Shown here: positions 1-64,000 of the stretch, one piece after another | How the letters are laid out: each line of letters opens with the position of its first letter | Position numbering within the stretch: the first letter of the stretch is position 1 | Source: Guyparkeria hydrothermalis | GTDB lineage: Bacteria; Pseudomonadota; Gammaproteobacteria; Halothiobacillales; Halothiobacillaceae | Length of the DNA: 64,000 nucleotides | Direction of reading: 5' to 3' | NCBI RefSeq assembly: GCF_023555375.1 | Contig: NZ_JAJSEE010000007.1 | Coordinates: 62,001-126,000, forward strand | Position numbers and translations under genes: made by a program | Notes under the pieces: generated by a model | Seen by the model: only the letters and a program-made list of their open reading frames with translations | Told to the model about the DNA's origin: nothing | The model's database searches: none

Positions 1-306
1 ACCCCCGAGCACCAGCTCTCGGTGTCCGCGGGCGTGGTGGGTGAGCGCTTCGGCGTCCACGCCACGGCCAACTACGTCGGCGAGACCCGCGCCGTGGCCG
101 GCAGCGGCTCGATCCCGGCGGACGAGAAGGTCGATGCCCGCACCATCTTCGATCTCTCCGCGAACTACCGGCTGACCAAGCACGCCAAGCTGTTCGCCGA
201 GGTGGAAAACCTCACCGACGAGACCTACGTCGCCGCGATCCGGCCGGCCGGCTTCCGCGTGGGCAAGCCGCGCACCGTGATGGTCGGGGCGCAGTTCGAC
301 TTCTGA
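1..306 (+). CDS. TonB-dependent outer-membrane receptor, C-terminal fragment
   Basis: The reading frame is open from the first base, so the gene begins outside the window; only the last 101 residues are seen. They look like the final beta-strands of a TonB-dependent receptor: alternating hydrophobic strands, a LFAEVENLTDETYVAA segment typical of the penultimate strands, a GKPRTVMVGAQFDF ending and a terminal Phe, as expected for BAM-dependent outer-membrane barrels. Such receptors import ferric chelates, cobalamin or similar ligands with TonB energy. The ligand cannot be told from this end. A strong terminator follows directly, so it is the last gene of its transcript. Confidence 0.85.
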   Translation, partial: TPEHQLSVSAGVVGERFGVHATANYVGETRAVAGSGSIPADEKVDARTIFDLSANYRLTKHAKLFAEVENLTDETYVAAIRPAGFRVGKPRTVMVGAQFDF

Positions 307-332
307 TTGAAGGACGTCGTTAGACGCGAGAC

Positions 333-377
333 CAAAAACCCCCGGCAAGGGTGATCTTGCCGGGGGTTTTGTTTTTT
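333..377 (+). terminator. Rho-independent terminator after the TonB receptor
   Basis: A 15-bp perfect stem (335-349 with 356-370) has a 6-nt loop and is followed by a T-rich run. It lies 28 bases after the receptor stop codon. Confidence 0.9.
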
Positions 378-439
378 GGAGGCGGCGTTTCGTTATAGAC
401 CGGGCTCGAGCCAACGATCCCGATCTCTCGAGCCGACGC

Positions 440-1135
440 GGAGGGTTTCGCCCGCCTGTTGCGCGGAGTGGCCTTGGTCCACCGCCGTGCCCGGCGCGCG
501 AGCCCCTTTTCTTGCTTGTCCAAGAAAAGAGGCGAAAAGAAGGACACCCCACGGCTTGGCCCTTCGGGCCTTCGAGGCCGGACGGCGTCCGACCTCGAAG
601 CCTCACGACCGGCGAATGTCTCGGGGCCGGCTCGACGCGACATCGTGTCGCGCTGAGCCTCGGAGCGACGTCCATGTCGCTCCGACCCCGGCCACCCGCC
701 GGCCGTGAGGCAAGCCCTAGGGGCAAATACCTTCGTTAACCGCCATGCCGGCTGCAGAGCGTTCATTCCACCGGAAACCGAAGGCATGTGCGCCGTTGAA
801 GTCCATGCATTACATGGATCGAAGGGGGAGCCCCCCTTACGCCTTGCCTCGCGGGCGGGGAATCGCAGGGTCGGGCCGCCAGGGACGGCGGCCCGAGGTT
901 CGCCGCGACACGACGTCGCGTCGAACCGACCCGTCCGCGATTGCCCGTTCGCGAGGCTGATCGCGGCAGCGATCAGGCCCTCAGGGCCAAGGCGTCGGGG
1001 TGTCCTTCTTTTCGTCGGTTTTCTTGAACAAGCAAGAAAACCGACTCGCGCGCCTGCCAATGCTGTTTGGTAGTCAGCACTTGCGTTGAAGGCGTGCGAA
1101 ATCACAGAAGCGTCTGAATGCTTCTGCCCCCTTGT
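440..1135. repeat. Composite intergenic repeat, copy 1 (contains inverted halves)
   Basis: This 860-base gap between genes holds no credible CDS. It contains an inverted pair: bases around 508-572 are, with changes, the reverse complement of bases around 975-1043 (both carry the CAAGAAAA / GAAGGACACCCC core). Its left end (449-502) matches 2379-2432 in the same orientation at about 80 percent. Its right half (about 842-1132) matches about 2530-2812. Open frames through it are long only because the DNA is GC-rich; they resemble no protein family. It is best read as a dispersed intergenic repeat with fold-back potential. Confidence 0.7.
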
Positions 1136-1167
1136 TCAGGTTCATCGCGCGTTGGCGTGAAAAGCCA

Positions 1168-2262
1168 TCATGGGAGAGCTTCGGCTGCCACGGCCGAGGC
1201 CACTTGCTCGGCCCGCTGCTGTAACTCGCCGGCGTTTTCCAATCCGTCGATAAACCGCTGCGGGATTCCGCTCAAGCCCACCTGTGCCCCGGTAAGCGCC
1301 CCGGTCAGCATCGCCCGGGCCATGTTCTGGCCACCGCCATTGACCGCATGCAATACCGCCGCCTCGAAATCGTCGGCAAACTTTGCCGAGAGGTAGTAGG
1401 CCGCCGGAAGCTGGTGATAAATGGCGCACGGCATGCCGTACACCAGGGAGACTTTCCAGGGCGGCTCGATGCGTACCCCGGGATCGGCAGCCGCTGCTGC
1501 GATGAAGGACGGTGTCAGCAGGGCATCGGGCGAGGCAAAACGACCGGCCCGGGGCGGGTCCGGCTGCCCCGGCTGGGGCGGCTGCAGGTCATCGCTGGTG
1601 ACGGCATGAAACGGCAAATCGCCACGTTTCACCAGGGCCATCAGCTTGTCTGAGATTTCCGTATCCAGGCGTTGCCCCTGAACCAGCTGGCCCAGCAACG
1701 CACCGTACGCCACGGTCATGGAGACCACGGTTTCATCCACCTGCGTCAGTGCGGTGTTGTCGGCAATGGCTGCCGCCAGTTTCTTGGGCTGAAATGCATA
1801 GCGCACGGCAATGGCAAGCGTGCGTTCAATGGCTTCAGTGGTATCGGCGTGACCACCCACTTGCCCCCAGGGCAGGCCCTGCTCGACGCGTTTTCGCCAG
1901 GCATCACGGATGGATTGGCTGGTGTAACCACCGGGACCGGAGGCCGGGGTGCCATCGAGCATTGGGAAGAGGTCGTCATCCAGACGCCGACAGAAATCGG
2001 CTTCGTCGTAACCATCCGCCTCCACCAGCGAACACAGCATCAAGTCGAGGATGATCCCCGCCTGGGAGAACTGGCCTGCCTTGAGGCCCTCGTGGTATCG
2101 ACCGGGCTTGGGGTCGGTGTAATCGTCGATCCAGTCGCCGTAGTCCCGACGCAACTCGTCGAGGTTGTAGTACCAGTGCGGCCCCAGCCCCAGGGCATCG
2201 CCGATGAAGGCCCCCATGATCGCGCCGGCGGCCCGGTTCTGGATATCGTCGCGATTGGTCAT
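1168..2262 (-). CDS. ADP-ribosylglycohydrolase-like (DraG fold) protein
   Basis: 364 residues, about the usual length for the family. The N-terminal GAFIGDALGLGPHW motif and the all-helical Ala-rich body ending in LTGALTGAQVG fit the ADP-ribosylglycohydrolase/DraG superfamily, whose active members remove ADP-ribose from proteins or small molecules using two metal ions. The metal-binding signatures are altered: the usual T-D-D motif reads GQFSQ (residues 63-67), and the C-terminal GGDTDT motif reads GGGQNM (about 309-314). Catalysis by the standard mechanism is therefore doubtful. The ATG at 2262 was chosen because GGAGG lies 5 bases upstream; an upstream in-frame start to 2337 lacks this. It stands alone between two copies of a dispersed repeat. 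Confidence 0.75.
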   Translation of the reverse strand: MTNRDDIQNRAAGAIMGAFIGDALGLGPHWYYNLDELRRDYGDWIDDYTDPKPGRYHEGLKAGQFSQAGIILDLMLCSLVEADGYDEADFCRRLDDDLFPMLDGTPASGPGGYTSQSIRDAWRKRVEQGLPWGQVGGHADTTEAIERTLAIAVRYAFQPKKLAAAIADNTALTQVDETVVSMTVAYGALLGQLVQGQRLDTEISDKLMALVKRGDLPFHAVTSDDLQPPQPGQPDPPRAGRFASPDALLTPSFIAAAAADPGVRIEPPWKVSLVYGMPCAIYHQLPAAYYLSAKFADDFEAAVLHAVNGGGQNMARAMLTGALTGAQVGLSGIPQRFIDGLENAGELQQRAEQVASAVAAEALP

Positions 2263-2378
2263 GGGGCCTCCGACGGTGATTCGGTAAAGACGTCTCCGGT
2301 TATCGCTTACAAGCGTAGTCGGCACTCGGGAGGACATCTATCAGCCGATAGGGGCGGCATACCGGGGGAGAATTGTTT

Positions 2379-2815
2379 CGCACGCCGGTTGCATGGAGTG
2401 ACCATGAGCTATCGCCGTGCCCAACGCGCGAGGGTCTTTTCTAAACGCGCCAACGGCGCGTGCCCCGCCATAAGCCGCACCAAGCAAGTTATTCATGGCA
2501 CCGAGTTATCAGGTTCGACTGTCCCCTTCGCCCTTGCCGAGCGGCCGGGGTGCCGCAGGGTCGGCGCCACATGGACGTGGCGCCGAGGTTCGCCGCGACA
2601 GGACGTCGTGTCGAACCGACCCGTCCGCGGTGCCCCGGACGGGAGGGAAGCCCGCAGGGCCAAGGCGAGGGGTGCCCTTCTCTTTGGGCACTTTCTCTTG
2701 GGCAAGCAAGAGAAAGTGTCTCGCGCGCCTGCCAAAGCGGTTTGGTAAGCGGCACATGCGTTGAAAGCGTGCGAAATCACAGAAGCGTCTTTTAAAGGGT
2801 TCTGCCCCCTTTATT
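2379..2815. repeat. Composite intergenic repeat, copy 2
   Basis: Second copy of the element seen at 440-1135, in the same orientation but shorter. It keeps the left end (2379-2432) and the right half (about 2530-2812, including the GCGAAATCACAGAAGCGTCT segment that both copies share). The central inverted half is missing. It fills the 570-base gap upstream of the ADP-ribosylglycohydrolase-like gene. No gene is supported inside it. Confidence 0.7.
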
Positions 2816-2833
2816 GGAGTCACATTCTTGGAT

Positions 2834-3178
2834 CTATTTCTGCTCTTTGTTATGAAGCTCTAAAAGCTCCAGCGCTACTTTGTCGGCGGCATGTACTAAG
2901 CGATGATCAGGATGCTTCTCACAGTAATCCGTAACGCTTATCAGAATCCCAATCTCGGCGGTTGAGTGTAAGTCGATTATTCGCGCAACCCCAGAAATGA
3001 AGCCGAAAGCCCACTGTTTATGGCCCTCGTGTTCGTCAGCACTTTTGTCGGCAATATATTCGTTGCAAGTGACCTCTCCCGCTCCATAAAGGACGTTGTG
3101 GCGACTCTCAGCGGACACCGGGAGTGTTGTTGCCGTTAGCAAAGCCACCAGTACGGCACAGGATCTCATTGTGGTCAT
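2834..3178 (-). CDS. Small secreted protein, Rap1a/HdeA-like in pattern, function unknown
   Basis: 114 residues with a clear Sec signal peptide (hydrophobic VLVALLTATTLP, cleavage near VSA-ES). The mature part has two widely spaced cysteines (in VTCNEY and TDYCEKHP) that could form a disulfide, a GFISGVARI segment and a C-terminal amphipathic helix. This C...W.GF..G....C layout is that of small periplasmic proteins of the Rap1a/HdeA-like type, but the identity is too weak to name a family. Base composition is lower in GC than its neighbours, and it sits beside repeats, so recent acquisition is possible. The start may be the first ATG (3178) or one three codons later; neither has a strong ribosome binding site. 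Confidence 0.6.
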   Translation of the reverse strand: MTTMRSCAVLVALLTATTLPVSAESRHNVLYGAGEVTCNEYIADKSADEHEGHKQWAFGFISGVARIIDLHSTAEIGILISVTDYCEKHPDHRLVHAADKVALELLELHNKEQK

Positions 3179-3421
3179 TGTTACTACACATCCCTATAAA
3201 TTCGATTCGGGACCAACCCGCCCAACGTGGCTGTCTGCCTAGTGCATCACCGGCTTGGCCAAGCGGGGCAGGTTGAACGATAGCAGAACGTAGTAGGACC
3301 CTTCGCATGGTCCGTATTGCGAGTGCACGGAGACTCAAGTTGGCGCTTTCGTCAGGCCTTCGCCAGCCAGCCACGGACAACAAGGGGTCCGGGTAAAGTG
3401 GTCAGATCCCTTTTCTGTGAC

Positions 3422-4201
3422 TCAGAAAGTGACCTCCGCCACCATGACCGTCACCGCCCCACCAGCCAACCGCACCCGATCACCCACCACCTCACAACTG
3501 AGATTGCCACCCCGCCTGGAAACCTGCCTGGCGGACAACCTCTCCTTGCCCAGCCTGTCGGCCCAGTACGGCGCAAGTTGGCAATGGGCCGAGCCAGTGA
3601 CCGGATCTTCCGGGATACCGAGCTTCGGCGCGAAGAACCGACTGACGAAGTCCGCCTCGTCACCCGGCGCGGTCACGATCACGCCGCGCCGGTCGAGCTG
3701 GCCGAGCAGGGCCTGGTCGGGTGACAGGGTTCGGATGGTCGCTTCCGAATCGAACACGACCACGTAATCGTCACCGGCGAGCACCTCGAGCGGCTGCGCA
3801 CCGAGCCCGCGAACCAGCAGGTCCGGGATATCTCGAGGTGTCGGCGGGCAGGCGGGAAAGTCCAGTTTCAGGGCCTTGCCTTCCCGTCTCACGAACAACG
3901 GGCCGCTGCGGCTGGCGAAGGTGATCACCGACTCGTCGTGACCGATCGACTCGAAGATGACGTGGGCAGCGGCGAGCGTGGCGTGGCCGCAAAGGTCGAC
4001 TTCCCGGGTGGGGGTGAACCAGCGCAGGTCGAACCCGGTCTCGTTGGGGACGAAGAAGGCCGTTTCGGAGAGGTTGTTCTCTTCGGCGATGGCCTGGAGC
4101 AGGTCATCGTCAAGCCAGCGCTCGAGCGGGCACACGGCGGCCGGGTTGCCTTCGAAGGCGCGCGTGGCAAAGGCATCGACCTGGTATTGCGTCAGTTTCA
4201 T
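3422..4201 (-). CDS. PhzF-family isomerase
   Basis: 259 residues. The PhzF fold signatures are present: QVDAFATRAFEGNPAAV at the N-terminus, NNLSETAFF carrying the family's catalytic glutamate, FTPTREVDLCGHATLAAAH, and later DPVTGSAHC. The family has two diaminopimelate-epimerase-like halves and isomerises small hydroxy- or dihydro-acids; PhzF itself acts in phenazine synthesis. No other phenazine gene is nearby, so the substrate here is unknown and the gene is one of the many stand-alone PhzF-like enzymes. Cytoplasmic; no signal peptide. Confidence 0.9.
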   Translation of the reverse strand: MKLTQYQVDAFATRAFEGNPAAVCPLERWLDDDLLQAIAEENNLSETAFFVPNETGFDLRWFTPTREVDLCGHATLAAAHVIFESIGHDESVITFASRSGPLFVRREGKALKLDFPACPPTPRDIPDLLVRGLGAQPLEVLAGDDYVVVFDSEATIRTLSPDQALLGQLDRRGVIVTAPGDEADFVSRFFAPKLGIPEDPVTGSAHCQLAPYWADRLGKERLSARQVSRRGGNLSCEVVGDRVRLAGGAVTVMVAEVTF

Positions 4202-4319
4202 TGGTGATCTTCCTCTACAACGTCAACCTCGATGGTAACCGGCCGAAACGGCCCAATCAGCAGCGCCCCTGTTCGACAGGGTTGATCGATGCCAGGCCGG
4301 ATCGGCATGACCGGCCCCG

Positions 4320-4353
4320 CAAAAAAACACCCCGACAAGTCTGCCGGGGTGTG
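4320..4353 (-). terminator. Rho-independent terminator for the YceI/b561 operon
   Basis: On the minus strand an ACACCCCG...CGGGGTGT hairpin is followed by seven T residues. It lies 40 bases after the yceI-like stop. Confidence 0.9.
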
Positions 4354-4392
4354 GAGCAATGGGCGGGCCGGACGGACCCGCAAGGTATCGGC

Positions 4393-4983
4393 TTACTGGC
4401 GAACACCCTCCACCGACAACGTCACTTCAGCCGTGGTCGCCGCCGGGCCCAAGTCGTAGTCGATACCGAAGTCCTTGAGCGTCAGCGTAGTGGTGCCGTG
4501 GAAACCGGCGCGGTAGCCGCCCCAGGGGTCTTCGCCCTCGCCGATCTTCTCGGCCTCGATCTCGATCTCCTTGGTCACGCCGCGCATGGTCAGATCACCG
4601 GTGATGACAAAGCCGTCGTCGGTCGACTCGATGCCGGTGCTCTTGAACGTCGCCTCGGGGTACTCCTTCACGTGGAAGAAATCGGCCTCGCGCAAGTGCT
4701 TGTCGCGCTCGGCGTGGTTCGAATCAAGGCTGGCCATGTCGATGGTCACCTCGACGCTGGCATCCTCGATGGCACCGTCCTCGTACTCGAAGCTGCCCTC
4801 GAAGTCGTTGAAGCGGCCGTACAGCCAGGAAAAGCCAAGGTGGTTGATGCGCCACTCGATAAAGGCGTGCTGCCCCTCGGTGTCGATGACGTACTCGGCC
4901 GCCTGGGCGGTGATGGGAAGCGCCGAGACGGGCGCGGCGATGGCGCCGGCCAGCAGGGCGGCGGAAAGGCGTCGGGTAATCAT
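4393..4983 (-). CDS. YceI-family periplasmic lipocalin-like protein
   Basis: 196 residues with a Sec signal peptide ending near TAQA-AEYVID. The mature part is a YceI domain: the AFIEWRINHLGFSWLYGRFNDFEGSF start, the ATFKSTGIE middle segment and the GITKEIEIE-type strand (here GVTKEIEIEAEK). Family members form a lipocalin-like barrel that binds a long isoprenoid such as ubiquinone. It lies directly downstream of a cytochrome b561 gene on the same strand (31 bases apart). The same pairing (yceJ-yceI) is known in enteric bacteria, so a shared periplasmic/membrane redox or isoprenoid role is likely. GGAG lies before the ATG. Confidence 0.92.
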   Translation of the reverse strand: MITRRLSAALLAGAIAAPVSALPITAQAAEYVIDTEGQHAFIEWRINHLGFSWLYGRFNDFEGSFEYEDGAIEDASVEVTIDMASLDSNHAERDKHLREADFFHVKEYPEATFKSTGIESTDDGFVITGDLTMRGVTKEIEIEAEKIGEGEDPWGGYRAGFHGTTTLTLKDFGIDYDLGPAATTAEVTLSVEGVRQ

Positions 4984-5014
4984 GGGTCGTCTCCTTCTTA
5001 TAGGTCGGTTGGTT

Positions 5015-5569
5015 TCAGCGCCGGGACGCGGCGGGCCGGAGCATCCGGCGCAGGGTGTCGTCCCGGTCGAACAGGTGGTGTTTGAAGGCCGCCAGCGCGT
5101 GCAGCACGGCCAGGCCGATCACGGTCCAGGCGAGCCAGCGATGCACGTCCCCGGCGATGTCTTCCTGGTCGGGCAGGTCGCTGATGGTGGCGGGCACCGA
5201 GAACAGGCCAAACACGTCGATCGCGCTGCCGTCGGCGGTGGAGATCAGGTAGCCGGCGATCATCAGGGCGAACAGCAACAGGTAAAACGCCCCATGCACC
5301 ACGCTCGCGGCCCGTCGCTCCCACGGCTTGCCGAGCGGGCGCGGCGAGGGATTGAGCCACCGCCAGAGCAATCGGGCGGTCAGCACCAGGAACAGCAGCA
5401 CGCCGGTCGCCTTGTGAATGGCCGGCGCCTGGCGATACCAGGGGTCGTAATAGGTCAGCTCCACCATCCACCAGCCCAGCGCGAATAGGCCGATCACGGC
5501 GACGGCCACCAGCCAGTGAAGGCCGATGGCGACGAGGCCGTATCCCGTTTCCCTGTTACGCCACTGCAT
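5015..5569 (-). CDS. Cytochrome b561 family di-heme membrane protein
   Basis: 184 residues with four transmembrane helices. Histidines typical of b561 heme ligation are visible in GLHWLVAV, PAIHKATGV, VVHGAFYLLL, DVHRWLAW and the C-terminal FKHHLF. The family moves electrons between quinol or other reductants and acceptors across the inner membrane. The ATG at 5569 is chosen because an AAGGA ribosome binding site lies just upstream; a GTG five codons earlier overlaps that site. First gene of a two-gene operon with the YceI protein, and divergent from a LysR regulator that is a candidate controller. Confidence 0.9.
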   Translation of the reverse strand: MQWRNRETGYGLVAIGLHWLVAVAVIGLFALGWWMVELTYYDPWYRQAPAIHKATGVLLFLVLTARLLWRWLNPSPRPLGKPWERRAASVVHGAFYLLLFALMIAGYLISTADGSAIDVFGLFSVPATISDLPDQEDIAGDVHRWLAWTVIGLAVLHALAAFKHHLFDRDDTLRRMLRPAASRR

Positions 5570-5795
5570 GCCTGCTTCCTTCACCCGCGGTGATCATTCA
5601 CAGCCGGTCCAACCCGGCGATTCGTCTGGTGAACGGAGCATGGCCGTTGCGCGGGTGTTTTTAAATCCCTAATCTCGAAAAACACTGTTGCCGAAACGAG
5701 AACGACACTGGGGCTCCTCGAAAAATCGTCATGAGCCGCGCGAGTGCAAGGAGCCGCGCAGCGAGCGACGAGACATATCAAGAAGATAGGCGGAT

Positions 5796-5942
5796 GCAGG
5801 CCGTCCATGGCCTGCACTCTTCGAGCGCACTGCGTGCGCTTCGATTCGCTCCAGGCGAATCGAGAGGAGCGAGTGACGACATGGCCGGGATGCCATGCCG
5901 GACGCAAGCCTGGCTTGCGCCAGTGAGGGACAAGGATGTCCC
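5796..5942. repeat. Array of six consecutive short hairpins
   Basis: Six perfect or near-perfect inverted repeats follow one another in 147 bases: 5796-5815 (7-bp stem, loop GTCCAT), 5824-5840 (7 bp, loop TGC), 5841-5863 (9 bp, loop TCCAG), 5880-5897 (6 bp, loop CGGGAT), 5903-5919 (7 bp, loop CTG) and 5927-5942 (6 bp, loop AGGA). The stems differ in sequence, so this is neither a CRISPR array nor a simple tandem repeat. It lies in the divergent gap between the b561 gene and the LysR gene and resembles multi-hairpin intergenic mosaics of gammaproteobacteria. Confidence 0.7.
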
Positions 5943-5995
5943 GAATCCGCAGGCGACGCCGCAATCGGGCGGCACAATAGGTTTTTGAGGTGTCC

Positions 5996-6922
5996 ATGGA
6001 CCGCTTTGCCGCACTGGCGAACTTCATCAGCATCGCCGACGCCGGCTCGATCAGCGCGGCGGCCGATCGGCTGGGCATCGCCAAGTCGGCGGTCAGCCGG
6101 CGGCTGCGGGAGCTGGAGAATCATCTCGGCGTGGAGCTGGTGCATCGCACCACCCGGCACCTGGCGCTGACCCCGTCGGGCGAGGACTTCTACCACCGCG
6201 CCACCCGGCTGCTGGCCGATCTCGACCAGGCCGAGGAGGCGGTCACCCGCGAACACGGCGAGCTGTCGGGCGTGCTGCGCATCGCCGCGCCGCTTTCGTT
6301 CGGCCTGATGCACCTGCAACCGGCGATCACCGCCTTCATGGCCGTCCATCCCGGGGTGAGCTTCGACCTCAACCTGGACGACGACGAGGTCGACCTGGTC
6401 GCCGACGGCTACGATCTCGGGATCCGACTGGCGAGCCTGCCGGACTCCACCCTGATGGCCCGCAAGCTCGCGCCGATCCGCAACCTCGCCGTGGCCAGCC
6501 CCGACTACCTCGCCCGTCACGGCACCCCGCGCCACCCGGCGGATCTCGCCGATCACGATTGCCTGATCTACAGCAACGTGCCCGAGACCCAGGTCTGGGG
6601 CTACACCAACGCGCAGGGGCGCTGGCAGCCGGTGCACGGCCGACGGCGGCTGCGGGTGAACAACGGCGATTTCCTGCGCGAGGCGGCCATTCGCGGTGCC
6701 GGCATCGTGATCGAACCCACCTTCCTGCTGCATCGGGCAATCGCCGAGGGGCAGCTGGTCCCGATCCTCACCGACGTGCCCTGGCCGGAAATCGGTGCCT
6801 ACGCGGTCTACCCGCAGACGCGCCACCTGTCGGCGCGGGTACGGGCCTTCATCGATTTCCTCGCCCAGCGGTTTGCCGGCGAGCCCTACTGGGATCACCA
6901 CCTGCCGATCACACGCGGGTGA
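5996..6922 (+). CDS. LysR-family transcriptional regulator
   Basis: 308 residues. The N-terminal winged HTH (residues about 1-60) has FISIADAGSISAAADRLGIA followed by the recognition helix SAVSRRLRELENHLGVELVHRT, standard for LysR proteins. A periplasmic-binding-protein-like effector domain fills residues 90-300 and belongs to the large group often found beside redox or efflux genes. The ATG at 5996 has GAGG five bases upstream; a GTG two codons earlier overlaps that site. It is transcribed away from the b561/YceI operon, which is its most likely target along with itself. The effector is unknown. Confidence 0.92.
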   Translation: MDRFAALANFISIADAGSISAAADRLGIAKSAVSRRLRELENHLGVELVHRTTRHLALTPSGEDFYHRATRLLADLDQAEEAVTREHGELSGVLRIAAPLSFGLMHLQPAITAFMAVHPGVSFDLNLDDDEVDLVADGYDLGIRLASLPDSTLMARKLAPIRNLAVASPDYLARHGTPRHPADLADHDCLIYSNVPETQVWGYTNAQGRWQPVHGRRRLRVNNGDFLREAAIRGAGIVIEPTFLLHRAIAEGQLVPILTDVPWPEIGAYAVYPQTRHLSARVRAFIDFLAQRFAGEPYWDHHLPITRG

Positions 6923-6977
6923 GGCAACCTGACGCGAAGCCCGAGCGGGGAACTCGGATACCAATCGAAGTTGGACT

Positions 6978-7021
6978 AGGAATGATTCTCATTTGACAGC
7001 CGAAAAAAGCTTGGCTATCGT
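6978..7021 (+). promoter_or_regulatory. Fur box overlapping a sigma-70 promoter for fbpABC
   Basis: Bases 6978-6996 (GGAATGATTCTCATTTGAC) match the 19-bp Fur consensus well. They overlap TTGACA at 6993-6998, which is followed 17 bases later by TATCGT (7016-7021), a good -35/-10 pair. Fur-iron binding here would block RNA polymerase, giving iron repression of the importer that starts 65 bases downstream. Confidence 0.8.
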
Positions 7022-7085
7022 GGCCCGGCTTTCGATCGAAAAACACCACCAAATTCGCCTTTTCAAGAGCCAAGAGGTCTCGATC

Positions 7086-8147
7086 ATGTCCCGAATTTTC
7101 CCGTTGGCCGCCCTGGCCCTCGCCACCGCTGGACTCGGTCTCGCCGGTTGCAGCGACAACGCCGAGCAGAACGGCGACACCACCGCCAACCAGGGCACGA
7201 CCACCCTGAACGTCTACTCCGCGCGCAAGGAAGACCTGATCGCGCCGCTGCTGGATCGGTTCACCGACGAGACCGGCATCGAGGTGCAATTGCTGACCGC
7301 CAAGGCCGGCGCCCTGCTCTCCCGCCTGGAAAGCGAAGGTCGCAATACCCCGGCCGACCTGCTGATCACCGTCGATGCCGGCAACCTGCAGCGCGCCAAG
7401 GAGGCCGGCGTGTTCCAGGCGATCGACTCGGCGACGCTGACCGATCGCATCCCGGCCAACCTGCGCGACGTCGACAACCAGTGGTTCGGTCTGTCGCAGC
7501 GTGCCCGCGTGATCTTCACCCACAAGGAGAACGTCGAGGAAGGCGCGATCACCAGCTACGCCGATCTGGCCGACCCGAAGTTCAAGGGCAAGATCTGCAT
7601 CCGTTCGTCGGACAACGTCTACAACCAGTCGCTGGTCGCCTCCCTGATCGCCGAGCACGGCGAGGAGTGGACCGAGGAATGGGCCAAGGGCCTGGTCGCG
7701 AACATGGCACGCAAGCCGCAGGGCGGCGATCGTGACCAGATCCGCGCCGTGGCCGCCGGCGAGTGCGACATCGCCGTGGCGAACACCTACTACTACGGCG
7801 CCATGCAGAACGGCAGCGACACCGATCGCGAAGCGGCCGACGCCGTGCGGCTGGTCTGGCCGAACCAGGACGACCGCGGCGCGCACGTCAACGTCTCCGG
7901 CGCCGGCATGGTCGCGGCGAGCGACAAGACCGAGGCGGTCACGCAGCTGCTCGAGTTCCTGACCACCGAGGCCTCCCAGGAGTGGTACGCCCAGGTCAAC
8001 AATGAGTTCCCGGTCCGCCCGGGCGTGCCGGCCGCCGAGACGCTGGCCCAGTGGGGCGAGTTCAAGGCCGACGACCTGAACCTCTCCAAGCTGGGTGAGC
8101 TCAACCCGGCCGCCGTGAAACTCATGGACCGGGCCGGATGGCAGTAA
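7086..8147 (+). CDS. fbpA: Ferric-iron ABC transporter substrate-binding lipoprotein
   Basis: 353 residues. A lipoprotein signal peptide ends in the lipobox LAGC. The mature protein has the FbpA/FutA/IdiA layout: LNVYSARKEDLIAPLLDRF near the start, a DLLITVDAGNL hinge segment, and NTYYYGAM with adjacent tyrosines (about Y235-Y237) that in this family bind bare Fe3+. It should sit anchored in the periplasm and hand iron to the membrane permease. The ATG at 7086 was chosen over an upstream in-frame start because it opens a proper signal peptide and has AAGAGG before it. First gene of the operon behind the Fur box; its end overlaps the permease start by 10 bases. Confidence 0.95.
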   Translation: MSRIFPLAALALATAGLGLAGCSDNAEQNGDTTANQGTTTLNVYSARKEDLIAPLLDRFTDETGIEVQLLTAKAGALLSRLESEGRNTPADLLITVDAGNLQRAKEAGVFQAIDSATLTDRIPANLRDVDNQWFGLSQRARVIFTHKENVEEGAITSYADLADPKFKGKICIRSSDNVYNQSLVASLIAEHGEEWTEEWAKGLVANMARKPQGGDRDQIRAVAAGECDIAVANTYYYGAMQNGSDTDREAADAVRLVWPNQDDRGAHVNVSGAGMVAASDKTEAVTQLLEFLTTEASQEWYAQVNNEFPVRPGVPAAETLAQWGEFKADDLNLSKLGELNPAAVKLMDRAGWQ

Positions 8148-9862
8148 GCCAGGACCCACAACCCCACGTCCTGATCGACAAGCCGGCCGTCCCGACAGGG
8201 GCGGGCGGCTTGTCTGCGTGGAAGGGGGGCATGATTCTGATCACCGCGCTGCTGGCCCTGCCGCTCGCGGTGATCGTTGCGTCCGTGTTCTGGCCGGACA
8301 AGGCGACCTGGTCGCACCTGGCCGACACGGTGCTTGCCGACTACGTCATCAATTCCGCCCTGCTGGCGATTGGTGTCGGGTTCGGCACCTTCATCCTTGG
8401 CACCGGCACGGCGTGGCTGCTGTCGGTGTGCGAATTCCCGGGCCGGCGCCTGTTCGAGTGGGCACTGCTGCTGCCGCTCGCGATGCCGGCCTACATCATC
8501 GCCTATACCTACACCGGCCTGCTCGACGTCGCCGGGCCGGTCCAATCCGGCCTGCGCGCGCTGACCGGCTGGTCGGTGGGCGACTACCCATTCCCGGAAA
8601 TCCGCTCGCTGGGCGGGGCCATCGTGATGCTCACGCTGGTGCTCTACCCCTACGTCTACATGCTCACCCGGGCGGCCTTTCTCGAGCAGTCCTCCAGCGC
8701 GCTGAACGTCGCCCGTTCACTGGGGCTGGGGCCCTGGGCGATGTTCCGGCGCGTGGCCCTGCCGCTGGCGCGCCCGTCGATCGTCGCCGGCCTGTCGCTG
8801 GCGATCATGGAGACGCTGGCCGACTACGGCACGGTGCAGTACTTCGGCATCCCGACGCTGACCACCGGCATCTTCCGCACCTGGTTCGGCCTGGATGACA
8901 CCATCGCCGCGGCGCAGCTCTCGGCCCTGCTGCTGACGTTCATCTTCACGGTGATCATCATCGAGCGGCTCTCCCGGCGACAGGCGCGTTACCACCATCA
9001 CGGCCACTGGCAGGCACGACCCTCGTTCCAGCTGCGCCGCGGCCCGGCGGCGCTGGCCGTCCTGGCCTGCGCCCTGCCGCTCGCGCTGGGTTTCCTGGTG
9101 CCGTCGGCCCAGCTGCTGGCCTGGAGCCTGGAGGTGGCCCCCACCCGGGATCTGGGCGAGTTCGCGGTGCTGGTGTCCCGTTCGGTGGGGCTGGCCGGCC
9201 TGACCGCGATACTCGCGCTGTTGCTGGCGCTGTTCCTCGCCTACGGCCATCGGCTGATGCCCGGGCGGCTGACCTTCACCATCAACCGCATCGCCGGCAT
9301 GGGCTATGCCCTGCCCGGCACGGTGATCGCGGTGGGCGTAATCATCCCGTTCGCCGCCTTCGACAACACGCTGGATGCCTGGATGCGCGACCAGTTCGGC
9401 ATTTCCACCGGCCTGCTGCTGTCGGGGACGGTCGCCGCGCTGGTGTTCGCCTACCTGGTGCGCTTTCTTGCCGTGAGCCTCAACACGGTCGAGGCGGGAC
9501 TCGGGCGCATCCGCCCGAGCATGGACGATGCCGCCCGCTCGATGGGCGCGAACGCCGGGCGCACGCTCTGGCGGGTGCATATCCCGCTGATTCGTGGCAG
9601 TCTTCTCACCGCCGCGCTACTGGTGTTCGTCGACGTGCTCAAGGAGCTACCGGCGACACTGGTCCTGCGACCATTCGACTTCAACACGCTGGCGGTCAGG
9701 GCGTTCGAACTGGCCTCCGACGAGCGACTGCGCGACGCCGCGCTGCCGGCCCTGGCCATCGTGGCCGCCGGCCTGATCCCGGTGATCCTGGTCAGTCGCT
9801 CGATCACCCGCGCGAGAGGACATGAAGGCAGCATCTCCAGCCGTGACCCGATCGATGAATAA
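8138..9862 (+). CDS. fbpB: Ferric-iron ABC transporter permease (fused double permease)
   Basis: 574 residues, the usual length of FbpB-type permeases, which hold two six-helix permease units in one chain. Two EAA-type cytoplasmic loops can be seen, one near ALNVARSLGLGPWAMFRRVALP and one near DDAARSMGANAGRTLWRVHIP; these dock the ATPase. It starts inside the 3' end of fbpA (10-base overlap), so the two are translated together. Inner-membrane channel for Fe3+. Confidence 0.95.
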   Translation: MAVSQDPQPHVLIDKPAVPTGAGGLSAWKGGMILITALLALPLAVIVASVFWPDKATWSHLADTVLADYVINSALLAIGVGFGTFILGTGTAWLLSVCEFPGRRLFEWALLLPLAMPAYIIAYTYTGLLDVAGPVQSGLRALTGWSVGDYPFPEIRSLGGAIVMLTLVLYPYVYMLTRAAFLEQSSSALNVARSLGLGPWAMFRRVALPLARPSIVAGLSLAIMETLADYGTVQYFGIPTLTTGIFRTWFGLDDTIAAAQLSALLLTFIFTVIIIERLSRRQARYHHHGHWQARPSFQLRRGPAALAVLACALPLALGFLVPSAQLLAWSLEVAPTRDLGEFAVLVSRSVGLAGLTAILALLLALFLAYGHRLMPGRLTFTINRIAGMGYALPGTVIAVGVIIPFAAFDNTLDAWMRDQFGISTGLLLSGTVAALVFAYLVRFLAVSLNTVEAGLGRIRPSMDDAARSMGANAGRTLWRVHIPLIRGSLLTAALLVFVDVLKELPATLVLRPFDFNTLAVRAFELASDERLRDAALPALAIVAAGLIPVILVSRSITRARGHEGSISSRDPIDE

Positions 9863-9889
9863 GCCCGCGGCTCCCCGTGGAGCTCACTC

Positions 9890-10969
9890 ATGAGTGAACG
9901 GCTTAGCCTGGTGGACCTGACCGTCCGCTTCGGCCGCACCACGGCGGTCGAGGGCGTCAACCTCAAGCTGCCGACCGGCGTGATCGGCTGCCTGCTGGGG
10001 CCGTCCGGCTGCGGCAAGACCTCGATCCTGCGCACGGTGGCCGGCTTCGAGTCGCCCAGCGCGGGCGTGGTGCGCCTGCACGGCAACACGGTGGCCGGCG
10101 CCGGCTGGGGCCACCCGCCCGAACAGCGCCGGGTGGGCATGATCTTCCAGGACCTGGCCCTGTTCCCGCACCTGACCGTGGCCGACAACATCGGCTTCGG
10201 CCTGCCGAAAAAACCGGCCGAAAACCGACAACAACGCATCGACGAGCTGCTCGATCTCGTCGGCCTGCCGGGCATGGGCAAGCGCTATCCGCACCACCTA
10301 TCCGGCGGGCAACAGCAGCGCGTGGCGATCGCCCGGGCGCTGGCCCCGCGCCCGGAAATCCTGCTGCTCGACGAGCCGTTCTCCAGCCTGGACGTGGAGC
10401 TGCGCGAAACCCTGCCGCGCGAGCTGCGCGACATCCTGCGCGAGGCGGAGACCACCGCCCTGCTGGTCACCCACGACCAGGCGGAGGCCTTCGCCATGGC
10501 CGACATCGTCGGCGTCATGCAGGCCGGCCGGCTGCACCAGTGGGACACGGCCTACAACCTCTACCACCGCCCCGAGACGCCGTTCGTCGCCGACTTCATC
10601 GGCCAGGGGACGCGCATCGCCGGCACCATGGTCGGGCCGGGGCGGGTCAAGACCGAGCTGGGGTTGCTCGAGGGCCAGGTCTCGCACGAGTACCCGCCGG
10701 GCACCGAGGTCGACGTGCTGGTCCGGCCCGACGACGTGATCATCGATGCCGACGGCCCCGGGGTGGCGGAGATCGAGGAGCGCGTCTTTCGCGGCGCGAA
10801 CTTCCTCTACACCCTCGCCCTGCCCGGCGGCACCCGTCTGCTCAGCCTGGCGCCCAGTCACGATCACTACGCCCCGGGCGTGCGGGTCAACCTGCGCCCG
10901 GCGTTCACCCACCTGGTGCTGTTTCCGCGCGGAGGGGCCTCACGCCATGCCGACAGTGACGAGGAATAA
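9890..10969 (+). CDS. fbpC: Ferric-iron ABC transporter ATP-binding protein
   Basis: 359 residues. ABC ATPase signatures are complete: Walker A GPSGCGKT (about residue 40), signature LSGGQQQR, Walker B LLLDEPF and the switch histidine in THDQAEA. The C-terminal third is the TOBE-like regulatory domain of iron and other importers. It starts 27 bases after fbpB. The start codon lies in a perfect 14-bp palindrome (9884-9897, TCACTCA/TGAGTGA), which could fold over the initiation site. It powers the FbpAB importer. Confidence 0.95.
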   Translation: MSERLSLVDLTVRFGRTTAVEGVNLKLPTGVIGCLLGPSGCGKTSILRTVAGFESPSAGVVRLHGNTVAGAGWGHPPEQRRVGMIFQDLALFPHLTVADNIGFGLPKKPAENRQQRIDELLDLVGLPGMGKRYPHHLSGGQQQRVAIARALAPRPEILLLDEPFSSLDVELRETLPRELRDILREAETTALLVTHDQAEAFAMADIVGVMQAGRLHQWDTAYNLYHRPETPFVADFIGQGTRIAGTMVGPGRVKTELGLLEGQVSHEYPPGTEVDVLVRPDDVIIDADGPGVAEIEERVFRGANFLYTLALPGGTRLLSLAPSHDHYAPGVRVNLRPAFTHLVLFPRGGASRHADSDEE

Positions 10970-11813
10970 CCGCCGCGTACTGGCCGCCGTCGTGCTCGCC
11001 GGCCTGCTCGGCGGCGGGTCGACCACGGCGCTCGCGACCACCCCGCTATTCGACGCCCACCTGCATTACAACGCCGAGCAGCGCGCGGCCATCGAGCCCC
11101 GGGCCATTCTCGAGACACTCGAGAGCAACGGCATCGAGCACGCCGTGGTCACCAGCCGCCCGCCGGAGAACGCCCGCCTGCTCGCCGAGCTGGCGCCCGA
11201 CCGCATCGTGCCGTTCCTGGGCGTCTATCGCGCCAAGGCCGACAAGGAAACCTGGATGCACCGGCCGGATCTGCCCGCCCGGGTGGAGACCTGGCTCGAC
11301 CAGGGCGATTACCGTGGTCTGGGCGAACTGCACATCTTCGGTCGTGACCGCGACAGCCAGACGTTCAAGCGCCTGGTCGAGATCGCCGCCGAACGCGGGC
11401 TGGTGCTGATGCTCCACGGCGATCTCGCCATCATCGACCGCGCCTTCGAGATCGCGCCAACCGTCGACGTGCTCTGGGCGCACCTGGGCGACCAACCCGA
11501 CCCCACCATCCTGCGCGCCGCGCTCGCCCGCCACCCCGAGCACCTGTTCATCGACACCTCGGTGCGCGACGAGCGCTTCCTGGATGAGCAGGGCCAATTG
11601 CTGCCCGAGTGGCGCGCCCTGTTCGTCGACCACCCCAACCGCTTCGTCGTCGGGGTGGACACCTACAGCCTGGCGCGCTGGCAGCGCTTCGACGAGGCGG
11701 CCGACACCATCCGCCAGTGGCTCGACCAGCTACCCGACTCGGTCGCCCGGCGCCTGGCGCGCGAGAACGCACGCGAGTTACTGCTCGACCCGTTGCTGCT
11801 GGGCAATCCCTGA
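10947..11813 (+). CDS. Secreted amidohydrolase-2-like TIM-barrel protein
   Basis: 288 residues with an N-terminal signal peptide (VLAAVVLAGLLGGGSTTALA). The mature part begins with FDAHLHYN, the metal-binding HxH-type start of amidohydrolase/TatD-like barrels; further candidates are GELHIFGRD, LMLHGD, WAHLGD and a late GVDTYS aspartate. Such proteins hydrolyse or decarboxylate small molecules with one or two metals. The substrate is unknown. It overlaps the end of fbpC by 23 bases and so is co-transcribed with the Fur-controlled iron importer. That hints at work on an iron chelate or periplasmic metal chemistry, but this is inference. Confidence 0.75.
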   Translation: MPTVTRNNRRVLAAVVLAGLLGGGSTTALATTPLFDAHLHYNAEQRAAIEPRAILETLESNGIEHAVVTSRPPENARLLAELAPDRIVPFLGVYRAKADKETWMHRPDLPARVETWLDQGDYRGLGELHIFGRDRDSQTFKRLVEIAAERGLVLMLHGDLAIIDRAFEIAPTVDVLWAHLGDQPDPTILRAALARHPEHLFIDTSVRDERFLDEQGQLLPEWRALFVDHPNRFVVGVDTYSLARWQRFDEAADTIRQWLDQLPDSVARRLARENARELLLDPLLLGNP

Positions 11814-11955
11814 CCCTCGACCCCGCCCGGCCAACAGACTGGACTTGCTCGCGGTATTGGACCATTCTTGAGCTAGCGCCGACGGTGCCCCACGCGGGCC
11901 GCCCTGGCAGCCATCATCATCCACCGCGAACCACGCCAGGGACTCCCCGGACGAC

Positions 11956-14900
11956 ATGACGTCGCGAGACCAGCAACCCGATCCCGCCCGACGACGCCGG
12001 TCAATCTCGCCCCTGGTGCTGGCGATTTCCTACGTGGTCTACGCCGGCCTGTGGATCCTGACCTCCGACTGGTTGCTGGGCCTGTTCGTGCCGGCCGAGC
12101 AACTGGCGCGGGTGGGGTTGTTCAAGGGGCTGGGCTTCGTCGCCGTCACCGGGGTGATCCTCTACCTGCTGCTGCGCTGGCTGGAGTCGAACCGCGCCGC
12201 GCCAGCCACCCCCGACCAGGTACCGCGCCGCCGGCGCAGCGGGCCGTTCATCGTCTTCTTGGCCAACCTCCTGGTCGTCGCGATCGTGACGGCCGGCACC
12301 TATCTCTACCGCGCACCACTGGTCATCGAATCGGCCCAGTCCCGACTCGCCGACGTCGCCGCCCTGCGCGCCGACTTCATCGATGCCTGGCTCGAGGAAC
12401 GGGCCAGTGACGCGCTGGTACTCCAGTCATCGACAACGATGCAGGACGCCGCCGGCCGCCTGATCGAATCCACCGACGACAGCACCGAGGCTGAACAGGC
12501 GCGCGTGCTCATCCTCGACCGATTCGAGGCCCTGCGCCGCGCCTACGGCTACGAGGCCGCCGCCCTGCTCGACGCGAGCGGCGCCACCCCGCTGGTCAAC
12601 CACGGCATGACCCGCTGGCCCGATGAACTGCGGCGCGCCGCCGATCTCGCCGTTGACGGCCAGGTCGTCGAACTCTCGCCCGATCTCTACACCGACCGGC
12701 ACGCCCACATCGACTGGCTGATACCGATCGGTGACGAGGCACCGATCGCCTACGCCCTGCTGCGCGCCGACGTGCCGCCGATTCCCCACGGCATGACGAA
12801 CGACGGCATGGCCACCCACCTGGCCCGCGCCCAGGACGACACCGTGCTGCTGCTCGACGACACCGCACGGCAAACCGCCGAGGACCCCTGGCCCAACCTG
12901 CCCTGGGAGCAGAGCGGCCTGCGCCCGGCGGACTTCACCGTCGACGCCCGACCGCATGCCATCGAAACCAGCAATGTGAGCGGGGCGCCCGTGATCGGGG
13001 CCGTGCATCCGATCCCGGGGCGGGAATGGGCGGTGGTGGCCACCCAGACGCGCGCGAGCGTCCTGCAACCGCTCTACCAGACGTTGTGGCTGCTCGCGGT
13101 GGTCGCCTTCTTCCTGCTGGCGATCATGGCCGTGATCCTCACCCTGCTGTGGCGCCGCACCCGCGAGAGCGACGCGTTGCGCTGGACGGCGCGCACCGCC
13201 GAGCAGGATCGGTTGCTGCGCGTGTTCTACGACATGCCGTTCTTCGGCATGGCCATCAGCTCGCCAAACGACCGCCGCCTTACCGATGCCAACCCGCGGC
13301 TGGCCGAGATGCTGGGGCACCCGGGCGAGTCGCTGGTGGGCAAGAGCTGGGACGAGTTGCTGGGCGATGCCCTGCACGGTGACGAACACCAGGCCATGCA
13401 GGACCTGATCAACGGGATGGTCGATCACTGTGCCCAGGAATTCAGCCTCAAGCGCCCGGACGGGACGACCGCCCACCTGCGTTTCGACACCCGCCTGACG
13501 CGCTCGGAGGATGGCCGGGCCGAGCGACTGGTCTCGATCGCCGAGGACGTCACCCGCGAGCGCGAGGCCTACCACGCCCTGGAGCATCAGAAGGATCTCT
13601 ACGACCTACTCTCGCAGACCAACCAGGCGATCACCCGCTGCCGCACGGCCGACGATCTGTTTGAGACGGCGTGCCGCGTGGCAGTCGATCACGGCCACCT
13701 GGCATTCGCCTGGATCGGACTGATCGACCGCGACAGCGGCTCGGTCGAACCGGTGGCGCAATACGGCGACCAGACCGGCCACATCGACCAGCTCGAGGTC
13801 AGCATCTACCCGCATGAACCGGCCGACCAGGGACCGGTGGGCCGGGCGATCCGCGCCGACGAACTGGTGGTGGTGAACCACTTCCAGAGCGCCCTAGCGA
13901 CCGGCATCTGGCACCAGCAGGCCATCGAGGCGGGCGTCGATGCCGTGGCGGCCTTCCCGATTCACCGGGGCGGCGAGATCATCGGCGCGATGGCCCTGTA
14001 CGCCGAGGTCAGCGATTTCTTCGACGACGCGATCTGCCGCACGGTGGAAGAACTGGCCACCGACATCTCGTTCGCGCTGGACTACTTCGACCGCCTCGAG
14101 GACCTAGAGCGCGCCCGCGAAGCCGTCCAGGCCAGCCCCGCCGTGCTGTTCCGCTGGCTGCCCGAAGACGACTGGCCGACGGCCTTCGTCTCGAGCAACC
14201 TCGAACGCTGGGGGTATTCGGCCGAGGAGTGGCAGGCGCAACGGTACCCGTACGCCGAGATCATCCATCCCGACGACCTGGCGATGGTCGCCAGCGGTTT
14301 CGAGGAACAGGTCGCCAGCGGCGAGACGCAGTACCACCAGGAATACCGCGTGCGCATGGGCGACGGCGAGTACCGTTGGGTGGAAGAAGTCACCCTGGTG
14401 CGGCGCGACCCGCAGGGCACGCCGCTGTGGTTCGACGGCGTGGTCACCGACATCCACGACCGCCACGAGGTCGAGCAGCACGAGCGCCTGATGGCCAAGG
14501 TGATCGAGAACACCCGCGAGGGCGTGCTGATCACCGATCGGGACCAGGTGATCCTCGAGGTCAATCCCGCCTTTACCGACCTGACCGGGTACAGCGCCGA
14601 GGACGTGATCGGCCAGACACCCGACCTGCTCGCCTCGGGCCAGCACGACCGGGATTTCTACCATCGCATGTGGGAGGAGCTGGAACGCGACGGACACTGG
14701 CAGGGCGAGATCTGGAACCGTCGCAAGAACGGCGAGACCTTCCCGGAGATCCTGAGCATCAGCACGGTCACCGACCGCGAGGGCAACATCAGCCACTACG
14801 TCGGGCTGTTCGTCGACATCAGCCGCCAGAAGGAAAACGAATCCAAGCTCGATTTCCTCGCCCACCACGACCCGCTTACCGGCCTGCCCAACCGCCTGCT

Positions 14901-16146
14901 GATGATGGCCCGCCTCGAGCAGCTGATCGACGTGGCACGCCGCGAACATGATCATGTCGCCGTGCTGATGGTCGATCTCGACCGCTTCAAGGACGTCAAC
15001 GACAGCCTTGGCCACGCCGTCGGCGACCAGCTGTTGATCAAGGTCAGCGAGCGCCTGCGCGACCGATTCGGCCAGGCCGACACCATTGCCCGGCTGGGCG
15101 GCGACGAATTCGCCCTGGCCGTCGCCGGCATCGACTCGGCCGCCGAGGTGGGCGAGCTGGCCGACCAGGTAATCAACGCGCTGGGCGAACCTTGGGAACT
15201 GGCCAAGGGTCAGCAGGTGCGCGTGCTCGCCTCGGTGGGCATTTCGCTCTTCCCGGACAACGCCGCCTCGCCGCTGGGCCTGATCCAGCAGGCCGACACG
15301 GCGCTCTACCGCGCCAAGGACGAAGGCCGCGGCACCTTCCGCTTCTTCTCCGACGAAATGACCGACGCGGCGCGCGATCGCGTCGCCCTCGAACTGCAGT
15401 TGCGTCAGGCGATCGACAACGACGAACTGCGACTGGTATTCCAGCCCCAGACCCGCCTCGACGATCACGGCCTGCACGGCGCCGAGGTGCTGGTGCGCTG
15501 GCAGCACCCGACCGAAGGGTTGATCTCGCCCGACCGCTTCATCCCCGTGGCCGAGACCACCGGCCTGATCTGGCCGCTGGGCGAGTGGGTGTTGCGCGAG
15601 GCCTGCCGCCAGGGCAAGGCCTGGCTGGATGCCGGCAGCGATTTCGGCCGCCTGGCGGTCAACCTCTCGCCGCACCAGTTGCGCCACGGCGAGGTCGACC
15701 GCCTGGTCAGGCGGGTACTCGAGGACACCGGCTTCCCGGCCGACCGGCTGGAACTGGAACTGACCGAGAGCGCGATCGTCCGGCGCGAGTCCGAGGCCCG
15801 CGACCTGCTCGATCGCCTGCGGGCGATGGGCGTGCACGTCGCGCTCGACGACTTCGGCACCGGCTACTCCTCGCTGGGCCAGCTGCGCGAATTCGCCATC
15901 GACGTGCTCAAGATCGACAAGCGCTTCATCGACCTGATCGACGAGCCCAGCGACCGCGGCCAGATCGCGCGCGTGATCATCGATCTGGGCCACACGCTCG
16001 GCCTGAAGGTACTCGCCGAGGGCGTCGAACGGCAAAGCCAGCTCACCTTCCTGCGCCAGTACCACTGCGACATCTACCAGGGCTACCTGGAAAGCCACCC
16101 GCTGCCGGGCGACGAGTTCGCCCAGCGTTACCTGTCCCACGCCTAA
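11956..16146 (+). CDS. Multi-sensor GGDEF-EAL protein (cyclic di-GMP turnover)
   Basis: 1396 residues. Order: three N-terminal membrane helices (about 18-38, 46-66, 92-115), a periplasmic sensor region (about 116-375), a fourth helix (376-400), PAS (about 415-520), GAF (548-710), two PAS domains (714-835, 844-960), GGDEF (about 970-1135) and EAL (1146-1390). The GGDEF motif is intact (about residue 1048), but the inhibitory RxxD site five residues before it reads GQAD. The EAL motif reads EVLVRW, and DDFGTGYSS and LKIDKRFI are intact, so phosphodiesterase activity is plausible. It is a membrane sensor that makes and/or degrades cyclic di-GMP. A cache-GGDEF gene follows 44 bases later on the same strand. 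Confidence 0.93.
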   Translation: MTSRDQQPDPARRRRSISPLVLAISYVVYAGLWILTSDWLLGLFVPAEQLARVGLFKGLGFVAVTGVILYLLLRWLESNRAAPATPDQVPRRRRSGPFIVFLANLLVVAIVTAGTYLYRAPLVIESAQSRLADVAALRADFIDAWLEERASDALVLQSSTTMQDAAGRLIESTDDSTEAEQARVLILDRFEALRRAYGYEAAALLDASGATPLVNHGMTRWPDELRRAADLAVDGQVVELSPDLYTDRHAHIDWLIPIGDEAPIAYALLRADVPPIPHGMTNDGMATHLARAQDDTVLLLDDTARQTAEDPWPNLPWEQSGLRPADFTVDARPHAIETSNVSGAPVIGAVHPIPGREWAVVATQTRASVLQPLYQTLWLLAVVAFFLLAIMAVILTLLWRRTRESDALRWTARTAEQDRLLRVFYDMPFFGMAISSPNDRRLTDANPRLAEMLGHPGESLVGKSWDELLGDALHGDEHQAMQDLINGMVDHCAQEFSLKRPDGTTAHLRFDTRLTRSEDGRAERLVSIAEDVTREREAYHALEHQKDLYDLLSQTNQAITRCRTADDLFETACRVAVDHGHLAFAWIGLIDRDSGSVEPVAQYGDQTGHIDQLEVSIYPHEPADQGPVGRAIRADELVVVNHFQSALATGIWHQQAIEAGVDAVAAFPIHRGGEIIGAMALYAEVSDFFDDAICRTVEELATDISFALDYFDRLEDLERAREAVQASPAVLFRWLPEDDWPTAFVSSNLERWGYSAEEWQAQRYPYAEIIHPDDLAMVASGFEEQVASGETQYHQEYRVRMGDGEYRWVEEVTLVRRDPQGTPLWFDGVVTDIHDRHEVEQHERLMAKVIENTREGVLITDRDQVILEVNPAFTDLTGYSAEDVIGQTPDLLASGQHDRDFYHRMWEELERDGHWQGEIWNRRKNGETFPEILSISTVTDREGNISHYVGLFVDISRQKENESKLDFLAHHDPLTGLPNRLLMMARLEQLIDVARREHDHVAVLMVDLDRFKDVNDSLGHAVGDQLLIKVSERLRDRFGQADTIARLGGDEFALAVAGIDSAAEVGELADQVINALGEPWELAKGQQVRVLASVGISLFPDNAASPLGLIQQADTALYRAKDEGRGTFRFFSDEMTDAARDRVALELQLRQAIDNDELRLVFQPQTRLDDHGLHGAEVLVRWQHPTEGLISPDRFIPVAETTGLIWPLGEWVLREACRQGKAWLDAGSDFGRLAVNLSPHQLRHGEVDRLVRRVLEDTGFPADRLELELTESAIVRRESEARDLLDRLRAMGVHVALDDFGTGYSSLGQLREFAIDVLKIDKRFIDLIDEPSDRGQIARVIIDLGHTLGLKVLAEGVERQSQLTFLRQYHCDIYQGYLESHPLPGDEFAQRYLSHA

Positions 16147-16190
16147 CCCGGGCGTAGCGATTCACGCCCCGGACGTCATCTCCCGCGCCC

Positions 16191-17636
16191 ATGCAACGCA
16201 ACAAGCTCCTCTTTGCCACCGCCCTGACCGTCCTGCTGACCCTGGGATTCGTCGCCACCAGCGTGATCGGCTACTTCGTCGCCGAGGATTCGCTGGAACA
16301 GCAGATCGCCGAGGAGACCCTGCCGCTGACCAGCGACAACATCTTCTCGGAGATCGAGCGCGACCTGCTGCGATCGATCCTGATTTCCTCGTTGATGGCG
16401 CACGACACCTTCGTGCGTGACTGGGTGGTCGAGGGGGAAGAGGACCCGGAGGCGATCATCCGCTACCTCGCGGAAATCCAGCAGAAGTACGAGACCACCA
16501 CCGCGTTTTTCGTCGCCGAGTCCAGCCGGCGCTACTACCACCCCGACGGGGTGCTGACGACGGTCACACGGGCGAACCCGGGCGATGCCTGGTACTTCCG
16601 CGTACGGGAGATGAACGAGCCGTTTGAGATCAATATCGACCACGACACGGCCGATCCCAGCCGGCTGTCGATCTTCGTCAACTACCGGGTCGAGGACGAG
16701 GCGGGCGAGTACATCGGCGTCACGGGCATCGGGCTCGCCGTCGAGACGGTCGCCGGGTTGATCGAGAGCTACCAGCGTCGCTACGGCCGCTCGATCTACT
16801 TCATCGACCGCGAGGGCACGATCACCCTGCGGGGCTCCGGCTACGACGGCCCGGAACGCATCCAGGCCCAGCCAGGACTGGCCCGCCACGCCATCCGCAT
16901 CCTCACCAGCCCGAGCACCGATTTCGCCTACGAGCGCCCCGGCATCGGCACGACCTACGTCAATACCCGGCTGATCCCGGAACTCGACTGGTTCCTGGTG
17001 GTGGAACAGCGCGAATCGTCCGCCAATGCCCGATTGCTCAACACCCTGATCGTCAACATCCTGCTGGCGCTGGGCGTGACCGCCCTGGTGCTGCTGACCG
17101 GCGGCTGGACGCTGCGCAACTATCAGCGTCGGCTGGAGGCCATGGCCACCACCGACCGTCTCACCGGGGCGCGCAACCGCCAGGCCCTGGAGGTATTGTT
17201 CGAGCAGGCGCTGCGCCTGGGACGGCGCCATGACCAGCCGGTCTCGATCATCAACCTCGACATCGATCACTTCAAGGCCATCAACGACAGCCACGGTCAT
17301 CAGGCGGGTGACCGGGTGCTCAAGGAACTCGTCGACACCGTTTCCTCGCAGATCCGGGAAATCGATACGCTCTGCCGCTGGGGCGGTGACGAATTCCTGA
17401 TCCTGCTCCAGGACACGGATGCCGACCGCGCACGCCTCACGGCCGAACGCATTCGCGAGGCGGTGGCCCGACGCCAGCGTTCGCCCCAGAGTGAGGAGGG
17501 GTGGACCGTCAGCCAGGGCGTGGCGCAGTGTCGAGAGAACGAATCCCTCGACAGCCTGATCCATCGGGCCGACAAGGCGCTCTACCGGGCCAAGCGCAAT
17601 GGCCGCAACCAGGTCGCCGTCGCCGAGCCCGGCTGA
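16191..17636 (+). CDS. Membrane-bound diguanylate cyclase with Cache-type sensor
   Basis: 481 residues. A first membrane helix (about 6-28) is followed by a periplasmic Cache-like sensor with a YYHPDG turn and GVTGIGLAVETV, then a second helix (about 281-305) and a GGDEF domain. The catalytic motif RWGGDEF (about residue 397) is intact, and an I-site REID lies exactly five residues before it, so product inhibition by cyclic di-GMP is expected. No EAL domain, so it should only synthesise the second messenger. It lies 44 bases behind the GGDEF-EAL gene and is probably co-transcribed with it. Confidence 0.93.
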   Translation: MQRNKLLFATALTVLLTLGFVATSVIGYFVAEDSLEQQIAEETLPLTSDNIFSEIERDLLRSILISSLMAHDTFVRDWVVEGEEDPEAIIRYLAEIQQKYETTTAFFVAESSRRYYHPDGVLTTVTRANPGDAWYFRVREMNEPFEINIDHDTADPSRLSIFVNYRVEDEAGEYIGVTGIGLAVETVAGLIESYQRRYGRSIYFIDREGTITLRGSGYDGPERIQAQPGLARHAIRILTSPSTDFAYERPGIGTTYVNTRLIPELDWFLVVEQRESSANARLLNTLIVNILLALGVTALVLLTGGWTLRNYQRRLEAMATTDRLTGARNRQALEVLFEQALRLGRRHDQPVSIINLDIDHFKAINDSHGHQAGDRVLKELVDTVSSQIREIDTLCRWGGDEFLILLQDTDADRARLTAERIREAVARRQRSPQSEEGWTVSQGVAQCRENESLDSLIHRADKALYRAKRNGRNQVAVAEPG

Positions 17637-17738
17637 TCGCCGCACCCGACCGCTGACCATCGTCGTCCACGAGCCCGGCACCCCGCCGATGGACGCCTGG
17701 CGGCTCGCGAAGGCATCGAGGTCGTGCCGATTTTCCCC

Positions 17739-19628
17739 CTACCGCTCGCGCTTTTGCCGGTACATGTCGGCGTCGGCCGCCTGCATGAGGGCCTCGGCGC
17801 TGCGACCGTCCTCGGGACAACAGGCCACCCCGATCGACACGCTCACCCGCGCCTCGCCCTGGTCGAGCTCGTAGGGCCGACCGACCTCCTCGCGCAGCTT
17901 GTCGACCACCACGCGCGCCTCGGCACGACTGGCGTGGCTGACCATCACCACGAACTCGTCGCCGGACAGGCGCGCCAGGCTGTCGGCCGACCGCATCTGC
18001 TCGCGCAGGCGCTCGGCCACCTGCTGCAGGAGCTGGTCGCCGGCGGCATGGCCGAACCCATCGTTGACCGCCTTGAACCCGTTGAGGTCGAGGTAGAGCA
18101 GGCAGAAGCCGATGCCGCCGTAGCGATGAAACTCGTTGACCGCCAGATGTAGCCGGTCGAGGAACAACCGTCGGTTGGGCAGCCGGGTCAGCGCGTCGTG
18201 GGTGGCCGCCCATTCCAGTGCGTTCTCCGCCTGCTTGCGCGCGGTGATATCGATGATCAGGATCAGCACGCTCGCCTCGGTCAGCGGCGAGCAGCGCCCC
18301 TCGTAGTAATGTCGCGAGCCGTCGAAGTCGAGGTGATACTGGTAGGTCTGCACCTCGCCGCTCGCCAACGTCCGTTGGATCACGGACAAGGTCAGCTCGG
18401 CGAGATCCGGCGGCAACACGTCCGCCACGGTGCGGCCCAGAAACGTCTCCGGCTCGGCCAGCAGGGGGATGCCGTCACCCGGCTCGAAATCGAGGATGCG
18501 ACCCTCGGTGTCCATGGTGAACAGCAGGTCGGGCATCGCCTCGATGATCGCGGCATTGCGCCGGTGACTCGCGGCCAGGCGCCGCTCGCTGATCGCCACC
18601 TGCTCCAGCGCCGAGGCACGCCGCGTGAACAGCCAGCCGACCAGGAGCAGCAACAGCCCGGACACCACCGCCCAGATAAGCAGACGCCAGTGATGGTCAT
18701 TGGCGTTGGCCGCCAGGCGGGACGACAGCAGGCTCAGGTCCTCGGCGGCCACCACGTCCAGCGGCCAGCCCGTCGGCCGGGCCAGCGCGTATTGAAACGC
18801 GTGACCACCGGACACGCCGGGAAACCGCCCGACCGGCTGCGCCGGGTCACCGGCCCGCAGCCAGTCAAGCAGGGTTTCCGACGGCAGGGTCGGGTCGGCC
18901 CGATCGAGCAGCAGGCCACCCTGACGATGGGCAAGCAACGAGACGAGGCGCTCGCTCGCCGTCACCCGATCGAGCAGCGCGGCCACGGCGGCGAGATCGA
19001 TATACGCCACCAATACCCCGTGAAACGTCCCGTTCGCGTCGAGGAGTGCACGGCTCATCGCCATCAGGCGCGTGTCGCCCGCGTCGATCGGCTGGGAAAG
19101 GAACGCCGGATCCCCGGCGCGACGCGCGGGGGCCTTCACGTGGACACGGAAAAAGGCCTCCCCGGCGGGGTCGATCGGCAGGTCCGCGGCGCGACGGCGT
19201 GTGGCCACCGGCGCGCCCGATTCGTTGAGCCACCACAGGTCACGGACCAGGGCATTGGCATCGAGCGAGGACTCCATGGTCCGCGCGTGCTGCGAGGCCG
19301 GCTCGTCCAGGCGCTGGATCAGGCGCTCGCGGACCACCCGCAGGTCACGGTCGATGGCATCGAGCTCGCTGTCGATCAGGGTTGCCTGCATCAGCGCGAC
19401 CAGTCGCGTGCGCTGTTCGACCTGTTCGTTGGCATGACGCTCATAGCGCTCGATCGCCTGCCAGCTCGACCAGGCCAGGACCGAGAAGATCAGTGCCCAG
19501 ATCGCGAGCAGCAGCAACCCGACTCGATACGCCGGCCAGGTGGCGCGGGTCGGCGATCCGCTGCCCTGGATCGAGCGACCCGGAAGTGAGGCCCCGGCAT
19601 CCTGGCGGGACTCCGAGGACGAAGTCAT
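17739..19628 (-). CDS. Membrane-bound PAS-GGDEF diguanylate cyclase
   Basis: 629 residues: membrane helix (about 36-57), a periplasmic double-Cache-like sensor, a second helix (about 312-334), a PAS domain (345-455) and a GGDEF domain (470-629). The active-site motif reads SGDEF, a substitution found in working cyclases, and RSAD five residues before it is an intact I-site. It should make cyclic di-GMP in response to a periplasmic ligand. Convergent with the preceding cyclase gene. Its ATG overlaps the stop codon of the small upstream gene (ATGA), so the two are translationally coupled. Confidence 0.92.
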   Translation of the reverse strand: MTSSSESRQDAGASLPGRSIQGSGSPTRATWPAYRVGLLLLAIWALIFSVLAWSSWQAIERYERHANEQVEQRTRLVALMQATLIDSELDAIDRDLRVVRERLIQRLDEPASQHARTMESSLDANALVRDLWWLNESGAPVATRRRAADLPIDPAGEAFFRVHVKAPARRAGDPAFLSQPIDAGDTRLMAMSRALLDANGTFHGVLVAYIDLAAVAALLDRVTASERLVSLLAHRQGGLLLDRADPTLPSETLLDWLRAGDPAQPVGRFPGVSGGHAFQYALARPTGWPLDVVAAEDLSLLSSRLAANANDHHWRLLIWAVVSGLLLLLVGWLFTRRASALEQVAISERRLAASHRRNAAIIEAMPDLLFTMDTEGRILDFEPGDGIPLLAEPETFLGRTVADVLPPDLAELTLSVIQRTLASGEVQTYQYHLDFDGSRHYYEGRCSPLTEASVLILIIDITARKQAENALEWAATHDALTRLPNRRLFLDRLHLAVNEFHRYGGIGFCLLYLDLNGFKAVNDGFGHAAGDQLLQQVAERLREQMRSADSLARLSGDEFVVMVSHASRAEARVVVDKLREEVGRPYELDQGEARVSVSIGVACCPEDGRSAEALMQAADADMYRQKRER

Positions 19629-19972
19629 CCGTCGGTTTCCAGCAGCCGGACACGCGCCGCCCCGTCGCGACGGTCAATCTCGAACTCGACCTCGACGTAC
19701 TCGGGCTCGTCATTCATCGGGGTGGGGTCATTGGTGCAGGCACAGCCGGCAACCACGCTGGTAAAGAACAGGCCGGCATGGATGCGCAATCGCGTCGCAT
19801 CGCCCCGGCTGCTGATCACCATGACCGACAGGGCATCGCCCTGCGCGACGTTGCCGTGGGCCATGCCCTGCTGTAGCGGCAACTCGTCCGGGGACAGTGC
19901 CGACACCTCGGCCTTGAAGGTCGCCTCCCGGTCGGCGGGCGCGGCGCTTGCGGTTTGCGGCAGGGTCAACAT
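19625..19972 (-). CDS. Small conserved-looking protein with CACTNDPTP motif, unknown function
   Basis: 115 residues, no signal peptide. The recognisable features are LPLQQGMAHG, SVMVIS followed by an Arg-Gly-Asp stretch, and a Cys pair in GCACTNDPTP, then acidic beta-strand-like sequence (YVEVEFEIDRR). The short Cys-x-Cys followed by Asp-Pro could bind a metal or cofactor. The ATG at 19972 is fixed by GAGGAG six bases upstream. It overlaps the diguanylate cyclase start by four bases (ATGA), so the two make one operon and may act together. I cannot name the family with confidence. Confidence 0.7.
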   Translation of the reverse strand: MLTLPQTASAAPADREATFKAEVSALSPDELPLQQGMAHGNVAQGDALSVMVISSRGDATRLRIHAGLFFTSVVAGCACTNDPTPMNDEPEYVEVEFEIDRRDGAARVRLLETDG

Positions 19973-20154
19973 CGCCAACTCCTCATGCCGGGAAATGCCC
20001 GGCCATGGCTCGACTGTAGCGCATGGCGCGGAACGCATGAAGCCCGGCCCCGTGCCGCCAGGAGCGGCCCGCGCGGCAGGCGGACCGATCGTGCACTACC
20101 CTTTTGCGGTCTATGCAATCGGTCGACCCGACCAATCGGTTTATGAGCGAATGC

Positions 20155-20181
20155 TAAACCTTTCGTCCAACCGGCCGATAC
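20155..20181 (+). promoter_or_regulatory. FliA (sigma-28) flagellar-type promoter
   Basis: TAAA (20155-20158), 15 bases, then GCCGATAC (20174-20181) matches the FliA consensus TAAA-N15-GCCGATAA at all but the last base. It lies 73 bases before the chemoreceptor start codon, a gene class normally driven by FliA. Confidence 0.8.
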
Positions 20182-20253
20182 GCCAACTCAACAGCACCTT
20201 TCGCCCCGCGCGGGCCGACTCGCAGCAAATCGACCCGGCACAGGAGATCCATA

Positions 20254-21888
20254 ATGAAGAACCTGCCCATCGGCACCCGGCTCGGCCTGGGTTTTGGCCT
20301 GCTCACCCTGTTGATCGTGCTGATCGCCGGGGCAGTCTGGACGCAGTACAGCCAGGTGCGCGACGCCCAGGCAATCAACCAGCACACCTACCTCGTGCTC
20401 GAGGAACTCGAGAGCCAGGTACTGTCCCTGGTGAACATCGAAACGGGCCAGCGGGGCTACCTCGTGACCGGCGACGAGAGCTTTCTCCAGCCCTATCACG
20501 ACGGACGCGAGTCCTTCCTGCGCCGCAACGATCGGCTCGAGGAGATGACCGCGGACAACCCCAAGCAGTTGGAGCGCCTGGCCGAACTGGAAAAGCGTTA
20601 CCACCACTGGATGGACAACTACATGCAACCGGCGGTCGATCTGCGCCGCGCGGCCGGCAATATCTCGCTGGAGGTGCGCCGCCAGGTCCAGGCCCTGATG
20701 GACGAGGCCAAGGCCGACATGGACGCCATGCGCGAGCTCGATCACGCCATGATCGACGAGGAGCGCGCCCTGCTCGAGGAACGCCAGGCCGCTCTGCAAA
20801 CGGTCGATGCCCGCATGAAGGGCGTACTGTTCTTCGGCAGCCTGATCGGCGTGCTGATCGCCATCCTCGCCGGCCTGCTCATTACCCGCTCGGTGGTCCG
20901 CCCGATCCAGGAGGCCGTGGACATCGCCGATCACGTCGCCCAGGGCGACCTGACCATCGATCCGACCTCGGACGCGAAGGACGAGACCGGCCAGCTGATC
21001 CGGCGTCTCGGCGCCACCGTCAAGCGCCTGCGCGAGATGATGGGCGACATCTCCAACAGCTCCTCGCAACTGGCCGCGGCCACCGAGGAGATGTCGGCGG
21101 TCTCCGAGCAGACCAAGGGCGGGGCGGAGAAGCAGCGCGACGAGACCTCGCAGGTCGCCACGGCCATCACCCAGATGAGCAGCGCGGTCGAGGAGATCGC
21201 CCGGAACATGCAGAGCGTGAACGACTCGGCCACCGAGACCGACGATCGGGCACGGGCCGGCATGGAGGCGATGGACGACAACATGCGCGCCATGCAGTCG
21301 CTCGCCGACGACATGCAGCGCGCCGGCGACGTCATCCGCGACGTCAACAAGCACAGCGACTCGATCGGCTCGGTGCTCGACGTGATCGGCGGCATTGCCG
21401 AGCAGACCAACCTGCTGGCACTGAACGCCGCGATCGAGGCGGCCCGTGCGGGCGAACAGGGTCGCGGCTTTGCCGTGGTAGCCGAGGAAGTGCGCAGCCT
21501 GGCCAATCGCACCCAGGATTCGATCGGCGAGATCGAGCAGATGATCGAGAAGCTCCAGTCCGGCGTGCGCGAGGCCGTCGGCGTGATGGAGCGCAGCAGC
21601 GAGAGCGCCCGCGACACGCTCGACCGCACCGGCCACACCCAGGGCCTGCTCGACGAGATCGCCCAGTCGGTACGTCAGATCACGGATCTCTCCACCCAGG
21701 TGGCCAGCGCGGTCGAGGAGCAGACCGCCGTGACCGAGGAGATCAATCGCAACGCCGTGAACATCGACCAGGTCTCCAACGAGTCGCTCGATGCCATCGA
21801 GCAGATCAACACGGCCAGCGCCGATCTCGCCCGCCTGGCCGCGTCGCTCTCCGAGATGGTCGGCCAGTTCCGCCTCCAGCGCGGCTGA
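20254..21888 (+). CDS. Methyl-accepting chemotaxis protein with CHASE3 sensor
   Basis: 544 residues. Helix 1 (about 8-29), a helical periplasmic CHASE3-type domain with the ETGQRGYLVTGDESFLQPY signature, helix 2 (about 188-210), a HAMP linker, then a coiled-coil signalling domain with the conserved hairpin tip (IAEQTNLLALNAAIEAARAG). It should pass periplasmic signals to CheA/CheW. No C-terminal CheR-binding pentapeptide is present; the protein ends FRLQRG. GGAG lies before the ATG. A FliA promoter upstream ties it to the flagellar regulon, and a terminator follows. Confidence 0.96.
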   Translation: MKNLPIGTRLGLGFGLLTLLIVLIAGAVWTQYSQVRDAQAINQHTYLVLEELESQVLSLVNIETGQRGYLVTGDESFLQPYHDGRESFLRRNDRLEEMTADNPKQLERLAELEKRYHHWMDNYMQPAVDLRRAAGNISLEVRRQVQALMDEAKADMDAMRELDHAMIDEERALLEERQAALQTVDARMKGVLFFGSLIGVLIAILAGLLITRSVVRPIQEAVDIADHVAQGDLTIDPTSDAKDETGQLIRRLGATVKRLREMMGDISNSSSQLAAATEEMSAVSEQTKGGAEKQRDETSQVATAITQMSSAVEEIARNMQSVNDSATETDDRARAGMEAMDDNMRAMQSLADDMQRAGDVIRDVNKHSDSIGSVLDVIGGIAEQTNLLALNAAIEAARAGEQGRGFAVVAEEVRSLANRTQDSIGEIEQMIEKLQSGVREAVGVMERSSESARDTLDRTGHTQGLLDEIAQSVRQITDLSTQVASAVEEQTAVTEEINRNAVNIDQVSNESLDAIEQINTASADLARLAASLSEMVGQFRLQRG

Positions 21889-21909
21889 GTTTCGTCCGTC
21901 GCAATCAGC

Positions 21910-21937
21910 AAGGCCCCGCGTTTGGCGGGGCCTTTGT
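21910..21937 (+). terminator. Rho-independent terminator after the chemoreceptor
   Basis: AAGGCCCCGC-GTTT-GGCGGGGCCTTTG hairpin, 22 bases after the stop codon of the chemoreceptor gene; the complementary arms also allow some function in the other direction. Confidence 0.85.
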
Positions 21938-21966
21938 CGTTCATGTCGCGTCGACCGGGCGGGTGG

Positions 21967-22479
21967 TCAGAACATGGTGACCGGGTGGTAACCCTGGGCC
22001 TGCCAGCCGATCATGGCGACGAAACCGTCACCGGTCAGGTCCAGGCCGTCGAACAGCGTGTCGTTGTCGACCCCGAACACCTCGGTGGCCACCGCGCACA
22101 CTTCCAGACGCACGCCGAGCTCGGCCAGCCGCGCCACCTCGGATTCGATCCGCATCAGGGTCGCCGGATCGGCCACGTCCTCGCCCGCCTCGGTGGTCAG
22201 GAACTGGACGGTCGGGCCGATGAAGACGATCACCAGGTCCGGCTCCAGGCCCTGGCGAACGAAATTGGCGTGCGTGCCGCGAATGATTTCCAGGTAGAAC
22301 GCGGTCTTCTCGGCCTCGGTGAAGTCGATCTGGAAGACGCCCTTGGCCTCCTCCACCCCGGCGAGTGCCGCCGTGTCGTCGACGGGAGCGGCGGCCTGCG
22401 CCGACAAGGGCATCGCGATGGCCAGCACCACGGTGGCCATAAAGGCCGCCATGAAGGATTGGATCGTGCGCTTGATCAT
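21967..22479 (-). CDS. Exported DsrE-family protein
   Basis: 170 residues with a signal peptide ending near SAQA-AAPVDD. The mature domain fits the DsrE/DsrF-like fold: DLVIVFIGPTVQFLTTE, a helix, then LGVRLEVCAVAT with one conserved Cys, and a late GFVAMIGWQAQGYHPVTMF. Cytoplasmic family members carry sulfur on that Cys in sulfur-transfer relays. Exported single-domain versions such as this are common beside sulfur or respiratory genes, but their role is not settled. It has its own ribosome binding site (GGAG before the ATG) and is convergent with the chemoreceptor. Confidence 0.8.
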   Translation of the reverse strand: MIKRTIQSFMAAFMATVVLAIAMPLSAQAAAPVDDTAALAGVEEAKGVFQIDFTEAEKTAFYLEIIRGTHANFVRQGLEPDLVIVFIGPTVQFLTTEAGEDVADPATLMRIESEVARLAELGVRLEVCAVATEVFGVDNDTLFDGLDLTGDGFVAMIGWQAQGYHPVTMF

Positions 22480-22583
22480 GGGAACACTCCGTTTCGCCTG
22501 AATGGGAACGCCGGCTGACCCGAGTAGGCAGACCAGATTACTTAGCCAGCTATCGGAGTGTAATCGGCCATGGCCGGCACTGC

Positions 22584-23444
22584 TCAGAGAAATCCCGCGA
22601 TCAGGGCCAGCATGACGATGGCACCGAAGACGTTGTTGCGTCGAAAGGCCAGCACGCAGTCGTCGAGCTGGCGCGAGCGGGCGGTGCGCAGGATCCAGAC
22701 GGCCGACACCGCGGCGACGGCCAGGCCGACGAAATAGCCGGCGGCGAGATCGACCATCGCGCCCACGGCCACCAGCCAGGCCAGCGTCCAGACATAGGAG
22801 AGCCCCACGGCCATGAGATCAAAACGACCAAACAGGATCGCCGAAGACTTCACCCCGATCTTGAGATCGTCCGGCCGGTCGGCCATGGCATACAGGGTGT
22901 CGTAGGCGAGCGTCCAGCCAATGTTCGCCAGCAGAAGCAGCCAGGCGACCGGGGCGACCTCGCCATGGTGGGCGGCAAAGGCCATCGGGATGGCCCAACC
23001 GAAGGCGAGCCCCAGGTGCACCTGGGGCAGGTGATGGAAGCGCTTGCCGAAGGGATAGGTGGCGGCCAGTATCACCGCCACCACGGACAGGGCGATGGTG
23101 GTGGCATTGAGCTGCAGCACCAGCAGGAACGAGATACCCACCAGGACGGCGAACACGCCCAGTGCCTCGCGCGAGGTGATCCGCCCGGTGGCCAGGGGGC
23201 GTCCCCTGGTGCGAGTGACGTGACCGTCGACGTGCCGATCGGCATAGTCGTTGATCGCGCAGCCGGCCGAGCGCATCGCGATCACGCCCAGGGTGAAGAT
23301 CAGGAAGATGAACAGGTCGGGTTGCCCCGCGCCGGCGACCCACAGCGCCCAGTAGGTGGGCCAGAGCAGCAGGAAGATGCCCACCGGTCGATCCAAGCGG
23401 GTCAGGGCGAGGTAGGCGCGGGTTTTCTCGGCGATCAGGGACAA
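22584..23444 (-). CDS. ubiA: 4-hydroxybenzoate polyprenyltransferase
   Basis: 286 residues, nine or so membrane helices, the usual UbiA size. Both Asp-rich prenyl-diphosphate/Mg motifs are visible: [15 protein letters not shown] and [34 protein letters not shown] is typical of the 4-hydroxybenzoate-specific branch. It joins the polyprenyl tail to 4-hydroxybenzoate in ubiquinone synthesis. No chorismate lyase gene (ubiC) is adjacent. Confidence 0.96.
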
Positions 23445-23585
23445 GGGGATACCTTAGCGGTCAGAAATCAGAGGGAAGATATCAGAACCACGCCCAAGCC
23501 TCTGCCCCTGACCTCTTCAAGCTTCCCGCTCCCGATACGCTAGAATGCCGGCCTGCAATCGCCCGATCGAACCCGAGGTTTCCGC

Positions 23586-24116
23586 ATGATCCGCAATTTC
23601 CAGGCAAAGCTTCCGACCGTGGCCGAGGACTGCTGGGTCGACCCGACCGCGGTGGTGATCGGCGACGTGGTGCTGGACGAAGGGGTCTCGGTCTGGCCGA
23701 ACGCGGTGCTGCGCGGCGATGTCCAGCAGATCCGTGCCGGGCGCCTGACCAACCTGCAGGACGGCGTGATCGTGCACGTCAACCAGCCGTCGGCCGCTCA
23801 TCCGCAGGGCATGCCCTGCCGGATCGGCGAGGAGGTGACCGTGGGCCATCGTGCCATCCTGCACGCCTGCACAGTGGGCAACCGGGTGCTGGTGGGCATG
23901 GGCGCGATCGTGATGGACGACGTGGTGGTCGAGGACGAGGTGATCATCGCCGCGGGCAGCGTGGTCTCGCCCGGCAAGGTCCTGGAAAGCGGCCACCTCT
24001 ACGTCGGCGCCCCGGCACGCAAGATCCGCCCGCTCAGTGACGAGGAACGCGAGCACCTGGTCGAGTCGGCGCGCTTCTACCGCGAGCTGGCGCAGGACCA
24101 TCGCGCCAGCGGGTGA
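23586..24116 (+). CDS. Gamma-carbonic-anhydrase-like left-handed beta-helix protein
   Basis: 176 residues with hexapeptide repeats through residues 15-140 (for example VVIGDVVLDEGVSVWPNAVLRGD). Metal-ligand histidines of the gamma-carbonic anhydrase/YrdA type are present in VIVHVNQP, EVTVGHRAILHAC. The DEEREHLVESARFYRELAQD C-terminal helix is standard for this subgroup. It forms trimers with zinc or iron at the subunit interface; many members of this branch have weak or no measured carbonic anhydrase activity, so the role is left open. Confidence 0.92.
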   Translation: MIRNFQAKLPTVAEDCWVDPTAVVIGDVVLDEGVSVWPNAVLRGDVQQIRAGRLTNLQDGVIVHVNQPSAAHPQGMPCRIGEEVTVGHRAILHACTVGNRVLVGMGAIVMDDVVVEDEVIIAAGSVVSPGKVLESGHLYVGAPARKIRPLSDEEREHLVESARFYRELAQDHRASG

Positions 24117-24138
24117 TCGGCACGCCCACGGTACCCGG

Positions 24139-25104
24139 TTACTCGGCCGGCGCCTCGTTGCCCGCCGCCGGTAGCGGCTTGAGTCCCAGGATCAGTTCGC
24201 TGACGTTCTGACGGAACAGCCCGATGAACGTCCCGGTCGGGAGGTTGCTGTCGCCGAGCCACAGGCCGGTCAGCGGAGGCGCCAGGCCAACCGACTCGGG
24301 CAGCGCCGAGCCGCGCTTGTCCTCGAGCCATTGCTCGAGCGCGCCGTCGCCGACCCCGGCCACCGGGAAGACGTGCGGCGTCTGATTGCGCTCGATCAGC
24401 TCGATGGCCTTCTCGCTCTCGGCGGCGTCGGTCACGTTCAAGAGCTCGAAGTGATAGGCCTTGGCGAAGTAGGCGAACACGTCGTTGTCGGTGACCAGCA
24501 CCCGCTCGCCCCGCGGGATGTCTTCCAGCAGGCCCTCGGTCTCGCGGTCAAGCGATTGCAACTCGATATTCACCCGCAGGCGATTGCCCTCGATCTCGCC
24601 GGCGACCGACTCGAGACGCTCCTTGAGCTCGATCGTCAGGTGATCGACCGCGTACTGGAGCAGCGAGGGATCGTGGTAGGTGTGCGGGTTGACGCCGTCC
24701 TCGGTCTCGATCAGGCGAAACTCCGGAATGCGATCGGTCAGCGTCACCCGGTCGGATGAGTCGCGCGCCTCGGCCGCCTCGATGAACTCGGGCATCAGAC
24801 CCAGCCCCTGGTAGACCACGAGATCCGCCGACTCGATCCGCTCGCGATCGTCATCGTCGAGCTCGTACCCCAGCGGCGAGCGCTCGCCCTCGACGACCGC
24901 CTCGACCTCGACGAAACCGCGGGCGAGGTTCTCCACCAGGTTGGCGGTCATCGAGGTGTCGGTCACCACGACCAGCGTGTCGATATCCTCTTCGCCACCG
25001 GCGTATTGCAGCACCTCGTCCTGGGCGTGGGCCGCGGGGACCAGGATCACGGCGGCCAGCGACAGGGTCGCGGCGCGGGAAAGCCAACGGAAAAATGTCT
25101 GCAC
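24139..25104 (-). CDS. Metal ABC transporter substrate-binding protein (ZnuA/MntC-like), orphan
   Basis: 321 residues with a Sec signal peptide (LSLAAVILVPAAHAQ). It has the cluster A-I metal-binding layout: TDTSMTANLVENLA, a VNPHTYHDPSLLQYAV segment where NPHxWxDP is usual, and TDNDVFAYFAKAYHFELL in place of the usual H-x-AF-x-YF. The first His of the expected set is not obvious, so the metal and affinity are uncertain. No permease or ATPase gene is nearby. It is divergent from a DtxR/MntR-type regulator with a 131-base gap, which suggests manganese- or iron-dependent control. Confidence 0.78.
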   Translation of the reverse strand: MQTFFRWLSRAATLSLAAVILVPAAHAQDEVLQYAGGEEDIDTLVVVTDTSMTANLVENLARGFVEVEAVVEGERSPLGYELDDDDRERIESADLVVYQGLGLMPEFIEAAEARDSSDRVTLTDRIPEFRLIETEDGVNPHTYHDPSLLQYAVDHLTIELKERLESVAGEIEGNRLRVNIELQSLDRETEGLLEDIPRGERVLVTDNDVFAYFAKAYHFELLNVTDAAESEKAIELIERNQTPHVFPVAGVGDGALEQWLEDKRGSALPESVGLAPPLTGLWLGDSNLPTGTFIGLFRQNVSELILGLKPLPAAGNEAPAE

Positions 25105-25235
25105 AACGAGCCTCGGATAGATGAATGCGTGGGGCGAGATCTGGCACGCGTGATGGTAGGAACCCGCGCCTGCCGGCGCAAGGACGTCTCGCTGCGGGCA
25201 TGCTAACGTAAGGTCCCCCGACCCGAGGCGTAACC

Positions 25236-25907
25236 ATGGCGAGCACCGCGTACGAGGATTACCTGAAAGCGATCTTCAAGCTGGCCGAGCAGTCGCCGGA
25301 GCCGGCGGTGTCCACCTCGGCGATCGCCGACCGGCTGGGCATCGCCCGCGCGTCGGTCACGGCCATGCTCAAGCGCCTGCATGCCGACGGGCTGATCCAC
25401 TACGCCCGCTATCAGGGCGCGGCGTTGACCGACGCCGGCTGGACGATCGCCGTCGACATGATCCGCCGCCACCGGGTGATCGAGACCTTTCTCGCCCAGG
25501 ATCTCAAGCTGCCGCTGGCCGAGGTCGATGCCGAGGCGGAAATCCTCGAGCACGCCTTTTCCAGCCGACTGATCGACCGGTTGTGGGACCACCTCGGCCA
25601 GCCCGAGTTCGACCCGCACGGCGCGCCGATCCCACGCCCGGACGAGGCGCCGGTCGAGCGGCGTCAGATGGTCGCGCTGGGAAGTCTCGCCATCGACGAG
25701 GGCGCCACGGTGGTACGTCTCGCCGCCGAGAACGCCGCCGACCTGCGTCGCCTGACGCAACTGGGAATCCTGCCCGGGCAGTTCGTGCGACGGCGCGCCA
25801 GCCAGCCCGGGTCGGCCGACGTGGTGGTGACGATCGGTCGCCACGAGCGGCCGCTGGCCGCGACGCTGGCCGAACGGGTCTGGACGATCCGCTCGGCCAG
25901 CGACTGA
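25236..25907 (+). CDS. DtxR/MntR-family metal-dependent regulator
   Basis: 223 residues. An N-terminal winged HTH (about 1-65) with VSTSAIADRLGIARASVTAMLKRL is followed by the dimerisation/metal domain (RRHRVIETFL, AEILEHAFSS, FDPHGAPIP) and a C-terminal FeoA/SH3-like domain. Metal-site residues D8, H79 and the E-x-x-E-H set are present, with Glu where iron-type DtxR has Cys; this favours an MntR-like manganese sensor. MntR Glu11 corresponds to Lys here. It likely represses the divergent metal-binding-protein gene. It ends one base before the converging TRAP gene. Confidence 0.88.
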   Translation: MASTAYEDYLKAIFKLAEQSPEPAVSTSAIADRLGIARASVTAMLKRLHADGLIHYARYQGAALTDAGWTIAVDMIRRHRVIETFLAQDLKLPLAEVDAEAEILEHAFSSRLIDRLWDHLGQPEFDPHGAPIPRPDEAPVERRQMVALGSLAIDEGATVVRLAAENAADLRRLTQLGILPGQFVRRRASQPGSADVVVTIGRHERPLAATLAERVWTIRSASD

Positions 25908-25908
25908 C

Positions 25909-27033
25909 TCAGTCGAGGAAGCGCTGGCGCGAGGTGAGGAAGGCGTACTCCGAGCCCTCGGTCCAGCCGGCCACGTCACGGCGGTAGTCGGTCAGCGACT
26001 CGTAGACGCGCTTGGCGAACGCATCGCCCTCGGTGATCTCGGCGAGCACCTCGTTGGACTTCTCGAACAGTGCTTTCATGATCTCGTCACTGAAGTAGCG
26101 CAGCTCGACGCCGTGCTCTTCGGTGAGCGTCTTGAGCGCCCGGTTGTTGCGCGCGGTGAACTCGGAAAGCATGTCCAGCGCCGCGCTCTTGATCGCGCCC
26201 TCGACGATCTGCTGCAGATCCTCCGGCAGCGCCTCGAAGGCCTCCTGGTTGATCAGGGCCTCCATGGTCGCCGACGGCTCCTGCCAACCCGGGGCGTAGT
26301 AGTACTTGGCCGCGCGGTGGAAGCCGAAGGCGAGATCGTTGAACGGCCCGACCCACTCGGCGGCATCGATAGTGCCGTCGTTGAGCGCCTGGAACAGCTC
26401 GCCGCCCGGGGTGTTGACCACCGAGACGTCCAGCCGGCGCAGCACCTCGCCGCCGATCCCCGGCAGGCGCATCTTCAGCCCCTTGAAGTCCTCGACCGAG
26501 TCGATCGGCTTTCTAAACCAGCCACCCATCTGCGGACCGGTATTGCCACCCGGACGCGGGATGATGCCGTGCGGGGCGTAGAGCTCTTCCCACAGCGCGA
26601 TACCCTCGCCGTGGTAGAGCCAGCCGTTCATCTCGTCGGCGGTCAGGCCGAAGGGCATGGCGGCGAAGAAGGCCGCCGCCGGCATCTTGCCCTGCCAGTA
26701 GTAGGCCGCGCCGTGGCCCATCTCGGCGGTGCCCGCCTTGACCGCGTCGAACACCTCGAGTGCCGGGACGATCTCGCCGGCGCCATAGACGTCGACCACC
26801 AGCCGGCCGCCGGACATCTCGGTGATGTACTTGGCGATGTTGTTCGCACCGGTGCCCAGCCCCGGGAAGTTCTTTGGCCAGGTCGTGACCATCTTCCAGC
26901 GGATGGGGTCGGCCGCGGTCGGGCCGCTCGCGGTGGCCGCACCGGCCTGTTCGCCGGTCTCGCTGTTGCAGCCGGTCAGGGCAGTGGCGGCGCCGGCGAC
27001 ACCGGCCCAGGTCAGAAACTCGCGGCGTTTCAT
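25909..27033 (-). CDS. TRAP transporter substrate-binding protein (DctP family), orphan
   Basis: 374 residues. The N-terminus has a twin-arginine-type motif (MKRREFLTWAG) with a hydrophobic stretch and a lipobox-like LTGC. The mature domain has the DctP signatures WPKNFPGLGTGANNIAKYI, GLKMRLPGIGGEVLRRL and ELFQALNDGTIDAAEWVGP, closest in style to the TakP-type group that binds 2-oxoacid or monocarboxylate ligands. The DctQ and DctM membrane genes are not adjacent, so it must pair with a permease elsewhere. Confidence 0.92.
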   Translation of the reverse strand: MKRREFLTWAGVAGAATALTGCNSETGEQAGAATASGPTAADPIRWKMVTTWPKNFPGLGTGANNIAKYITEMSGGRLVVDVYGAGEIVPALEVFDAVKAGTAEMGHGAAYYWQGKMPAAAFFAAMPFGLTADEMNGWLYHGEGIALWEELYAPHGIIPRPGGNTGPQMGGWFRKPIDSVEDFKGLKMRLPGIGGEVLRRLDVSVVNTPGGELFQALNDGTIDAAEWVGPFNDLAFGFHRAAKYYYAPGWQEPSATMEALINQEAFEALPEDLQQIVEGAIKSAALDMLSEFTARNNRALKTLTEEHGVELRYFSDEIMKALFEKSNEVLAEITEGDAFAKRVYESLTDYRRDVAGWTEGSEYAFLTSRQRFLD

Positions 27034-27081
27034 GGCAGGACTCCTTAGATGGGTTCGGATGATTCAGTATTTGAAAAAACA

Positions 27082-27170
27082 GGAGGCGCGAGCCGGAAGC
27101 TCAAAGCCTGAAGCCGGAAGAATAGCCGCTTAAAGCTTCCCGCTTCCAGCTTCCAGCTTCACGCTCGGCT
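27082..27170. repeat. Short Cys-codon-like GCTTCC/GGAAGC mosaic repeat
   Basis: This gap between uvrD and the TRAP gene is built of repeated GCTTCCAGCTTCCAGCTT units and their inverse (GGAAGCTC, GAAGCCGGAAG), which can fold together. A shorter relative lies near 23518 upstream of the gamma-carbonic-anhydrase gene. It may also serve as the uvrD terminator region. Confidence 0.5.
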
Positions 27171-29373
27171 AGGCCGGCTGGAGATTCGCATACGACAGGA
27201 TCAACCACTTCGCGCCGTGCTGGCCGAAGTTGACCTGTACCCGCGCCGAGGCGCCGGTGCCCTCGCAATCGAGGATGGTGCCCTCGCCGAACTTCGCATG
27301 ACGCACGGTCTGGCCGATCTCGAAACCGGTCTCGTTCTGCTTGTGGGTGCGCGGGCCCGGCTCGCCCTCGGGTCGCCGGGCACCGAAGGCCGCCGCTGCA
27401 CGGGTCGCCCGCGGGCGGACCTCCTCGACAAGATCCGGCGGCAGCTCGCCGAGAAAGCGCGACGGCATGGGGAAGATCTGCTTGCCGTGCAGGCGACGCG
27501 ACTCGGCGCAGGTGATGGTCAGCTGCTGTTCGGCGCGGGTGATGCCCACGTAGCAGAGCCGGCGCTCCTCCTCGAGGCGCCCGGGCTCGTCGATCGACAT
27601 CTGGTGCGGGAACAGCCCCTCCTCGACGCCGACCAGGAACACCTGCGGGAATTCCAGGCCCTTGGCCGCGTGCAGGGTCATCATCTGCACGCAGTCCTCC
27701 CAGGCCGCGCCCTGCGCCTCGCCCGCCTCGAGGCTGGCGTGGGCCAGGAAGGCCTCGATCTCGTTCATCTCCTCGTCGGTGTTGCGCTCCATGACGAAGC
27801 CGCGCCCGGCGGAGACCAGCTCGTCGAGGTTCTCGATCTTGGCCTCGCCGCGCTCGCGGTCGCGGTCCTTCTCGAACAGCGCGCGCAGGCCGCTCTTGTC
27901 GATGGTTTTCTCGATGCGCTCGCCCAGCTCGTCGTTGATCGTCTGCTGGTCGATCGCCTCGATCAGGGTCATGAACTGGCGCAGCGCACCGGCGGCACGC
28001 GGGGAGAGACGGTTCTCCGCCAGCAGGATCAGCGCGGCGTCCCACAGCGAGGCGCCCTGCTCGCGCGCCGCCTGGCGGATTTCATTGAGCGTCTTGTTGC
28101 CGATGCCGCGGGTCGGCCGGTTGACGATCCGATCGAAGGAGGTGTCGTCGTGGCGATTGGCCACGAGCTTCAGGTAGGCGAGTGCGTCGCGAATCTCGGC
28201 GCGTTCGAAGAAGCGCAGACCACCGTAGATGCGATACGGCATCCCCTCGCGGATCAACGCCTCCTCGAGCAGACGCGACTGGGCGTTCGACCGATACAGC
28301 ACCGCGCAGTCGGAACGCTGGTGGCCCTCGCGCACGGCGGTGGCGATCTGCTCGACCACGAAGTTGGCCTCGTCCTGGTCGTTGAAGGCGCGGTAGAAGC
28401 GGATCGGCGCGCCCGACTCGCCCTCGGTCCAGAGGTTCTTGCCCAATCGCCCCTGGTTCCTCGCGATGACGCTATTGGCCGCCTCGAGGATGGTGCGCGT
28501 CGAGCGGTAGTTCTGCTCGAGGCGGATCAGGTGCGTGTTGGGGAAGTCGCGCGAGAAGTGCTGGATGTGCTCGACCTTCGCGCCACGCCAGCCGTAGATC
28601 GACTGGTCGTCGTCGCCCACGGCGAAGATGCCGTTGTCCTCGCCCACCAGCAATCGTGCCCAGGCGTACTGCAGGGCGTTGGTGTCCTGGAACTCGTCGA
28701 TCAGCACCTGGCGGAAGCGACGCTGGTAGTGGGCCCGCAGGGCGTCGTTACCGCGCAGGAGCTCGGTGGCACGCAGCAGCAGCTCGGTGAAGTCGACCAA
28801 CCCGCTGCGCTCGCAGACACGCTCGTAGGCCTTGTAGATCACGATCACCTGGTCGCGGATCGGGTCGTCGCCCGGTGTCACGTGGCGGGCGCGCAGTCCC
28901 TCTTCCTTGAAGCCGTTGATCATCGAGGCGACCAATCGCGGCGGGAACCGGTTCTCGTCGAGTTCCGCCTCGCGGATCAGGCGCTTGACCAGCCGCAGCT
29001 GGTCGTCCGAATCGATGATCTGGAAGCCCTCGGGCAGCCCGGCCTCCTTGGCGTGCTGGCGCAGCAGGCGATGCGACAGGCCGTGGAAGGTGCCCACCCA
29101 CATGCCGTCGACGCCGCGCGGCCCCAGCTCCTGCCCGTCGAGCAACGAGCCCAGTCGGCCGCGCATTTCGCCGGCGGCCTTGTTGGTGAACGTCACGGCC
29201 AGCAGCGAATAGGGCGAGATGCCCTGCTCGGCGACCAGCCAGGCCATGCGATGGGTAAGCACGCGCGTCTTGCCCGAGCCCGCGCCGGCGAGCACCAGGG
29301 TGGCCAACGAGGGGCTAGTGACCGCCTCGCGCTGGGCGGCGTTGAGTGGGTCGAGAATCGGATCTTGAGACAT
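27169..29373 (-). CDS. uvrD: DNA helicase II
   Basis: 734 residues, the usual length. Superfamily 1A helicase motifs are complete: Q-motif LNAAQREAV, Walker A AGAGSGKT, DEFQDTN, GDDDQSIYGWRGA, QNYRST, and LHAAKGLEFPQVFLVG. The C-terminal TVRHAKFGEGTILDCEG segment is the UvrD tudor-like tail that contacts RNA polymerase, which separates it from Rep. It unwinds DNA 3' to 5' in nucleotide excision and mismatch repair. Confidence 0.97.
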   Translation of the reverse strand: MSQDPILDPLNAAQREAVTSPSLATLVLAGAGSGKTRVLTHRMAWLVAEQGISPYSLLAVTFTNKAAGEMRGRLGSLLDGQELGPRGVDGMWVGTFHGLSHRLLRQHAKEAGLPEGFQIIDSDDQLRLVKRLIREAELDENRFPPRLVASMINGFKEEGLRARHVTPGDDPIRDQVIVIYKAYERVCERSGLVDFTELLLRATELLRGNDALRAHYQRRFRQVLIDEFQDTNALQYAWARLLVGEDNGIFAVGDDDQSIYGWRGAKVEHIQHFSRDFPNTHLIRLEQNYRSTRTILEAANSVIARNQGRLGKNLWTEGESGAPIRFYRAFNDQDEANFVVEQIATAVREGHQRSDCAVLYRSNAQSRLLEEALIREGMPYRIYGGLRFFERAEIRDALAYLKLVANRHDDTSFDRIVNRPTRGIGNKTLNEIRQAAREQGASLWDAALILLAENRLSPRAAGALRQFMTLIEAIDQQTINDELGERIEKTIDKSGLRALFEKDRDRERGEAKIENLDELVSAGRGFVMERNTDEEMNEIEAFLAHASLEAGEAQGAAWEDCVQMMTLHAAKGLEFPQVFLVGVEEGLFPHQMSIDEPGRLEEERRLCYVGITRAEQQLTITCAESRRLHGKQIFPMPSRFLGELPPDLVEEVRPRATRAAAAFGARRPEGEPGPRTHKQNETGFEIGQTVRHAKFGEGTILDCEGTGASARVQVNFGQHGAKWLILSYANLQPA

Positions 29374-29448
29374 GGGCGCATTGTACCGGAACCGACCCGC
29401 AAACCGACCGCCCGAACGGGCGGTTCGGGCAGCCAGCCAGCATCGATC

Positions 29449-30753
29449 CTACGGCCCGGTATCGCCGCAGAAATACCGCTCGGTGCCCAGCCCGTCCATC
29501 GCCATGGCGATGCGCTCGATCCCCTGCCGGTAGGCGGCCGAGCGCAGGGATTCGTCCTCGGCGATCGCCCGCTCGAACACCAGATCGGCCTGCTCGCCCA
29601 GCCGCTCGGCCAGGCGTCGTTCGATCTCGTCCTCGCTCCAGTAGTCGCCCATGCGGTTCTGCACCCACTCGAGGTGACTGACGATCACCCCGCCGCTGTT
29701 GGCGAGCACGTCGGGGATGACGGTCACGTCCCGCTCGGCCAGCTTGCGGTCGGCGGCGTTGTTGATCGGGCCGTTGGCGATCTCGAGGATGGTCGGTGCA
29801 CGAATCGCATCGACGTTCTTCTCGGTGATGGCGTTCTCCAGCGCCGCCAGCACCAGCACGTCGACGTCGAGGGCCAGCAGTTCCTCGTTGGTGAGCTTGT
29901 CGACCTCCACCTCCGAGCACACCGTTTCCTCACAGTAGACCTGCCCCGAAAGCTCGGAGGACTCGTGCTTGCGCTCCCAGATCGGCAGCGGGTCGAGCCC
30001 CTCCTCGCGGTAGATCGCGCCGCGCGAATCGGCGATCGCGACCACCCGGTAGCCGGCATCGTGCGCCAGCCGCGCGAAGTGGAAACCGGCGTTACCGAAG
30101 CCCTGCACCGCGATGCGCGGACGCTGGTCGGCCCGGCCGCGGCGGCGCTCCCAGATATTGAGCACCTGCAATGCGCCGCGACCGGTGGCCGCCGTGCGAC
30201 CGAGCGAACCGCCATGGCCCGGCGGCTTGCCGGTGATCACGCCGCGCTGGTGGCGGCCGGCGGCCTGACGGTACTCGTCGGCCATCCATCCCATGATGGT
30301 CTCGTTGGTGTTGACGTCCGGCGCGGGGATGTCGCGGTCGGGACCGATCACGTCGAGCAGGGCGCGGATGTAGCCGCGCGACAGGCGTTCGAGCTCGAGG
30401 CGCGAGAGCTGCTTGGGATCGACGCAGATACCGCCCTTGGCACCGCCAAACGGCAGGTCGACCACGGCGCACTTCACCGCCATCCAGAAACTCAGCGCGG
30501 CGACCTCGTCGCCGGTGACGTTGGGGTGGAAGCGGATGCCGCCCTTGCCCGGCCCGCGGGTGTTGTCGTAGAGCGAACGCCAGCCGGTGAACACCTTGAG
30601 CGAACCGTCGTCCATGCGCAGCGGAATCTCCACCTCGACCACCCGGTTGGGTTGCGACAGCCGCCGCCGGGCGTCCTCCGAGATGCGCTCGTCGTCCATC
30701 AGGGGCTTGAGATGCACCAGCGCATCGGCCAGCAGTCCACCGTTTTTCGTCAT
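29449..30753 (-). CDS. Glu/Leu/Phe/Val dehydrogenase family, probable glutamate dehydrogenase
   Basis: 434 residues, right for hexameric glutamate dehydrogenases. [15 protein letters not shown] and [10 protein letters not shown] hold the substrate-binding lysines, [14 protein letters not shown] the catalytic Asp region, and AVQGFGNAG the dinucleotide-binding loop. It interconverts glutamate and 2-oxoglutarate plus ammonia. Cofactor choice (NAD or NADP) was not deduced. Two ATGs lie six bases apart; the second (30753) was chosen because GGAGG sits seven bases before it. Confidence 0.92.
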
Positions 30754-30847
30754 CGTCATTCCTCCATCGTCACGCGACCCCTGCCCGCCAGCGGTCACCG
30801 AGGGGCCATCGCCCTGAGCGTAGCAGCGCGTGAACGAGCCGACCGAC

Positions 30848-33742
30848 TCAATCCGACAGGAGACGGGCAAAGCCCGCGGGTGGCAATGGCGGGCTGAAGA
30901 GGTAGCCCTGGTAGGTGTCGCAGCCGTTGGCGCGCAGGAAGGCCAGTTGCGCCTCGGTCTCGACCCCCTCGGCGATCACCGACAGCCGCAGGGCGTGGCC
31001 CATGGCGAGGATGGCACCGGCGATCTCGCGGTCATCGTTGTTCTCGGCGAGATCGTCGACGAAACGCTTGTCGATCTTGAGTACGTCGATGGGGAACTGG
31101 CGCAGGTAGGCGAGCAACGAATACCCGGTGCCGAAATCGTCGATGGCCAGGTGTAGGCCCAGGCGACGCAGGGCACGCAGCACCCGCACGGACCGCTCCT
31201 GCTGGTGCATCAGCGCGCTTTCGGTCAACTCCAGTTCCAGCCGGTCGGGCGGGTAGCCGGTCTCGTCGAGCACCGCCCGGACACGCTCGACCAGCGACTC
31301 GTCGTGCAGCTGGCGCGCCGAGAGGTTCACCGCCAGCCGTGGGACGGCCAGGCCGGCATCGCGCCATTCGCGACCCTGTCGACAGGCCTCGCGCAGAACC
31401 CAGTCGCCCAACAGGCCGATCATGCCGGTCTGTTCGGCCACCGGGATGAAGGCATCCGGCGGCACCAGGCCCCGCTCGCCGTCCCGCCAGCGCACCAGCG
31501 CCTCGGCGCCGATGATCCGCCCGCTGGCGATCTCGACCTGGGGCTGGTAGTGAAGCTCGAGCTCGCCCGCCTCGATCGCCCGGCGCAGGCGGGTTTCCAT
31601 CTCGATGCGGTGTCGCGCGCTGGCCGTCAGGCTGTCGTCGAAGAAGCGGAAACCGCCGCGCCCCTCGGCCTTGGCCCGGTAGACGGCGGCATCCGCCTGC
31701 TGCAGGAGGGCTTCGGGGCTGCGACCGAAATCCGGGTAGCAGGTAATGCCGATGCTCGCGCCTAGGCGCACCTCGGTGCCGTTGTCCAGCCGCCAGGGCC
31801 GACTGAGCACCTCGATGACGGTCTCGGCCAGGCCGGCCAGGTCGGTTCGGCCCAGGTTCTCGGCCAGCACGGCGAACTCGTCGCCGCCCAGGCGGGCGAG
31901 ACAGCGACCCTCCAGCAGGGATTCGAGACGTTGTGCCGCCTGGCGCAACAGGGTGTCGCCCACGTGATGCCCGTAGCTGTCGTTGACGTCCCGGAACCGG
32001 TCGAGGTCGATCAGCAGCAGCCCCAACGCGGCCACGTCCGCCGAGGCGACGCGCTCGTGCAGGTGGGAAAGCAACAGCGCGCGGTTGGGCAGATCGGTGA
32101 GCGCATCGTGGCGGGCGAGGAAATCCAGACGCGCCTCGGTGGCCCGCAGGCGCGACATGTCGGTGAACAGGTGGACCACGTGGTCGTCCTCGCCGACCGG
32201 CCCGACCACCCGGCTGATCGCGCGCAGCTCGGGGAAGATCTCGCCGTTCTTGCGCCGGCTGGTCAACTCCCCCTGCCAGTGCCCGCTCGTCGCCAGCGCC
32301 GTTCGAATCGTCGACCAGGGACTGGTGACGTGCTCGGCGTCCAGCAGGGTGACCGGTTGCCCCAGCACCTCGTCCTCCGTGTAGCCGGTCAGCGACTGGA
32401 ACGCCCGGTTGACCATCACGATCCGCTCGTCGGCATCGGTGATGATCACGCCCTCGAGCGTGTTTTCCAGCACCGCGGCCGCCTCGCGCTGGCGTCGCTC
32501 GCCCTCGCGCTGCTCGGTGATGTCGGTGACCACCCCCTCGATCCGCTCGACCTGACCGTGCTCGTCTCGGAAGACGTGGGTCAGATCACCGACCCAGCGC
32601 GATGTGCCATCGGCGTGCAGGATGCGGTACTCCTGGCGGTAGGCCGTCGCCCCGGCGGCGAGCCGCTCCTCGACCTCCGCGCCGATCCGAGCGAGATCAT
32701 CCGGGTGGACGATGTCGGCGAAGTGGCGGCGGCCCTCGAGGAAGTCCTCGGCCGTGTAGCCCCACCGCGAGACGTTGCCGGAGACGAACGCCACCGGCCA
32801 GCCCGGCGCCAGCCGCCAGCGAAACAGCACCACGGGGCTCGCCTCGATCACCTCGTAGGCCGTCTCCAGTTCCCGCCGGGTCTCGGCCAGGCGGCGACCC
32901 CGATTGACCACCGTGCGACGGAGCCAGAACGCCACGCCCAGGGCGAGGAACAGCAACGCCCCGCCAACACCCACCAGCCACGCCACCCAGCCGGGCACCA
33001 GCACCCGTGGGCGCTCGCCCAGCCAGCGTTCGAGGATGTCGAAGTACACGGAATCGCCGTCGGCCTGCCAACTGGACAGATGCCGGTCGATCGCCGCCAG
33101 CAACTCGGGGTTGCGCCCCTCCCCGGTCGCGAAGAACAGCCGTGCCGGCTCCATGACCACCGGCGTGCGCTCGAGGGCGTACTCGTCGTGGTAGCGACTG
33201 CCGAACAGATGGTTGACCACCGCCACGTCGGCGCGTCCATCGGCGACCGCCGCGAAGGCCGCGTGGAAGTCCTCGACCACGAGCGGCTCGAAGTCGACAC
33301 CGAACTCGTCGAGCAACACCTCGATCCGCGACTGCTGGATCGAGCCTTCCAGCAGCGCGATGCGCCGGTTGTCCAGATCGAGGATCGAGCGGACCTGCAG
33401 ATCCGGGCGACGATAGACCTGTGACCAACTGTGCAGTGCCGGCAGGGCATGAAAGTCGAGCCGGGCCTCGCGCGCCTCGCTGATCGCCACGTCCGGCATC
33501 AGGTCGATCTGCCCCTGGGCCACGCGATCGAGGCAATCGCCCCAGGCACAGTCCTCGAAGGAGAGCGTCCAGCCCTCCGCCACGGCAATCCGCTCGATCA
33601 AGTCGACGAATATGCCGGCCGGCTGCCCCGCCTCGTCACGAAACACCTTGGGGTCGTTTTCGTAGAGGCCGACCGTCACCTCACGGGCCGACACCGCGGT
33701 GGCCAGCAAGCTCAGCGCCAGTGCCCAGGCCAGTCTCCGCAT
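30848..33742 (-). CDS. Periplasmic-sensor PAS-GGDEF-EAL protein
   Basis: 964 residues. A signal-like N-terminus ([18 protein letters not shown]) is followed by a bacterial solute-binding type-3 domain (about 23-240: [19 protein letters not shown], a [13 protein letters not shown] segment), a membrane helix (about 245-270), two PAS domains, GGDEF (about 545-705, motif LGGDEF near 616) and EAL (motif EALVRW near 742). There is no RxxD I-site (LEGR at that place). The EAL domain has [13 protein letters not shown] and LKIDKRF. It probably senses an amino-acid-like ligand and turns over cyclic di-GMP. The ATG at 33742 was chosen because it opens the signal peptide; GGAGG lies rather far upstream. 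Confidence 0.93.
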
Positions 33743-33882
33743 GGCCCGGCCTAAGCCTCCGTAAAACAGTCGGTTAATTCCATAACCGGATAATGGCATG
33801 TTCTCCGCCACTTCGGAACGCCTATAGCGACGCCCCGACGTGCCTGGCCCAGGGCGCGCTCGCTCATCGGCGGCAAGGATCA

Positions 33883-33923
33883 ATAAAAACAAAAAGGGCC
33901 AACCATCGCTGGCTGGCCCTTTC
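33883..33923 (-). terminator. Rho-independent terminator of ssrA
   Basis: On the minus strand AAAGGGCCAGCCA...TGGTTGGCCCTTT folds into a hairpin followed by a T-rich run, ten bases after the CCA end of the tmRNA. Confidence 0.88.
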
Positions 33924-33932
33924 GGCAGGAAT

Positions 33933-34294
<362 letters not shown>

Positions 34295-34569
34295 AGGATG
34301 TCTTGCTGGAAACTGGGGCCCCGATTGGCGTTTTCAAGGGCCCACCCGGTCGCAACCGAGCATTCGTGCTTCAAGCTTACCGAAGTTAGAGGAAGGGATA
34401 GTGGAAAAGTTCCCTACCCCGCACACCTCCCGCTCCGGGACTCTGGAGTGTAGGTCATATGCATGGCGGCGCCAAGCGAATACCCTCTTGGCGCGATCAC
34501 ATGGTGATAAAGTGTCTCCTGTCCGCTTTCGCAGGTCTGATGACCAGACCGACTCGCAGGAATCCAGCC

Positions 34570-35787
34570 ATGTGCGCTGACGTAGATCTCCCCTCCATTC
34601 TGCTCGCTGCACAGCCCATCTACGATGGCGCCGATAACCTGCGCGGCGTCGAGTTGCTGTACCGCGACAACCTGCAACGCACGGTCGAACAAATCGGAGA
34701 CGAGCGCGCCACCAGCCAGCTGATCGTCAATCTCTGCGCCGGGATCACCGAGCAGATCGACCATTACCAGGGACCCGCGTTCATCAACGTCTGCCGCGAC
34801 TTCCTCATGTCGCGGGCATTCCTGCCGCTGGAACCCGACAGCGTGGTGATCGAGCTAGTCGAACGCATCAAGCCGACCCCGGAACTGATCGAGGCCGTCG
34901 CCGAATGGCACGCCCAGGGGTTTCGCTTCGCACTCGACGACTTCGAGTTCCATGCGGACTGGGAACCGCTGCTGCAGTACGCCTCGGTGATCAAGGTCGA
35001 CGTGCTCGACCGCGACGTCGACGAAATACTGGCTCAGAAGGAGCGCCTGGGGAATCTGGACTGCCAGTGGCTGGCCGAGCGGGTGGAGGACGAGTCGACC
35101 CGCAACCGGTTCCGGGACGCGGGCTTCACCCTCTTCCAGGGGTATTTCCTAGCGCGCCCCCGCGAGGTCCTTGGCACCCAACTGAACCCGTCGGCCCTGC
35201 ACATGGTCCGCGTCATCAACACCCTCTTTTCCAGGGAGCCGCAATGGGCCGAGATCGCCGAGGCCATCGCCCATGACCCCGGCCTCGCAATCAGCCTGAT
35301 CCGGATCGCCAACAGCCCCCTGTATCGCTCTCGGCAAGAGATCACCTCGCTCGAGGGCGTGGTGCGGCATCTCGGCCTCAACCATTTGCGCCGGTGGGCC
35401 GCGTTGATCACGTCATTGAATGCCAGTTCGCCGGAGGCCGCGCGGCTCATACTGTGGCGGGCCCAATTCTGCCAGGAGCTGGCCGAGCACTCGCGCCGAG
35501 GGGAGGTGAAGCCCGAGCAGGCATTCCTGGTGGGGTTGCTCTCGGGGGCCGACATCCTGCTGAACGTCTCCCTGGAGCGATTGCTCGATGAACTCGAACT
35601 GGGCGAGAGCAGCCGCGCGGCGATTCTCCATCGCCGCGGCGCAGCGGGTGCCATGCTCGCCCGGGCACTGCACGTCGAGCAGACCGTGGCCCTCAAGCGG
35701 GACCTCCATCAACTGCACCCGCGCATTCTCACGCGATACCGCCAGATCGGCGACCGTGTGCAGATGCTGATCAACCAGGCCAGCTGA
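34570..35787 (+). CDS. Degenerate EAL-HDOD signalling protein (YuxH type)
   Basis: 405 residues. The first half is an EAL-fold domain with a broken motif (VELLYRDN for EALxR) and DDFEFHADW for the usual DDFGTG, so it should not hydrolyse cyclic di-GMP. The second half is an HDOD domain (LNPSALHMVRVINTL ... IAHDPGLAISLIRIANSPLY, then LGLNHLRRWA). Proteins of this architecture act as adaptors in motility and surface signalling; the partner is unknown. The ATG at 34570 has AGGAA eight bases before it. Confidence 0.88.
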   Translation: MCADVDLPSILLAAQPIYDGADNLRGVELLYRDNLQRTVEQIGDERATSQLIVNLCAGITEQIDHYQGPAFINVCRDFLMSRAFLPLEPDSVVIELVERIKPTPELIEAVAEWHAQGFRFALDDFEFHADWEPLLQYASVIKVDVLDRDVDEILAQKERLGNLDCQWLAERVEDESTRNRFRDAGFTLFQGYFLARPREVLGTQLNPSALHMVRVINTLFSREPQWAEIAEAIAHDPGLAISLIRIANSPLYRSRQEITSLEGVVRHLGLNHLRRWAALITSLNASSPEAARLILWRAQFCQELAEHSRRGEVKPEQAFLVGLLSGADILLNVSLERLLDELELGESSRAAILHRRGAAGAMLARALHVEQTVALKRDLHQLHPRILTRYRQIGDRVQMLINQAS

Positions 35788-35843
35788 GCCAGCCAGGCGC
35801 TGCCCAGGAGGGCACCGCCACGAGAAGGAAGGGACATCTGCTC

Positions 35844-36080
35844 ATGGGCATGAAGACCATCGGGGCCGAATTCCAGATCACCAAAGAAAAGGTGCGTGGC
35901 CTTCGGCTGAGGACAGTCGAAGGCCTCGACGCCCACTCCGACCTCACGCTCACCGTCATGCACAACGTACTGAAAAAGCGGCGCGACGGCTCGTCACTGA
36001 CCGAGAAGGACCAAGGTCATCGTGCTTCACACCTCGGGCCGTCTCACGCCGACGCGACAGTTCCCCGCGCCGCACGCTAG
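35844..36080 (+). CDS. Short ORF with sigma-factor region-4-like segment, possible remnant
   Basis: 78 residues. The segment IGAEFQITKEKVRGLRLRT resembles the HTH of sigma-70 region 4.2 (IG.EF.VTRERVRQIE...), followed by EGL where sigma factors have a leucine-rich end. The last 30 residues match nothing. It could be the broken end of an rpoD/rpoS-like gene or a small DNA-binding protein. A GGAAGGG sits about 12 bases before the ATG. Only a weak call. Confidence 0.3.
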   Translation: MGMKTIGAEFQITKEKVRGLRLRTVEGLDAHSDLTLTVMHNVLKKRRDGSSLTEKDQGHRASHLGPSHADATVPRAAR

Positions 36081-36477
36081 CGTTAAATGCCTCACCGGGT
36101 TCCCGCCATGAACACCCTGGCCACCCCGGCGAGGGCTCTTATCCCCTTCTAGGTGTCATGCAAACGACTGACTTCCGTTTCCGCTAGCGAGCAAGAGGTT
36201 CCCAGCTGCACCCCCAATCTCGCAGGCTGATCCGAGCCGAATACGCCTGAATAACGCACTCGATCGCTAACTATGCGAGCCTATTGCCTGATCGCTCAGG
36301 CTATCTCGCACCAAGGATTCCAGGAGCGGACACAGCCAACTCAACGCGAGACGAATTCCCAGGCCGGAATGTCTCGTTCTTGATTACGCTTTAGGCGTCT
36401 CGAAACCGAGCGGAGCATATGAGAATCACAGGCTACGAAACACTTACCAGCACCGCACCGCGAGATTTGATTCGGGG
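36081..36477. other. Gene-free stretch upstream of a GGDEF-EAL gene
   Basis: About 400 bases with a base composition less GC-rich than the surroundings. No open frame, RNA gene or terminator was convincing. It probably carries the promoter of the following membrane GGDEF-EAL gene, but no clear -35/-10 pair was identified. Confidence 0.5.
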
Positions 36478-39400
36478 ATGATTCGCGTGCGCCGTTTCGG
36501 CAAACAATCTCGCCCGTTCGAATCGGAGGCCCGCCTTTCCGCCCAGCTGATTATCTGGTCGGCGGGACTCGTAATGCTGCTAGGGTGCACGGTGCTGATC
36601 GGTTGGGGCGTCGGGTCACCCGCCCTGACCAGCATCCTGCCGACCTGGAAACCGATGGTCCCCGGGACAGCCATTGGGCTTGTGCTGGCCGCCTCGCTAC
36701 TGCTCCTGTCGAGTGACAGTGCGCACCCCTCCTCTACGGTTAATCATCAAATCTCGACGGCCGCGGCCTCCCTCCTCCTGATCTTGCTGGCCGGCCGGCT
36801 CATCGCACCGGACTGGATAGCAGCTACCGGCCCAGCGCTTGCGGCTGGCTGGCTGGCGCTCTACGACACCCACTCCGGCCAAATGTCGTGGATAACCACT
36901 GCCGGCCTCGGGCTCTTCCTTGTCGGCATACTCGGCCTGTCACTGTCGGGCAGACGGCTTGCCGTGGTGGCAAGCGCGACGTCAATGGCTCTCTTGCTTG
37001 CCGGCATCCTAAGCTTAGTGGCCTACGCGATCCGCGCCCCGCTCCTGTTCGAGGGCGCATGGCTGGCCAGCGGCCTGATCTGGTTCAGTGCGCCGACCGC
37101 GGTGGCATTCACCCTACTAGGCATGGGCCTGTGGGCCGCTGCCCACGCCGCACGCCCGGCCAAGGCTCGCCTGGTCGTCGAGGCAAAACAACAGGCGCGA
37201 CGGATCTACGCGACCACCGCCGTGATCGTGGCTCTGTCGTCGTTGCTGGTCGGCGTGATGGGCCTCAACCACCTGCAATCCACTACGCTCCACCAGGCCG
37301 AGTCGTCGATGCAGCAGACCCTCGAGGCCAAACGATCTCACCTCGACACCCTGCTCAACAAGGCGCTGGATCAGGCGGAACTGGTCGCATCGAGTCGCCG
37401 CATCGAGGCGATGTTCGACGCAAATCGCAACACCTTCTCGCGAGCGCACACCGAACGACTCGAGGCCAATCTGGCCCGCTTGGGCATCGACGCGGCCGTG
37501 ATCGAGCATAACGGCCAGCAACGCCGCGTATTCGGATCGCTGCCGCCCGACTGGGTGGCTCGGTTTCCACTTCAGCTGGACCGGCCGGCCTCCCTGATCT
37601 GGGACGGCAGCTACGCTCTGGAGACCCGAATTTCACTGCAACAGTTCGACGTCGACGAGGATGCCGGCGGTGAGCTGGTGTTGCTCCACGCCATCCCAGC
37701 AATCGAGCGCTTGGTTGAAGAGGCCAACGACTGGGGACGTACCGGGACGCTGCCAATGTGTCTGCGTCTGGATGCTCGCTTGCTCAACTGTTTTCCGCAA
37801 CGTGAGCAAGATGGCATGTACGTCATTAGCGACCAGATCAATGGCGAGCCGATTCCGATGAGCCGCGCACTGGCCGGGGCAACCGACGTCGAGATTCTCA
37901 CCGATTATCGCAACCGGACGGTCTTGTCCGCTTACGGCCCGGTGGGCACTACGGGGCTTGGTCTGGTATTGAAGATGGACCTGGCCGAGATACTCGCCCC
38001 GGTTCGTAACGAACTGGTCACGCTAGCCGCTTTTCTTTCAGGTCTGATCGCGCTGGCCATCCTGCTCGTCCGATTGAGAGTTCGCCCACTGGTACGGGCA
38101 CTGGTGTCCAGCCATGGGCGCGAAGTACGCGCGCATCGGCGCTTTGAGGCGGCGATGGAGTCGAGCCCGGACATCTTCGTCATCTACGAGGCGATACGGG
38201 ATGCCAGCGGCGCGATCCGCGACTATCGCGCGGTGTACGCCAACCGCAACGCCAAGCAGATACTCGACCGCCACCGGGACGACCCCTCGCCTCACCCCTG
38301 CGCCGAACTGGTACCAGGAGACCCGGCACTGGTCGGCAGCTACCGGCGCGTCCAGGAAGCACGCGTGCCTCGCACCGACGAATGCAGCTGGACTGACGCC
38401 CAGGGGAACGCCCACTGGTTCCAGCGCCAGGTGGTCCCGATGGCCACCGGGGTGGCCACAACTTTCCGGGACGTTAGCGAAGAACGCCGGCTAACCCATC
38501 GACTGCAGGAGTCCAACGAGCAACAGCGCGCCATCGTGGAAAGCGCCGGGTACGCCATTGTTTCCACCGATCTCGACGGCGTCATACGGACATTTAACCG
38601 GACGGCAGAACGCATGCTCTGGCACACAGCGGACGAGCTGGTCGGCAACACGCGACTTGACGTACTGCACGATCCGGCGGAACTGCGCGATCGGGCCAAC
38701 CAGCTCTCGCTCGAGCTGGATGCCTCGATCCCTCCGGGCACCGATGCCCTGGTAGCCAAGGCGCTGGCCCTCGGGCGCGACGAACACGAGTGGACGCTCA
38801 TCCGGCGTGACGGCTCACGGTTCCCGGCGCGGGTCGCAATAACAGCGCTTCTCGATGATCTCGGGCGCCCGCGCGGCTATCTGGCCGTGGCCAGCGACAT
38901 CACGGAACAGAAGCGGGCCGACGAATACATCCGGCACATCGCGCTTCACGACGTGCTCACCGGCCTACCTAACCGGGCCTTGCTCAATGACCGTCTGGGC
39001 GTAGCGATCGAGCAAGCCCACCGGAACGGCACCCCGTTCGCCCTCGCGATGATGGACATCGACCGCTTCAAGCAGATCAACGACACGATGGGCCACCACA
39101 TCGGCGACCGGATCATCCAGGGGTTTGCCGAACGCATCGGTACCTGCCTGCGCCAGACGGACACGCTTGCGCGCATGGGTGGGGACGAATTCGTCCTGTT
39201 GCTCGACGACACCGACCAGCCCGGCGCCGAACGGGTCTGTCAGCGAATCAAGGAGTCGTTGACCCATCCCATCGAGACCGAGTTGCGCGGCATCTACGTC
39301 ACCTCCAGTGTCGGCATCAGCCTGTGCCCGCGCGACGGCGACGACCCACACGAACTGTTGCGTTGTGCAGACGTAGCGCTCTACTGGGTCAAGGAGCACG

Positions 39401-40239
39401 GGCGCAACGGCTTTGTCACCTACCGGCCGGACATGGACCAGGGCGCATCCGAGCGAATGGCCGTGGAGGCCGACCTTCGCGAGGCCCTAAAGGACGAACG
39501 GCTCGAGCTGCATTACCAACCCAAGATCGACCTTCAAACGCAGGCGGTCGTCGGCCTCGAAGCCCTTGTTCGCCTGCGCCGGGGCGACGGCAGCTTGATC
39601 CCGCCAAGTCAGTTCGTGTCCGTGGCCGAGGAGGCCGGTCTGATCGTTCCTGTCGGCCAGTGGGTACTCGAGAAGGCCTGCCGGGATCTCGTTGAGCTAC
39701 GCGATATGCTGGGGGCCGACCTGTCGGTAGCGGTGAACGTCTCGCCGCGCCAGTTCGTCAACGGCGACCTGGTCGCCCAGGTGACCGCCACCCTCGAACA
39801 CAGCGGCCTGCCGGCCAATCATTTAGAACTCGAACTGACCGAAGGTGTGCTGATCGACGACCGCGAGGCCGTGCATGCCGCGTTGCGACAGCTTGACGCG
39901 CTCGGCATCACGTTGTCGATCGACGATTTCGGCACGGGTTATTCCAGCCTGGGATACCTCAAGCGTTACCCAATAAGCCAACTCAAGATCGACAAATCGT
40001 TTGTGCACGATCTCGCCGTCGACAGCAGCGACGCCTCGCTGGTCGAGGCGATCATCCAGATGGCCGCCAGCCTGGGGTTGTCCGTGGTTGCCGAGGGCAT
40101 CGAGACTGCCGCCCAGCTCAAGATGCTGAGCAATCAGCGCTGCCGGTTCGGCCAAGGCTTTCTAATTGCGCCTCCCATGCCCAAGGCCGAGCTGATCACT
40201 TGGATGAACGACCACCCCACCGGCCGAACCGGAGACTGA
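36478..40239 (+). CDS. Polytopic membrane PAS-GGDEF-EAL protein
   Basis: 1253 residues. The first 265 residues hold about seven to eight hydrophobic helices in a MASE-like block, followed by a periplasmic region (about 266-505), another helix (510-535), a PAS-like region (550-665), a PAS domain (about 680-800), GGDEF (815-975) and EAL (985-1240). MGGDEF (about residue 900) is intact and RQTD five residues earlier is a full I-site. EALVRL (about 1027) and DDFGTGYSS are intact, so both activities are possible. The start is uncertain: the ATG at 36478 directly follows GGGG, while a GTG three codons later has better spacing. Confidence 0.9.
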   Translation: MIRVRRFGKQSRPFESEARLSAQLIIWSAGLVMLLGCTVLIGWGVGSPALTSILPTWKPMVPGTAIGLVLAASLLLLSSDSAHPSSTVNHQISTAAASLLLILLAGRLIAPDWIAATGPALAAGWLALYDTHSGQMSWITTAGLGLFLVGILGLSLSGRRLAVVASATSMALLLAGILSLVAYAIRAPLLFEGAWLASGLIWFSAPTAVAFTLLGMGLWAAAHAARPAKARLVVEAKQQARRIYATTAVIVALSSLLVGVMGLNHLQSTTLHQAESSMQQTLEAKRSHLDTLLNKALDQAELVASSRRIEAMFDANRNTFSRAHTERLEANLARLGIDAAVIEHNGQQRRVFGSLPPDWVARFPLQLDRPASLIWDGSYALETRISLQQFDVDEDAGGELVLLHAIPAIERLVEEANDWGRTGTLPMCLRLDARLLNCFPQREQDGMYVISDQINGEPIPMSRALAGATDVEILTDYRNRTVLSAYGPVGTTGLGLVLKMDLAEILAPVRNELVTLAAFLSGLIALAILLVRLRVRPLVRALVSSHGREVRAHRRFEAAMESSPDIFVIYEAIRDASGAIRDYRAVYANRNAKQILDRHRDDPSPHPCAELVPGDPALVGSYRRVQEARVPRTDECSWTDAQGNAHWFQRQVVPMATGVATTFRDVSEERRLTHRLQESNEQQRAIVESAGYAIVSTDLDGVIRTFNRTAERMLWHTADELVGNTRLDVLHDPAELRDRANQLSLELDASIPPGTDALVAKALALGRDEHEWTLIRRDGSRFPARVAITALLDDLGRPRGYLAVASDITEQKRADEYIRHIALHDVLTGLPNRALLNDRLGVAIEQAHRNGTPFALAMMDIDRFKQINDTMGHHIGDRIIQGFAERIGTCLRQTDTLARMGGDEFVLLLDDTDQPGAERVCQRIKESLTHPIETELRGIYVTSSVGISLCPRDGDDPHELLRCADVALYWVKEHGRNGFVTYRPDMDQGASERMAVEADLREALKDERLELHYQPKIDLQTQAVVGLEALVRLRRGDGSLIPPSQFVSVAEEAGLIVPVGQWVLEKACRDLVELRDMLGADLSVAVNVSPRQFVNGDLVAQVTATLEHSGLPANHLELELTEGVLIDDREAVHAALRQLDALGITLSIDDFGTGYSSLGYLKRYPISQLKIDKSFVHDLAVDSSDASLVEAIIQMAASLGLSVVAEGIETAAQLKMLSNQRCRFGQGFLIAPPMPKAELITWMNDHPTGRTGD

Positions 40240-40409
40240 CCAGACCGACCCCGACCACCACGTCTTCGCACTCGGCACCCTCGACCATGTCGACCCACCC
40301 TGGCTGGCCCTTCACACTTTGGCGCTTCAAGCGGGCAAGCCCCCGACGAGGCCGCCAGGATGCAGGTCGGCGTGGTGGGCGTGGTGCGATTGCCGGAAAT
40401 CGGAATAAT

Positions 40410-40648
40410 AAAGGCCCCGCCCGGTTCGCTCCAGGATCGCCCTTGATGGACGTCCTGGCCGACCGTCTGGCGGGGCCTTTTCTGCCTCTTTTGAGGCCTG
40501 CACGCGTGTGCATTCTGTGTGCAAAACGTGTGCAAATCGGTTGATTTCGAGTGATATCTGGTGATGGCGTCAGCCATAGGAAACGCCAGAAATCAAGGAC
40601 TTGTGGTGCCGGAGAGAGGAGTCGAACCCCCGACCTTGTCATTACGAA
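40410..40648. repeat. Left 239-bp direct repeat (attL-like)
   Basis: Colinear with 60792-61030 without gaps; mismatches at three bases only. It holds a terminator-like hairpin (GGCCCCGCC ... GGCGGGGCC), a GTGTGCAAA motif occurring twice, and the 3' end of a tRNA-Thr gene at its right edge. Similarity stops sharply at 40648/61030. Confidence 0.9.
40604..40648 (-). pseudogene. Truncated tRNA-Thr(CGU), 3' part only
   Basis: 45 nt identical to the 3' part of the intact tRNA-Thr at 60986-61061 (T arm, variable loop, 3' half of the anticodon arm, encoded CCA). The 5' half is absent, so it cannot work. It marks the left junction of the island. Confidence 0.9.
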
Positions 40649-40835
40649 GACGACGGGATTTGGCGAGGACGGGGGACTGAAAAAGAGGACTTCGCGCTGC
40701 CGCGTGAAATGCGCACAACGGTGACGGCGAGTTGCTCAGGCTGGACTTGGTTGAGATCAATCAATCCGCGCGCGAGGGGGATCTATCGCACCCTGATTCG
40801 GGAAGGCCTGTCAGAGGTCACGGAGGGCCACCCGC
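40649..40835. repeat. Second direct repeat, left copy, with antitoxin 3' remnant
   Basis: Directly abuts the tRNA fragment. Bases 40649-40766 match 60297-60415 at roughly 85 percent. After a diverged stretch, 40797-40831 again match 60471-60504, the 3' end of the antitoxin gene: read on the minus strand, both give ...VALRDL and a stop. So the left end holds the broken tail of an antitoxin-like gene next to the histidine kinase end. Confidence 0.65.
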
Positions 40836-40882
40836 TCCCAATCGGGTTCACTCACCCGCGAAGAGGGACAACCCTCCGTCGC

Positions 40883-42307
40883 TCATACCGGGACACCTGC
40901 CACCCTCTCCTCGGGCACCCGGGGCAGGGTAACGATGAAGCGCGCGACCCCCTGCGCGGAGCTCGCCGTGACATCACCCCCATGCGCCCGCACGATCGCC
41001 CGAGTGATGGCAAGCCCGAGGCCAAGACCACCGGTCGAGTCCTGATACCTCGGCCTGGCGTCATCCGCACGGTAGAAACGCTCGAATACGCGCGTCAGTT
41101 CCTCCGGGAGAATCGGCTCCCCCGTGTTCTCGACCGAGACCGACACGGTCGAGTCGTGCTCGGCGATGCTTACCCCAACACGGCCGCCTTCGTCGGCATG
41201 CCGGACCGCGTTGGACAGCAGATTGCTGAATGCCCGCCGCAGCATCAGGCGATTACCCCGGACCATGGCCCGCCCCGACGTGATCAGCCGCACGCCCTCC
41301 TCCTCGGCCAAGGCATCGTAGAACTCCAGCAATTCGCTCATTTCCTCGTGCATCCGGATGTCCTGGACCGACGGCAAGGAAAGCCCGTTGTCTGCCTTCG
41401 CGAGGAACAGCATGTCGCCGATCATGCGCGACAGCCGGTCGAGCTCCTCGCTGCTCGAGGCCAGGATCTCCTGATACTCCCTCTGACTGCGGGGCTGTGA
41501 CAGCGCGACCTGGGTCTGCGTGAGCAGATTGCTGACCGGCGTACGCATCTCGTGGGCGAGATCGGAAGAAAAGTTGGACAGCCGCCGGAAGGCCTCCTCG
41601 AGGCGATCGAGCATGCAGTTGAGCTCGTAGGCCAGCCCGGTCAGTTCACGCGGGGCCGCGTCCTCCGGCAGGCGGTGGTTGAGCTGCGATGCCGTGACGG
41701 ACGCTGCCCGCTCCTCGATCAGCCGCAATGGCGCCAGGCCGCGGCGGGTGGCTCGCCAGCCGAGAAAGCCGCTGAGGATGGCGGCGACGGGAATGAAGGC
41801 GGAGAGCGTGCGGCTGTAACGCTCCATGAAGCGCTCGTGGTGATCGATATTGATCGCCGCGACGACGATCATGGGCTTGAAGTCGGGCAGGGCGGGCTGG
41901 ACCGCCTTGACCAGTCCGCGATATCGCGACCCATTGTCCCACCACGAGAAGACTCTCGGCGTCGAGCCGTTGGCCAGGTTACGCAGCTTCTCGCCCGGGA
42001 ACGCGATATCCCCCGGCGACAGGATCGGGTTGCCGTCGGCCGTCTCGACGAACACCTTCAGCTCGGGGTCGCTTCGGAACATATCCACCACGGCACTCTG
42101 CAGGGCGGTCAGCTCCTCGGCCGCCGGCGGACGTTTCAGCAGACGCTCGAGCACATTCACCTTGCTCTGAAGGATGTCGCGGTCCATCTCCACGAAGTGG
42201 CGCTCGACCGCCGTGTGCAGTACCCAGGCGAGTCCCAGCAATACGGAGGAGGACACCAGGACGAACAGCAGGGTCAGGCGGGTGGTAAGGGAGGCAGGAG
42301 GTCTCAT
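40883..42307 (-). CDS. copS: Copper-type sensor histidine kinase (CusS/CopS-like)
   Basis: 474 residues: membrane helix (about 12-34), periplasmic sensor, second helix (about 160-182), HAMP, HisKA with [16 protein letters not shown] (phospho-accepting His near 250), and HATPase with [10 protein letters not shown] and [18 protein letters not shown]. This architecture is the CusS/CopS/PcoS heavy-metal kinase family. The ATG at 42307 overlaps the stop of the response regulator gene (ATGA), so the two are coupled. An open frame continues upstream of this ATG, but it runs antisense-like through the regulator gene and is not coding. It should sense periplasmic copper or silver. Confidence 0.93.
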
Positions 42308-42987
42308 GCGCCCCCCTCGACCTCCATGACGTAACCCATGCCACGGATGGTCCGGATCAGGCGGGTATCGAAGGGTTCGTCGATCTTGCGTCGCAGGCGA
42401 CGTACGGCGACCTCGACCACGTTGGTGTCGCTGTCGAAGTTCATGTCCCAGACCTGGGACGCGATCAGCGAGCGCGGCAGCACCTCGCTCCGGCGGCGCA
42501 TGAATAGTTCGAGCAGCGCGAATTCCTTGGCGGTGAGATCGATGCGCTGCCCCGCCCGGGTCGCCCGATGACCGAGCAGATCCAGCTCCAGATCGGCGAC
42601 CCGCAACGTGGTCGGTTCCGGCTCGACCCGCCCGCGACGCAACAGGGTGCAAACCCGCGCCAGCAGCTCGGAGAAGGCGAACGGCTTGACCAGGTAGTCG
42701 TCCGCGCCCAGCTCGAGACCGCGGACCCGGTCCTCGACCTGGTCGCGGGCGGTCAGAAACAGCACCGGCATGTCGCGGCCACCGCGCCGCAGGGTCTCGA
42801 GGATCTGCCAGCCGTCCATGTTCGGCAACATGACGTCGAGAACAACCAGGTCGTGATGTCCGGTCAGGGCCTGATGCAGTCCCTCCACGCCATCCGTCGC
42901 CAGGTCGACGGTATAACCGGCCTCGGTCAGGCCCTGCTGCAGGTACGTGCCGGTTTTTCGTTCGTCCTCGACGATCAACACCTTCAT
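42304..42987 (-). CDS. copR: Copper-type response regulator (CusR/CopR-like)
   Basis: 227 residues. Receiver domain with D51 in [13 protein letters not shown] as the phosphorylation site, DD at VEDER, Thr and Lys in LFLTARD and LVKPFAF; then an OmpR-type winged HTH ([14 protein letters not shown] ... [18 protein letters not shown]). This is the CusR/CopR/PcoR type. The ATG at 42987 has GGGAG before it; an upstream start is less likely. First gene of a divergent operon facing the Met-rich gene, with a dyad between them that it probably binds. Confidence 0.94.
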
Positions 42988-43046
42988 GCCGTTCTCCCGT
43001 TCGGTCCCAAGGGCATTCTGCCACTGCGTCATGATCCCCGCTCCGG

Positions 43047-43100
43047 ATTACCGAGTTGTAATGTCCCGGTCAGGTTCCGGACAGGCCAGCGGACTAAGGT
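43047..43100 (+). promoter_or_regulatory. Probable CopR box and promoter, copy 1
   Basis: The dyad ATTAC-N6-GTAAT (43047-43062) is followed by CCGGTCAGG, GGACAG and a -10-like GGACTAAGGT (43091-43100). The C of ACTA is 32 bases after the last base of the dyad, exactly as in the promoters at 48601 and 51712. It lies between copR (divergent) and the Met-rich gene at 43171. Confidence 0.65.
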
Positions 43101-43170
43101 CATTCCCAAGAGCGGGGCGAGCAGGTGCCCGCCCCGCGCGATGCTGCATTCTCTCGAACGGAGGCAAACC

Positions 43171-43983
43171 ATGAAAGCACTCTCCAAGACCGTTCTTGCC
43201 CTGTCCATGGGACTCGCCACGACATCCTTTGCCGCCGAGACGCCCCAACCGAACATGCCCGGCGGGATGATGGGCATGGCGAACAGCACGATGCCAATGG
43301 AGCGCATGCAGGAAAACGTCGAGCGCATGCGCTCGCAACTCGACCAGGCCCAGTCCGCCCAGAACGATGAAGAGCGCCGCAAGCTCATGCAGGAGTACAT
43401 GCAGACCGTTCGCGAGACCATGGGCATGGCGGACAGGGCGATGCCCATGGCGCGCATGCAGTCGAACGTCGAGCGGATGCAGTCGCAACTAGAGCGGGCC
43501 CAGTCCGCCCAGAGCGAGGCGGAACGTGACGACGTCATGCAGGAATACATGCAGACCATGCGCGAGAACATGGGCATGGCCCGGCAGATGCAAGGCGGCA
43601 TGAGCCGACAGATGCGAGGGCAATCCCGGCCGGGGGCAACGGAGTACTGCGATCGCGGCCAAGGAACGATGGGTAAGGGCATGATGGGCCGCAGCCCCGG
43701 GGGCCAGGGCATGATGGGCTCGGGCATGATGCACGGCGGCTCGAATCAGGGGGCCATGGGCCCGGGCATGATGGGCCACGGCAAGGGCTCGATGGGCTCG
43801 GGCATGATGGGCTCCGGCATGATGATGGGTCCTGGGATGGGAGCGCGCTGTGCCCAGCAGGGATCGACGCCCGCGCAGTCCGGACCAATGGCCGGCGGGG
43901 CGCCTTCCCGCATCGATCGCCTAGAACGTCAGGTGCAGCAGATGCGCGAGCAGATGCAGCGCATGCAGTCGATGAACGACTGA
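43171..43983 (+). CDS. Exported methionine-rich protein with internal duplication
   Basis: 270 residues with a Sec signal peptide (KALSKTVLALSMGLATTSFA). Residues about 42-85 and 90-133 are a tandem duplication of a Met-rich amphipathic helix unit (MPMERMQENVERMRSQL / MPMARMQSNVERMQSQL, each ending in MQEYMQT). A Gly-Met-rich region follows (GMMG repeats with single His residues), then a C-terminal coiled coil rich in Met and Gln. Thioether ligands of this density suggest periplasmic Cu(I) binding. No enzyme domain is seen. GGAGG lies seven bases before the ATG, and a CopR-type box upstream supports copper induction. Confidence 0.8.
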   Translation: MKALSKTVLALSMGLATTSFAAETPQPNMPGGMMGMANSTMPMERMQENVERMRSQLDQAQSAQNDEERRKLMQEYMQTVRETMGMADRAMPMARMQSNVERMQSQLERAQSAQSEAERDDVMQEYMQTMRENMGMARQMQGGMSRQMRGQSRPGATEYCDRGQGTMGKGMMGRSPGGQGMMGSGMMHGGSNQGAMGPGMMGHGKGSMGSGMMGSGMMMGPGMGARCAQQGSTPAQSGPMAGGAPSRIDRLERQVQQMREQMQRMQSMND

Positions 43984-44137
43984 ATCGCACTCACCCAGGA
44001 AAGGACAGCCCCGCCCTCCACCGCCAATGGCCCCGGTCGTCATCGCGACCACCAGCCGGTGGAGGCGGACGTCGACATGACAGGGGCGCGAGCGTCCACA
44101 CCTCCTCCGCCCCTGCGCCTACATGGAGTGCATTCAA

Positions 44138-45130
44138 ATGAGCCCTGAACGCCTGAAAAAGCTGCTTCTCCCGCTTGCCTTCGCGCTGCCGTTCGGCGGC
44201 GCCCACGGGGCGCCCACGGTGTACATCCCCTTGGGGAGCGGCGACGAAGTCATTGCAGTGGACGCGGCCACCGACGAGATCACCGCCACCTATACGGGGC
44301 TCAAGAATCCGCACGGACTCGTGGCGACCCCGGACGGCGAGTACCTGGTGGCAGGCAGCCTCTCGGAACGGCCGCTGGCCGAAGACGAGGATGCCGAGAC
44401 GCCCAACAGCAAGCTCTATCTCGTCCACCCCGTGCACGGGCACGTAATGATGACCATTCCGGTGGCCGGCTGGACCCATCACGAGGCGATCACCCCCGAC
44501 GGCCGCTACGTGGTGTCCACGCACCCGACCCGCGGCGGGGTTAGCGTCGTGGACCTGCGCGACAACCAGGTGGTCGAAACCATCCAGACGGGGCCGGCGC
44601 CGAATTACACGCTGATGGCACCGAACGGGAAGACTGCCTTCGTCAGCAACAGCGGGAACGGCACCATCAGTGAAATCGACCTGTCCAACTGGACGGTCAA
44701 GCGCACGCTCCAGGGCGGCCCCTCGCCCGAGCATCTGGTGCTGTCGTCGGACGGCCAGACGATCTACGCAACCAACCCCCGTGCCGGCACGATCTCGGCC
44801 GTGTCGGTGGACTCGGGGAAGGTGACCGAATCGTTCCACATCGGTGACGGCCTGCACGGCCTGGACATCGGCGATGACGGAAAGACGCTGTTCGCCAGCG
44901 CCAGAAGCGAGGACAAGCTGGTCGCGATCAACCCGGCCACCGACGAGCGCCGGACGTTGACACTCTCCCCGGCCCCCTACCACCTCGATACCATTCACGG
45001 CACCGGCAAGGTCTACGTCTCCAGCAGCAACCGGCCGGTCATCTGGGTCGTCGATCAGACAACCATGAAGCGGGTCGGCACGATCGACCTGCCTGGGGGC
45101 GAAGCCCACCAGATGGCGGTGGTTCCCTGA
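44138..45130 (+). CDS. Exported YVTN/NHL-type beta-propeller protein
   Basis: 330 residues with a signal peptide (KKLLLPLAFALPFGGAHG). At least six propeller blades can be counted from repeats such as EVIAVDAATDEITATYTGL, GTISEIDLSNWTVKRTLQGG and GTISAVSVDSGKVTESFHIG. YncE-like propellers of this kind are found in the periplasm and often accompany metal-resistance or denitrification genes; the ligand is unknown. The ATG at 44138 was preferred to the one at 44123 because GGAG lies nine bases before it. Confidence 0.85.
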   Translation: MSPERLKKLLLPLAFALPFGGAHGAPTVYIPLGSGDEVIAVDAATDEITATYTGLKNPHGLVATPDGEYLVAGSLSERPLAEDEDAETPNSKLYLVHPVHGHVMMTIPVAGWTHHEAITPDGRYVVSTHPTRGGVSVVDLRDNQVVETIQTGPAPNYTLMAPNGKTAFVSNSGNGTISEIDLSNWTVKRTLQGGPSPEHLVLSSDGQTIYATNPRAGTISAVSVDSGKVTESFHIGDGLHGLDIGDDGKTLFASARSEDKLVAINPATDERRTLTLSPAPYHLDTIHGTGKVYVSSSNRPVIWVVDQTTMKRVGTIDLPGGEAHQMAVVP

Positions 45131-45264
45131 CGCTTCCGGATCGGCGTCCCGGGCAGGCTCGCACCGCCTGCACGAGTCGACGCACCGGCTGATCCGTCGC
45201 GGTGTGACGCGAGAGCCACCACCGGATGCGAGCAACACGATCATTGCACCAACGAGGTTCCGGC

Positions 45265-45957
45265 ATGAGCCACCAACTGCACGCAGAGTATTTCACCGAC
45301 ATCCTGTGCATCTGGGCCTACGGTGCCCAGATCCGGATCGAACAGCTGCAACAGGACTTCGGCGACGAGGTCACCATCACGCCGCGCTATATCCCGCTGT
45401 TTGCCTCCACGGACGAGCGCATCGGAGAAGGATGGCGCGACCAGGGCAGCTTTATCGGCTTCGGCCGACACATCCGCGAGGTGGCGCGTGACTGGGACCA
45501 TGTCGAGGTGCATCCCGATATCTGGACGGGGGATCCGCCTGCCTCGTCTACCAGTGCGCACCTGCTGATCAAGGCGGTACAGCTGCTCGAACAGAATGGC
45601 GAACTGGATCACGCGGAGACAGAGGACTCCCCTTCCGAGGCACTGGCCTGGAACCTGCGAAAGAGCTTCTTTGCAGACAACGCAAACATCGCTCGGCGCG
45701 ACGAGCAGCTCTCCATTGCCACATCGATGGGCCTGCCCATCCCGGCGATCAACGACATGCTGGATTCCGGGCAGGCACACGCAGCCCTGCACGACGACAT
45801 GGAGGCTCAACAGCGCTACCAGGTGGCCGGCAGTCCCACCCTGGTACTCAACGAGGGGCGGCAGCGGCTGTACGGCAACGTGGGCTACCGCATTATCGAG
45901 GCCAACGTTCGCGAACTGCTCCACAACCCCCAGTCAGGTGAGGCGAGTTGGTGCTGA
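45265..45957 (+). CDS. DsbA/FrnE-like thioredoxin-fold protein lacking CxxC
   Basis: 230 residues, no signal peptide. The fold is the FrnE/2-hydroxychromene isomerase branch of DsbA: an N-terminal strand with YFTDILCIWAYG (where DxxCPWCY is usual), a long helical insert, and VAGSPTLVLNEG holding the cis-proline. The active-site CxxC is reduced to CIWA, leaving one Cys (C15), so disulfide exchange by the normal mechanism is unlikely; a glutathione-transferase-like or binding role is possible. Another Cys is the last residue. GAGG precedes the ATG by seven bases. Confidence 0.8.
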   Translation: MSHQLHAEYFTDILCIWAYGAQIRIEQLQQDFGDEVTITPRYIPLFASTDERIGEGWRDQGSFIGFGRHIREVARDWDHVEVHPDIWTGDPPASSTSAHLLIKAVQLLEQNGELDHAETEDSPSEALAWNLRKSFFADNANIARRDEQLSIATSMGLPIPAINDMLDSGQAHAALHDDMEAQQRYQVAGSPTLVLNEGRQRLYGNVGYRIIEANVRELLHNPQSGEASWC

Positions 45958-46130
45958 CACCGATGCGCCCCGCACACTCGATGCGCCGTGTCGACATGTT
46001 CGGCTGGACTTGCCTGTGGCCCGATCCCGACAACGCTGGCGGTAGTTCGCTAGCGTGGTGTCGATGATGGCCCTCCGGTCGGTTATGCCGGCCGGACAAC
46101 AAGCCCACTGACGTCCACAGGGTAGCGGTC

Positions 46131-47081
46131 ATGTCGAATCATGCACGGCACGGCATCCAGGCTCACGGTGATCATCTGCCTTCCAGCGGACCGGGGATGC
46201 TGATCTCGGCCTGGCTGACGGGCACCTACTTCTTCGTCGAGATGGGGATCGGTCTCTGGACCGGCTCCATTGCCGTGATCTCGGACGCCTTCCACACCTT
46301 CTCCGCGGTTGGTGGCGTCCTGGTCGCGATAGTCGCCGCCCGGCTCGCCCACCGTCCGGCTGACGAGGACCATAGCTTCGGCTGGTATCGGGCCGAAATC
46401 ATCGGTGCGTTGGTCAACGGCGGCTTTCTGCTCGCCATGGCCTTGCTGGTGCTGGTGATGGGGGCCATGCGCCTTTCCGATCCGATCGACCTGCCGACGG
46501 GGCCGATGCTCGCCGCAGCCGCCGGCGGGCTTTTGACCGAATTCATATCGTTGGGTTTGATCTGGAAGCAGAGCCGGAGCGATCTGAACGTGAGGGGTGC
46601 GCTGTGGCACATCCTCCAGACCTTCGTGGGCAGCCTGCTCATTATCGTGACGGCGCTGGTAATCCACTTCACGGGCTTTCTCCTCATCGACCCGATCCTC
46701 GGCATGGGGTTCGGCGTGGTCCTGCTCTGGGCGAGTTGGGGCATCCTGCGAGATGCAGCCCATTTGCTGATGGAGGGCACACCGGCTGGCATTGAACTGG
46801 GCGAGGTCGTCGAGGCGCTGGTAGCGCTCGATGGGGTTGCCGACGCCCACCATGTCCATGCCTGGGCACTGACTAGCGGGCGATACGTCTTCTCCGGTCA
46901 CCTGCGAACCGTCGACGGCGTGGACCCGCAGGCCGTGCTGGAGTCTGGTCAGAAGCTACTGAAAGAGCAATTCGGTTTCTTTTTCGTCACGCTCCAGGTG
47001 GAGGCGGCCGCGCTGGACGAGAGCAGCGAGGGGGCTGTCGACGTGACACCCGGGCCGGTGTCGGGCCGGGACGAGCCGTGA
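46131..47081 (+). CDS. Cation diffusion facilitator family protein with altered metal site
   Basis: 316 residues with six membrane helices and a C-terminal CDF cytoplasmic domain (ADAHHVHAWALTSGRYVFSGHL). In CzcD/ZitB-type exporters, helices 2 and 5 each carry HxxxD. Here helix 2 reads SDAFHTFSA (H55, A59; D52 kept) and helix 5 reads LWHILQT (H160, T164), so both Asp ligands are replaced. A His-containing N-terminus precedes helix 1. It may export a metal other than zinc, or use another coordination. Its place in a copper island makes that worth testing. Confidence 0.85.
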   Translation: MSNHARHGIQAHGDHLPSSGPGMLISAWLTGTYFFVEMGIGLWTGSIAVISDAFHTFSAVGGVLVAIVAARLAHRPADEDHSFGWYRAEIIGALVNGGFLLAMALLVLVMGAMRLSDPIDLPTGPMLAAAAGGLLTEFISLGLIWKQSRSDLNVRGALWHILQTFVGSLLIIVTALVIHFTGFLLIDPILGMGFGVVLLWASWGILRDAAHLLMEGTPAGIELGEVVEALVALDGVADAHHVHAWALTSGRYVFSGHLRTVDGVDPQAVLESGQKLLKEQFGFFFVTLQVEAAALDESSEGAVDVTPGPVSGRDEP

Positions 47082-47315
47082 AAACGACCACCCTGACTCA
47101 GACGTGGTCACGCGGACGACGGTGACGGCCGCTGGCCTCCGTGTCGGCCGGATGCAACCCGTCGCCCGGGGCGCCGGCCAACGCGAGCATGCGGGTCTCG
47201 ACCCCGCCACGGACGCGGCAACGGAGCGACCAGGAATCGCCACGGCTCGCGCACCCGGTTCGGCCGCGCGGCAGACAGTGGACCATCCATCGCGGGGAGG
47301 CCAAAAAGCCAGCAC

Positions 47316-48500
47316 ATGGAACACACCGTTCTCACCGGAGTGATCATACTTCTGGCCGCGTCCGTCGTCGGACTGGCCGTATTCGCGCGACTCGGGCTGC
47401 CGGCACTGCTGGCCTATCTGGTCGTGGGCGTCATCGTTGGCCCCCACGGCCTGTCCTGGCTACCGCACACGGCAGACATCCACTTCCTTGGTGAATTCGG
47501 GGTGGTGCTGTTGCTGTTCACGATCGGCCTGGAATTTTCGCTGTCCCAACTGTGGTTGTTGCGAAAACAGGTCTTTGGCGTTGGCGGGGCGCAGGTCTCC
47601 GTCAGCGCCGCCGTCGGTGCCGGCCTGGCGTGGCTGTTTGGCGCTGAACCATCCGCCGCCTTCGTACTGGGCGGCGCCCTGGCGCTTTCCTCCACGGCCG
47701 TGGTCAGCCGGGAGCTGGCCCGCCGGGACGAGATCGGCCAGCCCCATGGCCGGCTATCGGTGTCGGTGTTGATATTCCAGGACCTGGCCGTTGTTCCCTT
47801 TCTGATCCTGATCCCGGTCCTGGGGGGTGATGCGGATACCGGGGCGTGGCAGGCAGTGACTGCGGCGCTCGCTCAGGGTGCGCTGGTCGTCGTACTGATG
47901 CTGGCGACGGGACGCTGGATCTTGCGACCACTGTTCCGCCGTCTGGTTGCCTACGGCTCCCAGGAGATCTTCCGGCTCACGGCGCTGCTGTTCGCCCTGG
48001 CGGCCGCCTGGGTCACCGAATACGCCGGGTTGTCGCTCGCGCTGGGGGCCTTTCTGGCCGGCGCCATGCTGGCGGAAACGGAGCACCGGCAGCAACTACA
48101 AATGGAGATCACCCCGTTCCGCGATGTGCTGCTGGGACTGTTCTTTGTCGTCATCGGCATGATGCTGGATCTGCAGGCCGTCGTGCGCTGGCTGCCCTGG
48201 GTGCTGCTGGCCCTAACCGTGCTTCTGCTCCTCAAAACGCTCACCACGACGCTCCTCGGCCGGATGCTGGGTGTGCCGAGGGGCACGGCCATGCACGCGG
48301 GCATCCTGTTGTCGCAGGGTGGCGAGTTCGGCCTTGTGCTGGCCACGCTGGCGGCGGCGGAAGGCCTCCTCGATGAGGCGGTGGTGCAGGTGATCCTGGC
48401 GACGATCATCCTCAGCATCGCCCTGACCCCGCTGCTCGCCCGATGGGCGGAACCATTGTCAGATCGGCTCTGCTTCGCGCACGGTCCGGCAAATCGATGA
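47316..48500 (+). CDS. KefB/CPA2-type monovalent cation:proton antiporter, short form
   Basis: 394 residues with about 12 helices. LALSSTAVVSREL, SVLIFQDLAVVPFLIL, GLSLALGAFLAGAMLAETEHR and SQGGEFGLVLATLA are the CPA2 signatures. The C-terminal TrkA-N/RCK regulatory domain found in KefB and KefC is missing, so it is a pore-only version. It probably exchanges K+ or Na+ for H+. Not a usual copper gene; its role in the island is unclear. Confidence 0.88.
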   Translation: MEHTVLTGVIILLAASVVGLAVFARLGLPALLAYLVVGVIVGPHGLSWLPHTADIHFLGEFGVVLLLFTIGLEFSLSQLWLLRKQVFGVGGAQVSVSAAVGAGLAWLFGAEPSAAFVLGGALALSSTAVVSRELARRDEIGQPHGRLSVSVLIFQDLAVVPFLILIPVLGGDADTGAWQAVTAALAQGALVVVLMLATGRWILRPLFRRLVAYGSQEIFRLTALLFALAAAWVTEYAGLSLALGAFLAGAMLAETEHRQQLQMEITPFRDVLLGLFFVVIGMMLDLQAVVRWLPWVLLALTVLLLLKTLTTTLLGRMLGVPRGTAMHAGILLSQGGEFGLVLATLAAAEGLLDEAVVQVILATIILSIALTPLLARWAEPLSDRLCFAHGPANR

Positions 48501-48600
48501 TCGGTCCCGGGTGTCGCGCGTCCTCGACGACCAACATCCTCGTGCGGCTCTCCGATCCACGCAGGGCGTACTGCGCCTTCCGAGACCGCTGCCCACCCAG

Positions 48601-48655
48601 ATTACCGCGTTGTAATCCCCGGGTCAGGCACGAGACAGACGGCAGGACTAGGGTT
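48601..48655 (+). promoter_or_regulatory. Probable CopR box and promoter, copy 2
   Basis: ATTAC-N6-GTAAT (48601-48616) differs from copy 1 at a single base in the spacer. GGGTCAGG, GAGACAG and GGACTAGGGT follow, with the same 32-base distance to ACTA. It lies in a 390-base gap (48501-48890) before the CueO-like oxidase. That gap also holds a 60-codon frame from 48733 (after GGGAG) that matches nothing and is probably not a gene. Confidence 0.6.
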
Positions 48656-48890
48656 GGCGATAGGATCCAAGCATCAGGCGCGAGGAGTCTTCATCCGTCC
48701 CGCCTTGATCCTCAGCCAACGGGAGATTCGCCATGAGAGCGCGTTCCAGGACGTTGATCGCCGTCGTCAACGGCGCCGACCATAGGCGACGTTTCCAGCG
48801 GCCCAATGCAAGTGGCCAGGACCCGGCCCAGGGGTGCCAAGACCGACCATCGAGCCGGTTGCCTGATCAGACAATGACGGAGGAGTTGAA

Positions 48891-50393
48891 ATGGATCGAC
48901 GTCGCTTCCTGAAGAACAGTCTCGCCGCAGCAACTGCCGCAACGTGGGGCAGCGCCGCGACCGGAAGGGCCTGGGCGCGCCCGGCAGAGCGCCCGATGTT
49001 GCCCCTGCCCGGCCTGGTCGACGTGGAGAAAAGCGGTCGCCTCGACCTCACCGCACAGCAAGGTAGGCACACCTTTGGCTCAGGCACGGTCTCGTCCACG
49101 CTCGGCTACAATCAGGATTACCTCGGCCCGATCGTCCGGGCACAGCGCGGGCAGGACGTTGCGGTGCGATTGCTGAATGGGCTCGATGAGCCGCTGGCGA
49201 CGCACTGGCACGGCCTGCTCGTCCCGGGTGAGGTCGACGGCGGCCCGCACCAGGCAATTGATCCCGGGGCCGTATGGGAACCCGTTCTTCCGATCGATCA
49301 ACCCCCATCCACCGCATGGTTCCACGCCCATACCCATCCGCACACGGCCAGACAGGTCTACGCGGGACTCGCCGGCGTGTTCCAGATCGACGACGGGCGG
49401 GACGACGAGCGCGGCCTGCCGCACGAGCATGGCGTGGACGACTTCACCCTCGTCATCCAGGACCGGCGCTTCGACCCGTCGGGACGTCTGGACTATCGAC
49501 TGGCCATGATGGACCGAATGCACGGCTTCCGGGGCGACCACATCCTGGTCAACGGCGCCCCCTACCCCCGCGCCCGGATGCCTCGCTCGATCGTCCGCCT
49601 GCGACTGCTGAACGGATCGAATGCCCGCATCTACCACCTACACTTCGACGATGGTCGCCCCATGCACGTCATCGCCAACGACTCGGGCTATTGGCCGAAG
49701 CCGGCGGCAGCCACCGAACTGCGTCTCGCCCCGGGCGAGCGCCTCGAAGTACTGGTCGACTTCCGCGACGGGCGAGAAGCCGAGCTGGTGACCGGCCCCG
49801 ACCAGAACCAGGGCGGCCCGGGGATGATGGGCATGATGAGCGGCCTACGTTCGACCGCTTCTGCGCTTCTCGAAGGCGATATGCCGGTGCTGTCCTTCCA
49901 CCCCGCTGGCGAGAAGGCCAAGGTCGACCGACTGCCAGAGACCATCGACGACGAACTGCCCGCGCCACCGACGGCATTCGCCCGGCGCCGTCACTTCACC
50001 CTCGACATGATGCTCGGCGGCATGCCGATGATGCGCGGCATGATGGGCGGAAGCGGCGGCCCGACCATGGGCATCAACGGCCGACCGTTCGACATGCAGC
50101 GCATCAACGAACAGGTAGGCCTTGGCACGACCGAGCACTGGACCATCGAGAGCAACATGCTGATGCACCCATTCCATATCCACGGGGTGCGTTTCCGGGT
50201 ACTCACCGATGAGGCCGGACGTTCACCGCGGCTGGAGAACCGCGGCTACAAAGACACCGTGCTCGTGGATGGACGCGTCGAGGTTGCCGTGGACTTCACG
50301 CAACCGGCCAGCCGGGAAACACCCTTCATGTACCACTGTCACATCCTGGAGCACGAGGACGCCGGGATGATGGGGCACTTTAACGTTTCCTGA
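48891..50393 (+). CDS. CueO-like multicopper oxidase
   Basis: 500 residues. A Tat signal (DRRRFLKNSLAAATAA) leads three cupredoxin domains. All copper-ligand motifs are there: THWHG (about 105), WFHAHTH, HPFHIHG, and YHCHILEHEDAGMMGHF with the type-1 Met. A moderate Met-rich stretch (GMPMMRGMMGG near 385) stands where CueO has its Cu(I)-binding insert. It should oxidise periplasmic Cu(I) to the less toxic Cu(II). Preceded by a CopR-type promoter. Confidence 0.95.
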   Translation: MDRRRFLKNSLAAATAATWGSAATGRAWARPAERPMLPLPGLVDVEKSGRLDLTAQQGRHTFGSGTVSSTLGYNQDYLGPIVRAQRGQDVAVRLLNGLDEPLATHWHGLLVPGEVDGGPHQAIDPGAVWEPVLPIDQPPSTAWFHAHTHPHTARQVYAGLAGVFQIDDGRDDERGLPHEHGVDDFTLVIQDRRFDPSGRLDYRLAMMDRMHGFRGDHILVNGAPYPRARMPRSIVRLRLLNGSNARIYHLHFDDGRPMHVIANDSGYWPKPAAATELRLAPGERLEVLVDFRDGREAELVTGPDQNQGGPGMMGMMSGLRSTASALLEGDMPVLSFHPAGEKAKVDRLPETIDDELPAPPTAFARRRHFTLDMMLGGMPMMRGMMGGSGGPTMGINGRPFDMQRINEQVGLGTTEHWTIESNMLMHPFHIHGVRFRVLTDEAGRSPRLENRGYKDTVLVDGRVEVAVDFTQPASRETPFMYHCHILEHEDAGMMGHFNVS

Positions 50394-50449
50394 CCGGTAG
50401 GCGGGCTCGCCACTGACATTCACCAACAATCCCGACGGGAGGAACGAAC

Positions 50450-50662
50450 ATGGACTACGCACATTTCATGGGATTCGGAGGCGGCTTCATGTGGATCATC
50501 TGGGTGCTCTTGATCGGAGTCGTCGTCTGGCTGCTTTTCGCCATCTCGCGACAGGATCGCTCCCTGGAATCCCCCAGCCCCAAGGAAATCCTCGACCGGC
50601 GGTATGCGAGAGGCGAGATTGACGACGAGACCTACGAGCGCATGAAAAAGGAGCTTGACTGA
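50450..50662 (+). CDS. Small membrane protein with SHOCT domain
   Basis: 70 residues: one hydrophobic helix (FMWIIWVLLIGVVVWLLFAI) and then the SHOCT motif PKEILDRRYARGEIDDETYERMKKEL. Short SHOCT proteins are frequent next to copper genes; the domain is thought to help oligomerisation. GGGAGG lies before the ATG. It follows the CueO-like oxidase by 56 bases and ends near a terminator. Confidence 0.88.
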   Translation: MDYAHFMGFGGGFMWIIWVLLIGVVVWLLFAISRQDRSLESPSPKEILDRRYARGEIDDETYERMKKELD

Positions 50663-50807
50663 CCCTCCTTGAATCGCTGGACGAGTCTGCGATTCACCAA
50701 TGCCCGTTGGCGATCCAGCAAGGTGGCCACCCGAACCAGATTCGTCTCTGCCAACCAACCTCCCGCCGCACGCCTGGGCGTCCGCATGGCATCGAGCCAC
50801 ATAAAGT

Positions 50808-50836
50808 AGGCCGCCTGAACATCAGGCGGCCTTTTC
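50808..50836 (+). terminator. Rho-independent terminator, possibly bidirectional
   Basis: 11-bp stem AGGCCGCCTGA/TCAGGCGGCCT with a 3-base loop, then TTTT. It separates the SHOCT gene from the convergent Spy-like gene. Confidence 0.85.
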
Positions 50837-50862
50837 TCTCTCAGACGAGGCGATAGTGGCCG

Positions 50863-51555
50863 TCAGTCGGCCCCGAGCGCTTTCTCCATACGCTTATGAG
50901 CCTCGATACGCTCCTCGGCCATCTTCTGCTGAAGATTACCGATCTCGCGCGACTTCTTCTTGATCGCCTCGTAATCCGGCTCGTCGGTCAATTGCAGGCG
51001 ATAGAGCTCCCGCTGCCTCTCCTGCATCTTCTGCATGAGCTCGACCTGCTTGTCGTGCTGCTCCTCCTGAACATCCCGCAGGCGGTCGCGCTGCTGGTCG
51101 GTCAATCGCTGACCGCCCGCACCCCACTCGGGAACATAGCCACCACCATAACCGGGGCCCATCATCCCGGGACCGTAACCACCGCCTTGACCAGGGCCCA
51201 TCATGCCGGGGCCGTAGCCTCGCATCATCATGCCGGGGCCATAGCTACTGCCCCGACCCATCATGCCGGGGCCATAGCCACCGCCGTAACCGGGCCCCAT
51301 CATCCCCGGCTGACAACCACCTCGATAGCCGGGCCCCATCATGCCGGGGCCGTAACCACCACCCGGACCCATCATGCCCGGGCCATAGCCACTGCCGAAG
51401 CCGGGGCCATAAGGCCCGGAACCACCCATCATCCCGGAGCCGTACATGCCTTGCCTCGGCATGTGCTCATCGCTGAGGGCAGCAGGCGCCGCACCGGCGA
51501 CAACAACAGCAAGGGCACAGGCGGACAGTTCGCGAACAAGTCTGACTTTTCTCAT
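50863..51555 (-). CDS. Spy/CpxP-like periplasmic protein with Gly-Pro-Met repeat region
   Basis: 230 residues with a signal peptide (CALAVVVAGAAPAALS). Residues about 38-140 are a low-complexity array of YGPGMMGPG-type units (about ten GMM motifs, with Tyr and a few Arg). The last 90 residues form an LTxxQ-type helical domain (LTDQQRDRLRDVQEEQHDKQ ... LYRLQLTDEPD) like Spy, CpxP and zinc-resistance-associated proteins, which are periplasmic chaperones induced by envelope or copper stress. The Met array probably binds Cu(I). The ATG at 51555 has GGAGG before it. It is transcribed toward the SHOCT gene and away from the cupredoxin. Confidence 0.82.
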   Translation of the reverse strand: MRKVRLVRELSACALAVVVAGAAPAALSDEHMPRQGMYGSGMMGGSGPYGPGFGSGYGPGMMGPGGGYGPGMMGPGYRGGCQPGMMGPGYGGGYGPGMMGRGSSYGPGMMMRGYGPGMMGPGQGGGYGPGMMGPGYGGGYVPEWGAGGQRLTDQQRDRLRDVQEEQHDKQVELMQKMQERQRELYRLQLTDEPDYEAIKKKSREIGNLQQKMAEERIEAHKRMEKALGAD

Positions 51556-51711
51556 GACACTTCTCCCTCCTTCCGGATTGAAGGCCGTTTCGGATCTACG
51601 GAACGACGCCGCCGACCATAGCGATTGCTGTCGCCATAACTCAACGTGGTCAATCCCGCACATTCGAACCTTAGAAGCCCTGCCCGATGCTTCCCACTCC
51701 CCCCAAGCCAT

Positions 51712-51812
51712 CTGACAAAAATGTAATCCGCCGGTCAGGCCGATGACAGAAAACCCGGCTGACAAAAACGTAATCCGTCGGTCAGGCGGGTGACAGGCCA
51801 GCGCACTAAAGT
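51712..51812 (+). promoter_or_regulatory. Tandem CopR-type box and promoter, copies 3 and 4
   Basis: Two units 47 bp apart (GTAAT at 51723 and 51770). Each reads CTGAC-N6-GTAAT, then CCGGTCAGG or TCGGTCAGG, then TGACAG. The second unit leads to GCACTAAAGT with the same 32-base distance as at 43047 and 48601; in the first unit that place reads CTGA, so only the second should be an active -10. The region lies 63 bases before the cupredoxin start and could also serve the divergent Spy-like gene at 51555. Confidence 0.6.
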
Positions 51813-51874
51813 ACTTGCAACGCATCGGGAGGCAGGCGCTTCCCCCACGCACCGCCATCAAGAGGACGACAGGC

Positions 51875-52339
51875 ATGAACCGACGACAGACCCTGCTTGC
51901 ACTCGCGCTGATGCCGCTGATGGCGAATGCAGCCGGCAATCATGGCGGCGGCCATCAGGAGACGACCGGCACGGCGGGCGACCCGGCACAGGTGGATCGC
52001 ACCATCGAGGTCACGATGAGTGACCGGATGCGGTTCGACCCGGCGCGGATTGACGTGAAGGCCGGCCAGACCATCCGCTTTGCCGTGAAGAACACCGGCC
52101 AGCAGCCCCACGAAATGGTCATCGGCTCGCTCGACAAGTTGAAAGAGCATGCCGAGAAAATGCGCCGCAACCCCGGCATGAAGCATGAGGAACCCAACAT
52201 GCTGCGGCTGGATGGCGGCGAAACGGGGGAGGTCATCTGGCACTTCGCCTCGCCGGGCGAGGTGGACTTCGCCTGCCTGATACCCGGGCATCTCGAAGCC
52301 GGCATGAAGGGGACCATCGACGTCCAGGCCGCGCCCTGA
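51875..52339 (+). CDS. Periplasmic cupredoxin-like copper protein
   Basis: 154 residues with a signal peptide (QTLLALALMPLMANA). The cupredoxin fold is seen from MRFDPARIDVKAGQTIRFAVKN onward. Type-1 ligands are present: His in QQPHEMVIG and Cys, His, Met in FACLIPGHLEAGMKG. It probably shuttles or stores copper in the periplasm beside CopA. Possible names such as CopI- or AcoP-like were not assigned. GAGGA lies about 10 bases before the ATG. Confidence 0.88.
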   Translation: MNRRQTLLALALMPLMANAAGNHGGGHQETTGTAGDPAQVDRTIEVTMSDRMRFDPARIDVKAGQTIRFAVKNTGQQPHEMVIGSLDKLKEHAEKMRRNPGMKHEEPNMLRLDGGETGEVIWHFASPGEVDFACLIPGHLEAGMKGTIDVQAAP

Positions 52340-52406
52340 CCCCCGGCCCGCGAAACGCCCCGCCACCGAATAAACCACGCTTTCCGTACGACGGAGGGAG
52401 ACAACA

Positions 52407-54329
52407 ATGGACCAGTACGAAACCCTGACCGGGAAGGGCCACTCTCGGCGCCGATTCCTGCGCAACGTCACATCCATGAGCGTCCTGGCGGCGCTGTACG
52501 GCTATGGTGGCGTGAGCCCGGCCCTCGCCTGGCCGCAGGTCGGCAACCATGAAGCCGAGCGCTTGGAGGATGGCGATACCGACATCTTCAACCTGGTGAT
52601 CGATCGCACGCCGATGAAGATCGACGGCAAGCCGGCCAACCCGATCACCGTCAACGGCACCGTGCCGGGACCGGCGATCCGCATGCGCGAGGGCCGCAAC
52701 GTCCGCATCCGGGTGCAGAACAAGCTCGATGAATGGACCTCGATCCACTGGCACGGAATCCTGCTGCCGTTCCAGATGGATGGTGTGCCCGGCGTGACCT
52801 TCGAAGGCATCCCGCCGAAGGACACCTTCGAGTACTACTACCCGCTCAAGCAGGCCGGCACGTACTGGTATCACAGCCACTCGGGCCTGCAGGAACAGCT
52901 GGGACACTACGGCCCGCTGATCGTCGAGCCGGCCGAGCCCGAACCGTTCGACTACGACCGCGACTACGTGATCATGCTGTCGGACTGGACCTTCGAGGAT
53001 CCGCACGACGTCTTCCGCAACCTCAAGGTGGCCGAGGGCTACTACAACTACCAGAAGCGCACCGTCGAGGATCTGCTCGAGGACATTCAGAAGAAGGGCT
53101 GGTCGCAGACCATGCGCGAACGTGCCATGTGGGGCGAGATGCGCATGAGCTCGCGAGACCTGCTCGATGTCACCGGCAGCACTTACACCTATCTGGTCAA
53201 CGGCCGCTCGCCCAACGACAACTGGACCGGCCTGTTCAAGCCGGGCGAGAAGATCCGCCTGCGCGTGATCAACGGTTCGGCGATGAGCTTCTTCGACGTG
53301 AGCGTTCCCGGCCTGAAGATGACCGTGGTGCAGGTCGACGGCCAGAACGTCGAGCCGGTGCCGGTCGACGAGTTCCGCATCGGCGTGGCCGAGACCTACG
53401 ACGTGATCGTCGAGCCGGACGACCAGCAGGCCTACACCATCTTCGCCGAGGCCATGGATCGCAGCGGCTTCGCGGCCGGCACGCTGGCCACCGAGGTCGG
53501 CCTGACCGCCGAGATCCCCGAGCCACGCTCCATCCCGTCGCGCGGCATGGAGGCCATGGGCATGGACATGAGTAACATGGACATGGGTGGCATGGACATG
53601 GGCAACGGCGGCATGGAGATGGGTGACCAGTCCGGTGGCATGGACATGGGCGGCCAGTCATCCGGCATGCAAGGCGACCAGGCCATGAACGGTCAGACGT
53701 CGCATGCCGGCATGGCGATGAACAATGACGATCCCGCCAAGGGCGGCATGAACATGGCCATGGACTCGAAAGGAGGCAAGGCACCCTGGCCGCTGGCCGA
53801 TCGCGACATATCGCACGGTCCGGACGATCATGGCCCCGGCGCGGCGATGGTCGCCCGGAGTCCCGGCAACCGGTTGAACGATCCCGGCATCGGCCTGAAG
53901 AGCACGCCGGAGCACAAGGTGCTCGTCTACGACGACCTCAAGGCACTGGCGCCCTGGCCCGACCCCCGCGAGCCGGAACGCGAGATCGAACTTCATCTCA
54001 CCGGCAACATGGAACGCTACATGTGGTCGTTTGACGGCGAAAAGTTCTCCGAGGTGGACGGCCCGATCCAGTTCCACCATGGCGAACGGCTGCGGCTGAT
54101 CCTGGTGAACGACACCATGATGGATCACCCGATCCACCTGCATGGGATGTGGATGGAGCTCGAGAACCAGCACGGCGATCTGCGGCCACGCAAGCACACC
54201 ATTTCCGTGAAGCCCGGCGAGATGGTCTCCGCGCGGATCACCGCCGACGCCCCGGGGCACTGGGCGTTCCACTGCCACCTGCTCTATCACATGAAGGCCG
54301 GCATGTTCCGCGTCGTATCCGTCGCCTAA
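52407..54329 (+). CDS. copA: Copper-resistance multicopper oxidase CopA/PcoA
   Basis: 640 residues. Tat signal SRRRFLRNVTSMS, then cupredoxin domains with HWHGILLPFQMDGVPG (about 113), YWYHSHSG, HPIHLHGMWMEL and HCHLLYHMKAGMF (about 621). Between domains two and three lies a long Met-rich insert of MDMGGMDMG type (about 385-455), the CopA/PcoA hallmark that binds many Cu(I) ions. It follows the cupredoxin by 67 bases and precedes copB by 21, forming one operon. Confidence 0.96.
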   Translation: MDQYETLTGKGHSRRRFLRNVTSMSVLAALYGYGGVSPALAWPQVGNHEAERLEDGDTDIFNLVIDRTPMKIDGKPANPITVNGTVPGPAIRMREGRNVRIRVQNKLDEWTSIHWHGILLPFQMDGVPGVTFEGIPPKDTFEYYYPLKQAGTYWYHSHSGLQEQLGHYGPLIVEPAEPEPFDYDRDYVIMLSDWTFEDPHDVFRNLKVAEGYYNYQKRTVEDLLEDIQKKGWSQTMRERAMWGEMRMSSRDLLDVTGSTYTYLVNGRSPNDNWTGLFKPGEKIRLRVINGSAMSFFDVSVPGLKMTVVQVDGQNVEPVPVDEFRIGVAETYDVIVEPDDQQAYTIFAEAMDRSGFAAGTLATEVGLTAEIPEPRSIPSRGMEAMGMDMSNMDMGGMDMGNGGMEMGDQSGGMDMGGQSSGMQGDQAMNGQTSHAGMAMNNDDPAKGGMNMAMDSKGGKAPWPLADRDISHGPDDHGPGAAMVARSPGNRLNDPGIGLKSTPEHKVLVYDDLKALAPWPDPREPEREIELHLTGNMERYMWSFDGEKFSEVDGPIQFHHGERLRLILVNDTMMDHPIHLHGMWMELENQHGDLRPRKHTISVKPGEMVSARITADAPGHWAFHCHLLYHMKAGMFRVVSVA

Positions 54330-54350
54330 CGTTTCAGAGGAGCACAATTG

Positions 54351-55139
54351 ATGATCACCAACCGACACCTTTATATGACCGTTGGCGGCCTGATGAGCGC
54401 GACTCTGCTGGCCGTCATGCCCCTCGCCGCCACGGCCGATGGCCAGGCGCCGTTTGCCGTTGAAAAGGGCTGGGCGCCTCCGGTGGGCGACGAGCCGCAT
54501 GGACGATTCCTGATCGATCGTCTCGAATACGCCGCCGGCGACGACGAGGACAGCGTCAACCTCGAGTTCAAGGGGTGGTACGGCGGCGACTACAACCGGA
54601 TCTGGATCGAAGGCGAGGCCGAGGACGTCGTCTCCGGTGGCAGCGGCGGGGCCATCGAGAATCTCGACCTGCTCTACGGCCGACTGATCTCGCCGTACTG
54701 GTCCGTCCAGGCCGGTGTGGGCTACCAACTCGAATACGGCCCAGGGCCCGATCCCGACCGCGGTTACGCCGTGCTCGGCCTGCAAGGTCTCGCCCCCTAC
54801 TGGTTCGAAGTGGACACCAACCTGCGCCTAAGTGAGGACGGCGATGCCTGGGCCGACTTCGAGGCCGAGTACGACTTCCTGCTGACCCAGAGGCTCGTCC
54901 TGCAGCCGCGCTTCGGCACCATGGTCGCCTTCGACGAAGTCGAGGAATTCGGCGTCGGCCAGGGCATCAACAACGTCAAGCTGGGCTTGCGCCTGCGTTA
55001 CGAGATCAAACGCGAGTTCGCACCCTACGTCGGCGTGAGCTGGAACAAGAAGCTCGGCGACACCGCCGACATGGCCGAGGCCGAAGGCGAGGACACCGGT
55101 GACTTCCGGGTGCTCGCCGGCGTGAGGATGTGGTTCTAG
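54351..55139 (+). CDS. copB: Outer-membrane copper-resistance protein CopB/PcoB
   Basis: 262 residues with a signal peptide. The mature part begins with a short version of the N-terminal region and then the CopB barrel signatures: LEYAAGDDEDSVNLEFKGWYGGDYNRIWIEGE, SPYWSVQAGVGYQLEYGP and REFAPYVGVSWNKKLGDTA, ending in VRMWF with terminal Phe. The Met-rich N-terminal stretch of many CopB proteins is absent. ATG at 54351, with GAGGAG eight bases before, was chosen over TTG at 54348. Confidence 0.95.
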   Translation: MITNRHLYMTVGGLMSATLLAVMPLAATADGQAPFAVEKGWAPPVGDEPHGRFLIDRLEYAAGDDEDSVNLEFKGWYGGDYNRIWIEGEAEDVVSGGSGGAIENLDLLYGRLISPYWSVQAGVGYQLEYGPGPDPDRGYAVLGLQGLAPYWFEVDTNLRLSEDGDAWADFEAEYDFLLTQRLVLQPRFGTMVAFDEVEEFGVGQGINNVKLGLRLRYEIKREFAPYVGVSWNKKLGDTADMAEAEGEDTGDFRVLAGVRMWF

Positions 55140-55307
55140 GTCGACCGCAGGCGACCGATCCTCAACCCACCGGCCCGTTGCCGGTGTGACCCGCGCACCC
55201 GCGGACCCCGGGGGCGTGCCGTTTCCGTCCGCATCCGGGCACGATCGCCACCGGTGTGCTTGAGTAGTCCCACCACCATTGAATGACGACCGAGGAGACC
55301 GCGATCC

Positions 55308-57419
55308 ATGAGCCAGGACTCTCCGTCCGTCCATGCGCATCATCACCATGACAGCCGTGAGCATGACCATTCGGGTCACGATCACTCGGGCCATCATGGC
55401 GGCCACCATGGCGGGCATGACCACGGCGCGATGATCGCCGACTTCCGGCGCCGCTTCTGGGTCTCGCTGGCCCTGACGGTGCCGATCCTGCTGCTCTCGC
55501 CGATGATCCAGGGCTTTCTGGGCCTGGAGGCCGCCCTCGACTTCCCCGGCGACCGCTACCTGCTGTTCGCCCTGTCGATCGCGGTGTTCTTCTACGGCGG
55601 CTGGCCGTTCCTCACCGGGCTGGTCTCCGAGCTCCGCGGGAGGGCGCCGGGGATGATGACCCTGATCGCCCTGGCCATCAGCGTGGCCTTCCTCTACTCC
55701 TCGGCCGTGGTCTTCGGCCTGTCCGGACGCATGTTCTTCTGGGAGCTGGCCACCCTGGTCGACGTGATGCTGCTGGGCCACTGGATCGAGATGCGCTCGA
55801 TCATGGGGGCCTCCGGGGCACTGGAGGCACTGGTCAAGTTGATGCCGGCCACCGCCCATCGCCTGACCGACAGCGGTGATACCGAGGACGTGCGCGTCGA
55901 CACCCTCGAAAAAGGCGACCGGGTGCGGATCAAGCCCGGTGAGAAGATCCCCACCGACGGGCTGATCGTCGAGGGCCGCTCGAATCTCAACGAGTCGCTG
56001 CTGACCGGCGAATCCAGGCCCGTGAGCAAGGGACCGGACGACGAGGTCATCGGCGGGGCAATCAACGGTGAGGGCTCCCTGACCATCGAGATCCAGCGCA
56101 CCGGCGAGGCGACCTACCTCGCCCAGGTCATCGAGATGGTGAAGAAGGCCCAGGCCTCGCGCTCGCGCACGCAGGACCTGGCCAACCGCGCCGCCGCCTG
56201 GCTGACCTACATCGCCCTGACGGTGGGGGCGATCACCCTGATCACCTGGCTGATCCTCGGCTACGCCTTCGACTTCTCGCTCGAACGCATGGTCACCGTC
56301 ATGGTGATCACCTGCCCGCACGCCCTGGGACTGGCCATCCCGCTGGTCATCGCGGTATCGACCAGCAAGGCGGCCCGCAACGGCCTGCTGATCCGCGATC
56401 GGGCCGCTTTCGAGCGGGCGCGGAACACCGACGTGTTCGTCTTCGACAAGACCGGCACGTTGACCGAGGGGCGCTTTGGTGTCAGCGACGTGGTGCCCCT
56501 GGGCGACCGCGACGAGAACGAGGTGCTGGCGCTGGCCGCGGCACTCGAGTCCCGATCTGAGCACCCGATCGCCGTGGGCATCACCGAGGCGGCCGCCGAA
56601 CGCGACATCGCGCTGTCGGAGACGAGCGATTTCGAGAACCTGCCCGGTGAGGGGGTGCAGGCGCAGGTGGACGGTGCCAGCGTGCGGATCGTGAGCCCGG
56701 GCTATCTCGAGCGCGAAGGCATCGCCATCGACGACGACCGGATCGAGCGACTCGCCGAGCAGGGCAAGACGGTGGTCTTCGTCCTGGTAGACAACCAGCC
56801 GGCCGGCGCCATCGCCCTGTCGGACATCGTCCGCGAGGTCTCTCGCGAGGCGGTCGACCGGCTCCGAGCCATGGGCATGCAGTGCATGATGCTCACCGGC
56901 GACTCCCAGCCCGTGGCGAAGGCGGTGGCCGACGAGCTGGGGCTGGACGACTTCTTCGCCGAGGTGATGCCCGACCAGAAGGCCACGCGCATCCGCGAGC
57001 TCAAGGAGAAGGGCCTGTCGGTGGCCATGGTGGGCGACGGCGTCAACGACGCCCCGGCGCTGACCGAGGCGGATCTCGGCATCGCGATCGGCGCGGGCAC
57101 CGACGTGGCGGTCGAGTCGGCCGACATCGTGCTGGTCAACTCCGACCCGCGCGACGTCGCCACCGTCACCGAGCTCTCGGCGGCCACCTACCGCAAGATG
57201 ATCCAGAACCTCTGGTGGGCGGCCGGCTACAACATCGTGGCCATCCCGCTGGCCGCGGGCGTGCTCTACGGCGTGGGCTTTCTGATGCCCCCGGCCATCG
57301 GCGCGGCGGTGATGTCGGTCTCCACCATCGTGGTCGCGATCAACGCCAAGCTGCTGGAACGGTTCCAGCCCGCCTCAGGTCCGACCCATGAACGCCGTTT
57401 GGTCGACTCGGCTGCATAG
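55308..57419 (+). CDS. CPH-type P1B copper-transporting ATPase with His-rich N-terminus
   Basis: 703 residues. The N-terminal 40 residues hold about 17 histidines (HHHHDSREHDHSGHDHSGHH) instead of CxxC metal domains. The ion motif in helix 6 is TCPHALGLAIP (about residue 335), which defines the P1B-3 (CopB) group, linked to Cu2+ or Ag+ export. DKTGTLTEG (about 382), SEHP and GDGVNDAPAL are intact. It should pump copper from cytoplasm to periplasm, where the oxidases and CopB act. Not the same protein as outer-membrane CopB despite the shared name in the literature. Confidence 0.95.
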   Translation: MSQDSPSVHAHHHHDSREHDHSGHDHSGHHGGHHGGHDHGAMIADFRRRFWVSLALTVPILLLSPMIQGFLGLEAALDFPGDRYLLFALSIAVFFYGGWPFLTGLVSELRGRAPGMMTLIALAISVAFLYSSAVVFGLSGRMFFWELATLVDVMLLGHWIEMRSIMGASGALEALVKLMPATAHRLTDSGDTEDVRVDTLEKGDRVRIKPGEKIPTDGLIVEGRSNLNESLLTGESRPVSKGPDDEVIGGAINGEGSLTIEIQRTGEATYLAQVIEMVKKAQASRSRTQDLANRAAAWLTYIALTVGAITLITWLILGYAFDFSLERMVTVMVITCPHALGLAIPLVIAVSTSKAARNGLLIRDRAAFERARNTDVFVFDKTGTLTEGRFGVSDVVPLGDRDENEVLALAAALESRSEHPIAVGITEAAAERDIALSETSDFENLPGEGVQAQVDGASVRIVSPGYLEREGIAIDDDRIERLAEQGKTVVFVLVDNQPAGAIALSDIVREVSREAVDRLRAMGMQCMMLTGDSQPVAKAVADELGLDDFFAEVMPDQKATRIRELKEKGLSVAMVGDGVNDAPALTEADLGIAIGAGTDVAVESADIVLVNSDPRDVATVTELSAATYRKMIQNLWWAAGYNIVAIPLAAGVLYGVGFLMPPAIGAAVMSVSTIVVAINAKLLERFQPASGPTHERRLVDSAA

Positions 57420-57458
57420 CCGCCGAGACCACCGACAAACACTCAGGTGGAGGCTGCA

Positions 57459-57695
57459 ATGCCAAGTGCGAACATTTTCCTGGAATCGACGATCACCTGC
57501 CCCGAGTGCGGCCATTCGCAAACCGAGACCATGCCGACCGACGCATGCCAGTGGTTCTATGAATGCGTTGGGTGCCAGACCTTGCTACGCCCGACGCCGG
57601 GCGACTGTTGCGTGTTCTGCTCTTACGGCAGCGTGCCATGCCCACCGATCCAAGGCGACTACGGATGTTGCGAAGCAAAACCCAACAGAACTTGA
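57459..57695 (+). CDS. Small Cys-rich protein of the GDCCVFCSYG type
   Basis: 78 residues with ten cysteines. A zinc-ribbon-like start (ITCPECGHSQTETMPTDAC, then YECVGCQ) is followed by the strongly conserved GDCCVFCSYGSVPCPPIQ block. Proteins like this sit beside heavy-metal resistance genes in many proteobacteria, but no function is established that I know of. Metal binding is likely. ATG at 57459 has GGAGG five bases before it. A broken second copy lies at 59423. Confidence 0.85.
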   Translation: MPSANIFLESTITCPECGHSQTETMPTDACQWFYECVGCQTLLRPTPGDCCVFCSYGSVPCPPIQGDYGCCEAKPNRT

Positions 57696-57713
57696 GCGGG
57701 GCCTCCACTTCGT

Positions 57714-57830
57714 TCAAGTCCACGTAAACGGATCGTTCGGATCCACATTCTGCTTGCGAGTCTTGCGAAGCTTCTTCTTTCCGCTTGGCGGTGTCGGCAA
57801 CGACCTCGGTAAAACGTCTAGAAAAAGCAT
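57714..57830 (-). CDS. Possible 38-residue basic protein, unrecognised
   Basis: A short minus-strand frame from ATG 57830, with GGGGGA about 12 bases upstream. The product has a hydrophobic start, a lysine/arginine-rich middle (SGKKKLRKTRKQ) and an ordered-looking end (NVDPNDPFTWT). It is antisense to no gene and occupies the 300-base gap after the Cys-rich protein. Codon use looks plausible, but the size makes it uncertain. Confidence 0.3.
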   Translation of the reverse strand: MLFLDVLPRSLPTPPSGKKKLRKTRKQNVDPNDPFTWT

Positions 57831-57997
57831 GAGGCAAGTCCCCCGTCTCAGGATGGGGGCTATTGTCCGTTAACGAATGGCGTCACCTGCGCTACGACAT
57901 CCCCGCGTTCGGGGACGTCCGCACGGACGTGTCTTTCGGGTGACCGCCACCACAAGGCCATGACGATCGATTCCGAAGGCCTACACCGGGGACCAGG

Positions 57998-59356
57998 ATG
58001 AGCAAAGAGAACGACAGATCGACCACCTACCAGGAAGGGAGCCTCACCCTGCCCGGAGCGGTGATGCTGGGCACTGGCGTCATGATTGGTGCCGGCATCT
58101 TTGCCCTGACGGGGCAAATGGCTGAGATGACCGGCGTGCTGTTTCCCCTCGCCTTTCTGTCCGCGGCGGTCATTGTGGGCTTCAGTGCCTATTCCTATAT
58201 AAAAATCTCGAACACCTGGCCATCTGCCGGCGGCATTGGCATGTACCTCTACAAGGCCTACGGAAACCGTTTGCCGACAGCATTCAATGCCTTGTTGATG
58301 TATTTCTCGATGGTCATCGCTCAAAGCTTCCTTGCACGAACCTTCGGATCGTATTCCGTGCAACTTTTCGGTGGAGATGGATCCGGCAGATTGGTATCCA
58401 TTCTCGGCGTGTCACTCATTATCGCCGCCTTCCTGATCAACCTACTGGGCAACCGCCTCATTCAGGGAGTTGCCTCGCTCATCGGCATTCTCAAGATCGG
58501 CGGCATTTTACTCTTCGGCCTGGTGGGGGTCTGGCTCGCTGACAGCATCACCGTTGATTTCTCGAGCACCGGTGAGGCGGGAACCATCGGGAATTTTCTC
58601 GGCGCCACCGCGCTGGGCATCCTGGCCTTCAAGGGTTTCACCACGATTACCAACAGTGGGTCCGAAATAAGCGACCCCCATCGAAACGTCAGCCGCGCGA
58701 TCGTTATTTCCATCGCCGCCTGTGTCGTCATTTACACCCTGGTTGGCTTTGTCGTCGCCAGCAATCTGTCATTGGCCGAAATCATAGAAACGAGAGACTA
58801 TTCACTGGCGGCAGCAGCTCGACCTGCCCTGAGCGAATACGGTGTTTGGTTCACGGTCATCATCGCGATGATGGCGACGGCGGGCGGCATCCTCGCAAGC
58901 ATCTTCGCCGTCTCACGCATGCTTGCAATGCTGACCGAGATGAAACTGGTTCCTCACCGGCATTTCGGGATGCCTGGTAGCATCCAGAAACATACCCTGG
59001 TTTACACCGTCGTCCTGGGGATCCTCCTGACGGCGTTTTTCGATCTTTCCCGGATCGCGGCCTTAGGCATCGTCTTTTACCTGGTCATGGACATCGCTAT
59101 CCAGTGGGGTGTGCTTCGTTATCTAAAGACAGAGGTAGATGCGCGGGCATGGGTTCCCGCTATGGCCATTTTCCTGAACCTGCTCGCTCTGTTGGGCTTT
59201 GTCTGGGTGAAACTCAACACGGACCCGTTTGTGCTCGGCGTGGCGGTAGCCGCGATGATTGCCATCGCGGCAGCGGAGTGGTTTTTCCTGCAAAGGGTCT
59301 GGGGACGAAGTCACTCGGACGACGAAGAGAAACGCACGCCCGAGCATCACGATTAA
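57998..59356 (+). CDS. APC-superfamily amino acid/amine permease
   Basis: 452 residues with 12 helices. MLGTGVMIGAGIFALTGQ is the helix-1 G-rich motif of the superfamily, and FKGFTTITNSGSEISDPHRNVSRAI is the helix-6/loop motif with conserved Glu. Substrate unknown. Its GC content appears a little lower than in the copper genes before it, so it may have joined the island separately. GGGGACCAGG precedes the ATG. Confidence 0.9.
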   Translation: MSKENDRSTTYQEGSLTLPGAVMLGTGVMIGAGIFALTGQMAEMTGVLFPLAFLSAAVIVGFSAYSYIKISNTWPSAGGIGMYLYKAYGNRLPTAFNALLMYFSMVIAQSFLARTFGSYSVQLFGGDGSGRLVSILGVSLIIAAFLINLLGNRLIQGVASLIGILKIGGILLFGLVGVWLADSITVDFSSTGEAGTIGNFLGATALGILAFKGFTTITNSGSEISDPHRNVSRAIVISIAACVVIYTLVGFVVASNLSLAEIIETRDYSLAAAARPALSEYGVWFTVIIAMMATAGGILASIFAVSRMLAMLTEMKLVPHRHFGMPGSIQKHTLVYTVVLGILLTAFFDLSRIAALGIVFYLVMDIAIQWGVLRYLKTEVDARAWVPAMAIFLNLLALLGFVWVKLNTDPFVLGVAVAAMIAIAAAEWFFLQRVWGRSHSDDEEKRTPEHHD

Positions 59357-59422
59357 GTGACCGATCACCGACTTGATATGTCGATCGACGCAGCCGGTTC
59401 AGACGACCCAAGAGAAGAAGCC

Positions 59423-59580
59423 ATGCCCAACGGCATGATCACCCTCCAGTCGGCAATCACCTGTCGAGCATGTGGGCACTCAGCAACTGAGACCATGCCC
59501 ACTGACGCCAGTCAGTAGCTCCACGAGTGCCAGAACTGTGGGGTGCTGCAACCTGTCCTTCCCCAGACCATCCGATCCGG
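59423..59580 (+). pseudogene. Broken second copy of the small Cys-rich gene
   Basis: In frame from ATG 59423 the product reads like the protein at 57459 (ITCRACGHSATETMPTDASQ, then a stop, then LHECQNCGVLQP). The TAG at 59516-59518 stands where the intact copy has Trp. The GDCCVFCSYG block is gone. So it is a decayed paralogue about 1.8 kb away, on the other side of the permease gene. Confidence 0.75.
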
Positions 59581-59737
59581 AGTCCTCCCATCTCGTCGCA
59601 TCCAATCTCATCTCATATCATCTGATATCAACTCATATCTGAGGGGATTACACCGAATCCGCGGATCTCACCCAACTGCGCCCCCTCATGGATACCCATG
59701 ACAATTTGCCTGAAGGGCCGACCGACCCCGAACGACC
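59581..59737. other. Gap with ATCTCATATCA-type low-complexity run
   Basis: Bases 59589-59641 repeat CATCTCATATCATCTGATATC-like units, less GC-rich than anything nearby. No gene is supported. It lies between the pseudogene and the converging tandem-HTH gene. Confidence 0.5.
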
Positions 59738-60259
59738 TCAATGAACCGCGTGAGCCGACTGCCGAGGACGACCGGGTCCTGGCTTGGCCACTGGATGTGA
59801 GGATTGCGCCGGCATCAGCGGCTCCCTGAGCCATACCTCGATGGCGACAAGCGAGGTGACTCGGAGGTCACCCATGCGACGGAGAAAGGGAAGATCTGGG
59901 GCGTGACGTCGTAGGGTCGCGACCGAAATGTCCAGAAAGTCAATGATCGTCTGGTCACCGACCAGGAATCCGACATTCGTTGACGGACGGCTTGGCAGGC
60001 AAGCCCAGGCAGGCATCGTCAAAGCGGCATCGCCGGATGCCTCGGATCGTCGGAATGTTGGGCCTTCCGACTCCTCCACCTGCACACTGCCTTGGCCAAC
60101 TAGGTGCGCCGTCCAGCCCATCAGCGCGGTATCCGAAGTGATTCGCTTCTCCCCGATCCGGCGAATCACCGAGAGCTCGTCCGCATGTCGGTGGACGTGG
60201 ACCACGGAAACGTTCAGAACCTCGACAATCGCCTGGTCGCCCGTGTAGATGGTGGTCAT
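59738..60259 (-). CDS. Tandem helix-turn-helix protein, possible excisionase-like regulator
   Basis: 173 residues made of two similar units. Unit 1 (about 4-50) has TGDQAIVEVLNVSVVHVHRH then IRRIGEKRITSDTALMGW; unit 2 (about 97-145) has VGDQTIIDFLDISVATLRRH then LRRMGDLRVTSLVAIEVWL. Each looks like a MerR/excisionase-type winged helix of about 45 residues. A linker of low similarity joins them, and the tail is basic and Pro-rich. AGGAG lies eight bases before the ATG at 60259, and an inverted repeat (TGGGT-GAG-ACCCA) lies just upstream as a possible operator. Its place at the island edge suggests control of excision or of the island. Confidence 0.6.
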   Translation of the reverse strand: MTTIYTGDQAIVEVLNVSVVHVHRHADELSVIRRIGEKRITSDTALMGWTAHLVGQGSVQVEESEGPTFRRSEASGDAALTMPAWACLPSRPSTNVGFLVGDQTIIDFLDISVATLRRHAPDLPFLRRMGDLRVTSLVAIEVWLREPLMPAQSSHPVAKPGPGRPRQSAHAVH

Positions 60260-60296
60260 CGAAAGATCTCCTGTTAGTGGGTGAGACCCATTAGCG

Positions 60297-60504
60297 GACG
60301 ACAGGATTTGGCGAGGAGAGGGAGACTGAAAAGGAGGGCTTCGCGCTGCCGCGTGAAATCCACACAGCAATGACGACGAGTTGCTCAGGCTGGACTTGGT
60401 TGAGACCAATCAACCCAATCAAGGGCCGTCAGGAGGCCGCCGCGCACGAGCCGAACCTGTGTTACCTGACTTGGGAAGGCAGGCTCAGAGGTCGCGAAGG
60501 GCCA
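60297..60504. repeat. Second direct repeat, right copy
   Basis: Matches 40649-40831: about 85 percent over 60297-60415 and again over 60471-60504, where it covers the end of the antitoxin gene. Unlike the left copy it does not touch the tRNA repeat, which lies 290 bases further on. Confidence 0.65.
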
Positions 60505-60724
60505 CCGGCACGGTTTCCTGCCCGTCGGACAGGCGGGCATCGGCGATGGCGTTCGACCCTTGGTCCTCCGCCATCTCGACCAGTTGCTCATAGATGTCAG
60601 GCGGCACGCAGTAGAAGACCTTCTGATCGCGATGCAGGATCCTGACCGGGTGCCCCTCGGCCTCCTCAAGGACCTTTATCGGGTTTTTCTTCAGCTCACT
60701 GATGCTGGCTACCAAGCTCGTCAT
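60485..60724 (-). CDS. Phd/YefM-like antitoxin, orphan
   Basis: 79 residues. VASISELKKNPIKVLEEAEGHPVRILHRDQKVFYCVPPDIYEQLVE (read in parts) has the Phd/YefM pattern: short N-terminal DNA-binding part, then the beta-strand pair and a helix, and a disordered toxin-binding tail ending VALRDL. No RelE/Doc-type toxin frame follows on the same strand; the repeat at 60297 stands there. So it is an orphan, or the toxin was lost. The ATG at 60724 has GAGG about nine bases before it. Confidence 0.75.
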   Translation of the reverse strand: MTSLVASISELKKNPIKVLEEAEGHPVRILHRDQKVFYCVPPDIYEQLVEMAEDQGSNAIADARLSDGQETVPVALRDL

Positions 60725-60787
60725 GATTCGCACCTCGCGATCGTCTCAACCATCAATTAGACAGGTCTCCCCGCGGGATGCAAGCCA

Positions 60788-60862
60788 ACAAAAAGGCCCC
60801 GCCCGGTTCGCTCCAGGATCGCCCTTGATGGACGTCCTGGCCGACCGTCTGGCGGGGCCTTC
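60788..60862 (-). terminator. Terminator-like hairpin downstream of tRNA-Thr
   Basis: AAGGCCCCGCC (60793-60803) pairs with GGCGGGGCCT (60851-60860); an inner CCAGGA/TCCTGG hairpin adds to the structure. Read on the minus strand it ends in TTTTTGTT. The left repeat has an equivalent at 40410-40480. Confidence 0.7.
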
Positions 60863-61030
60863 TCTGCCTCTTTTGAGGCCTGCACGCGTGTGCATTCTGT
60901 GTGCAAAACGTGTGCAAATCGGTTGATTTCGAGTGATATCTGGTGATGGCGTCAGCTATAGGAAACGCCCGAAATCAAGGACTTGTGGTGCCGGAGAGAG
61001 GAGTCGAACCCCCGACCTTGTCATTACGAA
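60792..61030. repeat. Right 239-bp direct repeat (attR-like)
   Basis: Colinear with 40410-40648 with three mismatches. Its right 45 bases are the 3' part of the intact tRNA-Thr. Outside it, tRNA sequence continues here but not at the left copy. Confidence 0.9.
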
Positions 61031-61061
61031 TGACCTGCTCTACCAACTGAGCTACTCCGGC
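60986..61061 (-). tRNA. tRNA-Thr (anticodon CGU)
   Basis: 76 nt with encoded CCA. Acceptor GCCGGAG pairs with CTCCGGC; D arm GCTCAGTTGGTAGAGC; anticodon loop TTCGTAA in a GGTCA/TGAC stem; T loop TTCGACT. The G27-A43 mismatch also occurs in E. coli tRNA-Thr(CGU). It is the insertion site of the island to its left. Confidence 0.96.
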
Positions 61062-61098
61062 GCGGGACCGGGCATTCTTGTCGTTTTCCTCTGGCTTG

Positions 61099-62046
61099 TC
61101 AATTCGCTACCGGCGCGGCCTTTTCGAGCTCGCCGATCATGCGATTGCGGGCCGCATACAGTCGTTTCTCGAGCGCCGGGCGGCGTGTTTCCCAGTCACG
61201 CCACATCGCCTCGAACTGGGCGTCCTGCCAGGCCGAGAGCCGGATGATGTCGTCGCGCACGCCGGCGAAGGTCTGAGTCAATGGCCGGGCCTGCTTGCCG
61301 GGACGGGCGAGCGGGGCGGGCAGCGTGTCGGTCAACAGCCAGCCGCCGTAATCGGCCAGGTGCGCGCGGAAGACCACCAGGTCGTGCAGGTCGCCCAGCC
61401 AATCCTGGATGGTCTTGAGGTCGACCAGCATGGGGTCGACCGCAGCAAAGGGCTCGTTCATGGGTTCGATCAAATAGCGCAGATGCTTGACCTGGATGCG
61501 TGCGGCGTGGAACCCCGAACGACCGACCGACAGGTCCCGCTCGATGTACTCGGTCATCATGGCGACCTGGCTCGCGAACCAGCGGTCGAACGGCATAGTG
61601 TCCTTGCGTGCCCGCGGCTTGAGGCCGGGCTTGACGTCGAACACCAGCTCGACGTCCGCCGGCTGACGTGCCTCGGCGAGACGACGTATCCGAGCCGCGA
61701 CATCGGCGCCGTCGGCATCCCGGGCCACGCGATCGAGCAATTCCAGCATCACCTCGTGATCACGCATCGGGCTGCTGGCCCTAGCCAGCGCCTTGAGGCG
61801 CCGCCGTGTCGACTTACGCGTTCGAACCACGTCGCGCGACAACCGCAACCAGACACGCAGGCGCCGCAACTCGACCCGCAGATCGTGCAGGGCCTCGGGA
61901 TCATCAGCGGCCGCCTCTAGATAATGGACCCAGGCGCGACGAAAAACACCCTGCTGGGCGCGAATGAGCACGGCAGCGACCTCGCCGGCCGGCTGGGCGA
62001 GGAAATCGGCATCCAGTTGCCGAGCGTGCTTCTTGGCCTGCCCCAT
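61099..62046 (-). CDS. CHAD-domain protein
   Basis: 315 residues, nearly all helical. Conserved histidines and basic residues of the CHAD domain are visible: EALHDLRVELRRLRVWLRLSR, MRDHEVMLELL, ARIQVKHLRYLIEPM and LGDLHDLVVFRAHL. CHAD domains bind inorganic polyphosphate. No CYTH domain is fused. The ATG at 62046 follows AGAAGG; a longer in-frame start is not supported. First backbone gene right of the island. Confidence 0.9.
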   Translation of the reverse strand: MGQAKKHARQLDADFLAQPAGEVAAVLIRAQQGVFRRAWVHYLEAAADDPEALHDLRVELRRLRVWLRLSRDVVRTRKSTRRRLKALARASSPMRDHEVMLELLDRVARDADGADVAARIRRLAEARQPADVELVFDVKPGLKPRARKDTMPFDRWFASQVAMMTEYIERDLSVGRSGFHAARIQVKHLRYLIEPMNEPFAAVDPMLVDLKTIQDWLGDLHDLVVFRAHLADYGGWLLTDTLPAPLARPGKQARPLTQTFAGVRDDIIRLSAWQDAQFEAMWRDWETRRPALEKRLYAARNRMIGELEKAAPVAN

Positions 62047-62232
62047 ACCCTTCTCCTCCGGCCCTTCTCCTCCGGCATTGGTGGCGGAACTCCGAGCCCC
62101 TGACTCATGTCTTCCCCGAGGCGGCATGCCGCCGGCTGAGTCGGAACGATGCCGAGCGCTATCGGATTCGTGCCGACCTTCCCTTCCGTCTATCATGGCC
62201 CACCGACCGCCATCCATCAAAGACTTGCCGCC

Positions 62233-63363
62233 ATGTCCCGTCCCCTGCTCCATCTCAACCACGGTCATCTATCCGCCACGCTGTCCGGACTGGTCCTGCT
62301 CGGCGTTCTGAGCCCGGCCACTGCCCAAACCGCCGTGCCCGACTGGTCGGCCTGCGCCAAGATCGATGCCGACACGGAACGGCTGGCCTGCTTTGATCGA
62401 CTGGCCTCGAGCGGACCGGTAGCGATCGAGAACGACACCACCAAGAACGACACCGCGAAACCCGGGGCATGGGAACCGTCACCCAGCAGCACGCAGGAAA
62501 CACCTGTCGCCGACTCTGGGATGGAGGACAATGAGACCATCCCGCTGATCAACGAGTCCGAGCCGGTTGCCCTGGAGCGACGACTGCAGTCCGAGCAGTC
62601 GGGCGAGCGCAATCCGTTCGTGATGCGCAGCTACAAGCCCAACTACATCATGCCGGCGACCTACACGCCGACCGACCTGTCGCGTGACGTGTACGACTTC
62701 GAGCCACAGCACGCCGAGACCAAGTTCCAGCTCTCGTTCCAGTTCGACTGGTTCGAGGACCCGTTCGGCCCCAATACCGCGCTGTATTTCGGCTACACGC
62801 AACTGTCGCTCTGGCAGACCTACAACACCAAGCTGCTGGGCGAGGAGCAGGATGCCTCCTCCCCGTTTCGCGAGACCAACTACGAGCCGGAGGTGGGCCT
62901 GACCATCGACACGGACTTCTCGCTGGCCGGTCTGACCTTCAAGCGCAATCGACTCTCGCTGATCCATACCTCCAACGGCCAGGGCGGCGAGCGGTCGCGC
63001 AGCTGGAACCGGCTCGCCGCCAGCACCTCCTTCGGCCGCGGCAACTTCGCCGGCCGGCTGCGCGCCTGGTACCGGCTGCCCGAGGCCGACGAGGACGAGA
63101 ACCCGGACATCACCGACTACATGGGCTATGGCGACCTGCTGCTGGCCTACAAGTGGAACGAGCAGACCATTGCCGCCACACTGCGCAACAACCTCGACTT
63201 CGCCAACAACAAGGGTGCGATCCAGGTGGACTACAGCTTCCCGCTGTCCAAGCGCGTCAAGGGCTATGTGCAGTACTTCAATGGCTACGGGGAAAGCCTG
63301 ATCGACTACAATCGCTCGGTCAGCCGCATCGGCGTGGGCATCGCCCTGACCGATTGGCTTTGA
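62233..63363 (+). CDS. pldA: Outer-membrane phospholipase A
   Basis: 376 residues with a signal peptide (SGLVLLGVLSPATA-Q). A short Cys-containing N-terminal segment (CAKIDADTERLACFDRL) and a variable linker come before the 12-strand barrel. FQFDWFEDPFGPNTALYFGYTQLSLWQTYN starts the barrel, and LIHTSNGQGGERSRSWNR carries the catalytic His, Ser and Asn of OMPLA (H-T-S ... N). It is calcium-dependent, dimerises when active and hydrolyses phospholipids that reach the outer leaflet. Confidence 0.94.
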   Translation: MSRPLLHLNHGHLSATLSGLVLLGVLSPATAQTAVPDWSACAKIDADTERLACFDRLASSGPVAIENDTTKNDTAKPGAWEPSPSSTQETPVADSGMEDNETIPLINESEPVALERRLQSEQSGERNPFVMRSYKPNYIMPATYTPTDLSRDVYDFEPQHAETKFQLSFQFDWFEDPFGPNTALYFGYTQLSLWQTYNTKLLGEEQDASSPFRETNYEPEVGLTIDTDFSLAGLTFKRNRLSLIHTSNGQGGERSRSWNRLAASTSFGRGNFAGRLRAWYRLPEADEDENPDITDYMGYGDLLLAYKWNEQTIAATLRNNLDFANNKGAIQVDYSFPLSKRVKGYVQYFNGYGESLIDYNRSVSRIGVGIALTDWL

Positions 63364-63398
63364 TCCACCCGTGTTTGCCCCGTAATTGCCACTGCCCC

Positions 63399-64000
63399 AT
63401 GATTTCCACCACCCTGCGCTTCAGCGCCGAGACCGTGATCAACCGGCTCATCGAGCGCGACGCGACGGCGCGCGCCCGCCTGGCCGCCCTGGCGGGGCTG
63501 GTGATCGCCGTCGAGATCGAACATCCCCCTCTCACGATCACCATCACGCCCACCACCAAGGGGCTGATGTGGCGCATGGGCGATGACCTCACCCCGGATG
63601 CACGCATCCACACCAGCGGCCCGGCATTGCTTGCCGCCCTGCAAAGCGAACACCACTCGGACTCATTGTTCACCGGCGACCTCGCGATCGAGGGCGACGA
63701 GCAGGCAGCCACCCGCCTGCTGCGCGCCCTGAGCGAGCTCGACATCGACTGGGCCGACTGGCTGGCCGAGAAGATCGGCGTCTCGGCCGCGGGCGTGATC
63801 GAACAGGTCGCCCGCAAGGCACGCCGCACGGCCGCCGAATGGCGCGAGACCCGCCGTATCGAGCAACACGACTACCTCGTCCACGAGGCACGACTCGTCG
63901 CCGACGACTTCGACCTGCCGGCGTTCCTGGAAGGGGTGGACGAAACGCGTGCGGCGGTCGAGCGTCTCGAACGACGCATCCAGCGACTCGAGACCGCCGC
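63399..64000 (+). CDS. ubiJ: UbiJ-like SCP2-domain protein, 3' end outside the window
   Basis: 200 codons open to the window edge. The SCP2 lipid-binding domain covers about 1-100 (VIAVEIEHPPLTITITPTTKGLMW, SLFTGDLAIEGDEQAATRLLRAL), followed by DWADWLAEKIGVSAAGVIEQVARKA, typical of UbiJ, and a coiled coil that is cut by the end. UbiJ is an accessory factor of the soluble ubiquinone-synthesis complex. In related genomes ubiB follows, so it is expected just beyond. Confidence 0.9.
   Translation, partial: MISTTLRFSAETVINRLIERDATARARLAALAGLVIAVEIEHPPLTITITPTTKGLMWRMGDDLTPDARIHTSGPALLAALQSEHHSDSLFTGDLAIEGDEQAATRLLRALSELDIDWADWLAEKIGVSAAGVIEQVARKARRTAAEWRETRRIEQHDYLVHEARLVADDFDLPAFLEGVDETRAAVERLERRIQRLETA

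Follow-up and report, generated by a model that had tools for sequence, protein, structure and literature searches.

Three copper promoters in the window, the whole stretch of 64,000 nucleotides analysed here, carry an inverted repeat followed by the blocks GGTCAGG and GACAG. The question is whether these blocks are boxes of their own or belong to the binding site of the CopR-type regulator encoded divergently from the first promoter. From their letters and positions, they look like further half-sites of the dyad-arm type, repeated at 11-bp spacing, rather than separate boxes. Most likely, GGTCAGG represents a third CopR half-site and GACAG a fourth, at the -35 position as in PhoB promoters.

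Arrangement of the half-sites in the window

The dyad [A/C]T[T/G]AC-N6-GTAAT was matched at 43047, 48601, and 51712, as in the original prediction, and also at 51759. Four arrays (P1, P2, P3a, and P3b) are thereby distributed over three promoters, one of them doubled, each with the dyad, then GGTCAGG, then GACAG in a single register (Table 1). The pattern GTAAT-N5-GGTCAGG-N5-GACAG was matched at 4/4 arrays and GGTCAGG-N5-GACAG-N8-ACTA at 43068, 48622, and 51780, in the three promoters. GTAAT-N5-GGTCAGG, searched on both strands of the window, had no match beyond the four arrays. The distance from dyad to ACTA is identical in all three promoters, as had been claimed, but the figure of 32 bases was rejected, with zero matches of GTAAT-N32-ACTA in the window and a measured gap of 30 bases from the end of GTAAT. 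Written as half-sites, the arrays form a ladder of ATTAC or CTGAC, GTAAT, GTCAG (half-site 3, contained in GGTCAGG), and GACAG (half-site 4), with a pitch of 11 bp and then TANNNT at +37; + offsets of the -10 are counted from the G of GTAAT. A better reading of the -10 is TAAGGT, TAGGGT, and TAAAGT, beginning within ACTA. A reading of GACAG as a sigma-70 -35 was rejected, as its end sits 10 bases before the -10.

Dyads of P1 and P2, ATTAC-N6-GTAAT, are 16-bp inverted repeats with arms of the ATKAC/GTMAT kind and a 6-bp centre; the CTGAC-N6-GTAAT dyads of P3a and P3b are imperfect repeats of the same type. Half-site 3 is absent on the copRS-facing side of the P1 dyad. An element like the possible -10 CAGAAT of the divergent copRS operon was present on that side, at +31 or +32, in 9/9 arrays of the genus. 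The ladders precede copper-handling genes, namely the CueO-like oxidase and cupredoxin-CopA-CopB; the Met-rich gene that follows P1 reached the cut-off of no family in NCBIfam or Pfam. The cupredoxin scored 109.3 bits against NF051440, below the cut-off of 280.

Table 1. Coordinates of genes and promoter elements in the window, with the evidence for each
Feature	Position	Strand	Evidence
CopS-type sensor kinase (5' end approximate)	40883..42340	-	TIGR01386, 486 bits (cut-off 292.55)
CopR-type response regulator, divergent from P1	42304..42987	-	TIGR01387, 340.3 bits (cut-off 279.2)
Possible -10 CAGAAT of divergent copRS operon, +31 from dyad arm	43015..43020	-	sequence
P1 dyad ATTAC-N6-GTAAT (half-sites 1 and 2)	43047..43062	+	pattern match
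P1 half-site 3 GTCAG (within GGTCAGG)	43069..43073	+	pattern match
P1 half-site 4 GACAG	43080..43084	+	pattern match
P1 presumed -10 TAAGGT	43095..43100	+	register common to 17/18 genus arrays
Met-rich gene behind P1	43171..43983	+	sequence/ORF
P2 dyad ATTAC-N6-GTAAT	48601..48616	+	pattern match
P2 half-site 3 GTCAG	48623..48627	+	sequence
P2 half-site 4 GACAG	48634..48638	+	sequence
P2 presumed -10 TAGGGT	48649..48654	+	sequence
CueO-like multicopper oxidase behind P2	48891..50393	+	best match CueO NF008205, 492.2 bits (below cut-off 525)
P3a upstream tandem ladder CTGAC/GTAAT/GTCAG/GACAG, without -10	51712..51749	+	sequence
P3b ladder CTGAC/GTAAT/GTCAG/GACAG	51759..51796	+	sequence
P3b presumed -10 TAAAGT	51807..51812	+	sequence
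Cupredoxin (CopI-like), first gene behind P3b	51875..52339	+	PF00127, 42.3 bits (cut-off 21.2)
CopA multicopper oxidase	52407..54329	+	TIGR01480, 809.8 bits (cut-off 478.95)
CopB outer-membrane copper protein	54348..55139	+	PF05275, 265.2 bits (cut-off 27)
Copper P-type ATPase	55308..57419	+	TIGR01511, 621.1 bits (cut-off 397)

The tandem 47-bp copy at 51712 had been proposed as a booster of activation, a role that is unsupported so far: 36/47 of its bases are identical to the neighbouring ladder, the two ladders (51712 and 51759) are about 4.5 helical turns apart, TGACAA stands where the -10 of P3a would be, and a second ladder was not seen at six orthologous copA-operon promoters. The idea that the copy serves a divergent Spy-like gene was weakened as well; L148, the sole relative with the gene confirmed, has one ladder, and an in-frame query for the gene had no match in relative L145.

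Occurrence in the genome, the family, and other CopR loci

A genome-wide signature search, run with the core TNAC-N6-GTAAT-N6-GTCAG, yielded six exact matches and none at one mismatch in the whole 2.43-Mb genome, all within two copper clusters. About 0.02 exact matches were expected (hand estimate, window base composition), and the reversed control pattern gave 0 matches at ≤1 mismatch. At ≤3 mismatches, the core no longer stands out strongly (153 matches vs. 118 for the control). Contig C1, beyond the window, carries two of the six sites. The copper clusters C1 and C7 are paralogous, and each holds copper oxidases and one CopR over the TIGR01387 cut-off; the two CopR paralogues of the genome score 347.8 and 339.9 bits (cut-off 279.2), as heavy-metal regulators. 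Of the single CopR regulon with an extended signature that had been predicted, the shared CopR-type operator and the inclusion of GGTCAGG are supported; with two CopR paralogues and six sites in the genome, the operator is probably common to two CopRS systems. The core pattern, allowing 0-1 mismatch, revealed no further regulon members in the genome, and other searches gave only weaker matches.

Through the family, the ladder accompanies CopR. It was found in 8/8 CopR genomes, with the exact core in six and, in the remaining two, a copR-side array that deviates from it by one mismatch; 19 genomes without CopR had no exact match, and 14 one-mismatch core matches vs. 16 control matches. The genus set comprises 18 arrays in the eight CopR genomes, with TANNNT at +37 in 17/18 and GACAG at +22 in 16/18; the regular expression used demanded a half-site-like +11, so the half-site 3 column is not independent. 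The -10 of the genus is one base closer than in other taxa, and a position at +38 was rejected for it; against a pattern set for +38, the six true sites show 2 or 3 mismatches.

The register was also observed at other CopR loci. Among 80 loci, the first 50 formed the learning set (27 with a usable dyad, 23 without). The test set had 42 loci, of which 16 were dropped for having no strict dyad in the 300 bp preceding copR and 26 were counted; no away-side 76-mer of the test loci was >66% identical to the first set. Half-site 3 was present in 24/26 (shuffle mean 0.28), half-site 4 in 23/26 (shuffle mean 0.73), and a -10 hexamer (T/C)A...T at +38 in 23/26 (shuffle mean 0.73), counts that are not independent events, as the loci share ancestry. 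In the learning set, which is taxonomically mixed, half-site 4 was less consistent (13/27). Of the 16 dropped loci, 7 have a ladder-like array at another place. Over all 80 loci, learning set included, half-site 3 stands at +11 on 39/205 dyad sides, accompanied by a -10 at +37/38 on 37/39. Their reversed sequences contain 70 dyad sides, 0 with half-site 3 and 0 with half-site 3 plus -10. On copR-facing sides, the -10 at +37/38 was found in 19/21 with half-site 3 vs. 1/32 without it. Sides facing away from copR and lacking half-site 3 still have this -10 in 8/11, so the away side alone fails to show coupling. A -10 at a short register (+27 or +32) on 12/43 sides without half-site 3 is suggestive only.

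GTCAG and GACAG are nearly invariant in the genus while the inverted arm varies, and both differ from GTAAT, as would fit CopR binding the dyad only and a second regulator or metal co-sensor binding the two blocks in combined control. This arrangement is improbable. The 11-bp pitch runs on exactly, and GTCAT, an arm of published CusR-type boxes, takes the place of GTAAT in two relatives' dyads and is present at +11 in many CopR loci. The absence of half-site 3 from all 70 dyad-like sides in reversed sequence also speaks for the blocks as CopR half-sites, as do the AgrR repeat changes described below.

Comparison with known promoters

The boxes of E. coli CusR/PcoR and plasmid SilR are alike in having the dyad ATGAC or GTGAC-N6-GTCAT, half-site 3 GTCAC or GTCAT at +11, ATCAG or AACAG at +22, and then a -10 at +38; they differ in half-site letters and in a -10 distance 1 bp longer than in the window genus. 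The -10 at +38 is TAAAGT at E. coli cusC, and TAAAGT, TATAAT, and TATAAT at plasmid silC, silE, and the array next to pcoS, respectively, the last being what we take to be the place of pcoE. Plasmid pcoA is outside this long register, with TAGATT at +27. Known copper and silver promoters of gut bacteria thus share the ladder arrangement, which is hence ordinary in kind, and within the literature searched it had been described only partly; a fixed register from ladder to -10 was not found in print in that mostly open-access literature.

E. coli phoA, the one PhoB promoter compared, has 11-bp direct repeats GTCAT/GTCAC 26 and 15 bases before TATAGT, and the window promoters agree with this class II type, in which such repeats at a fixed distance from the -10 replace the -35. 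The phoA promoter differs in having no inverted upstream arm, and NCBIfam does not place the window regulator in PhoB (TIGR02154, 180.9 bits, cut-off 296.2). An inverted repeat with an additional in-phase direct repeat has already been published for AgrR of Cupriavidus metallidurans, where altering the promoter-proximal repeat reduced activation (PMC7380067, available part). In contrast to the ladder, the dyad in agrR's own promoter is centred at -43.5, and that part of the description includes neither a fourth half-site nor a fixed -10 register, and gives extra repeats for some operators only (PMC7380067).

In the available part of the Pseudomonas putida study, the paralogues CopR1 and CopR2 recognise the same sites, and footprints of 27-47 bp contain several TGACA-like motifs taken by the authors as CopR half-sites (PMC12428095). 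By our arithmetic from these data, the copA1 footprint, about -69 to -23 from the mapped start, is a good fit to the ladder and that of copR2, about -73 to -35, a rough one; those of copR1 and copA2 are much further upstream (PMC12428095). No -10 register is proposed there; unidentified sigma factors or mechanisms are suggested for the cop promoters, at which typical -10/-35 boxes were not found (PMC12428095). That suggestion would favour an alternative sigma factor, such as a CorE-like ECF sigma, with GGTCAGG as -35 and ACTA as -10, a reading that we consider very unlikely for the window. The gap from GGTCAG to TANNNT is 21 bases, above the 15-17 bases usual between -35 and -10 for sigma-70-family factors, the -10 is TATAAT at silE and at the pcoE-position array, and the +38 hexamer is of the (T/C)A...T form in 23/26 test loci. 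It is equally unlikely that one promoter was recently duplicated within the copper clusters, its blocks being under no separate constraint. Such a duplication fits the P1 and P2 dyads differing at 1/16 bases, the likeness of the tandem copy, and the paralogy of the clusters, but is already disfavoured by the same register recurring in other genera with different intervening bases.

Proposed activation and its meaning for copper regulons

The window promoters are thus very probably CopR-activated promoters of the housekeeping sigma factor, with a four-half-site ladder that would hold the polymerase in the manner of PhoB class II promoters. As in the family generally, periplasmic copper would cause CopS to activate CopR. 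CopR protomers may then occupy the ladder, in which the four half-sites follow each other every 11 bp: ATTAC or CTGAC is inverted, and GTAAT, GTCAG, and GACAG share one orientation. Half-sites 3 and 4 lie 26 and 15 bases ahead of the -10, where they would take the place of the -35 and hold RNA polymerase, presumably through a sigma contact, on a promoter without a recognisable -35. The promoters would be induced by copper, and control of the two copper clusters is probably shared between both CopR paralogues through a common operator.

We lean cautiously towards one two-register grammar common to CopR/CusR/SilR/PcoR-type regulators, in which a regulator half-site always precedes the -10 by 26-27 bases and a second, weaker one by 15-16 bases. 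The long register would place the dyad one half-site further upstream, with two extra direct half-sites bridging to the -10 (cusC, silC, silE, the pcoE-position array, and the window promoters). The short register would have an arm of the dyad in the 27-base place (pcoA, some copRS promoters, and AgrR's own promoter). A single dyad may serve a divergent gene pair, with a different register for each gene; in many Gammaproteobacteria, a symmetric six-half-site array would serve both genes in the long register. If true, this grammar would explain the apparent need of the P. putida cop promoters for an unknown sigma factor.

The ladder makes the loose 16-bp copper box a directional promoter rule, which suggests the activated side of a dyad, the location of the start, and the genes that belong to the metal regulon. 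Together with the -10, it separates likely sites from chance (37/39 ladder sides with a -10, none in reversed sequence). Two puzzles in the literature could be read simply in this way as well, namely the varying distances of AgrR sites and the reported absence of typical -10/-35 boxes from P. putida cop promoters.

Half-site ladder of the copper promoters

Behind all four dyads of the window (table), GGTCAGG and then GACAG follow in one common register, and ACTA is present behind three of the four arrays. With the G of GTAAT as position 0, the inverted arm lies at -11, GTAAT at 0, GTCAG (within GGTCAGG) at +11, GACAG at +22 and the -10-type hexamer TANNNT at +37. Since the first four of these elements stand at an 11-bp pitch, they are read as one ladder of half-sites, numbered 1 to 4 from the inverted arm. 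GTCAG nearly matches GTCAT, which is one arm of the CusR-type boxes of E. coli (cusC), and its exact reverse complement, CTGAC, forms the left arm in P3a and P3b. The original observation of three copper promoters with the same dyad and constant dyad-ACTA spacing was sound except for its figure of 32 bases, as GTAAT and ACTA are 30 bases apart; its core reading, GGTCAGG as part of the signature of the copper response regulator CopR, is well supported.

Copper-related features read in the window and on C1, another contig of the same genome
Feature	Position	Strand	Description
P1 dyad	43047		divergent from copRS
P2 dyad	48601
P3a dyad	51712		upstream tandem copy
P3b dyad	51759
copRS-side -10-like hexamer	43015-43020	minus
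Genes between P1 and P2	43171-48550		Met-rich, beta-propeller, DsbA-like, cation-efflux transporter, Na/H-exchanger family
Met-rich gene	50863-51555	minus	GPGMMG repeats, Pfam Metal_resist (PF13801) domain
Second, paralogous copper cluster (L029)	C1:389000-403000		two ladder promoters; copRS, CueO-like oxidase, small SHOCT-type protein, cupredoxin, CopA, CopB, amino-acid permease

P3a is without a -10 and is identical to P3b at 36 of 47 bases. The offset of 47 bp is about 4.5 helical turns, so P3a lies roughly on the face opposite P3b. Five orthologous promoters in relatives and the C1 paralogue each have a single array, and the tandem copy looks like a local duplication. The Met-rich gene transcribed away from the tandem ladder is presumably Spy/CpxP-like, and its counterpart stands beside a single ladder in one relative (L148). 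Neither the second cluster nor any of seven relatives has the genes between P1 and P2 in its copR-cueO interval, which holds one ladder; the stretch bracketed by P1 and P2 thus resembles an insertion.

Register at other CopR loci

The learning set was taken from the first 50 of 80 CopR loci from named genomes, 27 of which have a dyad at most 300 bp from copR and full flanks. On the side away from copR, the columns of these 27 loci are G 23, T 22, C 17, and A 23 at +11 to +14, G 22 at +22, G 18 at +26, A 23 at +39, and T 23 at +43. Scored by rule, this side has half-site 3 in 18/27, half-site 4 in 13/27, and a -10 at +38 in 22/27 loci; the copR-facing side has them in 4/27, 4/27, and 1/27, respectively.

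The test set, for which the rules had been fixed beforehand, consisted of 42 CopR loci found in 275 genomes sampled across the class. The 26 with a dyad were kept, and the 16 without one were dropped; in seven of the latter, another part of the locus has a ladder-like array. Half-site 3, half-site 4, and the -10 were found away from copR in 24, 23, and 23 of the 26 loci, all three together in 21, with A at +39 in 26/26 and T at +43 in 25/26. Shuffles of the downstream 60 bases gave means of 0.28, 0.73, and 0.73, respectively, and a maximum of at most 5.

Half-site 3 flanks both sides of one dyad in 17/26 test loci (intergenic regions upstream of copR, L152-L187) versus 2/27 of the learning set, which points to symmetric divergent promoters whose half-sites, with half-site 4 included, number six. 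Both sides of a given dyad are alike in all but downstream sequence and serve as an internal control. On the copR-facing side, both sets pooled, 19/21 cases with half-site 3 have a -10 at +37/38, versus 1/32 without (Fisher p = 3e-11, a value made too optimistic by kinship among the loci). The link is looser away from copR, with 40/42 and 8/11, respectively. Across all 80 loci, the -10 is present on 37 of 39 sides bearing half-site 3; in their reversed sequences, half-site 3 was found on 0/70 dyad sides.

Distribution in the genome and family

The core TNAC-N6-GTAAT-N6-GTCAG has six exact matches and none with one mismatch in the whole 2.43-Mb genome. Four are in the window, and two are on C1 adjoining the second CopRS, one preceding the second CueO-like oxidase and the other the second cupredoxin-CopA-CopB set. 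Identity is 86% between the two CopRs and 75% between the two CueO-like proteins. GTCAG and GACAG occur in all six arrays and TANNNT at +37 in five, P3a excepted. P-type ATPase and Spy-like protein gave no tblastn match within C1:389000-403000.

Among 27 family genomes, eight have a CopR over the TIGR01387 cut-off, and all eight have a ladder divergent from copR (six with the exact core, two with GTCAT replacing GTAAT). No exact core was found in the 19 genomes without CopR, where one-mismatch matches numbered 14 versus 16 for a reversed control pattern. Common descent limits the weight of this co-occurrence.

Of 18 arrays in the genus (14 from fetched stretches and four from the window), 17 carry TANNNT at +37 and 16 carry GACAG at +22. 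Half-site 3 is on the copRS-facing side of the dyad in 0/9 genus arrays; on this side a TGGCAGAAT or TGGCAAACT element places a -10-like hexamer at +31 (2/9) or +32 (7/9), and this may be the copRS -10 in a shorter register. In the window, the second cluster, and the relatives (L145-L151), the hexamer is inside TGGCA[GA]A[AC]T, as CAGAAT in 7/9 and CAAACT in 2/9.

Known promoters and proposed activation

E. coli cusC, with ATGAC-N6-GTCAT-N6-GTCAC-N6-ATCAG and TAAAGT at +38, is a ladder of the same kind. Klebsiella plasmid silC, silE, and the array adjoining pcoS, which we take to be the place of pcoE, have ladders like cusC, with TAAAGT, TATAAT, and TATAAT at +38, respectively. Plasmid pcoA is unlike these, having GTTTC where half-site 3 is expected and TAGATT at +27, 11 bases nearer than the silC and silE -10. 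Two close dyad-like arrays lie upstream of pcoA (L197), and TAGATT is at +27 of the nearer one.

In the available parts of the published work, AgrR has an inverted repeat and, at some operators, an extra in-phase direct repeat important for activation, with dyads at -43.5 or slightly upstream (PMC7380067). Extended footprints in P. putida contain several TGACA motifs read as half-sites, and unidentified sigma factors or mechanisms are suggested by the authors (PMC12428095). The palindrome is treated in a P. paraeruginosa study (PMC11195947), and a 16-bp motif came from CzcR ChIP-seq (PMC13209446). No description of a ladder of four half-sites at a set distance from the -10 was found in the literature searched, which does not include the founding footprint papers.

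The simplest account would be PhoB-like activation. The half-sites of E. coli phoA are 26 and 15 bases before the -10, which is the spacing of the last two half-sites in the window. The inverted arm and GTAAT would anchor the array, and the two promoter-proximal half-sites would stand in for the -35, with the regulator bound there contacting sigma. We infer the copper response of the promoters, as well as half-site occupancy and sigma contact. In the genus Guyparkeria, PhoB-like activation would put the dyad centre near -53; the dyad centre of E. coli CusR is at a similar value. The window promoters belong to a known kind, and it is the register rule that merits testing.
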